A DNA stretch of 46,847 nt from Streptacidiphilus neutrinimicus (lineage in GTDB: Bacteria > Actinomycetota > Actinomycetes > Streptomycetales > Streptomycetaceae). Shown here one piece after another: positions 1 through 46,847 of this stretch. The position numbers and the translations under genes were made by a program. Location of the stretch: NCBI RefSeq assembly GCF_000787815.1, contig NZ_BBPO01000011.1, positions 1,982 to 48,828 of the forward strand, read 5' to 3'. The number at the start of each line of letters is the position of its first letter. Positions within the stretch are counted from its first letter, which is position 1. The notes under the pieces were generated by a model. The model was given only the letters and a program-made list of their open reading frames with translations. It was not told the origin of the DNA and searched no databases.

Positions 1-110
1 CGTTGCGGGGCGCGCGCGGGTGCGGCGGCCGGGCGTTGTCCGGCAGTGAGCGTCGGCGACGCGGGGGCTTCCACCGTGGTTCGCCTCTTTCCTTCGTCCG
101 TGGCGTTGCT

Positions 111-207
111 GTGCGTTCCTTGCGGTGCGTTCCTTGCGGTGCGTCCTTGCCGTTCCGTGCGGTGGTGCGTTCGGTGCGGTGGTGCCTACCGTGCGGTGGT
201 GCCGTGG
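111..207. repeat. Imperfect tandem repeat tract
   Basis: Two exact 14-bp units starting GTGCGTTCCTTGCG (111-124, 125-138) are followed by a diverged stretch and three 17-bp units that all begin GTGCGGTGGTGC (157-173, 174-190, 191-207). The tract lies just past the stop codon of the minus-strand gene ending at 217. No coding region in bases 1-216 is convincing. Confidence 0.7.
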
Positions 208-216
208 TGAGCGCGG

Positions 217-1161
217 TCAGTTGAGGACCTGGATCTCCTTGACCGCGAGGTCGATCTGGTTGGCGCTCTGCATGTCGTCCAGGCCGAAGTCGCCCGTCTC
301 GCCGGTGCTGGCCGTCCAGCGCACGTGCCAGCCGACCAGGGCCGAGATGACGTAGGCGTCGTTGGCCTTGTCGTAGGTGTAGGAGCAGCCGGAGACGAAC
401 CCGGCCTTCTTGTCGAACGCCGTGCCCGGTCCGTCGCAGACCGTCTGGCCCGCGCCGGTGCTCCAGGTGACCCCGGTCGACCAGACGTAGGCGGTGACCG
501 AGAGCCCGGGCACGCTGGCAGTGGCCCACGCGGGCGTGCTCGGCGCGATGTAGGTGTTGTGGTAGCCCTTGCCCTGCTTGCCGATCCAGAGCATGACGGG
601 GGAGTTGACCAGGCCGTGCTGTCCGTTGCCGGGCGCGCTGTGGATCACCGCGGCGCGGCGCGGGATCTTCGCGATCGCCCAGGCGGCCAGCTCACCGGGC
701 GTCACCTGCGGTGGCATCGGGGGCGGTGCGGCCATCCAGAGGGTGACGGTGCCGCCGCCCGCGTTCAGGGAGCAGGTACGGACGTAGACGGCGCCGTCGC
801 CCGGTTGGTGCCCCTGCCAGAGCGGGTCGCCCGCCGGAGGCTGGGGCGCCATCTGCATGTAGTAGCAGCCGTCCTGCGCGGAGAGCCAGCCGATGCCGGG
901 GATGTAGCAGGCCATCGGGGTCTGGCCGTACCAGCAGGCGCCGCCACCGCCGCCCCCTCCGCCGCCCGAACCGCCGCCGCCCGTCGGGGGCTTGCCGCCG
1001 CCGCCCACGATCACGCAGACGTAGCTGTTGTCGCACGGGCCCACGCCCGCGTGCGCGGTGCCGCCCGCGCCCACGAGACCGCCGAGCGCCAGGGCGACGG
1101 CGACGCCGGCGCGCGCCCACGTCCGTCGGCCCGGTCGGCGCACGGGCGGGCCGCTCAGCAT
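217..1161 (-). CDS. Secreted Gly-rich protein of unknown function
   Basis: Encodes 314 residues. An N-terminal signal peptide is visible: Arg-rich residues 3-17, a hydrophobic Ala/Leu/Val/Gly core, then a THAG-like cleavage region near residue 38. A Gly-rich linker follows, interrupted by KPPT, and then a folded-looking region rich in Trp, Tyr and Cys (CWYGQTPMACYIPG, CYYMQMAPQPP). The several Cys residues could form disulfides outside the cell. The ATG at 1161 was chosen because it overlaps the end of the upstream gene by 7 nt (stop 1157-1155), which suggests translational coupling, and because it places the signal peptide at the N-terminus; the open frame continues upstream but without plausible protein character. 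I do not recognise the family. Co-transcription with the anchored protein upstream suggests a joint cell-surface role (inference). Confidence 0.75.
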   Translation of the reverse strand: MLSGPPVRRPGRRTWARAGVAVALALGGLVGAGGTAHAGVGPCDNSYVCVIVGGGGKPPTGGGGSGGGGGGGGGACWYGQTPMACYIPGIGWLSAQDGCYYMQMAPQPPAGDPLWQGHQPGDGAVYVRTCSLNAGGGTVTLWMAAPPPMPPQVTPGELAAWAIAKIPRRAAVIHSAPGNGQHGLVNSPVMLWIGKQGKGYHNTYIAPSTPAWATASVPGLSVTAYVWSTGVTWSTGAGQTVCDGPGTAFDKKAGFVSGCSYTYDKANDAYVISALVGWHVRWTASTGETGDFGLDDMQSANQIDLAVKEIQVLN

Positions 1162-1850
1162 GTTCTGCCCGTCTCGCGCGTGACTTGACTGATCATCCAG
1201 GCACCTCCGACGGTTCGGGCCGTCACCTCGAGGGGATAGCGCAGCAGTCGGTCGCCGGGCTCGCTGGTCCGGCCGCCCTGGGCCGTCACCTGGTGCCAGC
1301 CGGAGACGTCCAGGCAGTCCTGGAGCGTCGCCTGCTGCTCCGCCGGGTCGCCGCGCAGCGGGCCGACCGAGGTGACCACGGGGTGGATCTGCGGCGCCCC
1401 CGACATCAGCAGCCCGGCCGAGACGAGCCGCACCACGTTGGCGTAACTGTCGCTCAGCGCTTCCCCGGTGGCGTAGGTGGACAGGTCGCTGCCGTCCGCA
1501 TGGCCGGTGGACATGGCGCGTACCTGGGCCGACCAGTAGCCGCGGTAGGCGCGGAGCACCACCTCGGCGGACGGACCGCTCAGGCCCTGGGCCGGGCGCA
1601 GGCTGGGCGGCGGCGCGCTGACGGGGTTCGACGGCGCGCCGTCGAGCGTCTGGGCGCTGCCGCTGTTGCCGCAGGCCGCGAGCACCACGCTCACCGCGCC
1701 GACCAGCACCGCAGCCGCGAGGCGGCGGCAGAGGTCCCCAGGCCGGCCCGCCGTGGTGTCCGTCGCGACCGCCCGTTCCGGCTCGTTGACCGGGTGGGCC
1801 CTTTGGTCGCGTAAAGGGTGGTTCAGGAATGCGGGTCCCAGACGCCGCAT
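1155..1850 (-). CDS. Putative lipoprotein or membrane-anchored protein
   Basis: About 231 residues from the ATG at 1850, preceded closely by the purine-rich AAGGGGGGAG. A hydrophobic segment at about residues 44-59 ends in a lipobox-like LAAC with Cys60, followed by a Ser/Gly/Pro-rich linker. That is late for a classical lipoprotein signal, so this may instead be an N-terminally anchored protein. The rest (ANVVRLVSAGLLMSG, QDCLDVSGWHQVT, WMISQVTRETG) resembles small actinobacterial extracytoplasmic proteins of unknown role. An alternative start at 1898 has GAGG just upstream and would add 16 residues. The next gene starts inside the last codons of this one, so the two are probably translated as a pair. 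Confidence 0.65.
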   Translation of the reverse strand: MRRLGPAFLNHPLRDQRAHPVNEPERAVATDTTAGRPGDLCRRLAAAVLVGAVSVVLAACGNSGSAQTLDGAPSNPVSAPPPSLRPAQGLSGPSAEVVLRAYRGYWSAQVRAMSTGHADGSDLSTYATGEALSDSYANVVRLVSAGLLMSGAPQIHPVVTSVGPLRGDPAEQQATLQDCLDVSGWHQVTAQGGRTSEPGDRLLRYPLEVTARTVGGAWMISQVTRETGRTC

Positions 1851-1934
1851 GGCTCCCCCCTTGCCGCCGAGTACCCAGTTGACGGTGTTCAGCACCATAT
1901 GCCTCGCACAGCGTGCTGTCCCGGCTTGTGGCTG

Positions 1935-1964
1935 AAATTCTCTCCACGGTAATGCGCACGTCAA
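1935..1964 (-). promoter_or_regulatory. Sigma-70-type promoter for the surface-protein pair
   Basis: On the minus strand, TTGACG (1964-1959) and GAATTT (1940-1935) are 18 nt apart. This predicts a start near 1928, upstream of both candidate start codons (1898 and 1850) of the anchored-protein gene. The AT-rich patch stands out from its surroundings. Confidence 0.4.
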
Positions 1965-1989
1965 GGTCACTCACAGGAATATGCCGAAG

Positions 1990-2802
1990 TCAGTACCCGG
2001 GAGGCGCCGGACCGCGTCGTGGACCGGTTCTGAGCAGGCCGCGCAGCAGCGCGCGGTTGCGCAGCAGCAACCGGCTTCCCTCGGGCGGACCGAGCCAGTG
2101 CGCGGCGGCCGGGGAGCCGCCGCCCCGACCCGCCGCCGCCTGCGGCGCGTCCGGGTCGAGAGCGAGAAGGGCCGGATGGAGCGTGCCCGGATCCAGCACG
2201 GCCGGCGCACCCGGCAACCCGACGTCAAGGAGCGCGTCGAACGCCTCCGCAAGTGTTCCCGCGCGGCCGTGCACCGGCGCACGCCCCCGGCGCGGGGGCT
2301 CGTAACGCGCCACCCTCCCCCAGATCGGCACCGAACCCGTCGCCGTGACGGTCCGTGCCCACTGCGGCCACTCCTGCCACGCCTCCTGGTCCGCCGTCAG
2401 GTCCACCACGAGCAGCGCCTCCGCGGCGGAGCCGTGGGCCATCGCGCTGGTCACCCAGTCGCAGGCGAGCCCGCGCTGCGCCGCGCTGTCGCGCAGGCTG
2501 CCCGCGACGACGAGCACGGGACGCCGGCGGCGCGGGTCCCAGGCGAGCTGTCCCGCGAGGTACACCAACAGCAGCCGTCCCTCGCGCGCGGCCGCCTGCT
2601 GAAGGGCGGCGAGCGCGGCGTTCGCGTCGGCCTCAGGGTGCACGGTGGTGACCCGGCAACGTCCGGGACCGGCGTCCGCGAGCGTCGTCGTGACGGCACG
2701 CCAGAAGCGCTGTGCGCCCTGCGCCGCACCGAGCGAGCCGCCGAACGCGCGCTCGTCGGGGCACTCGGCACCGAGGAGCACGAGCTCCACCCCGAGATCC
2801 AC
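1990..2802 (-). CDS. Caspase-like (degenerate?) protein of unknown function
   Basis: A GTG start at 2802 with GGGGGTGG upstream gives 270 residues. The first 150 or so read like the caspase-fold domains common in actinobacteria: a strand (VELVLLGAEC), a helix, HPEADANAALAALQQAAAREG, then LLLVYLAGQLAW where active members have a VYYAGHG-like motif, and later LLVVDLTADQEAWQ where active members have a DCC-like motif. If the relationship is right, both the catalytic His and Cys are missing, so this would be a non-peptidase scaffold. The C-terminal third is Pro/Arg/Gly-rich and looks disordered. The fold assignment is inference and only moderately secure; that the frame is coding is more certain. 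Confidence 0.55.
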   Translation of the reverse strand: MDLGVELVLLGAECPDERAFGGSLGAAQGAQRFWRAVTTTLADAGPGRCRVTTVHPEADANAALAALQQAAAREGRLLLVYLAGQLAWDPRRRRPVLVVAGSLRDSAAQRGLACDWVTSAMAHGSAAEALLVVDLTADQEAWQEWPQWARTVTATGSVPIWGRVARYEPPRRGRAPVHGRAGTLAEAFDALLDVGLPGAPAVLDPGTLHPALLALDPDAPQAAAGRGGGSPAAAHWLGPPEGSRLLLRNRALLRGLLRTGPRRGPAPPGY

Positions 2803-2833
2803 GCCACCCCCACACCTGACACCTGACCACACC

Positions 2834-2843
2834 GGAACGTTCC
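2834..2843. promoter_or_regulatory. Perfect 10-bp palindrome upstream of a minus-strand gene
   Basis: GGAACGTTCC lies 31 bp upstream of the GTG start at 2802. Its position would suit an operator, but no regulator is evident nearby. Confidence 0.3.
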
Positions 2844-3276
2844 AGAAGGCCGCCACCGAAAGACGCCCCCGTGCGCGCAACCCCAGGTCGGAACCGTCCC
2901 CCCGGCGTCCGCCCCATACGCCTCACCTGCTCGCCCCGGCCCTCTACCCCCTGCCACCGCACAGAAAACCGGCCACCCACACCTCGCCGCCGCTTCCCGA
3001 CGCACTCGGAGCGCACGCGCACGGAACCCGCAGCGCCCAAGCCCCACGCGCCCGGCGCGCAGGCGGCCTGCGCCCGGTACCCGAAGCGAGCCCATCCCGG
3101 CGGGGCGTGCCCGAGGGGCGGACACGATCGAGATGCGCGCCGCGCACGGGCGGCGGGCGGACCCGGCCTGACCGCCGCGCGACCTCCCGCACGCCTCGGC
3201 CCGCCTTCGCATGCCCCAGCCCCGACCCGCCAAGCGTCGTGACCTGCGCCACATTCAGGTGGACCGGACCGGGGGC
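2844..3276. other. Intergenic stretch without recognisable gene
   Basis: Pro/Arg/Ala-biased frames here have no protein-like character on either strand. No RNA gene, repeat or hairpin stood out. The stretch separates the divergent genes starting at 2802 (minus) and 3290 (plus). Confidence 0.5.
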
Positions 3277-3282
3277 TACGCT
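3277..3282 (+). promoter_or_regulatory. -10 hexamer TACGCT of a probable leaderless promoter
   Basis: TACGCT ends 7 nt before the ATG at 3290, so transcription could begin at or very close to the start codon. A GGAG also lies just before the ATG, so a leadered start from further upstream is not excluded. Confidence 0.4.
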
Positions 3283-3289
3283 CCGGAGC

Positions 3290-3742
3290 ATGACCACCTT
3301 CGCCTCCCTTGAGGACCTCGCCGCCGCCGTCGGCACCGAGCTCGGCAGCAGCGACTGGCATCTCGTCGACCAGAAGCGCGTCGACCTGTTCGCCGAGGCC
3401 ACCGGCGACCACCAGTGGATCCACGTCGACCCGGAGCGCGCCAAGGACGGGCCGTTCGGCACGACCATCGCGCACGGCTACCTGACCCTGTCGCTGATCC
3501 CCGTGCTCGCCAAGGAGTGCTACAGCGTCGAGGGCGTCCGGATGGCCGTCAACTACGGCTCGGACAAGGTGCGCTTTCCCGCCCCCGTCCCGGTCGGCTC
3601 CTCCGTCCGGGCGACGGCCGAACTGGTCTCCGCCGACACGGTCTCCGGCGGCCTGCAGGTCGTGGTCCGCTACACCATCACCAGCAAGGGCGCCGGGAAG
3701 CCGCACTGCGTCGCCGACACGATCACCCGCTTCTATGCGTGA
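3290..3742 (+). CDS. MaoC-family (R)-specific enoyl-CoA hydratase
   Basis: 150 residues, one hot-dog domain. It is expected to hydrate trans-2-enoyl-CoA to (R)-3-hydroxyacyl-CoA in the cytoplasm. The family's active-site block is plain at residues 34-65: FAEATGDHQWIHVDPERA followed by GPFGTTIAHGYLTLSL. Asp40 and His45 match the catalytic Asp and His spacing of PhaJ-type hydratases. Length is normal for single-domain bacterial members. It is transcribed alone, divergent from the gene at 1990-2802. Substrate cannot be read from sequence; fatty acid, polyketide or sterol side-chain intermediates are all possible. Confidence 0.9.
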   Translation: MTTFASLEDLAAAVGTELGSSDWHLVDQKRVDLFAEATGDHQWIHVDPERAKDGPFGTTIAHGYLTLSLIPVLAKECYSVEGVRMAVNYGSDKVRFPAPVPVGSSVRATAELVSADTVSGGLQVVVRYTITSKGAGKPHCVADTITRFYA

Positions 3743-3825
3743 GGCAGGCGTGACGCACGCGTGATCCCCGCCTGACGGAGCAGGCACGGCCGGTCGCCGC
3801 CCGGGCGACCCGGGTGGCGCGCGGG

Positions 3826-3831
3826 TAGGCT
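3826..3831 (+). promoter_or_regulatory. -10 hexamer TAGGCT
   Basis: TAGGCT lies about 50 nt upstream of the GTG at 3882. The same hexamer appears ahead of other genes in this window. No clear -35 element is seen. It would give a leader of about 45 nt containing a GGAGG ribosome site. Confidence 0.3.
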
Positions 3832-3881
3832 GCGAAAGATCGTCACGCAGTTCACCGCTCACCGCGTCTCCTGGAGGTGCT

Positions 3882-5273
3882 GTGCCCGGCCGTGCCCGTC
3901 CCGAGGGGTCCCCGCGTCCCGCGGAACCGACCTCGCCGTCCCTGCTGCTGGACTCGCTGCCCTCTCTCCCGTCCGTCTCGCTCCCCTCGGTCAGCGAGCC
4001 GCTCGCCGAACGGCTGGAATGGCTCGGCCGCCTCCGTCGCCCGGGCGGTGTCCGCCCTGAGGGCTTCGGCTGCGCGGCCGAGCCGACCGGCGAGCGACTG
4101 GCCAGGATCCGGCGCTCGCCGCAGTTCGTCGACGGGGCCTTCCGCAACCCCGTCCGCACCCGGCGGATGCTGCCCGGCACCACGCTCGCCGCGCTGCAGG
4201 CCGGGCTCACCGAGAACCGCGACCGCCGCCGCCCGGCCCGCGCCGTGCCCGTGCACCGCCTCACCTCCGAGCAGCTCGCCGCGCCGCCCGCGAGCGGGCT
4301 GCGGCTCACCTGGCTCGGGCACGCGGGCGTGCTGGCCGAGATCGGCGGACGCCGGGTCCTGTTCGACCCGGTCTTCGGCGAGCGCTGCTCGCCCATCCCC
4401 GGCTTCGGCCCGCGCCGGCTCCACCCGGCGCCGATCCCGCCCGCCGAACTCGGCGCGGTCGACGTCGTGGTGATCTCCCACGACCACTACGACCATCTCG
4501 ACCTGCCGGCCGTGCGAGCTCTCGGCGCGTGCGGCGCGGTCTTCGCGGTGCCGCTGGGCGTCGGCGCGCACCTGGAGTTCTGGGGCGTCCCGCCGGAGCG
4601 GATCATCGAGCTGGACTGGCACGAGTCCGCGGAGGTCGCGGGACTGACGCTGACGGCCGCGCCCGCGCGTCACTACTGTTCGCGCGGCCCGCGCACCAGC
4701 CGCTACCAGCTGTGGGCGTCCTGGATCGTCGCGGGGGGCGACCGCAGGATCTACCACAGCGGCGACACCGGCTACTTCCACGGCTTCGCCGAGACGGGCG
4801 CCCAGCACGGGCCCTTCGACGCGGCGATGATCCAGATCGGCGCGTACAGCCGGTTCTGGCCGGAGGTCCACATGACGCCCGAGGAGGGCGTGCGCGCCCA
4901 CCTCGACCTCGGCGGCGGCGTGCTGCTGCCGATCCACTGGTGCACCTTCGACCTCGCCCCGCACGCCTGGGACGAGCCGATCGAGCGGACGATGGAGGCG
5001 GCGCTCGCCCACGAGGTCCCCCTCGCCACGCCGCGGCCGGGGGAGCCGTTCGAACCGGACGAGCCGCTGCCGCAGCGCGCCTGGTGGCGCGCGGTCGCGG
5101 CCCCCGGCGCGTACGAGGACGTCGACGGCGACACCCAGTCGCTCGTCCCCGTCCTGCCGGAGCTCAACGCCGACGCCGCCCCCACCGACGCCACCGCCGA
5201 CGCCACCGCAGCCGGCGGCGCGGACCGGCCGGACGAGGACGACGAGAACGACGCGGTGCGCGCGCCCGCCTGA
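3882..5273 (+). CDS. Metallo-beta-lactamase-fold hydrolase (UlaG/NAPE-PLD-like)
   Basis: 463 residues from a GTG with GGAGG 4 nt upstream. After about 130 N-terminal residues, LTWLGHAGVLAEIGGRRVLFDP begins the metallo-beta-lactamase fold. The zinc-binding HxHxDH motif is HDHYDH (His200, His202, Asp204, His205). Further family signatures are HYCSRGPRTSRYQLWASWIV, IYHSGDTGYFHGF and LPIHWCTFDL. This arrangement matches the branch that includes N-acyl-phosphatidylethanolamine phospholipase D-like and RomA-like proteins, so a phosphodiester or lactone substrate is plausible (inference). The last 40 residues are an Ala/Asp-rich tail with no domain. It converges on the methyltransferase at 5286 with a 12-bp gap. 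Confidence 0.85.
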   Translation: MPGRARPEGSPRPAEPTSPSLLLDSLPSLPSVSLPSVSEPLAERLEWLGRLRRPGGVRPEGFGCAAEPTGERLARIRRSPQFVDGAFRNPVRTRRMLPGTTLAALQAGLTENRDRRRPARAVPVHRLTSEQLAAPPASGLRLTWLGHAGVLAEIGGRRVLFDPVFGERCSPIPGFGPRRLHPAPIPPAELGAVDVVVISHDHYDHLDLPAVRALGACGAVFAVPLGVGAHLEFWGVPPERIIELDWHESAEVAGLTLTAAPARHYCSRGPRTSRYQLWASWIVAGGDRRIYHSGDTGYFHGFAETGAQHGPFDAAMIQIGAYSRFWPEVHMTPEEGVRAHLDLGGGVLLPIHWCTFDLAPHAWDEPIERTMEAALAHEVPLATPRPGEPFEPDEPLPQRAWWRAVAAPGAYEDVDGDTQSLVPVLPELNADAAPTDATADATAAGGADRPDEDDENDAVRAPA

Positions 5274-5285
5274 CGGCGCCCCGCC

Positions 5286-6050
5286 TCAGGTGCGGCGCAG
5301 AGCCAGCAGGCGGAAGGTGGGGTCCGGCCGCCTGCGGTCCTGGTCCGGCAGCGCGGCGAGCCCGTCCAGGACGCGCCGCCGGTCGGCGGGCGCGAGGCGG
5401 TCGGCCCAGAACTGGTACCGGTCGGCGCGGATCAGGTCCGCGAGGGTGGCGGGCGTCGTGCCGCGCAGATGCGCGGTGAACGCCCCCTCGGCGACCGGCT
5501 CCAGCCCGACCTCCGCCCCGTGCGCGACGATCCGCTCGGTCGCGTCCTGCTCTGCGGCGCCCACGGCGTTGCCCCGGCGCGGCCGCAGATCCCCGAGCAC
5601 GGCGTCGATGTCGCTGCCGACGTCGTGGCAGGCGTCCTTGTCGACCGTGCAGACCACCACCCCGCCGGGACGCAGCACCCGCGCGAACTCCGCGACGACG
5701 GGCCGTGAGTCCGGCACCAGGTGGAGCAGCCACACGCTCGTCACCGCGTCCAGCGTCCCGTCCCGGAACGGCAGCCGCTCCGCGGTCGCGCGCAGGGCGC
5801 GCCCGGGCATGCGGGCGCTCGCCAGTCGCAGCATGGCGTGGGTGAGGTCCACGACGACGACCTCCCGTTCCGGGCGGGCGAGCCTCCGGCTGATGATCCC
5901 GGTGCCGCCGCCGACGTCGGCGAGCAGCCGCACGTCAGCGGGCAGCAGGTCCTCCAGCCCCTCCGCGGCCGACCGGGCGCGCACCTCGCCCCCGCGCGAC
6001 TCGTCGTAGCGGTGCGCCTCGGTCTCCCAGGAGAACGTCCGCTTCGTCAT
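5286..6050 (-). CDS. Class I SAM-dependent methyltransferase
   Basis: 254 residues. The SAM-binding motif I is LLADVGGGTGIISRRLA (about residues 42-58), followed by the acidic ribose-binding end VVVVDLT, then AERLPFRDGTLDAVTSVWLLHLV and ARVLRPGGVVVCTVD, the standard order for Methyltransf_11-type enzymes. Substrate is unknown; small-molecule or quinone-like targets are usual for the family. The ATG at 6050 has no Shine-Dalgarno sequence but has a good -10 hexamer 6 nt upstream. It stands alone, convergent with the hydrolase and followed upstream by the M23 peptidase gene on the same strand. Confidence 0.88.
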   Translation of the reverse strand: MTKRTFSWETEAHRYDESRGGEVRARSAAEGLEDLLPADVRLLADVGGGTGIISRRLARPEREVVVVDLTHAMLRLASARMPGRALRATAERLPFRDGTLDAVTSVWLLHLVPDSRPVVAEFARVLRPGGVVVCTVDKDACHDVGSDIDAVLGDLRPRRGNAVGAAEQDATERIVAHGAEVGLEPVAEGAFTAHLRGTTPATLADLIRADRYQFWADRLAPADRRRVLDGLAALPDQDRRRPDPTFRLLALRRT

Positions 6051-6056
6051 GCGGGC

Positions 6057-6062
6057 AGGCTA
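6057..6062 (-). promoter_or_regulatory. -10 hexamer TAGCCT of a probable leaderless promoter
   Basis: On the minus strand TAGCCT is separated from the ATG at 6050 by 6 nt, placing the predicted transcription start at the start codon. Confidence 0.5.
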
Positions 6063-6081
6063 CGCCCCGCATGATCGGCCG

Positions 6082-7329
6082 TCATCGGTGCGCGGCGGTC
6101 CTCGGGAAGTCGACCAGGTCGAGGTAGAGGGGCAGGCGGCACCGCTGCTGCTGCGGCCTGACGCCGCGCGCGTAGGTGAACCGCCGCCCGTCGAGGACGT
6201 CCGTCACGACGTTCTCCGAGGCGGCCCGGCCGCGCAGCAGGAACCGGTCGAAGGCGTAGGGGATGCCCTGGGAGGCAAGGGCGGACGGCCGGTCCATGAC
6301 CTGGAAGTGCAGGTGCGGCGCGGCGCTGTTGCCGCTGTTGCCCACCTGGCCGACCTGCTGTCCGACGCGCAGGTGCTCGCCGAGGTGGACGCGCCCGCGG
6401 ACGCTGCCCGGCTTCATGTGCGCGTACAGGGCGTAGTAGGTGTGGCCGGCGTAGCTGAACTTCTCGATGACGTGGTTGCCGGCGAAGTCCGCCAGCGGCA
6501 GCTGTCCCAGCGGCGGTTCCATGGTCGGCACCTGGTCGGGCAGGCCGTCGCGCAGCTCGACGACCTCGCCGTCGGCCGCGGCGGTGACGGGGGCGCCGTA
6601 GTACGCGTAGCTGGAGAGCTTGACCGCCGGTCCGGTGAAGAGCCGGTCGTGGTCGTCGAGCTTGATGAAGTCGATCCCTGAGCGCTCGGGGTAGTTGGTC
6701 CGTCCGTCGAGCGGGTTGACCGACCCGCGGTGGGCGGTGACGATCGAGCAGCATCCGTTCGCGTCGAACCAGCGCGTGCCCGACAGCGGCGGCGCGACGA
6801 CGGGCGCGGGGAGGTGGGAGACGGCCGTCGGCGCGACGGTCACGGTGACGTCGGCCGGTACCAGGCCGCCCGCCTGTCCCTTCGGGAACCTCACCCAGAT
6901 CCGGTGGACGATCTGACGCGGGACGCTCGCCCGGTTCGGGACGGTGGCGTCCATCCAGACGATCCCCTCCTGCCCGGCGCCGAGGACCGCGCTCGGCCCG
7001 GGGACCGTGCCGATCTGTGCGATGGCGAAGTGCGCGGCGACCTGGTTGCCCGTCAGCGAGTCGAGCACCCGGGAGGGGTGCCCGCGGTCGAGGGCCAGGA
7101 CCGAGTCGATCGTCGCGGGATCGGTGCCGAAGTTCACCAGCAGCAGCTCGTAGGGCATGTGGATGCGGCCGTCGGTGCCCTCGACGGGGACCGGGGAGAC
7201 GCTCGGCGTGACCGAGACCGCGGTGACCTGATCGCGCGCGGGTCGCGCGGTCCCTTGGGCGGCGGCGGGAGCGCCGCCCGACAGGCCGACGACGCCGGCC
7301 AGGACGGCCGAGGCGACAACTCTCCACAT
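6082..7329 (-). CDS. Secreted M23 (LytM-type) metallopeptidase
   Basis: 415 residues from the ATG at 7329, which has AGGGGAA about 6 nt upstream and begins a Sec signal peptide (MWRVVASAVLAGVVGLSG, cleavage near AAAQ). The middle carries a beta-rich region (residues 35-165). The C-terminal half is LytM-like: GAPVTAAADGEVVELRDG, GNHVIEKF, YYALYAHM, GQVGNSGNSAAPHLHFQVMD, with the zinc-binding HLH at residues 339-341. The canonical first ligand block HxxxD reads RSGIDF near residues 213-219, with Asp kept but His absent. It likely acts on peptidoglycan or surface protein outside the membrane, or is a non-catalytic LytM protein if the missing His matters. Confidence 0.82.
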   Translation of the reverse strand: MWRVVASAVLAGVVGLSGGAPAAAQGTARPARDQVTAVSVTPSVSPVPVEGTDGRIHMPYELLLVNFGTDPATIDSVLALDRGHPSRVLDSLTGNQVAAHFAIAQIGTVPGPSAVLGAGQEGIVWMDATVPNRASVPRQIVHRIWVRFPKGQAGGLVPADVTVTVAPTAVSHLPAPVVAPPLSGTRWFDANGCCSIVTAHRGSVNPLDGRTNYPERSGIDFIKLDDHDRLFTGPAVKLSSYAYYGAPVTAAADGEVVELRDGLPDQVPTMEPPLGQLPLADFAGNHVIEKFSYAGHTYYALYAHMKPGSVRGRVHLGEHLRVGQQVGQVGNSGNSAAPHLHFQVMDRPSALASQGIPYAFDRFLLRGRAASENVVTDVLDGRRFTYARGVRPQQQRCRLPLYLDLVDFPRTAAHR

Positions 7330-7477
7330 GGTCGTTCCCCTGGGGTCGGTGGGCGCGCGGCCATGAAGCTCCCGCACCTGGATTCGGACCGACCCTAAGT
7401 CGCCCGTCCCGCAGGCCACGGGCGTTGATCCGAGCGTGGGTGTGTCGCCGAGCCGTCCACCCGGCCGTCCGCCCGCG

Positions 7478-7918
7478 TCAGCCGATCCGCTCGGCAAGCG
7501 CGACGATGACGCCCGCCGGCCCGCGCAGGTAGCAGAGCCGGTAGACGGACTCGTACTGCGCCACGCCGCCGAGCAGTTCGGCGCCGTGGGCGCGCAGGCG
7601 GGCGATGGTGTCGTCGATGTCCTCGACGGCGAACATGACCCGGTGCTGACCGAGGGTGTTGGGCGGCGGGTTCGGCGGCACGGGGGCGACTGGCGCGGGG
7701 TGGCGGTAGGTCGACAGCTCCAGCCTGCCGTGGCCGTCCGGGGTGCGCATCATCGCGATCTCGCTGCGGACGCCGTCGAGCCCGACGGTCTGGTCCGCGA
7801 AGAGGCCCTCGACCTCCTGCCGGCCTTCCAGCTCCAGGCCGAGCTCGGTGAAGAACGCGACGGCGGCATCCAGGTCGTCGACGACGATGCCGACGTTGTC
7901 CATCCGCAGAAGGGTCAT
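7478..7918 (-). CDS. VOC (glyoxalase/bleomycin-resistance) family protein
   Basis: 146 residues from the ATG at 7918 (MTLLRMDNVGIVVDDLDAAVAFFTELG). Both beta-alpha-beta-beta-beta halves are recognisable; the second begins HRVMFAVEDIDDTIARLRAHGAELLG. Metal ligands and substrate cannot be assigned confidently. A longer start at 7930 is open, but 7918 sits 7 nt after a TATGCT hexamer and fits a leaderless transcript. It follows the enoyl-CoA hydratase gene on the same strand after 28 bp and probably has its own promoter there. Confidence 0.82.
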   Translation of the reverse strand: MTLLRMDNVGIVVDDLDAAVAFFTELGLELEGRQEVEGLFADQTVGLDGVRSEIAMMRTPDGHGRLELSTYRHPAPVAPVPPNPPPNTLGQHRVMFAVEDIDDTIARLRAHGAELLGGVAQYESVYRLCYLRGPAGVIVALAERIG

Positions 7919-7925
7919 GCGCCCG

Positions 7926-7931
7926 AGCATA
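7926..7931 (-). promoter_or_regulatory. -10 hexamer TATGCT of a probable leaderless promoter
   Basis: On the minus strand TATGCT lies 7 nt before the ATG at 7918, inside the 28-bp gap after the enoyl-CoA hydratase gene. It supports the shorter start of the VOC gene. Confidence 0.4.
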
Positions 7932-7946
7932 GGACCACGCCGGCGC

Positions 7947-8759
7947 TCACCGGAGCCGCCACGGCGTCCTCGCGCCGGAGGCGAAGGCCGCCTGCCCCGC
8001 GGCGAGGGACGCGGGGTCGTTGCCGACCTGGATGAGCGTCTTGGCGACGTCGAGGGCCTGCCGGTAGCCGAGCTCCTGCGCGTACCAGACCGCGCGCAGC
8101 GTGGCCTGGACGGCGAGCGGGGGCTGGGAGGCGAGGGCGGCCGCGGCCCGGCCGGCGGCCTCGCGCAACTCGGACGCGGGCACGACCTCCTGGACCAGGC
8201 CGATCTCGTACGCGCGGCGGGCGCCGATGCGCTCGTGGCTGCCCATCAGCTGCATCCGCATCACCTCGCCCAGCGGCATGCGCTGCAGCATGGCCATGGA
8301 CTCGAAGACCGACGCCATCCCGTAGGTGGTGTGCGGGTCGAAGAAGGTCGCATGCTCCGCCGCGATGATGAACTCGACCTGGCCGAGCAGGTAGAACGCC
8401 CCGCCGCAGGCCATGCCGTTCACGGCGGCGATGACGGGCTTCCACAGGTCGCCCGCCGTCTTGGGGCTGATCCAGTCGCCGGGGTCGTCGAAGTGCAGGG
8501 GTGTGCCGCCGCGGGTGCCGACGCGCAGCTCGGGGTCGGCGAGAGCGCCGCGGTCGACACCGGTGCAGAAGGCGCGGTCTCCCGCGCCGGTGAGGACGAC
8601 GACGCGGACGGAGTCGTCCGCGCGCAGCTCGCGCCAGAGCGTGCGCAGTTCGCGCAGCATGCGGGCGTCGAAGGCGTTGTGCACCTCGGGGCGGTCCAGC
8701 GTCACCCAGGCGACGCCGTCCTCGCCCGCCTCGTAGTCCAGGGTCTCGAAGCGGCTCAC
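7947..8759 (-). CDS. Enoyl-CoA hydratase/isomerase (crotonase) family
   Basis: 270 residues from a GTG at 8759 with GGGAGGAG about 5 nt upstream, preferred over an upstream ATG at 8813 that lacks a ribosome site. Crotonase hallmarks are WVTLDRPEVHNAFDARM, VVVLTGAGDRAFCTGVDRGAL (CoA-binding region), VIAAVNGMACGGAFYLLGQVEFIIAAEHATF (oxyanion-hole segment) and GARRAYEIGLVQEVVP. The family hydrates or isomerises acyl-CoA double bonds in beta-oxidation. The usual catalytic-Glu region reads YGMASVFESMAMLQRMPLGE, so the exact reaction is uncertain. A KstR-type palindrome 47 bp upstream suggests sterol or branched-lipid degradation control. Confidence 0.85.
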   Translation of the reverse strand: MSRFETLDYEAGEDGVAWVTLDRPEVHNAFDARMLRELRTLWRELRADDSVRVVVLTGAGDRAFCTGVDRGALADPELRVGTRGGTPLHFDDPGDWISPKTAGDLWKPVIAAVNGMACGGAFYLLGQVEFIIAAEHATFFDPHTTYGMASVFESMAMLQRMPLGEVMRMQLMGSHERIGARRAYEIGLVQEVVPASELREAAGRAAAALASQPPLAVQATLRAVWYAQELGYRQALDVAKTLIQVGNDPASLAAGQAAFASGARTPWRLR

Positions 8760-8805
8760 TGGGCTCCTCCCGCACTCGGCGCATGGAAAGTCTGGCGCAC
8801 TGAAC

Positions 8806-8819
8806 AAGAACACGTTCTA
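8806..8819. promoter_or_regulatory. KstR-type operator
   Basis: AAGAACACGTTCTA contains the inverted repeat AGAAC-AC-GTTCT. It matches 7 of 8 fixed positions of the published mycobacterial KstR consensus TnnAACnnGTTnnA (recalled from knowledge). It sits almost centrally between the divergent starts at 8759 and 8863, where it could control both genes. A KstR-like TetR regulator is encoded at 12129-12758. Confidence 0.6.
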
Positions 8820-8862
8820 CTGGTGCCTCATCGTCCGGCATCCCGGCGGGAGGGGGAAGGCC

Positions 8863-9339
8863 ATGCGCGAACAACGGCACGGGCGCCGCATCATGATGAC
8901 CCCCGAGGAACGTGACGCGTTCCTCGGCGCGCAGCGCACCTGCCGGGTCGCGACGGTGTCGGCCGACGGGCGTCCGCACGTGACGCCGCTCTGGTTCGCC
9001 TGGGACGGCTCCGCGCTGTGGCTGTACTCCATCGTCCGCAGCCGCCGCTGGGCGGAGCTGCGGGCCGACCCGCGCGTCGCCGTCGTGGTCGACGCGGGCG
9101 AGGAGTACGGGGAGCTGTGCGGCGTCGAGGTGACGGGCTCCGCCCTGCCGGTCGGCGAAGCGCCGCGGACCGGGGCGGAGCCGGTGCCGGAACTGGAGAC
9201 CGTCGAGAAGACCTTCGCGCTGAAGTACGGCTTCGGCGAGCGGATGTTCCACGACGGACGCCACGCCTGGCTGCGGATCCGGCCGGAGACCCTCACCTCC
9301 TGGGACTTCCGCAGGCTCGGCGGCGAGTTCCGGCGCTGA
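8863..9339 (+). CDS. Pyridoxamine 5'-phosphate oxidase-like split-barrel protein
   Basis: 158 residues; ATG with GGGAGGGGGAAGG just upstream. The split beta-barrel fold is evident from RTCRVATVSADGRPHVTPLWFAWDGSALWLYSIVRSRRWAELRADPRVAVVVDAGEEYGELCGVEVTG, the pattern of FMN- or F420-binding actinobacterial PPOX-like proteins, many of which are F420-dependent reductases rather than PNPOx. The C-terminus (EKTFALKYGFGERMFHDGRHAWLRIRPETLTSWDFRRL) is typical of this branch. It diverges from the enoyl-CoA hydratase over the KstR-like site, so both may share control. Confidence 0.85.
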   Translation: MREQRHGRRIMMTPEERDAFLGAQRTCRVATVSADGRPHVTPLWFAWDGSALWLYSIVRSRRWAELRADPRVAVVVDAGEEYGELCGVEVTGSALPVGEAPRTGAEPVPELETVEKTFALKYGFGERMFHDGRHAWLRIRPETLTSWDFRRLGGEFRR

Positions 9340-9343
9340 GACG

Positions 9344-9388
9344 CGCCGTGCGCGCCGTGCACGCCGAACGCGCCGAACGCGCCGAGCC
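9344..9388. repeat. 9-bp minisatellite, five units
   Basis: Five consecutive 9-bp units each beginning CGCCG (two CGCCGTGCG/CGCCGTGCA, two CGCCGAACG, one CGCCGAGCC) start 4 nt after the stop codon of the split-barrel gene. The tract does not code. It could vary in copy number between strains. Confidence 0.6.
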
Positions 9389-9426
9389 GCCGGGAGGCGT
9401 CGCAGGGCCCCGCTGACTTGCAAGGT

Positions 9427-9451
9427 TGTGCAGATCACAGCTGCCTGGCAG
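9427..9451. promoter_or_regulatory. Two inverted repeats upstream of the thioesterase gene
   Basis: TGTG-N5-CACA (9427-9439) is followed immediately by the perfect CTGCC-T-GGCAG (9441-9451). They lie 24-48 bp upstream of the GTG at 9475, around the expected -35 region, and could bind a regulator. No regulator is assigned. Confidence 0.35.
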
Positions 9452-9462
9452 TTGCGGTCTGA

Positions 9463-9468
9463 AACGAT
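9463..9468 (+). promoter_or_regulatory. -10-like hexamer AACGAT, possible leaderless promoter
   Basis: AACGAT ends 6 nt before the GTG at 9475, the same geometry as TACGAT ahead of the KstR-like gene. The first base departs from the -10 consensus. Confidence 0.3.
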
Positions 9469-9474
9469 AGGGCG

Positions 9475-10404
9475 GTGACAGCCGCGACACCGCACCAGCC
9501 AGCCTCCCCGTCCTCCCCCGCCGGGCCCGAGATCAAGGGGTTCGACGACCTGCTCAGTCTCGACGAGATCGACCAGGGCCTGTTCCGGGGCTGGTGCCAC
9601 GCCGGCGCACCGCTGCGCGCCTTCGGAGGGCAGGTCGCGGCGCAGGCGCTCGTCGCGGCCGGACGCACGGTGAGCCCGGGACGGCTGGTCCACTCGCTGC
9701 ACGGCTACTTCATGCGGCCCGGCGACCCGCGCCGCCCGCTGGTCTACGAGGTCGAGGCGCTGCGCGACGGCGGCTCGTACACCACGCGCCGGGTCACCGC
9801 GATCCAGAACGGCGAGGCCGTCTTCACCCTCTCCGCCTCGTTCAAGACCCCGGAGGAGAGCCCGGACCGCCAGCGCGAGATCCCGGACCTGCCCGACCCC
9901 GAGGGCCTGCCCGACCCGTACGCCGCCTGGGCGGCGGGCGGCCCCGAGAACTACTGGGGCACCACCGGCCGGCTCACCCTGGACATGCGCATCGTCCCCC
10001 GCGACCGCCCCGGGCTGCCCGTCGAACTGCCCGGCGTGGTGCAGCAGTTCGTCTGGCTCAAGTCGGCGCAGCCGCTGCCGCAGGACGAGCCGCTGATGCA
10101 CGTGTGCGCCCTGGCCTACCTCTCCGACCTGACCCTCGCCTCGACCGCCGCCCTGCACGTGCAGGTGCCGCGCGCCGAGCGGACCGAGCCGTCGCAGATC
10201 AGCCTGGCCTCGCTGGACCACGCGATGTGGTTCCACCGCCCCTTCCGCGCCGACGAGTGGCTGCTCTTCGCCCAGCGCAGCCCCTCCTCCTCCGACGGCC
10301 GGGGCCTTGCTCAGGGCGAGTTCTACACCCGTGACGGCCGCCTCGTCGCCTCCGTCGTCCAGGAGGCGCTGATCCGCATCCGCAGACCCAAGCCCCAGGC
10401 CTGA
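9475..10404 (+). CDS. tesB: Acyl-CoA thioesterase II (TesB family)
   Basis: 309 residues, a double hot-dog protein of normal TesB length. It hydrolyses acyl-CoA to free acid and CoA in the cytoplasm. N-terminal hot-dog: RGWCHAGAPLRAFGGQVAAQALVAAGRTV, LVHSLHGYFMRPGDPRRPLVYEVEALRDGGSYTTRRVTAIQNGEAVFTLSASF. C-terminal hot-dog: SLDHAMWFHRPFRADEWLLF, QGEFYTRDGRLVASVVQEALIR. The catalytic Asp (SLDHAMWFH) and Gln (VQEALIR) of the E. coli-type triad are present; the Thr position is probably Ser in SPSSS. GTG start; a possible leaderless promoter and two inverted repeats lie upstream. Confidence 0.9.
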   Translation: MTAATPHQPASPSSPAGPEIKGFDDLLSLDEIDQGLFRGWCHAGAPLRAFGGQVAAQALVAAGRTVSPGRLVHSLHGYFMRPGDPRRPLVYEVEALRDGGSYTTRRVTAIQNGEAVFTLSASFKTPEESPDRQREIPDLPDPEGLPDPYAAWAAGGPENYWGTTGRLTLDMRIVPRDRPGLPVELPGVVQQFVWLKSAQPLPQDEPLMHVCALAYLSDLTLASTAALHVQVPRAERTEPSQISLASLDHAMWFHRPFRADEWLLFAQRSPSSSDGRGLAQGEFYTRDGRLVASVVQEALIRIRRPKPQA

Positions 10405-10480
10405 CCCGGCCGCCGGCCTCGGCGGCGGCCCCGCGACGCGGCGGCCGTGGTCCGTGCCGCCGTCGGCCGACCGCAGGCCC

Positions 10481-10486
10481 TAGGCT
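10481..10486 (+). promoter_or_regulatory. -10 hexamer TAGGCT of a probable leaderless promoter
   Basis: TAGGCT lies 7 nt before the ATG at 10494, and no Shine-Dalgarno sequence is present in between. Confidence 0.5.
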
Positions 10487-10493
10487 GACGGGC

Positions 10494-11285
10494 ATGAAGA
10501 TCGACGACGTGACCGAGATCCTGCGCGAGGCGGCGGAGACCGTCGTCATGCCGCGCTTCGGGGCGCTCGCAGCCGGTGAGGTGAGCGAGAAGACCCCCGG
10601 AGAGCTCGTCACGGTCGCCGACCGGGAGGCCGAGGCGCTGATCAGCCGACGGCTGCGCGACCTGCTGGACGCGCCCGTGGTCGGCGAGGAGGCCACCGCC
10701 GCCGATCCGACGCTGCCGCGCGCGCTGAACGAGTCGCCCGCGGCGTGGGTCGTGGACCCGATCGACGGCACCGGCAACTTCGTCGCCGGACGGCCCGGCT
10801 TCGCCGTCATGGCGGCACTGGTCCGCGACGGCGAGACGGTCGCCGGCTGGATCCTGCGGCCCGTGGACGGGACCGCGTACGTCGCCGAGCGCGGCTCGGG
10901 CGCGTGGCGCGGCGGGACCCGCCTGCGGCGCGCCCCCGCGCCCGCCGATCCGGCCGCGTTGCGCGGGGACGTGCTCACCCGCTTCCTCGACGAACCGGCA
11001 AGGGCCCGCGTCGCCGCGGCCGCACCCCGGTTCGCCTCCCTCGGCCGCGGGGCGAGCTGCGCGGGCGTGGACTACCCGCGCCTGGCCGAGGGCGAGCGCG
11101 ACTTCGTGCTGTACCGCCGCATCCTGCCCTGGGACCACGCGCCCGGCACGCTCCTGCTCGACGAGGCCGGCGGCCACGCCCGCCGCCTCGACGGCTCCCG
11201 CTACCGCCCGGGCGAGGACCGTTCCGGCCTGCTCGCGGCGGCGGACCCGGACTCCTGGGAGCGGGCGCGGGCGCTGTTGGCCTGA
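10494..11285 (+). CDS. Inositol monophosphatase family phosphatase
   Basis: 263 residues. The metal-binding motifs of the family are complete: GEEA (Glu65, Glu66), DPIDGTGNF (Asp88 to Thr93) and a C-terminal WDHAPGTLLLDEAGG. Members dephosphorylate inositol-1-phosphate, histidinol phosphate, fructose-1,6-bisphosphate or PAP, with Mg2+; sequence alone does not decide which. EKTPGELVTVADREAE near the N-terminus is the usual helix bearing a Thr/Asp pair. It stands between the thioesterase and the Rieske lipoprotein, with its own leaderless-type promoter. Confidence 0.88.
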   Translation: MKIDDVTEILREAAETVVMPRFGALAAGEVSEKTPGELVTVADREAEALISRRLRDLLDAPVVGEEATAADPTLPRALNESPAAWVVDPIDGTGNFVAGRPGFAVMAALVRDGETVAGWILRPVDGTAYVAERGSGAWRGGTRLRRAPAPADPAALRGDVLTRFLDEPARARVAAAAPRFASLGRGASCAGVDYPRLAEGERDFVLYRRILPWDHAPGTLLLDEAGGHARRLDGSRYRPGEDRSGLLAAADPDSWERARALLA

Positions 11286-11319
11286 GCGGCGACGCGCTGA
11301 CGCGCCGATGCGAGGCTCA

Positions 11320-11341
11320 TGTGGAGCTCGTGTGGAGCTCG
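11320..11341. repeat. Exact 11-bp tandem duplication
   Basis: TGTGGAGCTCG occurs twice head to tail (11320-11330 and 11331-11341) in the 141-bp gap before the Rieske gene. It could be a paired half-site for an activator of the downstream promoter, or a chance slippage product. Confidence 0.5.
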
Positions 11342-11362
11342 CGAGAAGGTCCCGCGGTGGTT

Positions 11363-11389
11363 GAACCGGGGTGGCGGCGGGTGCGTAAA
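11363..11389 (+). promoter_or_regulatory. Possible ECF sigma factor promoter
   Basis: GAACC (11363-11367) and CGTAAA (11384-11389) are separated by 16 nt. The AAC core at -35 and CGT core at -10 are the general pattern recognised by ECF sigma factors. The predicted start lies about 30 nt upstream of the Rieske ATG. Confidence 0.35.
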
Positions 11390-11426
11390 CCATCCCCAAC
11401 GGCCCCTCACACCACGGGAGTACCAC

Positions 11427-11972
11427 ATGACGACCACCCCGCAGCGGACGAACGAGGACGAACCGGACAACGCCCAGCCGGCCGCCCACCTGCCCGCGCG
11501 CCGCACGCTTCTGGCCGGCGCCGGAGTCGTCGGCGTCTCCGCCGTGCTCGCGGCGTGTTCCAGCGCCGGCGGCAGCAGCTCCTCCGATGCGCCGCCGTCG
11601 CAACAGGGCGCCGCCGGCGCCCCGAGCAGCGCGCCCAGCAGCGCGCCGTCCCAGGGCGGCGGGAGCGCGGGCGGCGGGGGCACGGGCACGGTCCTCGGCG
11701 CGACCTCGGACGTGCCGGTCGGCGGAGGCAAGGTGTTCGCGGCGGAGAAGGTCGTCGTCACCCAGCCTACGGCCGGGAACTTCAAGTGCTTCACCGCCGT
11801 GTGCACACACCAGGGCTGCACGGTGAGCAGCGTCTCCGGCGGGACCATCAACTGCCCCTGCCACGGCAGCCAGTTCCACATCACCGACGGCTCGGTCGCG
11901 GGTGGTCCGGCGCCGAGCCCGCTCGCGGAGGAGAAGATCAGCGTCAGCGGCGGGCAGATCTCGCTGACCTGA
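11427..11972 (+). CDS. Rieske [2Fe-2S] lipoprotein
   Basis: 181 residues; ATG with GGGAG 6 nt upstream. The N-terminus has a twin-arginine-like ARRTLLAGAGVVGVSAVLAAC with a lipobox at Cys44, so export (perhaps by Tat with a folded cluster) and lipid anchoring on the outer face of the membrane are likely. A Ser/Ala/Gly/Pro-rich linker covers residues 45-88. The Rieske fold carries CTHQGC (Cys126, His128) and CPCHGSQF (Cys143, His146) as cluster ligands; Cys131 and Cys145 would form the usual disulfide. Such small Rieske lipoproteins are common in Streptomyces; electron partners are unknown. A strong terminator follows. Confidence 0.92.
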   Translation: MTTTPQRTNEDEPDNAQPAAHLPARRTLLAGAGVVGVSAVLAACSSAGGSSSSDAPPSQQGAAGAPSSAPSSAPSQGGGSAGGGGTGTVLGATSDVPVGGGKVFAAEKVVVTQPTAGNFKCFTAVCTHQGCTVSSVSGGTINCPCHGSQFHITDGSVAGGPAPSPLAEEKISVSGGQISLT

Positions 11973-11998
11973 CGGTCGGATGAGAACGTCATTCCACT

Positions 11999-12026
11999 TC
12001 CGGGGGACGCCCGTGCGTCCCCCGGA
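11999..12026 (+). terminator. Strong GC hairpin terminator after the Rieske gene
   Basis: An 11-bp perfect stem (TCCGGGGGACG at 11999-12009, complement at 12016-12026) closes a 6-nt loop 27 nt after the stop codon. There is no T-run, as is usual in actinobacteria. Confidence 0.65.
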
Positions 12027-12116
12027 GCCCCGCCCCGCCTGCCTCGGCCGGGTGGTCGGCCCTCCCGACGGAGAACCGGCTGACGAGGCGTCATACACGT
12101 GCAACGGGGTTCCCGG

Positions 12117-12122
12117 TACGAT
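12117..12122 (+). promoter_or_regulatory. -10 hexamer TACGAT of a probable leaderless promoter
   Basis: TACGAT lies 6 nt before the GTG at 12129. This supports 12129 as the start of the TetR-family gene over the alternatives at 12099 and 12168. Confidence 0.45.
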
Positions 12123-12128
12123 GGCGGC

Positions 12129-12758
12129 GTGTCCAAGGTAGACCTGTCACCGAGGCCCGTCGAGACCATGTCTCCTCGCCAGCTGGAACGCCGGAAGCAC
12201 CTGATCGACGCAGCTCTGACCCTGGTCTCGGAGACCGGTGTGGAGCGGCTGCAGATGAAGCAGGTCAGTGAGCGCTCCGGGGTCGCCCTCGGTACGACGT
12301 ACCGCTACTTCTCCTCGAAGGACCATCTGCTGGCCGCGGCGGCATCCGACTGGCGCGCCAAGCTGATGGACGATCTGGCCGCGGAGCTGCGCGGCTCCGT
12401 TCCGCCCACACGCGGCAGCGACCGCGTCGTCCGCTTCGTCCGGCGCGGCATGCGCGCGTTCCAGCGCCAGCCCAACCTCGCGCGTCTCCTGGTCACCGTC
12501 ACGGTGTCCACGGACCCCTTCGCCAGCGAGGTCGTCGACGCGATGGCGGCGACCGGGCGCGCCTCCCTGCTCGCTCTCATGCCCGACGTCCCGCCCGCAG
12601 CGCGGGAGGTGGTCCCCCATCTCATCGACGCGGCCTGGCAGAGCGAACTGGTCGCCTGGGTCACCGGCCGCAGCACCCTGGCGGACGCCTTCGCCCGCCT
12701 CGAGGAAGTCATCCGCCTCGTCCTCGCCCCGTACGGAGCGGGGTCGCTCGCGGTCTGA
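12129..12758 (+). CDS. TetR-family regulator, KstR-like
   Basis: 209 residues from the GTG at 12129. The N-terminal HTH domain reads RRKHLIDAALTLVSETGVERLQMKQVSERSGVALGTTYRYFSSKDHLL, close to mycobacterial KstR (RRKRILDA, VQMRAVADRADVAVGTLYRYFPSKVHLL, compared from memory). The ligand-binding half also matches in places: MRAFQRQPNLARLL and WQSELVAWVTGRSTLADAFARLEEVIRLVL. KstR represses cholesterol and lipid catabolic genes and is released by steroid-CoA. A KstR-type operator lies at 8806-8819. A partial AACGGGGTT element at 12102-12110 has the wrong spacing to be counted as autoregulatory. The gene converges on the WYL regulator. Confidence 0.82.
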   Translation: MSKVDLSPRPVETMSPRQLERRKHLIDAALTLVSETGVERLQMKQVSERSGVALGTTYRYFSSKDHLLAAAASDWRAKLMDDLAAELRGSVPPTRGSDRVVRFVRRGMRAFQRQPNLARLLVTVTVSTDPFASEVVDAMAATGRASLLALMPDVPPAAREVVPHLIDAAWQSELVAWVTGRSTLADAFARLEEVIRLVLAPYGAGSLAV

Positions 12759-12782
12759 ACACGCGGGGCTCTCCATTGCGGG

Positions 12783-12801
12783 GCGCCCAGACCGAGGGCG
12801 C
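12783..12801. terminator. Possible bidirectional terminator between convergent regulators
   Basis: GCGCCC (12783-12788) and GGGCGC (12796-12801) form a 6-bp all-GC stem with a 7-nt loop, between the stop codons at 12758 and 12802. Confidence 0.35.
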
Positions 12802-13830
12802 TCAGCCTTCGCGGGCGCAGGACGCAAGCCGGTCCGCGAGGGCGGCGACGAGGTCGCGCAGCTCGTCGGGGCGCTCGATGACGAACGGCCGGTCGAGGGA
12901 GGCGAGGAGCGGCGGCAGCCAGTCGAGCCGCTCCGCCCGCAGTTCGACGCGCAGCCAGCGCTCGGCCGCCGGGTCCCGGCCCGGCGTGGGGTCGCGCATG
13001 GGCGCGGGCTCGTGCGTGGGCGCGTCCTCGTGCTCCGAGAGGGTCGCGAGGCCGGCGGGGAATCGGGTGCGGATCTGCTCGGCGGTCCCGTGGATCCGCA
13101 AGGCCACCTCATGCCGGTGCTCGGCGGCGGCGAAGCCGGACAGCAGGCGCTCGGCCGGGCTCGGGCCGCCCTCGGGCGCGTCGAAGGAGCCGGGCAGGGT
13201 CCGCGCGTCCGCGACGCGGTCGAGCCGGAAGGTCCGTTCCTCGCCGATCCGGGCGTCCACGCCCGTGACGTACCACCGGCCGCCGTGGGCGACGATCCCG
13301 TAGGGGTGCAGCGTGCGTTCGCTGCGCTGTCCTTCGCGGTCGGTGTACCGGACGGAGACCGGTCGGCGATGGCGGACCGCGTCGGCGACGGTGAGCAGGA
13401 CCGCGGTGTCCGGAGCGTCGGACTCGCGGGGCCGGTCCGTGAAGTCGAGGGTTTCGAGAAGAGCGTCCAGCCGACGGGCGATGTGCTGGGGCAGCACCCG
13501 GCGGATCTTCGCCGACGCCGTCTCGTTGGCGGTGCGCTGGGCCGGCGTCAGCCCCGCCCGGCGACCGGCGACCAGGCCGAGCAACACGGCCAGCGCCTCG
13601 TCGTCGCTCAGCATGAGCGGAGGCAGCCGGTAGCCGGGCCCGAGCCGGTACCCGCCGTAGCGGCCGCGCACCGACTCGACCGGCACGTCGAGGTCGATCA
13701 ACTGGTCGACGTACCGCCGCACCGTGCGTCCCTCGACGGCGAGCCGGTCGGCGAGCTCGGCCACCGTGCGGGTGCCGCCGGACTGGAGCAGCTCCAGGAG
13801 TGTCAGCACGCGTCCAGTGGGTCGGGGCAT
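12802..13830 (-). CDS. WYL-domain transcriptional regulator (YafY type)
   Basis: 342 residues. N-terminal winged HTH (about 1-60: RVLTLLELLQSGGTRTVAELADRLAVEGRTVRRYVDQLIDLDVPVES), linker RYGGYRLGPGYRLPPLMLSDDEALAVLLGL, then the WYL domain (RPVSVRYTDREGQRSERTLHPYGIVAHGGRWYVTGVDARIGEERTFRLDRVADARTL) and the C-terminal extension. WYL domains bind nucleotides or nucleic acid and act as sensors in one-component regulators. Its divergent neighbour is a VOC gene, and an 8-bp-arm palindrome covers that promoter, so local control of the VOC gene is the simplest reading. Confidence 0.9.
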   Translation of the reverse strand: MPRPTGRVLTLLELLQSGGTRTVAELADRLAVEGRTVRRYVDQLIDLDVPVESVRGRYGGYRLGPGYRLPPLMLSDDEALAVLLGLVAGRRAGLTPAQRTANETASAKIRRVLPQHIARRLDALLETLDFTDRPRESDAPDTAVLLTVADAVRHRRPVSVRYTDREGQRSERTLHPYGIVAHGGRWYVTGVDARIGEERTFRLDRVADARTLPGSFDAPEGGPSPAERLLSGFAAAEHRHEVALRIHGTAEQIRTRFPAGLATLSEHEDAPTHEPAPMRDPTPGRDPAAERWLRVELRAERLDWLPPLLASLDRPFVIERPDELRDLVAALADRLASCAREG

Positions 13831-13836
13831 GTTCGC

Positions 13837-13842
13837 AGCCTA
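13837..13842 (-). promoter_or_regulatory. -10 hexamer TAGGCT of a probable leaderless promoter
   Basis: On the minus strand TAGGCT lies 6 nt before the ATG at 13830 of the WYL regulator gene. Confidence 0.5.
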
Positions 13843-13889
13843 ACGCGAATACTGGACCGATTCTGTCCTCTATCTCTCCTAGCCTGCGT

Positions 13890-13908
13890 GGTGAACGACC
13901 CGTTCACC
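13890..13908. promoter_or_regulatory. Operator palindrome, probable WYL regulator target
   Basis: GGTGAACG-ACC-CGTTCACC has perfect 8-bp arms and a 3-nt spacer. It begins 5 nt after a TAGCCT hexamer (13880-13885), so it would straddle the transcription start of the VOC gene at 13932. It is the only strong palindrome in the 101-bp divergent gap. Confidence 0.6.
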
Positions 13909-13931
13909 TTCAGCACAGCCGAGGAGATCCC

Positions 13932-14330
13932 ATGGACTTCATCTCGATCCGCATCATCACCGCCGACGTGGCGCGCCTGGTCGCGTTCTACGAGCGGGCC
14001 ACGGGCGCGCAGGCCACATGGGCCACCGAGGACTTCGCCGAGCTCAGGACCGCGGGCGCGACCCTGGCCATCGCCGGCACCCGCACGGTCCCCCTCTTCG
14101 CCCCCGGCTCCGCCCGCCCGGCGGAGAACCACAGCGTGATCACCGAGTTCCTCGTCGACGACGTGGACCGCGTGCACGAGAACCTGACGACCTTCGTCAC
14201 CGACTTCGTCGCAGGCCCCACCACGATGCCCTGGGGCAACCGCTCCCTGCTCTTCCGCGACCCGGACGGCAACCTCGTCAACTTCTTCACCCCCGTCACC
14301 CCGGAGGCCGTCGCGAAGTTCGCCCGCTGA
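13932..14330 (+). CDS. VOC family protein next to a WYL regulator
   Basis: 132 residues; ATG with GAGGAG 5 nt upstream. Glyoxalase/dioxygenase-like fold: FISIRIITADVARLVAFYERATGAQATWATEDFAELRTAGATLAIAG in the first half; NHSVITEFLVDDVDRVHENLTTFVTDFVAGPTTMPWGNRSLLFRDPDGNLVNFFTPVTPEAVAKFA in the second, ending with the typical RDPDGNLVNFF strand. Likely binds or modifies a small toxic molecule; the substrate is unknown. Divergent from the WYL gene, a common WYL-target arrangement. Confidence 0.85.
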   Translation: MDFISIRIITADVARLVAFYERATGAQATWATEDFAELRTAGATLAIAGTRTVPLFAPGSARPAENHSVITEFLVDDVDRVHENLTTFVTDFVAGPTTMPWGNRSLLFRDPDGNLVNFFTPVTPEAVAKFAR

Positions 14331-14346
14331 GGCGGCGCCAGCGGGC
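14322..14346. terminator. Hairpin spanning the stop codon of the VOC gene
   Basis: GCCCGCTG (14322-14329) pairs with CAGCGGGC (14339-14346) across a 9-nt loop, between convergent genes ending at 14330 and 14353. It may terminate transcription in both directions. Confidence 0.4.
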
Positions 14347-14352
14347 CGCACC

Positions 14353-14811
14353 TCAGCGGGCGGCGCCCTCGGCCGCGTAGACGCGTTCGGCACGGCGGAG
14401 GGCGGTGCGGAGGTGGGACGGGTCCGTCAGGAGGCCGCTGCCGTCCGGGGGGATGAGCCAGTGGTAGGGGCCCTGGGAGACGCGGGGGAAGGGGACGCGG
14501 AGCGGCTGGCCGCGGCCGGCGGTGGTGACGCCGCGGATGGGCGGGGACCAGCTCGCGGCCGTGCCCACCGGGACGAGGACGGAGACGAGGCGCTCCGCGA
14601 CCGCGCACAGCGCGGGGCCGGCGGCGCCGGCGAGGCGGAGACGGTCGAGGGCCTCGAGGCCGAGCTCCAGCTCGGCGCGGACCACGTCCCAGACGACGCC
14701 CACGGCGAGTTCGGCGCTGCCGTCGGAGCGGCCGTTCCATTCGGCGAGGGTCGAGCCGGGAACGGGCGCCGCGCGCAGCAGCCAGCCGATCGCCCGCGCG
14801 CTGTCCGCCAT
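14353..14811 (-). CDS. Conserved actinobacterial hypothetical protein
   Basis: 152 residues from the ATG at 14811 (MADSARAIGWLLRAAPVP). No signal peptide or membrane segment. Recognisable features are ELAVGVVWDVVRAELELGLEALDRLR, VAERLVSVLVPVGTAASW and a C-terminal YHWLIPPDGSGLLTDPSHLRTALRRAERVYA. The overall layout recalls small streptomycete proteins annotated only as hypothetical; I cannot name a domain. The start was chosen because TACCCT lies 6 nt upstream, whereas the upstream alternative at 14847 lacks support. It lies between a VOC gene (convergent) and the XRE regulator (same strand). Confidence 0.65.
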   Translation of the reverse strand: MADSARAIGWLLRAAPVPGSTLAEWNGRSDGSAELAVGVVWDVVRAELELGLEALDRLRLAGAAGPALCAVAERLVSVLVPVGTAASWSPPIRGVTTAGRGQPLRVPFPRVSQGPYHWLIPPDGSGLLTDPSHLRTALRRAERVYAAEGAAR

Positions 14812-14817
14812 GGCAGG

Positions 14818-14823
14818 AGGGTA
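14818..14823 (-). promoter_or_regulatory. -10 hexamer TACCCT of a probable leaderless promoter
   Basis: On the minus strand TACCCT lies 6 nt before the ATG at 14811, and no Shine-Dalgarno sequence is present. Confidence 0.4.
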
Positions 14824-14859
14824 GGGCCTGGCCCACCTGCGACGCACTCCGATTGCGCG

Positions 14860-15750
14860 TTATTGCGAATCTCGTCCCAGTTGAGGCGGCACGGACGCAT
14901 CAATCACCTCTTCGGACCGCACGCACTCCGCCAGGACCGAGGAGACGATCGCGCGCGCCGCCGAGCCGTAGCGCGCGACGGTGACGTAGCGGTCGAAGAC
15001 CTGTCGGTACAGGGCGATCTCGGTCGCCTCGGAGACGTTGACCTCGGCCGTCCAGGTCTCCACCTGGACCAGCCGGTCGTCGAAGATCCAGAACGAGTGC
15101 AGCGGCGCCAGCGGCAGCATCGCCGTGTCGGGGATGACCCCGAGGCGGACGCCCGGCAGGGACGCCACCGCCAGCAGCCGGTCCAGCTGGCCGCGATGCG
15201 CCTCGGGCGGACAGAGCCGGGCGCGCAGCGCGGCCTCGGTCAGCACGAAGTGGAACTCGTGGCCCACGTGGTAGAGCACACGCTGACGCTCCATCCGGGC
15301 CTCCACCGCCTGCGGGACGTCGTCGGGCGTGCCCTGCAGCGCGACGAGCGCGGTGAACAGCGAGCGCGCGTACTCGGCGGTCTGGAGCAGGCCGGGGACC
15401 ATGCCGGGCTCGAAGACGCGCAGCACGGTGGTGGCCCGGTCGAGCTCCATGCCGACCCGCTGACGCGGCGCGTGGCCCGCGCGCAGCGAGCGGCGCCAGG
15501 TGACGTAGTGGCTGTCCAGGGCCTGGAGCCTGGCGGTGAGTTCGGCGGCGGCCCCCGGCTGGCCACAGGCGAGGGACCAGGCGTCGAGGTCGGCGGTGGT
15601 CGGCGTCTGCCGACCGTGCTCGATCCGGGAGACCTTCGACGGCGCCCAGCCGAGCCGTTCGGCCAGCTCCTTGCCGTTGAGGCCGGCGTCCCGGCGCAGC
15701 CGGTGCAGCCAGGCACCCAACGCCTCGCGTTCGCGCTGAAAGTCCGTCAT
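14860..15750 (-). CDS. XRE-family regulator with DUF5753-like C-terminal domain
   Basis: 296 residues. The HTH_XRE domain (about 8-65: ALGAWLHRLRRDAGLNGKELAERLGWAPSKVSRIEHGRQTPTTADL) is followed by the large C-terminal domain of the streptomycete regulator family: FEPGMVPGLLQTAEYARSLFTAL, RMERQRVL, FHFVLTEAALRARLCP, QLDRLLAVASLPGVRLGVIP, LAPLHSFWIFDDRLVQVETWTAEVNVSEATEIALYRQVFDRY. Members often pair with a small partner protein and affect development or antibiotic production. Here the small gene at 15846-16037 lies just upstream on the same strand with a 95-bp gap. Confidence 0.92.
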   Translation of the reverse strand: MTDFQREREALGAWLHRLRRDAGLNGKELAERLGWAPSKVSRIEHGRQTPTTADLDAWSLACGQPGAAAELTARLQALDSHYVTWRRSLRAGHAPRQRVGMELDRATTVLRVFEPGMVPGLLQTAEYARSLFTALVALQGTPDDVPQAVEARMERQRVLYHVGHEFHFVLTEAALRARLCPPEAHRGQLDRLLAVASLPGVRLGVIPDTAMLPLAPLHSFWIFDDRLVQVETWTAEVNVSEATEIALYRQVFDRYVTVARYGSAARAIVSSVLAECVRSEEVIDASVPPQLGRDSQ

Positions 15751-15845
15751 GCCGCCGCCCCTCCCGAACGCCCTCCCGAGGACCCGGCGGGTTCGCCCCC
15801 GACCCGGACTCGACGCCCGGCCCGGTCCCGGCCCAGGGCCCGGTC

Positions 15846-16037
15846 TCAGCCCAGGAAGGTCAGCAACTCCCGCGGGATCTCGACCGCGTCCTCCCCCGGC
15901 AACAGATCCCGCAGCTGCTCGCGCGCGTGCGGATCGGTGACCGCGTACCCCTGGACCACCAGGGTGCCCCGGTCGGTGGCGTAGAGGGTGGGGCAGTTGC
16001 CGTTGTTCGAGGTGGTCCCGAGGAAGGTGAGCCGCAT
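15846..16037 (-). CDS. Small partner protein of the XRE regulator
   Basis: 63 residues from the ATG at 16037 to a TGA at 15846. The sequence starts MRLTFLGTTSNNGNCPTLY and continues with a strand-rich middle (GTLVVQGYAVTD) and an acidic end (LLPGEDAVEIPRELL). It takes the position often held by a DUF397 protein in such pairs but lacks the DUF397 signature (WRKSSYS, VRDSK). Similar short proteins accompany XRE regulators in streptomycetes in my recollection; their role is unknown. A regulator-modulating function is inferred only from context. Confidence 0.72.
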   Translation of the reverse strand: MRLTFLGTTSNNGNCPTLYATDRGTLVVQGYAVTDPHAREQLRDLLPGEDAVEIPRELLTFLG

Positions 16038-16103
16038 GGTCAGGGGGATCCCTTGGCAGGTGCGTTCAGTGACAATTGCTAGCACTCCTATGACAGAGCG
16101 CGC

Positions 16104-16130
16104 AAGAAGAGTGACACACCGTAAGGTGTG
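16104..16130 (-). terminator. Hairpin terminator downstream of the GH15 gene
   Basis: Read on the minus strand, CACACC-TTAC-GGTGTG (16130-16115) is followed by a pyrimidine-rich stretch TCACTCTTCTT. It lies 42 nt beyond the GH15 stop codon. Confidence 0.45.
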
Positions 16131-16171
16131 CACCGCGGATACGACGGCGCGCGCCACCGGGAAAGCGCCCC

Positions 16172-17980
16172 TCACCCACCGTTCAGCGGAGTGTTCAGCG
16201 CGAACGCCGCGTTGACCAGGGCGACGTGGGTGAACGCCTGCGGCGCGTTGCCGAGCTGGCGCCGCGCGACCGGGTCCCACTGCTCGCTGAGCAGCCCGAG
16301 CTCGCCGCTGGCCGCGACGGTGCGGTCGAACACCTCGGCGGCCTCCGCCCGGCGTCCCCCGAGGGCCAGCGCTTCGGCGAGCCAGAAGCTGCAGGCGAGA
16401 AACGCGCCCTCGCCGCCGGGCAGCCCGTCGGGGGTGGCGGCCGGGTCGTAGCGGCGGACGAAGCCGTCGAGGTCGAGCTCGTCGCGGATCGCGTCCACGG
16501 TCCGCGCCACGCGCGGGTCGTCGGCGGGCAGGAAGCCGCACTGGGCGAGCAGCAGCGTGGCGGCGTCGAGCCCGTCGCCGCCGTAGGCCTGCACGAAGAC
16601 GCCGCGCCTGGCATCGTAGCCGTGCGCGCAGACGTCGGCGTGGACGGTGTCGCGCAGCGCCCGCCACTGCGCGAGCGGCGCGGGCAGCCCGGTGCTCTCG
16701 GCCATCCGCACGGCCCGGTCCGCCGCCACCCAGCACATGACCTTGGAGTGGGTGAAGTGCCGTTTGCCGCCGCGCATCTCCCACAGGCCCTCGTCGGGCT
16801 CGTGCCAGCGGGCGGCGACGGTGGCCATCAAGGACCGGAACAGGCTCCAGACCTGGCGCTCCATGGGGATCCCGGCCTCCAGCGCCCGGTGCAGCATGTC
16901 GGCGACCTCGCCCTGGATGTCGAGCTGCATCTGCGCGACCGCGGCGTTGCCGAGCCGGACGGGCCGGGAGCCGTCGTAGCCGGGCAGCCAGTCGGCGACG
17001 GTCTCGGGCAGGGCCCGCTCCCCCGCCACCCCGTACAGGGCCTGGAGCCCCGAGCGGTCCCCGGCGATGGCCCGCAGCAGCCAGCGCCGCCAGGAGGCGG
17101 CCTCCTCGCGGTAGCCGCCGCGCAGCAGCGCAGCGAGCGTGAGGCTGGCGTCGCGCAGCCAGCAGTAGCGGTAGTCCCAGTTGCGCGGGCCGCCGACCCA
17201 CTCCGGCAGGGAGGTGGTGGGCGCGGCGACGATGCCGCCGGTCGGCGCGTAGCTGAGCGCCTTGAGGGTGAGCAGCGAGCGCAGCACGGGCGCGCGCCAG
17301 GGGCCCTGGTAGCGGCAGCGGGCGGACCAGTCCTCCCAGCCGTCGAGGGTCTGCCGCAGGCTGCGCTCGGGGTCGAAGCGGCGGGCGGCGGCCAGGTGCG
17401 AGGGCTGCCAGGTCAGGGTGAACGCGACGCGTTCGCCGGCCGCGACGGTGAACTCGGAGCGGGTGCAGCCGTCGGCGCCCTCCCCCGCGCCGTAGGTGTG
17501 GACGCCGGGCGGCACCGAGAGCCAGGCGGCGTCCGGTCCGGCGACGGCGACCCGGTGGTGGCCGGTGCGCCGCACCCACGGGACGACGCGGCCGTAGTGG
17601 AAGCGGACCCGCAGGCTGCCGCGCATGGCGACGCTGCCGTCCAGACCCTCCACCAGGCGGACCAGGCGCGGCGGCTCGCCGTCGCGGTCCGAAGGCCGCT
17701 GCGGCATGAAGTCCAGCACCCGGACCTCGCCGTCGGGGGTGCGCCAGCGGGTCTCCAGGACGAGGGTGTCGCCGAGGTAGCGACGGCCGGCGGGGTGTGC
17801 GCCGTCGTAGGCGGGGGCCAGGGTCCAGTGGCCGTGGCGCTCCTCGCCGAGGAGCGCGGCGAAGCAGGAGGGCGAGTCGAAGCGGGGCAGGCAGAGCCAG
17901 TCGACGGAGCCGTTCGCGCCGACGAGGGCGGCCGTGCCCAGGTCTCCGAGGAGCGCGTAGTCCTCGATCCGTCCCGCCAT
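16172..17980 (-). CDS. Glycoside hydrolase family 15 (glucoamylase/trehalase-like)
   Basis: 602 residues, the usual length for bacterial GH15 with an N-terminal beta-sandwich (IEDYALLGDLGTAALVGANGSVDWLCLPRFDSPSCFAALLG) and a C-terminal (alpha/alpha)6 barrel. Barrel signatures are NWDYRYCWLRDASLTLAALLRGGYREEA, DEGLWEMRGGKRHFTHSKVMCWVAADRAV and LLSEQWDPVARRQLGNAPQAFTHVALVNAA. The Glu in GLWE and the Glu in SEQWDP would be general acid and base. No signal peptide, so it is probably cytoplasmic. Actinobacterial GH15 proteins of this type include trehalases, so trehalose or maltooligosaccharides are likely substrates. Divergent from the methyltransferase at 18128. Confidence 0.92.
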   Translation of the reverse strand: MAGRIEDYALLGDLGTAALVGANGSVDWLCLPRFDSPSCFAALLGEERHGHWTLAPAYDGAHPAGRRYLGDTLVLETRWRTPDGEVRVLDFMPQRPSDRDGEPPRLVRLVEGLDGSVAMRGSLRVRFHYGRVVPWVRRTGHHRVAVAGPDAAWLSVPPGVHTYGAGEGADGCTRSEFTVAAGERVAFTLTWQPSHLAAARRFDPERSLRQTLDGWEDWSARCRYQGPWRAPVLRSLLTLKALSYAPTGGIVAAPTTSLPEWVGGPRNWDYRYCWLRDASLTLAALLRGGYREEAASWRRWLLRAIAGDRSGLQALYGVAGERALPETVADWLPGYDGSRPVRLGNAAVAQMQLDIQGEVADMLHRALEAGIPMERQVWSLFRSLMATVAARWHEPDEGLWEMRGGKRHFTHSKVMCWVAADRAVRMAESTGLPAPLAQWRALRDTVHADVCAHGYDARRGVFVQAYGGDGLDAATLLLAQCGFLPADDPRVARTVDAIRDELDLDGFVRRYDPAATPDGLPGGEGAFLACSFWLAEALALGGRRAEAAEVFDRTVAASGELGLLSEQWDPVARRQLGNAPQAFTHVALVNAAFALNTPLNGG

Positions 17981-18127
17981 GTGTCCGTCCCGCCCTGCGT
18001 CGACGTATGGCCGAGGTCGATCCCGTGCGAAGTACCGCCGCTTTTGCGCTCTTTGTCATAATATGGTGCCTCGCAGCCTCGGAATGTCGCTACCGCTGCC
18101 GCTCCCTACTGGGAAAGGAGCGCGCCC

Positions 18128-18943
18128 GTGGCCCATCACACCTGGCAGACCTGGTCGCCCAGCTGGGTCGACCTGGAGACGCCGAACGCCGCCCGCGTCT
18201 ACGACTACTACCTCGGCGGCAGCCACAACTTCGAGGCCGACCGGCGGATGGCGCGCCAGGCCATGGAGCAGTGGCCGGACCTGCCCAAGATCATGCAGGC
18301 CAACCGGGCCTTCCTGCGCCGTTCGGTGCAGTATCTGGCGGCACGGGGCTTCACCCGCTTCCTGGACATCGGCTCCGGCATCCCGACTCTCGGCCCCGTG
18401 CACGAGGTGGCCCGGGAGCTCCAGCCCGAGGCGCAGGTCGTCTACGTGGACCGCGATCCGGTCGCGGTGGCGCACAGCCAGCTGATGCTGGAGGAGGACC
18501 CGCTGTGCCGGGTCGTCCAGGCGGACGTGACCGAGCCGGACGAGCTGCTGGCCCAGCCGGACGTCGCGGCCCTGCTGGAGCCGGGCGAGCCGGTGGCGCT
18601 GCTGCTGGTCGCGGTGCTGCACTTCGTGCCCGACGAGCTGCACCCGCACGCGCAGGTGGCGCGGCTGCGCGACGCGCTGCCGCCGGGCAGCGCGATGGTG
18701 CTGTGCCACGCCTGCCGCGAGGGCCGCCCGGACCAGGTCGGCCCGCACCAGGACATCTACGCCCGCACCCGCACGCCGCTGACGATGCGCGGCCACGCGG
18801 AGATCGGGCGCTTCTTCGACGGCTTCACCCTCGTGGATCCGGGCCTGGTCTACCTGACGCAGTGGCGTCCCGACAGCCCCGAAGCGGTGGGGCCGCATCC
18901 GGAGCGGCTTCCGGGCCTCGTCGGGGTCGGGCTGTTGCCGTGA
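18128..18943 (+). CDS. SAM-dependent methyltransferase, DUF574 (Methyltransf_19) type
   Basis: 271 residues from a GTG with GGGAAAGGAG upstream. The family block is distinct: TPNAARVYDYYLGGSHNFEADRRMA near residues 19-40, NRAFLRRSVQYLAARGFTRFLDIGSGIPTLGPVHEVA (SAM-binding), VVYVDRDPVAVAHS, QADVTEP, and VALLLVAVLHFVPD. Such proteins are very numerous in Streptomyces and largely uncharacterised. It overlaps the start of the cyclic-di-GMP enzyme gene by 4 nt (GTGA), so the two are translationally coupled and may act together. Confidence 0.9.
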   Translation: MAHHTWQTWSPSWVDLETPNAARVYDYYLGGSHNFEADRRMARQAMEQWPDLPKIMQANRAFLRRSVQYLAARGFTRFLDIGSGIPTLGPVHEVARELQPEAQVVYVDRDPVAVAHSQLMLEEDPLCRVVQADVTEPDELLAQPDVAALLEPGEPVALLLVAVLHFVPDELHPHAQVARLRDALPPGSAMVLCHACREGRPDQVGPHQDIYARTRTPLTMRGHAEIGRFFDGFTLVDPGLVYLTQWRPDSPEAVGPHPERLPGLVGVGLLP

Positions 18944-21135
18944 CCGCCGACCCACGGGGACCCGCACCGCCGCCACCGCACGCCGGGAAGGAGCCTCCGG
19001 ACGCCGCGAACCCCGCGAGGGCCCAGGACGCCGGCTCGGTCGCGTCCCCGCAGGCATCCTCGCGCACGTCACCCCCGCCGCCGTTCCCGGAGCGCTGGAC
19101 CGCGATGCTGCGCCGCCACGGCACCCCGCTGCACCCGACCAAGGTCGCGGCGCTGGGCGCGCGGACGGCGGCGATGATCTGCGACGGACGGCCCGGCCAG
19201 GCCGCGACCGCCCTGGTCGCCGCGCACTTCACCGACCCCGACCTGCTGGTCGAGGCGGTGGAGCTGCTGCGCGGAGCCCCCTCGCAGGAGGGCGACCCGG
19301 CCGGCGCCTTCGCCGCCGCCTGGGCGATCGCCCTGCGCGAGCGCACCCTGCGCCAGCAGGAGACCATCCGCACCGCCGCCGACGTCGCCCGTCGCGAGGC
19401 GGAGCAGGCGCTGCACGCCTCAGAGGCGCGGTTCCGGGCCCTGTTCGAGCACGCGGCCGTCGGCATCGGCGTCGGCAGCGTGGACGGCGAGATCCTGGCC
19501 GCCAACCGCTCGCTGCTGGAGATGTTCGGCGCCCGGCTGGAGGATCTGCGCGGCCGCGCGGTCACCGACCTGGTCCATCCCGAGGACACCCCGGAGATCT
19601 GGCATGCCTACGAGGACCTGATCGGCGGGCGACGGGAGAGCTTCCAGTGCGACAAGCCGTACTACCGGAAGGACGGCCAGGTGGTGTGGACGCACCTGAC
19701 CGTCTCGCTGATCCGCGACGAGGACGGCACACCGCGCTACCAGGTGGCGATGCTGGAGGACATCACCGACCGCTACCGCCTCCAGGAGCGGCTGCACCAC
19801 CAGGCCACCCACGACCCGCTGACCGGCCTGCCCAACCGCGCGGCGTTCTTCGAGCGCCTGGAGGAGCTCTTCGCGAAGGCTCCGCCGGGCGCGCACTTCG
19901 GGCTCTGCTACATCGACCTGGACCGGTTCAAGATCGTCAACGACTCGCTCGGCCACGCCACCGGCGACCAACTGCTCGTCGAGGTCGCCGGAAGGCTGGC
20001 CACGGCGCTCGGTCCGCTCGGCCACACGGTGGCCCGGCTCGGCGGCGACGAGTTCGTCGTGCTGCTGGAGCACTGCGGCGGCGAGCACGACGCCGTGGCC
20101 GCCGCCCGCACGGTCCTGGGCGCCCTGCGCGAGCCGATCCTCATCGACGGCCACAAGCTGGCCGTCGGCGCCAGCGTGGGGGTGCTGGAGCGGCCCGTCG
20201 GCACGATCACCCCGGGCGCGGCGGTGCGCGCGGCCGACCTGACGCTCTACCGGGCCAAGGAGGCCGGCGGCGCCCGCTGGACGCTCTACGACGCCCGGAC
20301 CAACGCCGAGGCCGTGAGCCGCTACACCGTGTCGGTGCGGATGCCGATGGCGCTGGACCGCGGCGAGTTCTTCCTGGAGTACCAGCCGCTGTGCTCGCTG
20401 GCCGACGGCTCGCTGACCGCCGTCGAGGCGCTGGTGCGCTGGCGGCACCCGCTGCTGGGCACCCTGGGCCCGGACGAGTTCGTCCCCGCCGCGGAGGAGA
20501 CCGGCCTGATCCTGCCGCTCGGCCGGTGGATCCTCAGTCAGGCCTGCGCCCAAGGGGCGGACTGGCAGCGCCGCTACGGGCAGCGGGCCCCGCAGGTCAA
20601 CGTGAACATCACGGCGCGTCAGGCCCGCAGCAAGGGACTGATCGCCGACATCGGGCGGATCCTCGCCGACACCGGCCTGGAACCCGGACTGCTGCAGCTG
20701 GAGATCACCGAGAGCACCGCGCTCGGCCCGCGCGACGAGTCGCTGCGGGTCCTGAACGCCCTGGTGGACCGGGGGATCACGCTGGCCGTCGACGATTTCG
20801 GCACCGGCTGGTCCAACCTCGCCTATCTGCGCGACCTTCCGCTGTCCGGCCTCAAGCTGTCCAGCTCGTTCATCGCCGAGCCGTCCGCCGAGCCGGTGCC
20901 GGACTCGGACGTCGCCTGGCGCATCATCGGCGGCCTCGCCGACCTCTCCCGCAGCCTGGGACTGACGCTGACGGCGGAGGGCGTGGAGACGCGCGAGACC
21001 GCCGAGCGGCTGCGCGCCCTGGGCTGCGACTGGGGTCAGGGCTGGCACTTCGGCCGCCCGGTCACGCCGGAGCAGCTGGAAGAGCTGTTCCTGGCAAATC
21101 CCCAAAAAGGGACGAATAGCATAAAACCCAGTTAA
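18940..21135 (+). CDS. PAS-GGDEF-EAL cyclic-di-GMP turnover protein
   Basis: 731 residues. N-terminal helical region (about 40-155), PAS domain (about 160-285, with EARFRALFEHAAVGIGVGSVDGEILAANRSLLEMFG and DITDRYRLQERL), GGDEF domain (HDPLTGLPNR; GGDEF at 368-372) and EAL domain (EAL at 496-498). The diguanylate cyclase signature is intact; no RxxD inhibitory site precedes it. In the EAL half, Glu496, the NVNITARQ Asn, LQLEITES, DDFGTG, AEGVE and the Gln of GQGWHFGRPV are present, but the usual KID block reads KLS, so the Asp is Ser. No membrane segment. It probably makes or degrades c-di-GMP in response to a PAS signal; c-di-GMP controls development in Streptomyces. The adjacent polysaccharide genes suggest a second output. 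Confidence 0.92.
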   Translation: MTADPRGPAPPPPHAGKEPPDAANPARAQDAGSVASPQASSRTSPPPPFPERWTAMLRRHGTPLHPTKVAALGARTAAMICDGRPGQAATALVAAHFTDPDLLVEAVELLRGAPSQEGDPAGAFAAAWAIALRERTLRQQETIRTAADVARREAEQALHASEARFRALFEHAAVGIGVGSVDGEILAANRSLLEMFGARLEDLRGRAVTDLVHPEDTPEIWHAYEDLIGGRRESFQCDKPYYRKDGQVVWTHLTVSLIRDEDGTPRYQVAMLEDITDRYRLQERLHHQATHDPLTGLPNRAAFFERLEELFAKAPPGAHFGLCYIDLDRFKIVNDSLGHATGDQLLVEVAGRLATALGPLGHTVARLGGDEFVVLLEHCGGEHDAVAAARTVLGALREPILIDGHKLAVGASVGVLERPVGTITPGAAVRAADLTLYRAKEAGGARWTLYDARTNAEAVSRYTVSVRMPMALDRGEFFLEYQPLCSLADGSLTAVEALVRWRHPLLGTLGPDEFVPAAEETGLILPLGRWILSQACAQGADWQRRYGQRAPQVNVNITARQARSKGLIADIGRILADTGLEPGLLQLEITESTALGPRDESLRVLNALVDRGITLAVDDFGTGWSNLAYLRDLPLSGLKLSSSFIAEPSAEPVPDSDVAWRIIGGLADLSRSLGLTLTAEGVETRETAERLRALGCDWGQGWHFGRPVTPEQLEELFLANPQKGTNSIKPS

Positions 21136-21141
21136 ATTGCC

Positions 21142-21171
21142 TTGACTTCCGCCCCTCCAGCTGAGGATGAT
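21142..21171 (+). promoter_or_regulatory. Candidate promoter of the glycosyltransferase operon
   Basis: TTGACT (21142-21147) and GATGAT (21166-21171) are 18 nt apart, just after the stop codon of the c-di-GMP gene. It would produce a leader of about 245 nt before the ATG at 21424. In the remainder (21172-21423) I recognise no gene or known riboswitch. Confidence 0.4.
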
Positions 21172-21423
21172 GTTCCCCTGGCAGTCGTCGGCACGGGTCC
21201 TCGATCCGGCCGTCATCGGCTGCCGACGTGGTGGTCGACGCTTCACGCGTCAAGATCGACCGGCGGCACGGGGGCGAGGCTCGGGGGCGGGCTTCGGAGT
21301 CAGGGCTGGGGCACTCCGCCGATGCGATCGTTCCCGACATCGTGCGGGCCCGTAGGCCCGCGCAGCGGTGGCGCACGCCCCGACGGCGCATGCCCTGCCG
21401 CCCTCCGGAGAGGCTTATCTCCG

Positions 21424-22257
21424 ATGAGCACCGGCAAGCCCCTGACTATGCCCCCCATCCCTCGCACCGCGGCCGGCGCAGTCCCCCGGCGTCGCGCCAC
21501 GGACCTCCCGCGGACCCGATCCACCGTCAGCCTCGTCATCCCCGCCTACAACGAGGCGCGCAACATCCCCTGGGTCTTCCAGGAGATCCCGCGCTGCGTG
21601 GACGAGGTGCTGCTGGTCGACGGCGACTCCTACGACGCGACGGAACGGATGGCACGGCTGTGCCGGCCCGCCACGCGCATCCTGCGGCAGGACGCCCCCG
21701 GCAAGGGCAGCGCACTGCGCACCGGCTTCCTCGCGGCACGCTGCGACTACGTGGTGATGCTCGACGCCGACGGCAGCATGTGGCCCGGAGAGATCCCGCA
21801 CTACATCCACTTCCTGGACAACGGCTACGACTTCGTCAAAGGCTCGCGTTACATCGCGGGCGGCGGCTCCCAGGACCTCACGACGATCCGTTCGTTCGGC
21901 AACAAGCTCCTGGTCGCCGCGACCAACCTGCTCTACGACGCGGGTCTGACCGACCTGTGCTACGGGTTCTGCGCCTTCCGGCGCAGCTTCCTGGACGAAC
22001 TCGACCTGCACGCGCCCGGGTTCGAGATCGAGACGGAGATGGTGGCGCACGCACTGCGCTCGGGCCTGCGCGTCGCCGAGGTCCCGAGCCTGGAACTCCC
22101 CCGCCGCGCCGGACGGTCGCACCTGCACGCGCTCTCGGACGGCCGACGCGTGCTGCGCACCTTGTTCGCCGAACGCCCGAGGCTCTCCGAGGGCGTCCGG
22201 CAGGCGGTCGGCGCGGTGGCGGGAACGGGGTCGGCTCCCGCGAGGGCGGACCGATGA
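21424..22257 (+). CDS. GT2 glycosyltransferase
   Basis: 277 residues from ATG, with GGAGAGG about 13 nt upstream. GT-A fold motifs: TVSLVIPAYNEARNIPWVFQEIP (36-57), EVLLVDGDSYDATERMA, and VVMLDADGSMWPGEI with the metal-binding Asp114-Ala-Asp116. Then FVKGSRYIAGGGSQDLTTIRSFGNKLLVAATNLLY and DLCYGFCAFRR, as in polyprenyl-phosphate sugar transferases of the dolichol-phosphate mannosyltransferase type. No C-terminal membrane helices. First gene of an overlapping operon with two more GT2 genes and a deacetylase; probably works in polysaccharide assembly at the inner membrane face. Confidence 0.9.
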   Translation: MSTGKPLTMPPIPRTAAGAVPRRRATDLPRTRSTVSLVIPAYNEARNIPWVFQEIPRCVDEVLLVDGDSYDATERMARLCRPATRILRQDAPGKGSALRTGFLAARCDYVVMLDADGSMWPGEIPHYIHFLDNGYDFVKGSRYIAGGGSQDLTTIRSFGNKLLVAATNLLYDAGLTDLCYGFCAFRRSFLDELDLHAPGFEIETEMVAHALRSGLRVAEVPSLELPRRAGRSHLHALSDGRRVLRTLFAERPRLSEGVRQAVGAVAGTGSAPARADR

Positions 22258-23750
22258 GAGGCCACGACCGGCGCTCCGAAGCAGCCTGTCCCTGCCTTGC
22301 CGCACGCGATCTGCGCTACACCCCCGTCCGGGTCGTGGAACTGGAGCTGGACCGGCCGCAGGAGCTGCGCGCGCCGGGCGGCCTGGGTCCCGTCGTCCCG
22401 AGCGGACGCGTGTCGGCGCTGGTGCGACTGCACGGACACCCGCTCGGGCTGGTCCAGGCCGACGGCGCAGCCGGCGATCCGGCCGGGCTCCGCCGGGCGC
22501 TGGTCGCTGCCGCTTACTGTGAACTGCCCATCCCGGAACAGCGAAGCCCCGAACGGCACGGACCCGAACAGCGCCGTACCGGGGAGCGACGCCGTCAGCA
22601 GCGCCGCCGTGAGCCGTGGGGGCCCGACCCGGCCGCGCCGACGTCCCGATCCGGGGCGACCGTGAGCGTCGTCGTGGCCACCCACAACCGGCCGCAGTCG
22701 CTGCAACGCTGCCTCGACTCGCTGCTGCGCACCCGCTACCCCGGCCTGGAGGTGCTGGTCGTCGACAACGCGCCCGCCACCGCCGAGGCGCGGGAACTGG
22801 TCCTGACGCGGTATCCGCCGCAGGTGCGCTACCTGCGCGAGCCCGTGGCAGGCCTGGCCCGCGCGCACAACCGCGGCCTGGCCGCCGCCCACGGCGCCGT
22901 GGTGGCGTTCACCGACGACGACACCATGGTCGACCCGCGCTGGCCCAGCGCCCTGGCCGACGCCTTCGCGACGGACCGTTCGGTCGGCTGCGTCACCGGG
23001 CTGATCCTGCCCGCCGAGCTGGAGACGCCCGCCCAGGCCGCGCTGGAGGCGCACGGCGGCTACGCCAAGGGCTTCGCCCCGCGCCGCTGGTCGCTGTGGG
23101 AGCCGCCGCGGGGCGAGCCCCTCTTCCCGTTCGCCAGCGGTCGGTTCGGCTCCGGCGCGAACATGGCGTTCCGGGCCTCCCTGCTGCGCCGCCTCGGCGG
23201 CTTCGATCCGGCGACCGGCACCGGCACCCCGGCGCGCGGCGGCGACGACCTGCTCGCCTTCTTCCGGGTGCTGACCTCGGGCGCGTCCCTGGTCTACCAG
23301 CCGGACGCGATCGTCTGGCACCACCACCGCCGCACCCTCGACGCCGTCCCCGCGCAGGCGTTCGGCTACGGGGTCGGCTTCGGCGCGTATCTCGCGGCAG
23401 CGGTGCGGCACCAACCGGCGGCGCTGCCCGCCCTGTTGAGAGTCCTTCCGCGCGGCGTGGGCGTGGCCCTGCGGGGTACGGGCGGACGCGACGCGCCCCG
23501 GTCGCCGCTCGCCGGCGCGAGCGCGGCCGAGCTGGCCCGGCTCCAACTGCGCGGGCTCGCCTACGGCCCCATCGGCTACCTGCGCAGCGCCCTCCAGGAC
23601 AGGTACGGCGCGGGGCGCGGCAGCGGGCCGCGCCGGGGACGCGGCCTGGGACGCGGCCTGGGACGCAGGCTCGGACGCGGCGAGGGCCGGGGCCGGGGGC
23701 TCCCGACGACGAGGACGGTGAGACCGGGTGCGGCCGGCCCACGGCGCTGA
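22254..23750 (+). CDS. GT2 glycosyltransferase with N-terminal accessory domain
   Basis: 498 residues, starting within the preceding stop (ATGA overlap, GAGGGCGGA upstream). An N-terminal domain of about 80 residues (PVRVVELELDRPQEL, ALVRLHGHPLGLVQADG) precedes an Arg/Gln-rich linker. The GT-A domain starts near residue 138: TVSVVVATHNRPQSLQRCLDSLL, LEVLVVDNAP, LARAHNRGLAAAHGAVVAFTDDDTMVDPRW, GSGANMAFRASLLRRLGGFD, GGDDLLAFFRVLTSG. Asp residues of TDDD bind the metal and sugar nucleotide. The C-terminal 45 residues are Arg/Gly-rich and encoded by a 12-bp repeat. Acceptor unknown. Confidence 0.88.
   Translation: MRGHDRRSEAACPCLAARDLRYTPVRVVELELDRPQELRAPGGLGPVVPSGRVSALVRLHGHPLGLVQADGAAGDPAGLRRALVAAAYCELPIPEQRSPERHGPEQRRTGERRRQQRRREPWGPDPAAPTSRSGATVSVVVATHNRPQSLQRCLDSLLRTRYPGLEVLVVDNAPATAEARELVLTRYPPQVRYLREPVAGLARAHNRGLAAAHGAVVAFTDDDTMVDPRWPSALADAFATDRSVGCVTGLILPAELETPAQAALEAHGGYAKGFAPRRWSLWEPPRGEPLFPFASGRFGSGANMAFRASLLRRLGGFDPATGTGTPARGGDDLLAFFRVLTSGASLVYQPDAIVWHHHRRTLDAVPAQAFGYGVGFGAYLAAAVRHQPAALPALLRVLPRGVGVALRGTGGRDAPRSPLAGASAAELARLQLRGLAYGPIGYLRSALQDRYGAGRGSGPRRGRGLGRGLGRRLGRGEGRGRGLPTTRTVRPGAAGPRR
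23637..23684. repeat. 12-bp tandem repeat encoding an Arg/Gly-rich tail
   Basis: Four 12-bp units beginning GGACGC (23637-23648, 23649-23660, 23661-23672, 23673-23684; the first two identical) encode GRGL-like tetrapeptides near the C-terminus of the second glycosyltransferase. Confidence 0.65.
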
Positions 23751-24816
23751 CCCCGGCGCCGCACCCACGCTCTCGGTGGTCGTCTGCTGCTACACCACCG
23801 ACCGGTGGGACGACGTGCGCGCGGCCGTCGCCTCCGTGGCGGCCCAACGGCCGCCCGTGCTGGAGACCCTGGTGGTGGTGGACCACTGTCCCGCCCTGGA
23901 GCGGCTGGTGGAGCGGCTCGCGGACGGGACGCGGGTACGGGTCGTGGCGAACGCGGAACGCCGCGGCCTCTCCGGCGCACGCAACACCGGCGTGGCGGCG
24001 GCCCGCGGCGAGGTGGTGGCGTTCCTTGACGACGACGCGGCCGCGGAGCCCGACTGGGCGGCCGCGCTCCTCGCGGGCTACGCGCGCCGGGCCGAGGCGG
24101 ACGACCCCGACGTGCTCGGTGTGGGCGGGGCCGTGCTGGCCCGCTGGGAAGGCGGGCGGCCGCGCTGGTTCCCGCCGGAGTTCGACTGGGTCGTCGGCTG
24201 CTCCTACCGGGGCGGACCGGAAACCGCCGCGCCCGTGCGGAACTTCATCGGCGCGAACATGTCCTTCCGCCGGGCGGCCCTCACGGAGGCGGGCGGTTTT
24301 CGCACCGACCTGGGCCGGGTCGGCACCCGGCCGCTGGGCTGCGAGGAGACCGAGCTGTGCCTGCGGCTCACCGCCTCCCGGCAGGACGCGGCACTGCTGC
24401 ACCGGCCGGACGCGGTCGTCCGCCACCACGTGCCGCCGCAACGCGGGACCTGGCGCTACTTCCTGACCCGCTGCTACGGCGAGGGCCTGTCGAAGTCCGC
24501 CGTCGCCGCCCGCACCGGCGCGTCCCGCGCCCTGGCCAGCGAGCGCGCCTACCTGCGCAGCGCCGTCCCGCACGCCGTCGCCGCCGCACTGCTGCCCGGC
24601 CCGCGCTGGTCGCCGGGCCGCGCCCTGGCCCTGGGCGCGGGCGTGTCCGCGACGGTCCTCGGCTACGCCGCCGGAACGCTGGACCGGCTGAGGTCCTCGC
24701 GGCCGGACGCCGCCGCCACCGGCGCCCGTCCCGGTCGGCCGCTGCGTGCTCTCGCGACCTCGGCCCTGCTGTCCGCGCGTCCTGCCCGGCGTCGGGAGCG
24801 AGGCGGTGGGAGATGA
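23728..24816 (+). CDS. GT2 glycosyltransferase
   Basis: 362 residues from a GTG that lies 23 nt inside the previous gene. GT-A motifs: LSVVVCCYTTDRWDDVRAAVASV, LETLVVVDHCPALERLVERL, RGLSGARNTGVAAARGEVVAFLDDDAAAEPDW (nucleotide-sugar DDD), FIGANMSFRRAALTEAGGFRTDLG, GCEETELCLRL, and a basic C-terminal region with a weakly hydrophobic segment (ALALGAGVSATVLGYAAGTL). Together with the two preceding enzymes it would provide three successive sugar additions to one glycan (inference). Confidence 0.88.
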   Translation: MRPAHGADPGAAPTLSVVVCCYTTDRWDDVRAAVASVAAQRPPVLETLVVVDHCPALERLVERLADGTRVRVVANAERRGLSGARNTGVAAARGEVVAFLDDDAAAEPDWAAALLAGYARRAEADDPDVLGVGGAVLARWEGGRPRWFPPEFDWVVGCSYRGGPETAAPVRNFIGANMSFRRAALTEAGGFRTDLGRVGTRPLGCEETELCLRLTASRQDAALLHRPDAVVRHHVPPQRGTWRYFLTRCYGEGLSKSAVAARTGASRALASERAYLRSAVPHAVAAALLPGPRWSPGRALALGAGVSATVLGYAAGTLDRLRSSRPDAAATGARPGRPLRALATSALLSARPARRRERGGGR

Positions 24817-25613
24817 CCGCGGTGCCGGTGCTCGTCTACCACTCCGTCAGCGACTCGCCGTCGGAGTGGATCGCGCCGTTCACCGTCTCCCCCCGCGCCT
24901 TCACCGAGCAGCTGGACCGGATCACGGACGCGGGACTGACCGTGGTCTCGCTGCGCCGCCTGGTCTCCGCGATCCGGGGCGGCCCGGCGCTGCCCGCGCG
25001 TGCCGCCGTGCTGACCTTCGACGACGGCTTCGCGGACTTCTACTGGACGGTCGCCCCCCAGCTCCAGGCACGGGAGCTGCCCGCCACGCTGTTCGTCACG
25101 ACCGGCGCCGTCCACCCGCCCGGCGGCGCGCCGTCGGGCAGCCTGCTGGGCCCGGCCGACATGCTGAACTGGCGCCAGATCGCGGGCCTGGACGCCGTCG
25201 GGATCGAGATCGGCGGGCACTCGGTCACCCACCCGCAGATGGACACCCTCACCAGCCGCGCGCTCTGCGTGGAGCTGGAGCTGTGCAAGCGGGAGCTGGA
25301 GGAGGCCCTCGGCCACTCCGTCAGCAGCTTCGCCTACCCCCACGGCTACTCGAGCCCGGCGGTGCGACGCAAGGTGCTCCGCACCGGCTGGGACTGCGCG
25401 TGCGGGGTGGCCAACGCGTTCAGCTCGACCTCCGACGACACGCTGCGGCTGGCTCGCCTCACTGTCCGAGCGGACACCTCTCCCGCGACGTTCCAGGGCT
25501 GGCTGGAGGGCCGGGGCGCACCCGTCGCCCCCTTCCCCGACCGCTGGTCCACCCTCGGCTGGCGTGCCTACCGCCGTCTGCGCGCCCGCCTCGGGCTCCC
25601 GCTGCCGCGCTGA
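24813..25613 (+). CDS. Polysaccharide deacetylase (NodB / carbohydrate esterase 4)
   Basis: 266 residues, ATG overlapping the previous stop (ATGA). NodB motifs: VLVYHSVSD, VLTFDDGFADFYW (Asp70, Asp71), IGGHSVTHPQM (His136 and His140 as zinc ligands) and SFAYPHGYSSPAVRRKV. No signal peptide or anchor is visible. CE4 enzymes remove acetyl groups from N-acetylglucosamine-containing polymers; here the substrate may be the cytoplasmic or lipid-linked glycan made by the coupled glycosyltransferases. Last gene of the plus-strand operon. Confidence 0.9.
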   Translation: MTAVPVLVYHSVSDSPSEWIAPFTVSPRAFTEQLDRITDAGLTVVSLRRLVSAIRGGPALPARAAVLTFDDGFADFYWTVAPQLQARELPATLFVTTGAVHPPGGAPSGSLLGPADMLNWRQIAGLDAVGIEIGGHSVTHPQMDTLTSRALCVELELCKRELEEALGHSVSSFAYPHGYSSPAVRRKVLRTGWDCACGVANAFSSTSDDTLRLARLTVRADTSPATFQGWLEGRGAPVAPFPDRWSTLGWRAYRRLRARLGLPLPR

Positions 25614-25621
25614 GCCCGACC

Positions 25622-25870
25622 TCAGACGGGCGTGTGCCAGGTCCACTCGTCAGGTCCGCCGCCACGCCACTCGACCACGCCCGGCGCGTCCACCAGGGCG
25701 GTGTCCAGCCCGGCGCGACGCATGAACTCCACGACGTCGGCGGCGTCGCAGGCGTGTCCCACGGCCTGGTCGAGGATGTCGACTTGCCGGAACGGCGTGT
25801 CGCCGTGCTCGACGTCGACGGGGTGGACGACCACCTGGGGCCGCCGCTGCTCTTCCGGTGACTCGGTCAT
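25622..25870 (-). CDS. Small hypothetical protein
   Basis: 82 residues from the ATG at 25870, which has GGAG 3-4 nt upstream. No membrane segment or Cys pattern. Segments are VVVHPVDVEHGDTPFRQVDILDQAVGHACDAADVVEFMRRAGL and a Trp-rich C-terminus VEWRGGGPDEWTWHTP. The family is not known to me. It diverges from the acidic 45-residue gene at 26033 across 162 bp that contain no other visible feature, and converges on the deacetylase gene with an 8-bp gap. Confidence 0.6.
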   Translation of the reverse strand: MTESPEEQRRPQVVVHPVDVEHGDTPFRQVDILDQAVGHACDAADVVEFMRRAGLDTALVDAPGVVEWRGGGPDEWTWHTPV

Positions 25871-26032
25871 CGCTCCAGGCTGCCTCAGCCGAGACCGGTC
25901 GGCACGCGCACGACCCCCACCTGGCGCGCCGGACACACCCGGTGACCACCCGATCGGACGCCTCGACGAGCACCTGCCCCCCGCCCCTGCTGAGCTGGGC
26001 GCGCACACCAGGAACCGAGCAAGGAGTGCGCC

Positions 26033-26170
26033 ATGCCGCAGAACGGCATCACCCCGCAGGATGACGACGTCGACGCCCTCGCCATGGTCGAGGACCCGGA
26101 CGACGACGACATGTCGGACGACGAGTTCCTCGACGACATGGACGTCGTCCTCTCGGACGAGTGGCCGTAA
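26033..26170 (+). CDS. 45-residue extremely acidic peptide
   Basis: ATG at 26033 with a perfect AAGGAG 6 nt upstream, stop TAA at 26168-26170 (rare in this GC-rich window). The peptide has 15 Asp and 3 Glu and no Lys, Arg or His, giving a net charge near -18. It begins MPQNGITPQDDDVDALAMV and ends VLSDEWP. There is no signal peptide and no Cys. A 10-bp hairpin follows 13 nt later. The gene structure is convincing; function unknown. A nucleic-acid mimic, a partner of a basic protein or a RiPP precursor are speculative options. Confidence 0.65.
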   Translation: MPQNGITPQDDDVDALAMVEDPDDDDMSDDEFLDDMDVVLSDEWP

Positions 26171-26182
26171 CCGTCCCCCTGC

Positions 26183-26215
26183 AACGGCTCCCGCGCTCGT
26201 CTCGTGGGAGCCGTT
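26183..26215. terminator. Hairpin terminator between convergent genes
   Basis: AACGGCTCCC (26183-26192) and GGGAGCCGTT (26206-26215) form a perfect 10-bp stem with a 13-nt loop, between the acidic-peptide stop (26170) and the MOSC stop (26225). Confidence 0.7.
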
Positions 26216-26224
26216 CCGTCGCGG

Positions 26225-26875
26225 TCACGCGGTCGTGCGCCGGCGGGCCGCCTCTCGGGCTTCCTCGGGCAGCGCGTCGGCGACCAGCAGCCGTGGGAGC
26301 AGGTCAGGCTCGAGAGTCATCGCACGAAAGACGAGTGCCACGCTGACGTCGTGGTCGGGCCGGTGCACGATCTCTACGGGGTCTCCGGCCCGGATCTCTC
26401 CCGGCTCGATCACGCGCAGGTACGCGCCTGGCACCGCGGCCCGGGTGAAGCGCTTGATCCAGCCCTCGCGCTCCAGCCACCCCTGGAACGTCGCGCAGGG
26501 AATCCGCGGGCACGACACCTCCAGGACCACGTCCGGCCCGATGCGCCAACGCTCACCGATCAGCGCGCCGTTGACGTCGACCCCGAGGGTTGTGAGGTTC
26601 TCTCCGAAGACGCCCTCGGCGAGCGGCCGTCCCAGCTCGGCCGCCCAGCCGTCGAGGTCCTCGCGGGAATAGGCGTAGACGGCCTGATCCGGGCCGCCAT
26701 GGTGCTTGACGTCGTAGACGCGGTCGCCCGCGAGACCGACCTCGCCGGTGCCCTTGGGGCCAGGGGCGACGACGGAGACGGGGACGGCGACGGGCCGCTT
26801 GTCGATGCCTGTCGCGTGCAGCCGCTTCCACGGGTTGGGCCGCGGCTTGCCGATGTTGACGGAGAGCAGCCTCAT
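26225..26875 (-). CDS. MOSC domain protein (YiiM type)
   Basis: 216 residues. MOSC signatures: GEVGLAGDRVYDVKHHGGPDQAVYAYSREDLDGWAAELG, GVFGENLTTLGVDVNGALIGERWRIG, VLEVSCPRIPCATFQGWLE with the conserved Cys in PRIPC, and GAYLRVIEPGEIRAGDPVEIV. MOSC proteins bind molybdenum cofactor and often deliver activated sulfur or reduce N-hydroxylated compounds (YiiM). It has its own leaderless-type promoter and no functional link to the surrounding polysaccharide genes is apparent. Confidence 0.9.
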   Translation of the reverse strand: MRLLSVNIGKPRPNPWKRLHATGIDKRPVAVPVSVVAPGPKGTGEVGLAGDRVYDVKHHGGPDQAVYAYSREDLDGWAAELGRPLAEGVFGENLTTLGVDVNGALIGERWRIGPDVVLEVSCPRIPCATFQGWLEREGWIKRFTRAAVPGAYLRVIEPGEIRAGDPVEIVHRPDHDVSVALVFRAMTLEPDLLPRLLVADALPEEAREAARRRTTA

Positions 26876-26882
26876 GCCCGCG

Positions 26883-26888
26883 ACGGTA
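26883..26888 (-). promoter_or_regulatory. -10 hexamer TACCGT of a probable leaderless promoter
   Basis: On the minus strand TACCGT lies 7 nt before the ATG at 26875 of the MOSC gene. Confidence 0.4.
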
Positions 26889-26924
26889 CGGCCCTCCGCC
26901 CGCTGAGGCGAGTCGTTTCCCTGC

Positions 26925-27824
26925 CTAGTGCTGCCACACCCGCACCCACTGCACCTGCATCTGGGCCTGGTTGACGCCGGACGGGGGCGCGTAGGGGTAC
27001 CCGACAGCCAGGTTGAGGATCATTTCCATAGGAAGGCTGGGAATCTCCGCGGGGTTGGATATCTTCCAGCGGGCGATGCCGTCGACGTACCAGGTAACCG
27101 AGTTCGGCTCCCAGTCCACCGCGAAGACGTGGAAACCGGCCGGGAAGTTGACCGGGCCGAACCAGCTCTGGCGCTGCTTGGGCGTGCCGTCAGGAAGCTG
27201 CCAGTGGAGCGTGTTCTGCACCAATTGGGTGGTGCCGCTGAACTCGGCGATGTCGATCTCCTGGGGGACATCGTGCTGGGCCGGGAGCAGCCAGAAGGCG
27301 GGGAACATGCCCTTCTGCGAAGGGATGCGGATCGCTGCGGCGAAGTAGCCGTGCAGGAAGGTCTGCCGGGGCTGCCCGTCCCAGTTGTCGCGCCCGGTGG
27401 TGACCATGCCGGAGGCCCACGGATAGGTCTTGCCATCACTGCCCTTCGTCGGCGTACGGGTGGCGTCCAGATGCAGCGTTCCTCCGGAGACGGAGACCTG
27501 ACCGGGGAGGTACCACTCCAGTTCGTGGTTGCCCGCGTTGGTGCAGCCGGAGACGTTCCAGTCGTAGCAGGTGGCCCAACTCGCATTGTCGAGCGAGCCG
27601 CCGCCGAAGTCGTCGGAGAACACAAGATGCCAGGAACCGCCCGCCCCGGCGGCCGGTGCCGGCGTGCTCACAGAGGGATCGGCCGTCCCGGTGGACGGCC
27701 TCCCTGCAGCGGCGGAGCCGGTGCCCGGCGACGTGGCCCCGCACGCCGCACTCACCCAGAGGACGAGCAGGCACGTCGCCATCCGGGTCCATGCCATCGG
27801 ACCGGTCCGCCGTGTCACACGCAT
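26925..27824 (-). CDS. Secreted/lipoprotein GH16 beta-glucanase-like enzyme
   Basis: 299 residues from the ATG at 27824, chosen for GAGGAGG 8 nt upstream and an immediate signal peptide. A lipobox-like VSAAC (Cys28) suggests lipid anchoring. After a Thr/Ser/Ala/Pro linker the GH16 jelly-roll runs from about residue 64 (WHLVFSDDFGGGSLDNASWATCYDW) to the end. The catalytic motif is EIDIAEF (Glu189, Asp191, Glu194), with SGMVTTGRDNWDG, GMFPAFWLLPAQ, FHVFAVDWEPNSVTWYVDG and MEMILNLAVGY. GH16 enzymes cut beta-1,3/1,4-glucans or galactans. Encoded directly after the membrane protein (13-bp gap), it may trim or release the glycan built by this cluster, as EPS-cluster GH16 enzymes do. Confidence 0.92.
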   Translation of the reverse strand: MRVTRRTGPMAWTRMATCLLVLWVSAACGATSPGTGSAAAGRPSTGTADPSVSTPAPAAGAGGSWHLVFSDDFGGGSLDNASWATCYDWNVSGCTNAGNHELEWYLPGQVSVSGGTLHLDATRTPTKGSDGKTYPWASGMVTTGRDNWDGQPRQTFLHGYFAAAIRIPSQKGMFPAFWLLPAQHDVPQEIDIAEFSGTTQLVQNTLHWQLPDGTPKQRQSWFGPVNFPAGFHVFAVDWEPNSVTWYVDGIARWKISNPAEIPSLPMEMILNLAVGYPYAPPSGVNQAQMQVQWVRVWQH

Positions 27825-27837
27825 CCCGGCCACCTCC

Positions 27838-29628
27838 TCACGCCGCGAAGCGGTACACCGACGCGTCGGCATTTTGGTACACCAGTGTGAATCCAGGGGT
27901 GGTCGCCAGGGCATCCGCCAGTCGGGCGACCGTGTCGCCGGGCAGCTCGCCGGTCAACCGGAGCTCCCAGGTCTGCGCACGGCTGAGGATCAGGTACACG
28001 GGAGTACCCGGCTTCACGAAACCGACGCTCTCGCGCAGACCCGCCACCGGGTCGGCGACCAGCAACTCCTGGGTGACGCCCGGGGCCGAGACCAGGCGTA
28101 CCTCGGGGTGCTCCTCGTAACGCTCGTCGATGCCGGGCACGGACCCGGTCACGCCGACGATCACCGCCCCCGGCGGCGCCTCCTGGATCATCCGTTGCGT
28201 GGCGGCGACTTCACCGGGGGTGTAGTAGTTCATGGCCTCCTTGCCGTAGTAGCTGAAGAACAGCCCACCCAGCATGGCGAGCAGCATCGCGGGAAGCGCG
28301 GCTTTGCGCAGCACTTGCCACCGCGCAGGGGCGGGTTCCGGCGGGACCTTGAGGCGCGGTCTCAACAGCACGCCGATGAGAAACGCCGCGTAAGGAAGCG
28401 AGAACAGATAGGCGCGGAAGAGCATCTCACCGCCGTAGGCGTTCGCGGCGAGGAGCGGCAGGGGCGAGAAGAACAGCCAGACGACCGGCGTGCGGCGGGT
28501 CCAGGGCCTGAGCACCAGGCAGGCGACGCCCAGCAGGAACACCCCGGCGGACAGACCGCGGTCCACCCAGCCGACCAGCACCTGTTCGGGAGCGGCGGTG
28601 CCCAGGCTGCGGAATCCGGAGGCCACGTTCCCGTCAGGGCTGGCCAGCGAGGAGACGAACGATCCGAGGTTCGCCGAGAGATAGGGGCGCGCCACGGTCG
28701 CGCCCCAGGCAGCCGTGAGCGCCATGGAGCCGAGGAGCGGCGGAAGCACCACGCGCCGGTTGCGCCGTGGCACCGCCAGCAGCGCGAGGCTGCTGATCAC
28801 CATCAGCGGGGTGAGCTGGTGCGAGCAGACGATCGCAGCGTCGAGCAGCAGCACGACGGCCAGCGACCACCCCCAACGTCTGCCGCGGGCGGGACGGTCG
28901 GGCGGGTAGCCGGGGCCGGGCTCACCCGGCGCTCTCGCCAGGGCGGGGAGCCTGCGCAGCACGAGCGCCATCAGCCAGGCGTAACAGATGAACGCGAACG
29001 CCTGAGGCGCGAAGTAGTCCTGACCGACCCAGGAGGTGGAGTAGTAGACCCAGACCGCCGCCCAGACTACCCGTCTGTCCGTCGTGATCGAGCGGTACAG
29101 CCACAGCAGCGGCACCAGCACCAGGGCGTTGACGAACGGCGGCGCCCACGCCGCGTAGGAAACCGGGGACGACAGGCCCAGGACCTTGAGCACGCCGACA
29201 TTGAGCAGGAAGAACCCAGGCCACTGGTTGTAGATCTCCAGATCCCCGGCGTGCGGCACCAACCCGTTGTGCCGCAGCATCGCGTCGACGATGGCGACGT
29301 GCTTCCAGGCCCAGGCGTAGCGCAGGGTCGGGTAGAGCAGCGACGGCGTCGCGTGGATGAACGCGATGAGCGCGAGCACGTAGCCGGCCAGCCAGCCCTG
29401 CCCGAGGCGGGGATCGCGGAGCGTGAAGACGAAGCCGACGGTCAGCAGGACGACGGCGACCCAGTACAGCGGCGTCAGGACCTGGAGCAGGCCGAGGTCG
29501 CCCATGCCGGTCAGGTCGACCTGACGCAGCGACACCAGCCACAGCACCAGCGCGGTGGGCAGCGGCGCGCAGGGCGCGTACCGCCGCAGCCCCACGCCCA
29601 CCGCGCTCACGCTCACCGCCCCGGCCAT
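27838..29628 (-). CDS. Polytopic membrane protein, GT-C glycosyltransferase-like
   Basis: 596 residues from the ATG at 29628 (GGAGG upstream), overlapping the end of the phosphotransferase gene by 16 nt. About 11-13 transmembrane segments occupy residues 10-450, e.g. VLTPLYWVAVVLLTVGFVFTL, FFLLNVGVLKVLGLSSPV, AAWAPPFVNALVLVPLLWLY, LAVVLLLDAAIVCSHQLTPLMVISSLALL and AYLFSLPYAAFLIGVLL. A soluble C-terminal domain of about 130 residues follows (MIQEAPPGAVIVGVTGSVPG, LILSRAQTWELRLTGELPG, FTLVYQNADASVYRFA). The layout resembles lipid-linked-sugar (GT-C/ArnT-like) transferases of actinobacterial EPS clusters. A conserved catalytic Asp in the first loop cannot be fixed by eye. Confidence 0.8.
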   Translation of the reverse strand: MAGAVSVSAVGVGLRRYAPCAPLPTALVLWLVSLRQVDLTGMGDLGLLQVLTPLYWVAVVLLTVGFVFTLRDPRLGQGWLAGYVLALIAFIHATPSLLYPTLRYAWAWKHVAIVDAMLRHNGLVPHAGDLEIYNQWPGFFLLNVGVLKVLGLSSPVSYAAWAPPFVNALVLVPLLWLYRSITTDRRVVWAAVWVYYSTSWVGQDYFAPQAFAFICYAWLMALVLRRLPALARAPGEPGPGYPPDRPARGRRWGWSLAVVLLLDAAIVCSHQLTPLMVISSLALLAVPRRNRRVVLPPLLGSMALTAAWGATVARPYLSANLGSFVSSLASPDGNVASGFRSLGTAAPEQVLVGWVDRGLSAGVFLLGVACLVLRPWTRRTPVVWLFFSPLPLLAANAYGGEMLFRAYLFSLPYAAFLIGVLLRPRLKVPPEPAPARWQVLRKAALPAMLLAMLGGLFFSYYGKEAMNYYTPGEVAATQRMIQEAPPGAVIVGVTGSVPGIDERYEEHPEVRLVSAPGVTQELLVADPVAGLRESVGFVKPGTPVYLILSRAQTWELRLTGELPGDTVARLADALATTPGFTLVYQNADASVYRFAA

Positions 29629-30683
29629 CGCACCGCCTCCGCGAGCACCGGCGCGACCGCGCGGCGGTACCAGATCCGGCTGCGCCCGTAGCGCGGCGAC
29701 TTCGAGACGTTGGCGGCGACGTGCCAGAGCCAGGCCAGCAGCATCGACTCCGGATCGGCGCCGCCGTCCGAGCCCGGCGGCCGGGCCGAGGCCAGAAGAG
29801 TTGCGTCGTCGGGGGTGAGCGCGCCTGCGCGCAGGATGGACGCGACGAGCGGGCCGAGGGCGGCCCCGGTCCGCAGGCAGCGGAGCATCAGCACGAAGGT
29901 GCAGGCGTCGACGGCCACCGGGCCGTCCTCGCGGCCCTCTCCCCAGTCGATGACGCCGGTCACGCGGCTCGACCGCTCGTCCAGCAGCAGGTTCCCCGGG
30001 TGGTAGTCGCCGTGGGCCCAGCCGACGGCGAGCGTGCGCCCGTCCAGGTAGGCGGCGAGCCGCTCGCCCACGGCGGTCAGCCCGGCGGCGTTCGCGCCGG
30101 CGCGGCACCACGGGACGCGGTCGCGCACGACGGCCAGCGGCTCGGTCACCCACGCCTTGGTCCGCCCCGCGCTGGGCTCGGGCCGCACGGAGGCGCGGCC
30201 GAAGACGGCGAGCGTGGACAGGGCCAGGCGCGCGACGCGGTCGACGGTGTCGGGGTCGGCATCGGACAGGACGGCTTCGGCGTCCCGGCCGGGCAGCAGG
30301 CTCTGGGTGATCAGCGGCAGCGGCGCGTCCAGACGACGGTCGAGCGGAACGGGGATCAGGTGCCGCCACGCGCCCAGCCGCTCGTCGTGCCGGAGGCGCG
30401 TCAGCACCTCCCATTCCCGGGCGAGCGCGGCGGCGGCAGGGGCGCTGTGGGCGTGCTTCAGCACGACGCCGCCCCGGCCCGGCTGGTCGAGCTGCAGGAC
30501 GAGCACGTCGGCGAGGCCGTTGCCGCGACGCCGGGCGGCGGGCGGATCGTCCGGCCGGTACGCCCGGGCGAGTCGGCGCGTGAGGCGTCGTTCGGCCGGT
30601 CCCCGCAGCACCGCCGGGCGGCGGACGGGCAGCCACCCGCGCAGCTGATCCCCGAGCGTCACCATCTGCCCTTCGTCGCTCAT
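29613..30683 (-). CDS. Aminoglycoside-phosphotransferase-fold kinase
   Basis: 356 residues, starting in the ATGA overlap with the upstream PRTase/HAD gene. The kinase motifs are intact: VGWAHGDYHPGNLLLDE (Brenner motif, about 219-235) and VTGVIDWGEGREDGPVAVDACTF (metal-binding Asp, about 243). The N-lobe has VVLKHAHSAPAAAALAREWEVLTRLR, where the Lys and a following Glu fit ATP binding. APH-fold enzymes phosphorylate small molecules, sugars or choline-like groups as well as antibiotics. The overlap with genes for a HAD phosphatase fusion and a GT-C-like protein suggests phosphorylation of a sugar or lipid precursor rather than resistance (inference). Confidence 0.85.
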   Translation of the reverse strand: MSDEGQMVTLGDQLRGWLPVRRPAVLRGPAERRLTRRLARAYRPDDPPAARRRGNGLADVLVLQLDQPGRGGVVLKHAHSAPAAAALAREWEVLTRLRHDERLGAWRHLIPVPLDRRLDAPLPLITQSLLPGRDAEAVLSDADPDTVDRVARLALSTLAVFGRASVRPEPSAGRTKAWVTEPLAVVRDRVPWCRAGANAAGLTAVGERLAAYLDGRTLAVGWAHGDYHPGNLLLDERSSRVTGVIDWGEGREDGPVAVDACTFVLMLRCLRTGAALGPLVASILRAGALTPDDATLLASARPPGSDGGADPESMLLAWLWHVAANVSKSPRYGRSRIWYRRAVAPVLAEAVRWPGR

Positions 30684-33622
30684 CGGGCCTCGCCCCCGTC
30701 CCTCGCGTGCGTCCCGCGCCGGTGCGCCGAGGGGCCGCGCGCCGTCGGGCGATGCCGGTCCGGGCCGTGCCGGTCCAAGCCGTGCCAGTCCAGACCGTGC
30801 GTCGACAGGCCGTGCGCCGCCAGGCCGTGCGTCTGCAGTTCGTGCGCGGCCGTCAGGTCCGCGTTCTCCAGCGCCAGCCGGGCGAGGCGCGTCAGGGCTC
30901 CGCGACGGCCCGCCTCGGGGAGCGCGAGGACCGCGAGCACGGCTCGCGTCTCGTGCGGCAGCGAGGGCGGACGGCAGACGGGACAGCGTCCGGGGCGGTG
31001 GCCGAGGAGCGCGGCGACCGCGTCGGCCAGGCCGGACTGGTAGGCGCCGGAGGTGACGTGGATGCCGGTCTCGGCCAACTTCCGCGCGTGCGCGGGCACC
31101 GCCGCGTTGCGCGCCCAGCGCAGCAGCGGCAGGTCGGCGGGGCCGTCGCCGACGGCCAGCACGGGCGGCTCCGCCGGCTCGCCCATCAACGCGAGCAGCG
31201 CTCGCACGCCCTTCGCCTTGTCCGCTCCGCGCGGGACGAAGTCGGTCTGCGCGTCGCCGGGTACGGCGTCGAAAAGACGGCCGAACCGAGGCTCGCTCAG
31301 CAGCTCGGCGGTCTCCTGCTCGGGCAGGCCGGTGCGCCGCCCGTCCGGGTGGCGGATCGCGGCGCGCACGCACCAGTGCGACAGCGGGTCGGTCTCGTGG
31401 CCGGGCCGCGAGGCGAGCAGGGAGCCCAGCCCGCCGTCACCCCGGCCGCGCCGGGCGTCGTCGAGAGCGACACGGACGCGGCCACTGCCCGCGTCGACGC
31501 AGGTGGCTCCGTACTCCCCCACGCCGCCCGCCAGGCCGTAGGCGGCGCAGCGGTCGCGTACCTCCGTGAGCGAGCGGCCGGTGGCCAGCAGCGGCCGGTA
31601 GCCGTGGGCGCGCAGGGCGCGCAACGCGGTGACCCCGAGCGGTGAGGCGGCCGGAAAGCCGAGGACGTCGGTCTCCAGCACGCCGTCGACGTCGAGCACG
31701 CACCAGCCGCGCGGCTCGGACGCGGGCGGCCGCTCGTCGAGGTCGGCCAGCAGGGCGTCGGCGAGGAACCGCTGCGCGGCTCTGGCCTGCGCGCGTCGTG
31801 CGCGGGCCCGCAGCGCCGGGCCGTCCTGCCCGTCCGCGCCGGGCGTGAGCCGAACGGTGTTGCGGGCCTGGACCAGCTGGAACAGGAACCAGCGCGCCGG
31901 GTCGACGCGACGGCCGGTCAGCTCGGCGTAGTGGCGCAGCAGTTCCCGTTCGGCCTCGTCGTCCGGCGGCCCGTGGGCGACCGCTCCGGCCAGGTCGTAG
32001 ACGGCGTCGTAGCAGGCCAGGTCGAGGCTGGCGAAGCCGCCCTCGGCCCAGTCCAGCTTGCGGCGGGCTCCGGCGGGGTCGGTCGCCCAGTGCTCGGGAG
32101 CGGTGCGGCCGTCGACGAGGCAGGGCCGGGGCGCCGACGCGAGCAGGCACCGTGTCAGCGGCTGGACGAGCGCGGGCCGCAGCAGCACCGCGGCCCGGCC
32201 GAGCGCGGGCGCCAGAGTGCGGGCGGCGGACTCCCAGACGGGGTCGCGTCCGCCGAGCCGTCCGCTGCGGTCCTCGTGCAGCGGCAGCCGGCGCTCGCGC
32301 TCGGCGAGGTAGACGGCGACCTCGCGCGGTGTGACGGGCTGCCGCGCACCACCGGACGGGTCGCCCGGGTCGGACCGACCACCGTTCGGACGGTCGCTGA
32401 GCAGCACGCCGTCGGCGAAGCCGCGGACGCGGGGGACGAAGCCGTCGAGGGCGGCGGCCGTGGCGGGGGCGAGGCGTCCGAAGCGGCCGACGCCCGTCCA
32501 CTCGGCGCACAGGGCGAGCTCCTCGCGCGCGCCGTCGGGGTGTGCGACGACCGCGGTGAGGGGCACGGACAGGTGTCCGCCGCGCGCGACGGGCCCGGGC
32601 TCGGCCGCCCGAACGCCGAGCACCCGGACGTCCCCCAGCAGCCGCGGAACCAGCCCCGCGAGCGCGCGCGGCGCGAGCAGGGCCGGCACGTGCCAGGCGG
32701 ATCCGGGCAGCGTCACGCAGTCGAGGCGGGCCAGCCGGTCGGGGACGAGGGCCGGGTCGCCGAAGCAGGCGAAGACGGGGACGATCGCGGGCGCGGGGAC
32801 TCCCGCGCGCTCCAGCGCGGCCGCCACGTCGGCGAGTGCGCCGCCGGTGACCGGCGGGTCGTCCACCAGCAGCACGCGCGCGGCGGACGCCGCTCCGCGC
32901 GGCGGCGGCACACCGGGACGGGTCGTGGCCACGGCCACGCGGCGGTACCCGAGGCCCCGCAGGGCCGCGGCCAGCAACGGCGCGAGGTAGCTGCCGGAGG
33001 TCCGCACGCCGAGCACCAGCAGCGGCGGCTCACGGGCCGGGTAGACCAGGGCGAAGCGGCGGGCCAGTTCGGCCATGTCCTCCGGGTGCTGGTCGAAACT
33101 GCGGAAGCACGCCGGCGGCCGGAGCAGCTCCCGTCCGACCAGCTGCGCGACGCGTCCGGGTCCGGCCAGCACGCGCCCGGCGGTGACGGGTCCGGGGTCG
33201 TGCCCCAGGGCCAGGCCGGCGAGCGTCACCGTCACGCGCGTCGCCTCGGCCGCCCAGGCGCGCAGCGCCCGGGTCGGCGGGGCGGCGCGGTACCCCGCGC
33301 CGACGGCGTCGAGCGCGCGGGAGGCGAGGCGCAGCGCGGGACGGACCCCGGGACCGTCGCCGCTGTGACGGGCCAGGTGGACGAGCAGGCGGCGCGGCGG
33401 CCAGGTGACGCCGTCGATGCGGTCCTCGACGATCTGCGAGGCCCCCGCCGCCCACAGGAACGCGTCCAGCCACTCGTCCGCCGCGAGCGCCGAGCACAGC
33501 CCGGCCAGCGCCTCGTCCAGGGTCGCGAACGGGTCGGGCACCGGACCGCCCTCCTGCCCGCGCCCGGCCCGGGCCCCGGCCGCGCCCGTCGGGCTGGCCT
33601 CGCTCCTGGTCGGGCTCATCAT
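30680..33622 (-). CDS. PRTase / kinase-like / HAD phosphatase fusion protein
   Basis: 980 residues. A helical N-terminus is followed by a phosphoribosyltransferase-like domain (about 170-340; FRSFDQHPEDMAELARRFALVYP, and the PRPP loop VLLVDDPPVTGGALADVAAALERAG near 247-271). A second region (about 430-620) ends in RRKLDWAEGGFASLDLACYD (near 520-545), resembling the C-lobe of atypical APH-like kinases. The third is a Cof-type HAD phosphatase (about 636-860) with all four motifs: CVLDVDGVLETD, LLATGRSL, KAKG and VGDGPADLPLL. A CPVC knuckle follows, then a His-rich repeat tail (931-960). Start 33622 or 33619 (two ATGs). It probably carries out linked phosphoryl or ribosyl steps on a nucleotide or sugar; the pathway is unknown to me. 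Confidence 0.82.
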   Translation of the reverse strand: MMSPTRSEASPTGAAGARAGRGQEGGPVPDPFATLDEALAGLCSALAADEWLDAFLWAAGASQIVEDRIDGVTWPPRRLLVHLARHSGDGPGVRPALRLASRALDAVGAGYRAAPPTRALRAWAAEATRVTVTLAGLALGHDPGPVTAGRVLAGPGRVAQLVGRELLRPPACFRSFDQHPEDMAELARRFALVYPAREPPLLVLGVRTSGSYLAPLLAAALRGLGYRRVAVATTRPGVPPPRGAASAARVLLVDDPPVTGGALADVAAALERAGVPAPAIVPVFACFGDPALVPDRLARLDCVTLPGSAWHVPALLAPRALAGLVPRLLGDVRVLGVRAAEPGPVARGGHLSVPLTAVVAHPDGAREELALCAEWTGVGRFGRLAPATAAALDGFVPRVRGFADGVLLSDRPNGGRSDPGDPSGGARQPVTPREVAVYLAERERRLPLHEDRSGRLGGRDPVWESAARTLAPALGRAAVLLRPALVQPLTRCLLASAPRPCLVDGRTAPEHWATDPAGARRKLDWAEGGFASLDLACYDAVYDLAGAVAHGPPDDEAERELLRHYAELTGRRVDPARWFLFQLVQARNTVRLTPGADGQDGPALRARARRAQARAAQRFLADALLADLDERPPASEPRGWCVLDVDGVLETDVLGFPAASPLGVTALRALRAHGYRPLLATGRSLTEVRDRCAAYGLAGGVGEYGATCVDAGSGRVRVALDDARRGRGDGGLGSLLASRPGHETDPLSHWCVRAAIRHPDGRRTGLPEQETAELLSEPRFGRLFDAVPGDAQTDFVPRGADKAKGVRALLALMGEPAEPPVLAVGDGPADLPLLRWARNAAVPAHARKLAETGIHVTSGAYQSGLADAVAALLGHRPGRCPVCRPPSLPHETRAVLAVLALPEAGRRGALTRLARLALENADLTAAHELQTHGLAAHGLSTHGLDWHGLDRHGPDRHRPTARGPSAHRRGTHARDGGEAR
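30743..30832. repeat. 15-bp coding repeat, His-rich pentapeptides
   Basis: Six imperfect 15-bp units encode THGLA, AHGLS, THGLD, WHGLD, RHGPD and RHRPT at the C-terminus of the fusion protein. The HGL core is nearly constant while the outer residues vary. Confidence 0.65.
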
Positions 33623-33719
33623 CGGGCTCCCGGGAAGCCGGTCGGTACGGCGTCCTCCTCCGCAGGCACTCTTCGTTCAAGGGTGCACCCCGTGTTTACG
33701 CCGGGCGAGTCGAGCCGGT

Positions 33720-35105
33720 TCACGTCGGCGGCCGGGGCGTCGGGGCGGGCAGCCACCAGTCGCGCCGCCACAGCAGCACCGCCGCGACCAGGCTCTGCCC
33801 GATCAGCCAGGCGGCGCCCGCGCCCGTGATGCCGAGGACCGGGAGCAGCAGCTCCGTCAGTCCGAGCACCAGCAGCGCGAGGCCCGCGAGCACGCCCACC
33901 ACGACGCGCATCCGGCGCCGCGCCCGCGACAGGGCGACCACGGTCGTGTTGAGCAGGTTCGGCAGCGCGGACAGCGTCAGCAGCCACAGTGCCACCAGGC
34001 CGTGCTGGGCGTAGGCGGGGCCGAACAGGCGCAGTGCCCAGGGCGAGACGGCGAGTACCGCCACCACCGCGAGGGCCAGCACCCGGCCCGCGTGTCGCAG
34101 CACCCGCCGGTAGTCCTCCAGCCGTGTGACGTCCCGTGCGGATTCCACGATGAGCGAGTAGCCCATGTTGACGCTGAAGGCATAGAGCGCCAGCGGCACC
34201 AACCAGGCCAGCGCGAAGTACGCGCTGTCGGCGGCGCCGAGCCGGTTGAGCACGATCACGGGCGGCAGGTTGACGGCGGCCAGCCAGCACATCGCGCCCA
34301 CGTAGTCGGCCGCGACGTAGCCGAGCGTGAGCCCGGAGGTGTCCGCGGCCGGCTGCGGCGCAGCGCGTTCGTGACGGGGCAGAGCCCGCGCGAAGACGAA
34401 GAGGTTGGTCAACACAAGCGAGAGCGCGAGACCGACCATCCAGGAGACCAGGATGCCGCTCGCCGTGCCGACTGCGGCGAAGACCGCCAGCAAGCCGATC
34501 TTCTCGACCGAGAACAGCCCGTTCTCCAGCGCCACCCAGTCGGCACGGCGCAGGCCGGTGAGGACGCCGTCCTGGAGGTTGAAGATGGCGTAGCCGCCGG
34601 TCGCGAGGACGAACCAGAGGCCCAGACTCCAGGTGTGGAGGAAGTCCAGCCCGGGTGAGAGGTGCGGGACCAGCGCCACGAACCCTGCGGCGAGCAGCAG
34701 CGTCACCGCGGCGGCGACGAGATAGGCCCGGCCGACCAGCCGTCCGGTGCGCGGACCCGCCGAGGGCACGAAGCGGACCATCGCGTTGGCCAGGTTCAGC
34801 TGGCCCACACCGCCGAGGAACATCATCGCGGAGACCGCGGCGGAGTTCCGGCCGACCTCGTCGGGGGTGTACCAGTGGGCGCCCAGCGCCCAGTAGAGCG
34901 CGCCGAAGAGCGCGGTCAGCGCGGAACTGAGGGTGAGCAGATGGCCGTTGCGCAGCAGGGGGTCGTATCTGGCAGCTGCCGCCACGAGCGCCCTGCTGCG
35001 TGACCGCAGCGAATGCTTCGCGGCGGTCGATGCACTGGCTCCGGTGCTCACCACCGGCGGGCTCCCGTCCTCGGCCCGGATCAGATTCGCCCATTTTATG
35101 CCCAT
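33720..35105 (-). CDS. Polysaccharide flippase (Wzx/MATE-like, MOP superfamily)
   Basis: 461 residues. After a 45-residue basic cytoplasmic N-terminus, about 12 transmembrane helices follow, such as LLTLSSALTALFGALYWALGA, AYLVAAAVTLLLAAGFVALVP, SLGLWFVLATGGYAIFNLQDGVLTGL, IGLLAVFAAVGTASGILVSWMVGLAL and ALAWLVPLALYAFSVNMGYSLI. The helix pattern and short loops (RRADWVALENGLFSVEKI) match polysaccharide biosynthesis transporters. It probably moves the lipid-linked repeat unit across the membrane. The ATG at 35105 has a weak GGTGA. A 97-bp gap separates it from the downstream fusion gene, and I see no clear terminator in it. Confidence 0.88.
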   Translation of the reverse strand: MGIKWANLIRAEDGSPPVVSTGASASTAAKHSLRSRSRALVAAAARYDPLLRNGHLLTLSSALTALFGALYWALGAHWYTPDEVGRNSAAVSAMMFLGGVGQLNLANAMVRFVPSAGPRTGRLVGRAYLVAAAVTLLLAAGFVALVPHLSPGLDFLHTWSLGLWFVLATGGYAIFNLQDGVLTGLRRADWVALENGLFSVEKIGLLAVFAAVGTASGILVSWMVGLALSLVLTNLFVFARALPRHERAAPQPAADTSGLTLGYVAADYVGAMCWLAAVNLPPVIVLNRLGAADSAYFALAWLVPLALYAFSVNMGYSLIVESARDVTRLEDYRRVLRHAGRVLALAVVAVLAVSPWALRLFGPAYAQHGLVALWLLTLSALPNLLNTTVVALSRARRRMRVVVGVLAGLALLVLGLTELLLPVLGITGAGAAWLIGQSLVAAVLLWRRDWWLPAPTPRPPT

Positions 35106-35185
35106 AAGGTCACCAATTGGGCAGAACCGGATGCCTGGAGCCCCGGCCCGCCGCCCACCACCTCACGGCACAGTGGCCCGACCGG

Positions 35186-36253
35186 CTAGGTTGCGCGGGC
35201 GCCGCGAAGGTTGGCCAGCATGCGCGCTACGGTCGATTCCGCCCTGCTTCGCAGATTCTCAAGGCGGCCGAGGGGCAGGCGTTCCATGCGGCATTCGAGC
35301 ACGGTGCGGGGAACGGCGCCCATCGCTTCCTTGTAGGCCTCGAGCGCGGCGACCCCTCCCGACATGCCCATGCTGTAGAAACGGCAACCATGGTCGCAGG
35401 CATCCTCGATCGCGGTCCGCTGGAGCAGCAAACCGGCTCGCAGGGACGCGAACTTCTTCACGGAGTAACTGCGGAACGAGACGGCGTGATCCCGGTAGAC
35501 GAAGGTCATCAACCCCGCCACCGGCTCGCCGTCGTAACGCGCCAGCCACATGCGACATGCCCCTTCCAGGGACTTCGCAAGGGCCTCGAACATCGGCAGA
35601 GGCTCCCGATGGCGTGCCAGAGCGGCCGCGAGAGGCCAGGGAACACCCGACTTCTGGGCCCGCTCCGCCGACCATCGCATGTAGACGTCGTAGAAGTCCG
35701 GGACCCGCAGACCCGTCAGGTCCCGTTCGATGGTGACACCCGAGCGTTCGGCCTTGCGCACGTTCTTCCGCGTGGAGGCGTGGAACCGCTCACCCCAGAC
35801 ACGGGAAAAGCCTCCGTCCAGATCGAGCACGTGCACGTGGGACCGGATCGCGTCGACGCCGGGCACGAGGCCTTGTTCCCAGCGGTCCGTCACGTCGTGC
35901 ATCACCGAGATCCGCACCCCGGCCGGTCGTCCGCCGAGCAGGTCGGACAGGACCAGCCTCACGTCGGCCGGTTGCGGCCCACCCGTCGCCAGCAGCCCTC
36001 CAGGGCCCATGCGGTGCGGATACGCTGCGTCGAAGGCGATCCCCGGCACAGGACTGCGACGCAGCAAGGGGAGCAGCAGAGAGCGCCCGTCCCCGGTCGT
36101 GTAGAGCCGACTGGCATCCCGGGCACCGGTCAGTTCGATCACGGAATCGAACCAGGCCGGGGTCTGGAAGACCGACGAGGCTGGGTCGCTCGCCAGCAGG
36201 CTGATCCATTCCGACCTGGGCGCCGGGCTTACAACCTGGTGTTTCGTGGGCAC
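35186..36253 (-). CDS. FemAB-like GNAT acyltransferase
   Basis: 355 residues from a GTG at 36253 with GGGAGG 5 nt upstream, preferred over upstream ATGs (36310, 36292) that lack a ribosome site. The fold is the FemAB/BioF2-like double GNAT: VFQTPAWFDSVIEL, SLLLPLLRRSPVPGIAFDAAYPHRMGPGGL, HVHVLDLDGGFSRVWGERFHASTRKNVRKAERSGVTIERD, PDFYDVYMRWSAERAQKSG, MWLARYDGEPVAGLMTFVYRDHAVSFRSYSVKKF and LLQRTAIEDACDHGCRFYSMGMSGGVAALEAYKEAMG. Members transfer aminoacyl or acyl groups to cell-wall or polysaccharide precursors. Divergent from a paralogue at 36385. Confidence 0.85.
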   Translation of the reverse strand: MPTKHQVVSPAPRSEWISLLASDPASSVFQTPAWFDSVIELTGARDASRLYTTGDGRSLLLPLLRRSPVPGIAFDAAYPHRMGPGGLLATGGPQPADVRLVLSDLLGGRPAGVRISVMHDVTDRWEQGLVPGVDAIRSHVHVLDLDGGFSRVWGERFHASTRKNVRKAERSGVTIERDLTGLRVPDFYDVYMRWSAERAQKSGVPWPLAAALARHREPLPMFEALAKSLEGACRMWLARYDGEPVAGLMTFVYRDHAVSFRSYSVKKFASLRAGLLLQRTAIEDACDHGCRFYSMGMSGGVAALEAYKEAMGAVPRTVLECRMERLPLGRLENLRSRAESTVARMLANLRGARAT

Positions 36254-36384
36254 GCAGCCTCCCACAGCAGACAGACAAGCCAGTTTGACCATATGGCATA
36301 AGAGGCACATTCGGCGCTAATCAGACATGATCGTACGGGAGTCACCCGGCTTCCCGGCGGGTTCGACCGGAGAGGAGCGAGGGC

Positions 36385-37527
36385 GTGCCCAGCTTCCACC
36401 TCCACGGCACCCCGTCCTGTGCTGTCGAGGTGACCAGTCCTGCGACCCGGGACGTGTGGTGGGACCTGCTTCGCCGCGACGAGCTGGCTCTGGTCACGCA
36501 GACCCCGACCTGGCTCGACTGCCTCTGCGACGCCTGGCCGTTCGTGGACGCGAGCCGGCTCTACCGATTCTCCGACGGTGGCCACCTGCTGGTGCCGATG
36601 GTGCGGCACCGTGGCCGCCTGCCCGGGCTGTTGGCGGAGGAATCCTGGCCCAGGTGGGGTGTGGGCGGGGCCGTGGGCCTTGACGGCGCTCCGGACGCGG
36701 GCCGTGCGCATCTCGTCCTCGCCGACCTGGCCGCGCGGCCCGCGCTGCGCGTCGCGGTTCGGTTCAACCCCCGCACCACTGCCTCGTTCCGGGTCGACTC
36801 GGCCGGCTCGGCCTCCTCCGCCGATTCGGCCCCCCTGGCCGGGTCGGTCTGGGAGGCGACGGCGTCAGGAGGGTTCGCGACCGTCGAGCGCACCACCTAC
36901 CTGCTGGACCTCTCCCCCGGCTTCGACGCGGTGTGGTCGCGCCGCTTCCACCCGTCCGTGCGCCAGGGCGTGCGCCGCGCCGAGCGCGCCGCGGTCGAGG
37001 TGACGGTGGACCGCACCGGGCGCCTGGTGCCGCTCTTCCAGCGGCTCCACCGGGAGTCGGTGGCCCGGTGGGCCGAGCAGCAGCACGAGCCGCTCACGCT
37101 CGCCCGCTGGCGTCAGCGGCGCGACGAGCCGCCGCGCCTGCTGGAGGCGGTGGCCGAGCGGTTCGGCGAGTCCTGCGCGATCTGGCTGGCGAGCGTCGAG
37201 GGACAGCCCGCCGCCGCGATCGTGGTGCTGCGTCACGGCACCCACGCCAAGTACTGGCGCGGGGCCATGGACCGCAGCGTGGCCGGGCCGGTCCACGCCA
37301 ACCAACTGCTGCACCGGCTCGCCGTCGAGGACGCGTGCGCGGCCGGGTGCCTCGTCTACGACATGGGCGACGCCCGGGCCGGCTCCTCTCTCGCCCGCTT
37401 CAAGGAGAACCTCGGCGCACGCCCGGTCCCCTCCCCCGCCTACTACCGCGAGCGGCTGCCGCTCACGGCCTTCGACCGCCGCGCGCGGGCGGCGGTCAAA
37501 CGGCTCATCGGGTTCAGGGACGCCTGA
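36385..37527 (+). CDS. FemAB-like GNAT acyltransferase (paralogue)
   Basis: 380 residues from a GTG at 36385 preceded by GGAGAGGAGCGAGGG. It shares the architecture of the neighbour: QTPTWLDCLCDAW, LLVPMVRHRGRLPGLL, TYLLDLSPGFDAVWSRRFHPSVRQGVRRAERAAVEVTVDR, WLASVEGQPAAAIVVLRHGTHAKYWRGAMD, LLHRLAVEDACAAGCLVYDMGDARAGSSLARFKENLGARPV. A Ser/Ala-rich insertion (SAGSASSADSAPLAGS) near residues 138-153 is absent from the paralogue. Its 3' end overlaps that of the LLM gene by 14 bp. Probably modifies the glycan or a precursor with an amino-acid or acyl group. Confidence 0.85.
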   Translation: MPSFHLHGTPSCAVEVTSPATRDVWWDLLRRDELALVTQTPTWLDCLCDAWPFVDASRLYRFSDGGHLLVPMVRHRGRLPGLLAEESWPRWGVGGAVGLDGAPDAGRAHLVLADLAARPALRVAVRFNPRTTASFRVDSAGSASSADSAPLAGSVWEATASGGFATVERTTYLLDLSPGFDAVWSRRFHPSVRQGVRRAERAAVEVTVDRTGRLVPLFQRLHRESVARWAEQQHEPLTLARWRQRRDEPPRLLEAVAERFGESCAIWLASVEGQPAAAIVVLRHGTHAKYWRGAMDRSVAGPVHANQLLHRLAVEDACAAGCLVYDMGDARAGSSLARFKENLGARPVPSPAYYRERLPLTAFDRRARAAVKRLIGFRDA

Positions 37528-38533
37528 CGGCCGGGATCACCCCCTGCCCGTAGGCGGCGATCACGTCGTCCACGGCGTCGTGCATCGCGTAGACGGCGAA
37601 CTGGTCCACGCCCAGCGCGCGCAGCCGCTCCAGCTTGGCGACGTGCTGCTCGGCGGTGCCGATCAGGCAGAACCGGTCGACGATCTCGTCCGGGACGAAG
37701 GTCGTGTCCGGGTTCCCGGCGCGGCCGTGGTGGCTGTAGTCGTAGCCGTGGCGCTCCTTGATGTAGGCGGTCAGCTCGTCCGGGACCATGCCCGAGTGCT
37801 CGCCGTAGCGGGCGACGAGGTCGGCGACGTGGTTGCCGACCATGCCGCCGAACCAGCGGCACTGCTCGCGCGCGTGGGCGAGCTGCTCCTCGCTGCCGTC
37901 GGTGACGTAGGCGGGTGCGGCGACGCAGATGGTCACCGCGTCCGGGTCGCGGCCCGCCTCCTCGGCGGCGCGGCGCACGGCCTTGACCATCCACTCCGTC
38001 AGGAACTCGTCCGCGAGCTGGAGGATGAAGCCGTCGGCCTGGCGGCCGGTCAGCTCCAGCGCCTTCGGGCCGTAGGCGCCCATCCAGACCGGGAGCTTCG
38101 CCCCGGCCCCCACCCACGGGATCCGGATCGCCGTCCCGTCGAGCTCGGCCTCCCTCCCCTCGGCGAGCTCCTTGATGATGTGCATCGCCTGCCCGAGCCG
38201 CTCCAGCGAGGCGGGCTTGCGGCCCGCGACGCGCTGCGCGGAGTCGCCGCGGCCGATGCCACAGACAGTGCGGTTGCCGAACATGTCGTTCAGCGTCGCG
38301 AACAGGGAGGCGGTGACCTCCCAGGTGCGGGTGACGGGGTTGGTGACCATGGGGCCGACCGTCAGCCGCTCCGTGTTGGCGAGGATCTGGCTGTAGATCA
38401 CGAACGGCTCCTGCCACAGCACGCAGGAGTCGAAGGTCCAGCCGTAGGTGAACCCGGCCGCCTCCGCGCGCTTCATCCGCTCGACGAGCAGACGGGCCGG
38501 AGGGTCGGTCTGGAGCACGAGGCCGATGTCCAT
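37514..38533 (-). CDS. F420-dependent LLM-class oxidoreductase (TIGR03842-like)
   Basis: 339 residues from the ATG at 38533 with AAAGG upstream. Luciferase-like TIM barrel: MDIGLVLQTDPPARLLVERMKRAEAAGFTYGWTFDSCVLWQEPFVIYSQILANTERLTVGPMVTNPVTR, SLFATLNDMFGNRTVCGIGRGDSAQRVAGRKPAS, PVWMGAYGPKALELTGRQADGFILQLADEFLTEWMVKAVRRAAEEAGRDPDAVTICVAAPAYV, FCLIGTAEQHVAKLERLRALGVDQF. Last gene of the pyrimidine-catabolism operon; the family that I recall as TIGR03842 is found with hydantoinases. It may use F420 or FMN for an oxidation or reduction of a pyrimidine-derived substrate. No dihydropyrimidine dehydrogenase is in the window, so it could be the missing step (inference). Confidence 0.85.
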   Translation of the reverse strand: MDIGLVLQTDPPARLLVERMKRAEAAGFTYGWTFDSCVLWQEPFVIYSQILANTERLTVGPMVTNPVTRTWEVTASLFATLNDMFGNRTVCGIGRGDSAQRVAGRKPASLERLGQAMHIIKELAEGREAELDGTAIRIPWVGAGAKLPVWMGAYGPKALELTGRQADGFILQLADEFLTEWMVKAVRRAAEEAGRDPDAVTICVAAPAYVTDGSEEQLAHAREQCRWFGGMVGNHVADLVARYGEHSGMVPDELTAYIKERHGYDYSHHGRAGNPDTTFVPDEIVDRFCLIGTAEQHVAKLERLRALGVDQFAVYAMHDAVDDVIAAYGQGVIPAVRRP

Positions 38534-38576
38534 GCGGGGCCTTTCAGTGGTGCGGTGCGGGGATGGCTCGCGGGAT

Positions 38577-39983
38577 TCAGTGCAGGTACTGACATGTGGC
38601 CCGGGGCACGAAGGTGCCGTGGCCGGCGTGGCCGAGGTACTCGCCGCGGTCGACGACGACCGCACCGCGCGACAGGACCGTGCGGGCGCGGCCGGTGACC
38701 TGGCGCCCCTCGTAGGCGGAGTAGTCGACGTTCATGTGGTGGGTGGCGGCCGACATGGTGTAGCGCTCGCGCGGGTCGAAGATGACGATGTCCGCGTCCG
38801 CACCGGGCGCGATCGTGCCCTTGCGCGGGTAGAGGCCGAACATCCGGGCGGGCGTCGCGCAGGCCAGCTCGATCCAGCGGCGGCGCGAGATGTGGCCGTC
38901 CAGGTGGGCCTGGTGCAGCAGGTCCATCCGGTTCTCCACGCCCGGCAGGCCGTTGGGGATCTTCGAGAAGTCCCCGCGGCCCAGGTCCTTCTGGCCGACG
39001 AAGCAGAACGGGCAGTGGTCGGTGGAGACCACCGACAGGTCGTTGGTCCGCAGGCCCCGCCAGAGCGCCGCCTGGTGCTCCTTGGGCCGCAGCGGCGTCG
39101 AGCAGACGTACTTGGCGCCCTCGAAGTCCGGCTCGGCCAGGTTGTCCGTCGACAGGAACAGGTACTGCGGGCAGGTCTCGCCGAAGACGTTCAGCCCCAG
39201 GTCGCGGGCCTGCGCGAGCTCGGTGACGGCCTGCTCGGCCGAGACGTGCACGACGTAGAGCGGGGAGCCGGCCACCCGGGCGAGCTGGATCGCCCGGTGC
39301 GTCGCCTCGGCCTCCAGCAGCTCGCGCCGCACCTCGCCGTGGTAGCGGGGGTCGGTGTGCCCGGCGGCGAGGGCCTGCTCGACCAGGACGTCGATGGCGA
39401 TCCCGTTCTCCGCGTGCATCATGATCAGCCCGCCGTTCCCGGCGGAGCGCTGCATCGCCCGCAGGATGCGGCCGTCGTCGCTGTAGAAGACGCCAGGGTA
39501 GGCCATGAACAGCTTGAAGCTGGTCACGCCCTCCTCGACGAGGAGGTCCATCTCCTTCAGCGACTGCTCGGTGACGTCCGACATGATCATGTGGAAGGCG
39601 TAGTCGATCGCGCAGTTGCCCTGCGCCTTCGCGTGCCAGGCGTCCAGGCCCTCGCGCAGGCTGTGGCCGACGCTCTGCACGGCGAAGTCCACGATCGTGG
39701 TCGTGCCGCCGAAGGCGGCCGCCCGCGTGCCGGTCTCGAAGGTGTCGGACGCGAAGGTGCCGCCGAAGGGCAGCTCCATGTGCGTGTGCGCGTCCACGCC
39801 GCCGGGGATCACGTAGCAGTCGGTGGCGTCGATCGTCGCGTCCGCCTGCCACGCCCGGGCCTCGGGGCTCCCTGTCGCCGCGAGGGCGACCACGCGCTCG
39901 CCGTCGATGAGGACGTCGACATGGAGCTCGTCGGCGGCGGTGATCACCAGCCCGTTGCGGATGACGGTCCGTCCGTGCGTCAC
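38577..39983 (-). CDS. hydA: Dihydropyrimidinase (hydantoinase)
   Basis: 468 residues from a GTG that overlaps the upstream aminotransferase stop by 4 nt (GTGA), with GGAGG before it. Metal-dependent amidohydrolase. The zinc ligands are all present: His66 and His68 (DAHTHMELPFGG), carboxylated Lys157 (SFKLFMAYPG), His190 (MMHAEN), His246 (VVHVSA) and Asp322 (STDHCPF). It opens dihydrouracil and dihydrothymine to N-carbamoyl-beta-amino acids. Coupled translation with the transaminase and the beta-ureidopropionase gene defines the reductive pyrimidine degradation route. Length is normal for the family. Confidence 0.94.
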   Translation of the reverse strand: MTHGRTVIRNGLVITAADELHVDVLIDGERVVALAATGSPEARAWQADATIDATDCYVIPGGVDAHTHMELPFGGTFASDTFETGTRAAAFGGTTTIVDFAVQSVGHSLREGLDAWHAKAQGNCAIDYAFHMIMSDVTEQSLKEMDLLVEEGVTSFKLFMAYPGVFYSDDGRILRAMQRSAGNGGLIMMHAENGIAIDVLVEQALAAGHTDPRYHGEVRRELLEAEATHRAIQLARVAGSPLYVVHVSAEQAVTELAQARDLGLNVFGETCPQYLFLSTDNLAEPDFEGAKYVCSTPLRPKEHQAALWRGLRTNDLSVVSTDHCPFCFVGQKDLGRGDFSKIPNGLPGVENRMDLLHQAHLDGHISRRRWIELACATPARMFGLYPRKGTIAPGADADIVIFDPRERYTMSAATHHMNVDYSAYEGRQVTGRARTVLSRGAVVVDRGEYLGHAGHGTFVPRATCQYLH

Positions 39984-41326
39984 AGCGCCTCCTCGATCGC
40001 CCACAGTTCCTTCTGCGCCCGGTCGAGCGCCTGCACCAGCAGTTCCGCGCCCTGCTCCGCCTCGTCGACGGTCAGCGACAGCGGCGGGGCGATGCGCAGC
40101 GCGTTGCCGAGCGGGCCGCCCTTGCCGATGAGCAGGCCCAGGTCGCGCGCGTGTTCCAGGGCCATCGCCGCGGCGGCCGCGCTCGGCTCGCCCGCGCGGT
40201 CCACCAGTTCGATGCCGAGCATCAGTCCGCGCCCGCGCACCTCGCGGACGACGGGCAGGTGCCGCGCCCCGGCCTCCACCCGCTCGCGCAGCACCGCCCC
40301 GACGCGCCGGGCGTTGCCCTGCAGGTCGTGCTCCAGCAGGTGCCGCAGGTTGGCCAGGGCCCCGGCCGTGGTGACGGGGCTGCCGCCGAAGGTGGAGATG
40401 GAGTTGGCGCCCAGGGAGTCCATCAGCTCGGCGCGGGCCACCACACCGCCGATGGACAGGCCGTTGCCGAGCCCCTTGGCGAAGGTCAGCGCGTCGGGCG
40501 GCCCGGCGTCCGCGTGGGCCTGCCAGCCCCAGAAGTGGTCGCCGGTGCGGCCCCAGCCGGTCTGCACCTCGTCGCTGATCCACAGGATCCCGTGCCGGTC
40601 CAGCACCCGCTTGAACGCGGCGAACAGCCCGTCCGGCCCGGAGGTGAACCCGCCGACCCCCTGGATCGGCTCGGCGATCAGCGCGGCGACGGGGCCGCCG
40701 ACCTGCCCGAGCATGTCCTCCAGGTCGGCCGTGCAGGCCTCGACGAACGCGGCGTCGTCCAGGTGCGCGAACGGGCCGCGCGTCCGGATCGAGCCGTGCA
40801 CGTAGAGCGTCTGCAGCGGCGAGAGGCTGGTCGGCGACCAGGAGCTGTTGCCCGTGATGCCGATGGTGGAGAAGGACCGCCCGTGGTAGCTGTTGCGCAC
40901 GGCCAGCACTTGGTTCGAGCGGCGGTAGCCGGTGGCGAGCAGCAGCGCCGCGTCGTTGGCCTCGGTCCCCGAGGTGGTGAAGAAGACCTTGGCGTCGGGG
41001 ATGCCGGACAGCTCGGCGATCCGCTCGGCCAGCTCGACCATGGGCGAGGAGAGGTACAGCGTCGAGGTGTGCAGGATCCGCCCGGCCTGGTCGGCGACGG
41101 CCTTGGTCACCTCGGGCAGCGCGTGGGCGGTCATCGTGGTGAGGATGCCGCCGAAGAAGTCCAGGTAGCGGCGGCCGTCGGAGGCGTAGACGTGCCGGCC
41201 CTCGCCGTGCGTGAGCTCCAGCGGCTCGCGGTAGTACAGCGCCAGCCAGGACGGGGTGACCGCCCGGTGCCGGTCGAGCAGGCTCTTTGCCTCGTGGTTC
41301 GTGCTGTCGGTCTCGTCGTAGGGCAT
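39980..41326 (-). CDS. Class III aminotransferase (beta-alanine / aminoisobutyrate type)
   Basis: 448 residues. PLP-dependent fold type I: TTSGTEANDAALLLATGYRRSNQVLAVRNSYHGRSF, ALIAEPIQGVGGF, LWISDEVQTGWGRTGDHFWG (Asp252 pairs with the pyridine N), DALTFAKGLGNGLSIGGVVAR with Lys284 as the Schiff-base Lys. It resembles AGXT2 and beta-alanine:pyruvate transaminases. In this operon it would remove the amino group from beta-alanine or 3-aminoisobutyrate, the products of the neighbouring enzymes. Six bases separate it from the beta-ureidopropionase gene and it overlaps the dihydropyrimidinase gene. Confidence 0.9.
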   Translation of the reverse strand: MPYDETDSTNHEAKSLLDRHRAVTPSWLALYYREPLELTHGEGRHVYASDGRRYLDFFGGILTTMTAHALPEVTKAVADQAGRILHTSTLYLSSPMVELAERIAELSGIPDAKVFFTTSGTEANDAALLLATGYRRSNQVLAVRNSYHGRSFSTIGITGNSSWSPTSLSPLQTLYVHGSIRTRGPFAHLDDAAFVEACTADLEDMLGQVGGPVAALIAEPIQGVGGFTSGPDGLFAAFKRVLDRHGILWISDEVQTGWGRTGDHFWGWQAHADAGPPDALTFAKGLGNGLSIGGVVARAELMDSLGANSISTFGGSPVTTAGALANLRHLLEHDLQGNARRVGAVLRERVEAGARHLPVVREVRGRGLMLGIELVDRAGEPSAAAAAMALEHARDLGLLIGKGGPLGNALRIAPPLSLTVDEAEQGAELLVQALDRAQKELWAIEEAL

Positions 41327-41332
41327 CGGCGG

Positions 41333-42226
41333 TCAGGCCTCCGTCAGCGGACCGTAGGCGTCGGGGCGCCGGTCGCGGTAGAAGGCCCACTGGTTGCGGA
41401 CCTCCTGGATCAGCCCGAGGTCGAGGTCGCGGACCACCAGCTCCTCCTCCTTGTCGGAGGCGACCTCACCGACGAACTGCCCGCGCGGGTCCACGAAGTA
41501 GCTGGTGCCGTAGAAGTCGTCGTCCCCGTACTCCTCCACCCCGACGCGGTTGATCGCCGCGATGAAGTACTCGTTGGCGACGGCCGCTGCCGGCTGCTCC
41601 AGCTGCCACAGGTACGCGGAGAGCCCGCGGCTGGTGGCGGAGGGGTTGTAGACGATCTCGGCCCCCGCGAGCCCGAGCGCACGCCAGCCCTCCGGGAAGT
41701 GCCGGTCATAGCAGATGTACACCCCGACCCGGCCGACGGCCGTGTCGAACACCGGCCAGCCGAGGTTGCCGGGACGGAAGTAGTACTTCTCCCAGAACCC
41801 GTGGACCTGCGGGATGTGGTGCTTGCGGTACTTGCCGAGGTAGCTGCCGTCGGCGTCGATGACGGCGGCGGTGTTGTAGTAGAGGCCCGACTGCTCGACC
41901 TCGTACACGGGCACGACCATCACCATGTTCAGCTCGCGCGCGAGCTCGCGCATCCGCGTCACGGTGGGCCCGTCCGGCACGGGCTCGGCCCATCGGTAGT
42001 GCTCCGGCTCCTGCACCTGACAGAAGTAGGGGGCGTTGAACACCTCCTGAAACCCGATCACCTGCGCACCCTGCGCGGCCGCGTCCCGCGCGTACCGCTC
42101 GTGCACTTCGACCATGGACTCGGTGTCCCCGGTCCACTTCGCCTGCACGAGCGCCGCGCGCACCACGCGTGGCACTCCCTGCATGGCCCCGGACCCTTGC
42201 ATCGACCTGCTGACGGATTCCGACAT
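41333..42226 (-). CDS. Beta-ureidopropionase (nitrilase superfamily)
   Basis: 297 residues. The nitrilase triad is clear: Glu61 (GFQEVFNAPYF), Lys135 (GKYRKHHIPQ) and Cys172 (VGVYICYDRHFPEG). Closest in feel to N-carbamoyl-beta-alanine amidohydrolases: PQVHGFWEKYYFRPGNLGWPVFDTAVG, NPSATSRGLSAYLWQLEQPAAAVANEYFIAAINRVGVEEYG and FYGTSYFVDPRGQFVGEVASDKEEELVVRDLDL. Product is beta-alanine or 3-aminoisobutyrate plus CO2 and NH3. First gene of the operon; a palindrome lies 27-40 bp upstream of the ATG. Confidence 0.92.
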   Translation of the reverse strand: MSESVSRSMQGSGAMQGVPRVVRAALVQAKWTGDTESMVEVHERYARDAAAQGAQVIGFQEVFNAPYFCQVQEPEHYRWAEPVPDGPTVTRMRELARELNMVMVVPVYEVEQSGLYYNTAAVIDADGSYLGKYRKHHIPQVHGFWEKYYFRPGNLGWPVFDTAVGRVGVYICYDRHFPEGWRALGLAGAEIVYNPSATSRGLSAYLWQLEQPAAAVANEYFIAAINRVGVEEYGDDDFYGTSYFVDPRGQFVGEVASDKEEELVVRDLDLGLIQEVRNQWAFYRDRRPDAYGPLTEA

Positions 42227-42252
42227 GTGCGGCGCCTCGCCTTCAGCGTGGA

Positions 42253-42266
42253 TCTACGTGCGTAGA
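42253..42266. promoter_or_regulatory. Palindromic operator candidate of the pyrimidine operon
   Basis: TCTACG-TG-CGTAGA has perfect 6-bp arms 27-40 bp upstream of the ATG at 42226. A second inverted repeat, GGTCG-TTCC-CGACC (42272-42285), lies next to it. Both fit the expected promoter region of the beta-ureidopropionase operon. No regulator gene is adjacent. Confidence 0.45.
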
Positions 42267-42285
42267 AGCATGGTCGTTCCCGACC

Positions 42286-42519
42286 TTGATGGCAATATGT
42301 CGGGCATACCACAACCCTGGCGGTTCTTCCCTGCTCAGGGGTGTGTCGCACCCTCCGTGGTCAGCAAAAGGTCAGCATCGGTCGCGGAGGAGTCCCCCAG
42401 CATGGCCGCAAAGTCCCTGGCCCACGGCATGGGCAAGTTCAGGAGCCTCGGGCCATACGGGAAGCCGGCGATGACACCTCTCGTCTGCCGGGATGCACTG
42501 CGCCCGGGGTCTGACGAGA
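42286..42519. other. Intergenic stretch
   Basis: Between the pyrimidine operon promoter and the end of pfkA. AT-rich TGGCAATATGTCGGGCATAC (42290-42309) probably belongs to the operon's promoter. No gene, RNA or terminator is recognised. Confidence 0.4.
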
Positions 42520-43545
42520 TCAGAGTACGACGCGGGCTTCGGCCCACTGGTCCGGCGGAACGGTCCGCAGCCGGCCCACCATCTCGGCGAGAGGCAGCAG
42601 CTCGATCCGGGTCCGGCGCAGCGCGGTGAAGTGTCCGAAGACGCCCGCGTGGGCGGCCTCGACGGCGTGCCACCCGAATCGCGTGGCCAGGACCCGGTCG
42701 AGCGCCGTGGGAGCACCTCCGCGCTGCACGTGTCCCAGCACTACCGGCCTCGCCTCCTTGCCCAGCCAGCGCTCGACCTCGGCGGCCAGCCGATGCCCGA
42801 TCCCGCCGAACCGCTGGTGGCCGTAGACGTCGATGCCGCCGTGGCGGAACTCCATGGTGCCGGGCGCGGGAGTGGCCCCCTCGGCGACGGCCAGCACGGT
42901 GAACTTCTTTCCCCGGGCGAAGCGCGCGTCGATGAGGCGGCAGACCTCCTCCATGTCGAAGGGCCGCTCGGGGATCACGATGCCGTGCGCGCCGCCCGCC
43001 ATCCCGGCGTGCAGCGCGATCCACCCGGTGTGGCGGCCCATCAACTCCACCACCATCACCCGCTGATGCGATTCGGCCGTGGTCTTCAGCCGGTCGACGG
43101 CCTCGGTTCCCACCGACACCGCGGTGTCGTGGCCGAAGGTCGCGTCGGTGCCCTCGACATCGTTGTCGATGGTCTTGGGCACCCCGACGACGGGGAGCCC
43201 TGCCTGGCTGAACAAATGCGCCGCGGTCAGGGTCCCGTCGCCGCCGATCGCGATCAGGGCGTCGATTCCCAGCCCGGAGGCGAGCTCCGCGCTGCGCTCG
43301 ACGGCCTCGCGCACCCGCGCTGGTTCGACTCGGGCGGAGCCGAGGACGGTGCCCCCGCGCCCGAGGATGCCGTGCACGTCAGCCAGGCCGAGCGGCCGCA
43401 CCTCGCCTTCCAGCAGGCCACGGTAGCCGTCCTGGATCCCGACCACGGAGTCGCGGTAGCCGGTGACCGCCCGATGAACCACCGAACGGATCACGGCATT
43501 CAGTCCGGGACAGTCGCCGCCGCTGGTAAGGACGCCGATGCGCAC
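42520..43545 (-). CDS. pfkA: 6-phosphofructokinase
   Basis: 341 residues from a GTG at 43545. PfkA fold: MRIGVLTSGGDCPGLNAVIRSVVH, IAIGGDGTLTAAHLF with Gly104 (favours ATP over PPi), VPKTIDNDVEGTDATFG with Lys124 (common in PPi-type and the mixed-substrate actinobacterial clade), MVVELMGRHTGWIALHAGMAGGAH, PERPF, VLGHVQRGGAPTALDRVLATRFG. Positions agree with E. coli numbering. It phosphorylates fructose-6-phosphate in glycolysis. A 12-codon upstream ORF ends 2 nt before the GTG, and the gene has no convincing ribosome site of its own. Neighbours suggest a stress- or hypoxia-linked paralogue rather than the housekeeping enzyme. Confidence 0.92.
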   Translation of the reverse strand: MRIGVLTSGGDCPGLNAVIRSVVHRAVTGYRDSVVGIQDGYRGLLEGEVRPLGLADVHGILGRGGTVLGSARVEPARVREAVERSAELASGLGIDALIAIGGDGTLTAAHLFSQAGLPVVGVPKTIDNDVEGTDATFGHDTAVSVGTEAVDRLKTTAESHQRVMVVELMGRHTGWIALHAGMAGGAHGIVIPERPFDMEEVCRLIDARFARGKKFTVLAVAEGATPAPGTMEFRHGGIDVYGHQRFGGIGHRLAAEVERWLGKEARPVVLGHVQRGGAPTALDRVLATRFGWHAVEAAHAGVFGHFTALRRTRIELLPLAEMVGRLRTVPPDQWAEARVVL

Positions 43546-43547
43546 GG

Positions 43548-43586
43548 CTACCGTGCCCGCGGCCTGGCGAGCCAGTGCCCGGTCAT
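43548..43586 (-). CDS. 12-codon upstream ORF coupled to pfkA
   Basis: MTGHWLARPRAR, with GGGAGG 5 nt before its ATG at 43586 and a TAG at 43550-43548. The pfkA GTG follows after 2 nt (TAGCCGTG). The strong ribosome site together with the weak one at pfkA suggests that ribosomes finishing the short ORF restart at pfkA. Confidence 0.5.
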   Translation of the reverse strand: MTGHWLARPRAR

Positions 43587-43951
43587 CCGGACCTCCCGTT
43601 CGGCATCAGCGTCCTCTTGTCGTGCGAAGGCCGGCTGCCGTGACCGTCTCCCGAAAGCCGCCGAACCCGGGGGTGGGCGTCCTCCTCGTCGCCGCTTTCC
43701 CCCACCACTGTCCGCCACAACCACGGGCTCCGCGCCCCGGCCGTGCGGAGGCCGGCCGAGGCCGACCCTGGCGAACCTCGGCGGCAGGTCCGTGATCCGG
43801 GTGAGCGATGCCGCAGTCGCCCGAGCTCCTGTCCTGGCGCGCCGGCCCGTGGTCCGCGGAAGCGGACGGGGATCGCGTCCCACGCGTGTTGCTGCCGCCG
43901 GCTGCCCCTGCGATCCGCGCCGCGCCCCCTGGGCGCACAGGCGCAACCGGC

Positions 43952-43970
43952 GGGGACCACCGGCGGCCCC
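43952..43970. promoter_or_regulatory. Imperfect GGGG...CCCC inverted repeat
   Basis: GGGGACCACCGGCGGCCCC lies 87-105 bp upstream of the ATG at 44057 in the divergent pfkA/XRE gap. It resembles loosely the GGGAC...GTCCC symmetry of DosR-type boxes, but the inner bases do not match. The rest of the gap (43587-43951) has no recognised gene. Confidence 0.25.
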
Positions 43971-44009
43971 GCCAGGCCCGACCGGCCCTGTCGGCAGTGG
44001 ATCCAACGG

Positions 44010-44040
44010 GGCGAGGGTGGGTGGAGCAGCAACCCTCGCC
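44010..44040 (+). promoter_or_regulatory. Leader hairpin next to the ribosome site
   Basis: GGCGAGGGT (44010-44018) and ACCCTCGCC (44032-44040) form a perfect 9-bp stem with a 13-nt loop. The stem ends 4 nt before the GGGAGG that serves the ATG at 44057, so folding could affect translation of the XRE/split-barrel gene. Confidence 0.45.
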
Positions 44041-44056
44041 GCCCGGGAGGCGGACC

Positions 44057-44773
44057 ATGTCGAACCATGAAACGGCCCGTACCCGGCAACCGCGCGTGGA
44101 CGACCCCGGCGACGTCGGGCGCCACGTCGCCCGGCGCCGTGAGGAGCTCGGGCTCACGCGTGAGGAGACGGCGGCACGGGCGCAGATGGATCCCCACTAC
44201 ATCGAGTATCTGGAGACCACCGCTGTACCTGTCGACCTCAGCGCACTGATGCGGCTCGCCCACGCTCTGCAGACCTCGGTCGGCGCGCTGCTCGGTGGGG
44301 AGAACCTGGCCCCGGGCTCCGCCACGGCAGCCGAGCGGCCCTCCCTGGCGCAGCTCACACCCGACGAGTGCTGGGCCAGGGTGTCGGCCCGGGGCGTCGG
44401 CAGGGTGGTGCTCGTGACGCCGGAGGGCCCGGCGGCGCTGCCCGTGAACTACCGGATCGTCGACCGCACGGTGATCTTCCGAACCGGCGAGGAAGGCGTC
44501 CTCGCCCACGCGGTCGGACACGAGGTCGGCTTCGAGGTCGACCGGATCGACGACGGTCGCAGCTCCGGCTGGAGCGTGCTGGGCATCGGCGTCGCCGAAC
44601 GGATCACCGATCCGGAGCAACTGGCCGGCCTCGCCGAACGGATGCAACCGACACCCTGGGCGGGCGGCGATCGGCCGGTGTGGGTGAGCATCCGGCCGAG
44701 CCGGCTCTCCGGGCGTGAAGTCCGAACCGGAGAGCCCGACCCCGTGCCCCGGAGCCGTGGTGGAACCCGCTGA
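44057..44773 (+). CDS. XRE HTH fused to a PPOX-like split barrel
   Basis: 238 residues from ATG with GGGAGG 6 nt upstream. The N-terminal HTH_XRE (about 20-75: VGRHVARRREELGLTREETAARAQMDPHYIEYLETTAVPVDLSALMRLAHALQTSVGALLGG) is joined to a split-barrel flavoprotein-like domain (about 95-215: GRVVLVTPEGPAALPVNYRIVDRTVIFRTGEEGVLAHAVGHEVGFEVDRIDDGRSSGWSVLGIGVAERITDPEQLAGLAERM). This fusion is known in streptomycetes near universal-stress and dormancy-type genes. It may sense a flavin or nucleotide and bind DNA. Convergent with the GAF gene (35-bp gap). Confidence 0.88.
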   Translation: MSNHETARTRQPRVDDPGDVGRHVARRREELGLTREETAARAQMDPHYIEYLETTAVPVDLSALMRLAHALQTSVGALLGGENLAPGSATAAERPSLAQLTPDECWARVSARGVGRVVLVTPEGPAALPVNYRIVDRTVIFRTGEEGVLAHAVGHEVGFEVDRIDDGRSSGWSVLGIGVAERITDPEQLAGLAERMQPTPWAGGDRPVWVSIRPSRLSGREVRTGEPDPVPRSRGGTR

Positions 44774-44808
44774 CTGACTCAGCCGGAACAGACGAACCAG
44801 CGGATGAT

Positions 44809-46179
44809 TCAGCGTTCGGGATCGGCGCGGAGATCGAAGACCGTCGTGGTGATGTCCTTGATGACGATGTCGATGCGCTCCACTGCCCGGAGAAGTCGCT
44901 GCTGGCGGTCGGGGTCGAGACGGAGCGCGACGCTGTGCAGGTCGAGACCGATGGCGTAGATGTCCCGGATGGTGCGCTCACGCAGGTCGGCACCGATGCG
45001 GTCGCGGTCCTGCAGGAGTTTGAGCTCTTCGTCGTCGCTTCGGTGCGCGGCCAGGCGCCTGGCCAGCGCGGCCTGGGTGGCGAAGGCGGCCAGCAGGTCC
45101 AGTTCGGTTCGGCCGAAGCGCCGGCGTCCCGCGGCGCGGGCGACGGACAGCGTGCCGACCGGACGCCCCTTGTCACGGAGAGGGACGGCCATAGTGGGTC
45201 CCAGGTCGGCGCCGGACGGGGGCGCGCCCGCGGTGCGGGGGCCGGTCCTGGCGTCATCGATCATCTGGGGCTCTCCGATGGTGTAGGCGTGTCCGACGAG
45301 CGAGGCGTCCAGAGGTGGGGTCAGGCCGAGCAGGGTGGCGCTGCCGGTCCCGGCGGCGGCACGAACGACCAGTACGTCATCCGCAGGCTCGTGCAGGGTG
45401 ACCACGGCGGTGTCAGCGTCGGCGACCACCAGCGCCTGCTCGGCGATGTGCTGGAGGGCGTGGTCGCTGTCGGGGTCGCTGAGGATCGCCGCGGTCATCT
45501 CGGTGAGGGCGTGCTGCCAGGCTTCCCTCAGTCGGGTCTGCTCCAGCAGCAGGGCGTGGTCGATGGCCATGCCCGCCGCCGACGCCAGAACTTGCAGCAG
45601 TTCCTCGTCTTCGGCGGTGAACGGCCCCGGAGAGTGCCCGGAATACGGCTTGTCGGCCAGATACAGGCTCGCCGCGCGTCCGCCGTTTCCGGGGATGGCC
45701 AGGGCGAGCAGCGCAACCGCCGGTGGGTCGCCCGCGGCAAGCGTCGTCGCGTCGTCCACACGCGCGAGCTCGTGGTCCGTGAGAAGACCCGCGAGCGCCG
45801 GGAGGGCCGCACTGATCCGGGCGCGGCGCCCGGGCTCCGGCGTCCCGGTGTGGATCAGCTTCTCGTGGACCGGGCCGAGGGAGCCGTCCGGCACCAGGGC
45901 GACCCAGGCCGCGCCGGTCAGGTCGTGCGCCGAGGTGACCAGTTGACTCAGCACCTCGGCCAGGTCGCTCTCGCTGGTCACGGTCATGACCGCGCGCAGC
46001 AACGCGCGGACCCGGCCCTGGGTGCGCTGCACCTCCTGCGCCGTCGCGAGGAGGCTGTCCACTAACTGGTCGAGCTCCAGCCGGGCGGGGTCGGGGAAGC
46101 GCAGGTGCCAGGGACGCGACCCAGGCGTGTCCCTGGCCGGTGGGTCCGGCCCCTCGGATGGATTGGTGGACGCAGGCAT
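44809..46179 (-). CDS. GAF-GAF protein, DevS/DosS-like but kinase-dead
   Basis: 456 residues. Two GAF domains (about 62-205 and 222-370), each beginning with a helix (RALLRAVMTVTSESDLAEVLSQL; EMTAAILSDPDSDHALQHIAEQ). The order copies DevS/DosS sensors. After them comes DRDRIGADLRERTIRDIYAIGLDLH, where HisKA_3 kinases have DLHDxVIQRLFAIGL: the phospho-acceptor His is Arg400. The protein stops at 456, just after VFDLRADPER, so the HATPase domain is missing. It could be a redox, oxygen or ligand sensor that partners another protein through the dimerisation helix. Whether GAF-A keeps the haem His cannot be settled by eye. Operator-like repeats lie upstream. Confidence 0.88.
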   Translation of the reverse strand: MPASTNPSEGPDPPARDTPGSRPWHLRFPDPARLELDQLVDSLLATAQEVQRTQGRVRALLRAVMTVTSESDLAEVLSQLVTSAHDLTGAAWVALVPDGSLGPVHEKLIHTGTPEPGRRARISAALPALAGLLTDHELARVDDATTLAAGDPPAVALLALAIPGNGGRAASLYLADKPYSGHSPGPFTAEDEELLQVLASAAGMAIDHALLLEQTRLREAWQHALTEMTAAILSDPDSDHALQHIAEQALVVADADTAVVTLHEPADDVLVVRAAAGTGSATLLGLTPPLDASLVGHAYTIGEPQMIDDARTGPRTAGAPPSGADLGPTMAVPLRDKGRPVGTLSVARAAGRRRFGRTELDLLAAFATQAALARRLAAHRSDDEELKLLQDRDRIGADLRERTIRDIYAIGLDLHSVALRLDPDRQQRLLRAVERIDIVIKDITTTVFDLRADPER

Positions 46180-46211
46180 GCTCGCGCTCCCGGCGGACGT
46201 CGTGCGTCACC

Positions 46212-46259
46212 AGTATCGCGCCGAACACGGGCACGTGACCGCTCGGATTGCGTCACGTG
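46212..46259 (-). promoter_or_regulatory. Promoter region with 8-bp inverted repeat
   Basis: CACGTGAC (46232-46239) and GTCACGTG (46252-46259) are a perfect 8-bp inverted repeat with a 12-nt spacer. On the minus strand GATACT (46217-46212) is a candidate -10 for the GAF gene starting at 46179, and one arm covers the -35 position (16-nt spacer). Each arm itself contains the palindrome CACGTG. Confidence 0.5.
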
Positions 46260-46262
46260 TGG

Positions 46263-46676
46263 TCAGCCCGGCAGGAGACGGTAGCGGCGGCCGTGCACGA
46301 CCGCGGGCGTCAGCCGCAGGACCCGCTCGTCCGCGCCCGGATGCCAGCGCCCCTCGGACGCAGCCGCGGACAGGCGCCCGATCTCCGCCGGATCGCGGAT
46401 GCGCTCGACGTGTCCGGTGACCGCGACGCTCTCGGTGCACCGGCCCCGCGGATCGGGCCTGTCGGCCTGGAAGACGACGACGTCGCCGTCGCCCAAGTGG
46501 TCCAGGCGTCGGTCCCCGCCGTCGCCGATCACCAGACCGTCCGGGTCCAGCAGGCAGGAGACGGGGACGACGACGGGAAGCGCCTGCTCGGTGAAGACCA
46601 ACCGCCCGTAGGGGCAGGCCGCCAGTAGGGCCAGGCACTGCGCGTGGTCCAGCAAGGGCGTGCCGGTTATGCTCAC
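46263..46676 (-). CDS. PPOX-like split-barrel flavoprotein
   Basis: 137 residues from a GTG at 46676 with GGAG 4 nt upstream; the frame is open further upstream (to 46760) but without protein character. Single split beta-barrel: LLDHAQCLALLAACPYGRLVFTEQALPVVVPVSCLLDPDGLVIGDGG, DGDVVVFQADRPDPRGRCTESVAVTGHVERIRDPAEIGRLS, and a C-terminal VLRLTPAVVHGRRYRLLPG. This is the small pyridoxamine-oxidase-like type often found in dormancy-regulon-like gene groups of Streptomyces and mycobacteria. Same strand as the GAF gene, 83 bp upstream of it. Confidence 0.85.
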   Translation of the reverse strand: MSITGTPLLDHAQCLALLAACPYGRLVFTEQALPVVVPVSCLLDPDGLVIGDGGDRRLDHLGDGDVVVFQADRPDPRGRCTESVAVTGHVERIRDPAEIGRLSAAASEGRWHPGADERVLRLTPAVVHGRRYRLLPG

Positions 46677-46847
46677 AAGCTCCAGTCTCACTGTCACCCC
46701 GGCGCAACCGCTTGGGCCGGTCGGCCCCTGACACTCGACCAACCGTCCGTTCGCCCCCATGCCACGGCGCCGTACCGAGGCCCTGTCGACCGGCGCCAGA
46801 CCGAGGCGGGTCCGTATCCTCCAGGCCGTACGGCCGGAGCCGGACCC
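46677..46847. other. Window end without recognised feature
   Basis: No complete gene or clear promoter is visible. The stretch presumably holds the promoter of the split-barrel gene at 46263-46676 and the start of an unseen neighbour. Confidence 0.4.

What the first reader, a model, noticed from the sequence alone, without database searches (positions are those of the whole stretch)
30680..33622. Three-domain PRTase / kinase-like / HAD phosphatase fusion embedded in a polysaccharide cluster
Seen: a PRPP-loop-like VDDPPVTGG, a kinase-C-lobe-like LDWAEGGFASLDLACYD and a full set of HAD motifs in one 980-residue frame, with a CPVC knuckle and His-rich tail. It overlaps an APH-fold kinase gene by ATGA, which in turn overlaps a GT-C-like membrane protein. 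I do not know a described pathway with this combination. Inference: synthesis or recycling of an unusual ribosyl- or phosphate-bearing precursor for the glycan, or a separate nucleoside-derived metabolite.
Basis: partly seen in the sequence, partly recalled or inferred. Interest (0 to 1): 0.62.

Follow-up and report, generated by a model that had tools for sequence, protein, structure and literature searches.

The report
PRTase–kinase-like–phosphatase fusion in glycan cluster
A soil actinobacterium carries a single protein that joins a ribose-phosphate transferase, a kinase-like part without the usual catalytic residues and a phosphatase, inside genes for a surface sugar chain, and it most likely adds ribose to that chain in two steps, by a route built from different parts than the known ones.

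Summary
The 980-residue frame is real (minus strand, 33622–30680): a type I phosphoribosyltransferase (PRTase) core with PPi and PRPP loops, a kinase-like middle without the usual catalytic loop, and an HAD-IIB phosphatase with all motifs. The fusion occurs in 9 of 101 sampled family genomes. Seven of nine copies lie among glycan genes; two sit at contig edges whose visible flank shows none. The neighbouring GT-C gene is far more widespread than the fusion, and one relative has flippase and GT-C side by side with no fusion or APH kinase between them. In S. melanogenes, whose locus lacks the APH, flippase and GT-C genes, the fusion has changed catalytic residues in both PRTase and HAD. A truncated paralogue family has lost the PRPP-loop acid pair. 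Best explanation: PRPP-dependent phosphoribosyl transfer to a cytoplasmic glycan intermediate, then 5'-dephosphorylation. This works like the known gPRT–PRP and Hib CriT–CrpP pairs, but the phosphatase cap differs, and sequence searches linked the PRTase to no glycan enzyme. No activity is shown. The genome also encodes a decaprenyl-phosphate phosphoribosyltransferase elsewhere, so the fusion is unlikely to be the lipid-ribose synthase.

The parts
30680..33622 (-). PRTase / kinase-like / HAD fusion gene, 980 aa
33143..33547 (-). N-terminal, mostly helical region of the fusion, residues 26-160
   Evidence: predicted structure
32669..33142 (-). type I PRTase core, residues 161-318 (PPi-like loop 205-210, PRPP loop 253-261)
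   Evidence: Pfam Pribosyltran in 6 of 14 members, best 1.3e-6, window copy 0.0063 under the cut-off; topology; PyrR best PDB sequence hit E 0.047
31709..32668 (-). kinase-like middle, residues 319-638, without HxDxxxxN
   Evidence: predicted N-lobe/C-lobe order of strands and helices; kinase rows E 0.06-0.8; motif absence; no Pfam hit
30983..31708 (-). HAD-IIB (C2-cap) phosphatase domain, residues 639-880, all motifs present
   Evidence: PF08282 in 8 of 8 members, best 4.5e-13; 1wr8 Z 19.2, rmsd 2.9, 220 aligned
30974..30985 (-). CPVC knuckle, residues 880-883
   Evidence: GHxPGxCxxC in 9 of 9 fusions
30683..30823 (-). His-rich tail, residues 934-980, low confidence in the model and not conserved
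29613..30683 (-). APH-fold kinase with K, HxDxxxxN and D conserved
   Evidence: PF01636 1.3e-18; 6 of the 8 genes found were aligned
27838..29628 (-). GT-C fold membrane protein
   Evidence: AlphaFold model and PDB comparison
33720..35105 (-). flippase-like membrane protein (start may be 34985)
   Evidence: no family match of its own; 61% identical to the first half of L035:6022-8472, which hits PF01943 at 0.003, under the cut-off; 9 hydrophobic segments
35186..36310 (-). FemAB/GNAT-like gene
   Evidence: PF13480 1.5e-19
36385..37527 (+). second FemAB/GNAT-like gene
   Evidence: PF13480 4.3e-17
26925..27914 (-). GH16 glycoside hydrolase (start may be 27623)
   Evidence: PF00722 2.5e-21
21424..22257 (+). 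GT2, relative of AglJ-type polyprenyl-phosphate hexose transferases
   Evidence: NCBIfam AglJ 2.6e-37, below its cut-off
22662..23750 (+). GT2, MftF-like (true start may lie upstream)
   Evidence: NCBIfam MftF 2.8e-31, below its cut-off
23728..24816 (+). GT2, AglG-like
   Evidence: NCBIfam AglG 3.7e-62, below its cut-off
24813..25613 (+). polysaccharide deacetylase
   Evidence: PF01522 3.7e-20

Best explanation
The fusion is a cytoplasmic two-step ribosylation enzyme for a surface glycan. The PRTase domain moves a 5-phosphoribosyl group from PRPP onto a lipid-linked glycan intermediate made by the AglJ/AglG-like glycosyltransferases; the HAD domain, in the same chain, removes the 5'-phosphate; the kinase-like middle, lacking catalytic residues, probably binds the acceptor or the other enzymes. 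The finished unit is flipped by the neighbouring flippase-like protein and used outside by the GT-C protein. The APH kinase, fused to the flippase in two relatives, acts on the same glycan or its carrier. Shown: domains (PRTase and HAD well, kinase-like moderately), conserved motifs, genomic association. Inferred: PRPP as donor, glycan as acceptor, order of steps, role of the middle domain and of APH.
For: PRPP-loop acid pair DD in 8 of 9 fusions, DE in the ninth. HAD catalytic residues invariant in the 8 fusions other than L004. 7 of 9 copies lie within about 10 kb of glycan genes. In L117 the flippase (85%) and GT-C (82%) are adjacent and both fusion and APH are absent, i.e. in that one locus the two are missing together. 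In S. melanogenes (L004) tblastn at 1e-5 finds no APH, flippase, GT-C or FemAB gene in the 22.9-kb locus, though the GT2, deacetylase and GH16 genes remain; no APH is found at 1e-15 in G050, which I take to be the same genome because the contig lengths agree. There the fusion has D255E, K802T and D826G: 3 of its 11 changes at 239 otherwise invariant positions hit 7 catalytic sites, P = 0.0023; the 7 sites are standard ones but were listed after I had seen the alignment. Flippase and APH are one protein in L035 and L096. A distant PRTase homologue (L048) lies next to a different type of HAD (HAD_2), so the PRTase/HAD pairing occurs with two HAD types. Precedents for PRPP-dependent ribosyl transfer plus HAD dephosphorylation in glycans: PMC11127046, PMC10299916.
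Against: No activity or product is known. No known glycan PRT enzyme is named among the PDB sequence hits of the PRTase profiles at E up to 10 (12 entries, 4); I had no such sequence to compare directly. The weak PRTase matches are to base- or PRPP-metabolism enzymes: PyrR, ribose-phosphate diphosphokinase 0.0083 and APRT 0.11; and in the window copy alone a MobA-like NTP transferase model scores as well (0.0061) as Pribosyltran (0.0063), in 1 of 14 members. The truncated paralogues sit in the same kind of glycan cluster but lack the acid pair in 11 of 11 copies (one keeps a single acid), so a PRTase domain can persist there without PRPP chemistry. APH occurs in 2 of 12 glycan loci without the fusion, and the fusion without APH in S. 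melanogenes. L032 and L033 are at contig edges and their visible flank shows no core glycan gene. L048 shows none either. Flippase and GT-C pairs occur without the fusion. dN/dS in S. melanogenes is not raised overall, so decay would be recent; a related GT-C and flippase remain elsewhere in that genome (L123).
Confidence: 0.4

Rival explanations
1. The fusion makes a small ribosylated metabolite (nucleoside-like): PRTase joins PRPP to a base or acid, HAD dephosphorylates, and the product is a glycan substituent or a separate compound.
For: Type I PRTases classically use nitrogenous acceptors (established knowledge); PyrR is the best PDB sequence hit; the L048 homologue sits beside HAD, methyltransferase-looking, AdoHcyase-like and B12 radical SAM genes and I saw no glycan gene there; FemAB and ATP-grasp genes in these clusters could attach such a product.
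Against: 7 of 9 fusion copies are within glycan clusters and none of the 9 is in an L048-like setting in the stretches seen; I saw no acceptor-biosynthesis gene recurring beside the fusion.
Confidence: 0.22
2. Regulator: the PRTase senses PRPP or a nucleotide (as PyrR/PurR do) and the kinase-like and HAD parts control glycan assembly.
For: Weak PyrR similarity (and for L048); kinase-like middle without catalytic loop; acid pair lost in 11 of 11 truncated paralogues that stay in glycan clusters.
Against: HAD catalytic residues and the acid pair are invariant in the 8 fusions other than L004; catalytic residues are among what changed in S. melanogenes.
Confidence: 0.15
3. The fusion makes polyprenyl-phosphate ribose, the donor for the GT-C enzyme, in a three-component system with flippase and GT-C.
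For: Flippase-like and GT-C neighbours match the layout of the published three-component systems; the GT-C model resembles AftA (8if8, Z 17.7, rmsd 6.7, 474 aligned) and ArnT (5f15, Z 16.8, rmsd 5.4, 414 aligned) among others.
Against: The fusion has no UbiA match and no 19-residue segment reaching a mean hydropathy of 1.6; the genome has a decaprenyl-phosphate phosphoribosyltransferase above the NCBIfam cut-off elsewhere (L093, 235 against 207 bits); flippase and GT-C pairs exist without the fusion; the best GT-C matches are oligosaccharyltransferases.
Confidence: 0.12
4. Kinase/phosphatase phosphate-editing: APH phosphorylates a glycan sugar and the HAD domain trims it; the PRTase part is a binding module only.
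For: The 8 sampled genomes with an intact fusion all have APH; its catalytic residues are present in 6 of 6 aligned; truncated PRTase paralogues without the acid pair show that the fold can be retained for something else.
Against: Acid pair conserved in fusions; APH exists without the fusion in 2 of 12 loci.
Confidence: 0.11

Closest known systems
Dual-domain ribofuranosyltransferases gPRT-PRP (Klebsiella O antigens, Thermobacillus composti; Kelly 2022 recalled, and as described in PMC11127046)
   Same: PRT domain plus HAD phosphatase in one chain, in glycan clusters; two-step transfer from PRPP is what I propose here
   Different: Here a type I PRTase with classical PRPP loop, a C2-cap HAD-IIB instead of a mostly helical cap, and an extra kinase-like domain; no product known
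Hib Bcs3 CriT/CrpP (PMC10299916, passages read)
   Same: PRTase-like catalytic core with helical bundles plus HAD in a multi-enzyme polypeptide
   Different: CrpP has a mostly helical cap inserted in the flap; Bcs3 also has a GT-B polymerase; not named among PDB sequence hits at E up to 10
Three-component pentofuranose systems (UbiA-type synthase plus HAD, MATE flippase, GT136 GT-C; PMC11127046)
   Same: Phosphoribosyl plus HAD chemistry encoded beside a flippase and a GT-C
   Different: Fusion is not UbiA-like and shows no hydrophobic segment; a UbiA-type synthase is elsewhere in the genome; the GT-C model is nearest to oligosaccharyltransferases by fold
Haloarchaeal Agl N-glycosylation pathway (AglJ, AglG, AglB)
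   Same: Two glycosyltransferases match the AglJ and AglG models, and the GT-C model matches the AglB/STT3 fold
   Different: Matches are below the NCBIfam cut-offs; GT-C lacks WWDxG in 15 of 15
PyrR and other type I PRTases
   Same: Core fold and PRPP-loop motif
   Different: Kinase-like and HAD domains attached, glycan context
Ter-associated PRTase/HAD/ATP-grasp metabolite operons (recalled)
   Same: PRTase with HAD in one locus
   Different: No PRTase_2, TRSP or PELOTA match in the Pfam scans; these Pfam names are recalled

Membership tests
Type I phosphoribosyltransferase | Core alpha/beta fold with PRPP loop (two acids, then T/S-G) and PPi loop | tested here: met
   Topology; DDPPxTG or DDPPxSG in 8 of 9 fusions and GVRTSG or GIRTSG in 9 of 9; Pribosyltran in 6 of 14 members, window copy 0.0063, below the Pfam cut-off. 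Fold match to a solved PRTase not obtained (one search list filled by HADs)
HAD-IIB (Cof-type) phosphatase | DxD, TGR, K, GDxxxD motifs and C2 cap | tested here: met
APH/protein-kinase-like fold as an active kinase (middle domain) | HxDxxxxN catalytic loop | tested here: not met
   Absent in 8 of 8; no profile similarity to the neighbouring APH
APH/protein-kinase-like fold (middle domain) | Kinase fold | tested here: inconclusive
   Predicted order of strands and helices and 5 kinase rows of 50 with E 0.06 or more (residue ranges not given)
gPRT-PRP / CriT-CrpP ribofuranosyltransferases | HAD with mostly alpha-helical cap inserted in the flap (C1) | tested here: not met
   Cap lies between TGRS and K802 and has strands, nearest structures are HAD-IIB type; description of the CrpP cap, of the PRP cap
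gPRT-PRP / CriT-CrpP ribofuranosyltransferases | Shared PRT domain | tested here: inconclusive
   No such entry named among the PDB sequence hits of A3 and A8 at E up to 10; the fold comparison list was filled by HAD matches
gPRT-PRP / CriT-CrpP ribofuranosyltransferases | PRPP-dependent ribosyl transfer to glycan and dephosphorylation | not testable with these tools
   needs biochemistry
Three-component pentofuranose system | UbiA-type polyprenyl-phosphoribose synthase in the locus | tested here: not met
   None of the 6 UbiA matches in the genome lies on the window contig C174
Three-component pentofuranose system | GT-C protein (GT136) with MATE flippase | tested here: inconclusive
   GT-C fold supported; flippase assignment rests on a weak PF01943 match of a homologue; GT136 and MATE membership not tested
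Oligosaccharyltransferase (AglB/STT3/PglB) for the GT-C | WWDxG motif (recalled) | tested here: not met
   0 of 15, though the fold matches: 8age Z 22.9, rmsd 4.8, 452 aligned
Ter-associated PRTase pathway | PRTase_2/TRSP/PELOTA domains | tested here: inconclusive
   No such Pfam match at E up to 1 or 5; the ATP-grasp gene in a sister locus hits ATPgrasp_Ter only at 0.014

The most novel reading that the evidence does not exclude
A nucleotide-salvage-type (type I) phosphoribosyltransferase was recruited as an O-glycosyltransferase, on a lineage separate from gPRT and CriT: it adds ribofuranose to a cytoplasmic, lipid-linked, Agl-like glycan of an actinobacterium, with a catalytically dead kinase-like domain as acceptor reader and an independently acquired C2-cap HAD as the 5'-phosphatase.
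Probability: 0.3. Interest if true: 0.72.

Novelty: new variant of a known kind. Interest (0 to 1): 0.5.

Why it matters
The donor for ribofuranose in bacterial glycans was long debated, and the solutions I read of pair a PRPP-using transferase with an HAD phosphatase. This would be a further, separately built solution, in a narrow group of filamentous actinobacteria and beside an archaeal-like glycan pathway, with natural present/absent strains for testing. If wrong, it still defines a fusion family that I found described nowhere in the library listings, with a truncated, acid-less paralogue family in sister glycan clusters.

Tried and rejected
Lipid-ribose synthase as main reading: put second-line because a decaprenyl-phosphate phosphoribosyltransferase lies elsewhere in the genome and the fusion shows no UbiA match or hydrophobic segment. 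Ter-type operon: no domain match. Homology of the middle domain to the adjacent APH kinase: none found (hhalign probability 0.1); the kinase-like call rests on predicted topology and weak rows. In the viral-protein library, among 50 rows, I count 12 PRTase, UMP-synthase or PRPP-synthetase proteins and 5 kinases, all with E of 0.06 or more and without residue ranges: weak support. These limits on candidates mean that rare relatives can have been missed. Plasmids: no match. My first idea that APH is tied to the fusion (8 of 8 with, 0 of 1 with the altered fusion, 0 of 10 without) was corrected, where 2 of 12 loci that I picked have APH without the fusion. Papers: no description of this fusion in the listings. 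Of papers, only PMC11127046 (abstract, opening, sections 7 and 9, first part of 12) and PMC10299916 (12 passages) were read. Kelly 2022 and the Ter paper are recalled.

Rows dropped: L040 (G070) was left out of all alignments because its genes are broken up there; L029-L031 repeat the genomes of L003-L005 and were left out of the tables; L004, L043, L044, L046 and L048 were left out of the folding alignment A2; A3 holds 14 of the 21 rows of A1 (not L004, L038, L039, L042, L043, L044, L046); A4 and A5 hold the 8 fusions other than L004; A6 holds 6 of the 8 APH genes found; A8 holds 14 rows.

Full report
The observation. The gene lies on the minus strand from 33622 to 30680 and encodes 980 residues. 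My simple gene caller picks the frame; eight other full-length copies are 49-84% identical; dN/dS is 0.25-0.40 in the N-terminal, PRTase, kinase-like and HAD blocks between four close relatives. So it is a real, selected gene. It overlaps the APH gene by ATGA, and APH overlaps the GT-C frame by 16 bases.

The domains. An AlphaFold model from 16 sequences has mean pLDDT 78.4 and pTM 0.80. Residues 161-318 show the order helix-strand-helix-strand-strand-helix-strand of a type I PRTase core, with a PPi-type loop (GVRTSG, 205-210) and the PRPP loop (253-261). Pfam Pribosyltran matches 6 of 14 family members, best 1.3e-6; the window copy alone scores 0.0063, under the Pfam cut-off, and there a MobA-like NTP transferase model scores as well (0.0061, 1 of 14 members). 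The best PDB sequence hits of the profile are PyrR proteins, E 0.047. Residues 639-880 are an HAD of the IIB type: PF08282 in 8 of 8 members, nearest structure 1wr8, Z 19.2, rmsd 2.9, 220 residues aligned. The middle, 319-638, has the strand and helix order of a kinase N-lobe and C-lobe, and a search of viral models gave 5 kinase rows of 50 with E 0.06-0.8, without residue ranges; but it has no Pfam match, no profile similarity to the neighbouring APH and no HxDxxxxN in 8 of 8 copies, whereas the APH keeps it in 6 of 6 aligned. I call it kinase-like and non-catalytic, with the fold only moderately supported.

The family. In 101 Streptomycetaceae genomes (own included, at most 8 candidates scored in each) 17 have a match, in 3 of 17 genera: 9 carry the full fusion (window; L003, L004, L005; L032-L036), 7 carry only a truncated form, and one (G065, locus L048) carries a distant relative. 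The PRTase profile finds nothing in 393 other class genomes. A branch with support 100/100 separates the 11 aligned truncated copies from the other 10 rows of the tree (root drawn at midpoint). The acid pair of the PRPP loop is absent in 11 of 11 of these (L043 keeps one acid), while fusions have DD in 8 of 9 and DE in one. Some truncated copies keep a remnant of the kinase-like N-lobe (L037, hhalign probability 88.5), so they look like shortened PRTase-kinase-like proteins. L048 also seems to carry the kinase-like part (probability 19.7 against at most 1.3 for 20 shuffles).

The neighbourhood. Seven of nine fusions lie within about 10 kb of GT2, deacetylase, GH16, flippase or GT-C genes; L032 and L033 sit at contig edges and their visible flank shows none of these. 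The 12 loci with a truncated PRTase all hold a GT2a-type GT2, flippase, deacetylase and GT-C gene. Two of the window's glycosyltransferases resemble AglJ (2.6e-37) and AglG (3.7e-62), both under the model cut-offs. The GT-C model matches oligosaccharyltransferases best (8age Z 22.9, rmsd 4.8, 452 aligned; AglB 3waj Z 21.4, rmsd 4.2, 436 aligned), then among others AftA and ArnT, but lacks WWDxG in 15 of 15. GT-C relatives occur in 46 of 101 family genomes (E up to 1e-15) and 52 of 296 class genomes (1e-12), far beyond the fusion. Of 12 such loci that I picked, none has any of the three fusion domains (tblastn 1e-5), and 8 hold GT2a, GT2b, GT2c, deacetylase and GT-C. In L117 the flippase and GT-C are neighbours with no fusion and no APH between them; that genome (G037) has a truncated PRTase elsewhere.

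Coupling. APH is found in 8 of 8 genomes with an intact fusion, in 0 of 1 with the altered fusion and in 0 of 10 without (threshold 1e-15); outside that set, 2 of 12 glycan loci have APH without the fusion. In L035 and L096 APH is fused to the flippase. In S. melanogenes (L004) tblastn at 1e-5 finds no flippase, APH, GT-C or FemAB gene in the 22.9-kb locus, while GT2, deacetylase and GH16 genes are there, and the fusion carries D255E, K802T and D826G. These are 3 of its 11 changes at 239 positions that are invariant in the other eight; 7 of the 239 are the catalytic acids and lysine (P 0.0023). Those seven are standard sites of the two enzyme types, but I listed them after seeing the alignment, so the figure is indicative. 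None of the changes at otherwise invariant positions in the other eight copies falls on them. Overall dN/dS is not raised in that species, so the loss would be recent. I read it as PRTase and HAD chemistry losing its use once the partners were gone; a related GT-C and flippase remain elsewhere in that genome (L123), so this is not proof.

How it probably works. A PRTase and an HAD phosphatase joined in one chain recall the published two-step ribosylation of glycans: PRPP donates ribose-5-phosphate and an HAD removes the phosphate (PMC11127046; PMC10299916). The distant relative L048 lies beside an HAD of another type, as if the step required a phosphatase. The setting, glycosyltransferases before and flippase and GT-C after, suggests a cytoplasmic lipid-linked acceptor. 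Making lipid-linked ribose itself is less likely, because the genome encodes a decaprenyl-phosphate phosphoribosyltransferase at another locus (L093, above cut-off) and the fusion shows no UbiA match or hydrophobic segment. The donor, acceptor and product are inferred; none is shown.

Membership and novelty. It is a type I PRTase (by motifs, predicted topology and weak family matches) and an HAD-IIB by tests made here. It does not meet the HAD-cap feature of the gPRT-PRP or CriT-CrpP enzymes, and the PRTase relation is undecided. It works, I think, like them. I rate it a new variant of a known kind.

Noticed in passing
L047:9325-10305 (own genome, G000:C184) and 10 further aligned truncated copies: Truncated PRTase paralogues in glycan clusters, all without the acid pair of the PRPP loop; function open.
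   Followed up: partly
L048:6151-13833 (G065): Distant PRTase-kinase-like protein beside a HAD_2, a methyltransferase-looking, an AdoHcyase-like and a B12 radical SAM gene; looks like a small-molecule cluster.
   Followed up: partly
L035:6022-8472 and L096:2410-4824: Flippase and APH kinase fused in one protein.
   Followed up: partly
window 21424-24816; L037:2478-5369: AglJ-like and AglG-like glycosyltransferases in an actinobacterial cluster; in several genomes the AglG-like one is fused to the GT-C.
   Followed up: partly
window 19105-21135 and counterparts in L118, L121, L122, L124-L126: A gene next to the glycan cluster in many of these loci; the letters GGDEF were seen by eye in L003, no domain search made.
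   Followed up: no
L033, L034, L119: A phosphoesterase-looking gene (by eye) near the fusion or GT-C.
   Followed up: no
L093 (G000:C60): Decaprenyl-phosphate phosphoribosyltransferase next to a DprE1-like oxidase frame (the latter by eye).
   Followed up: partly
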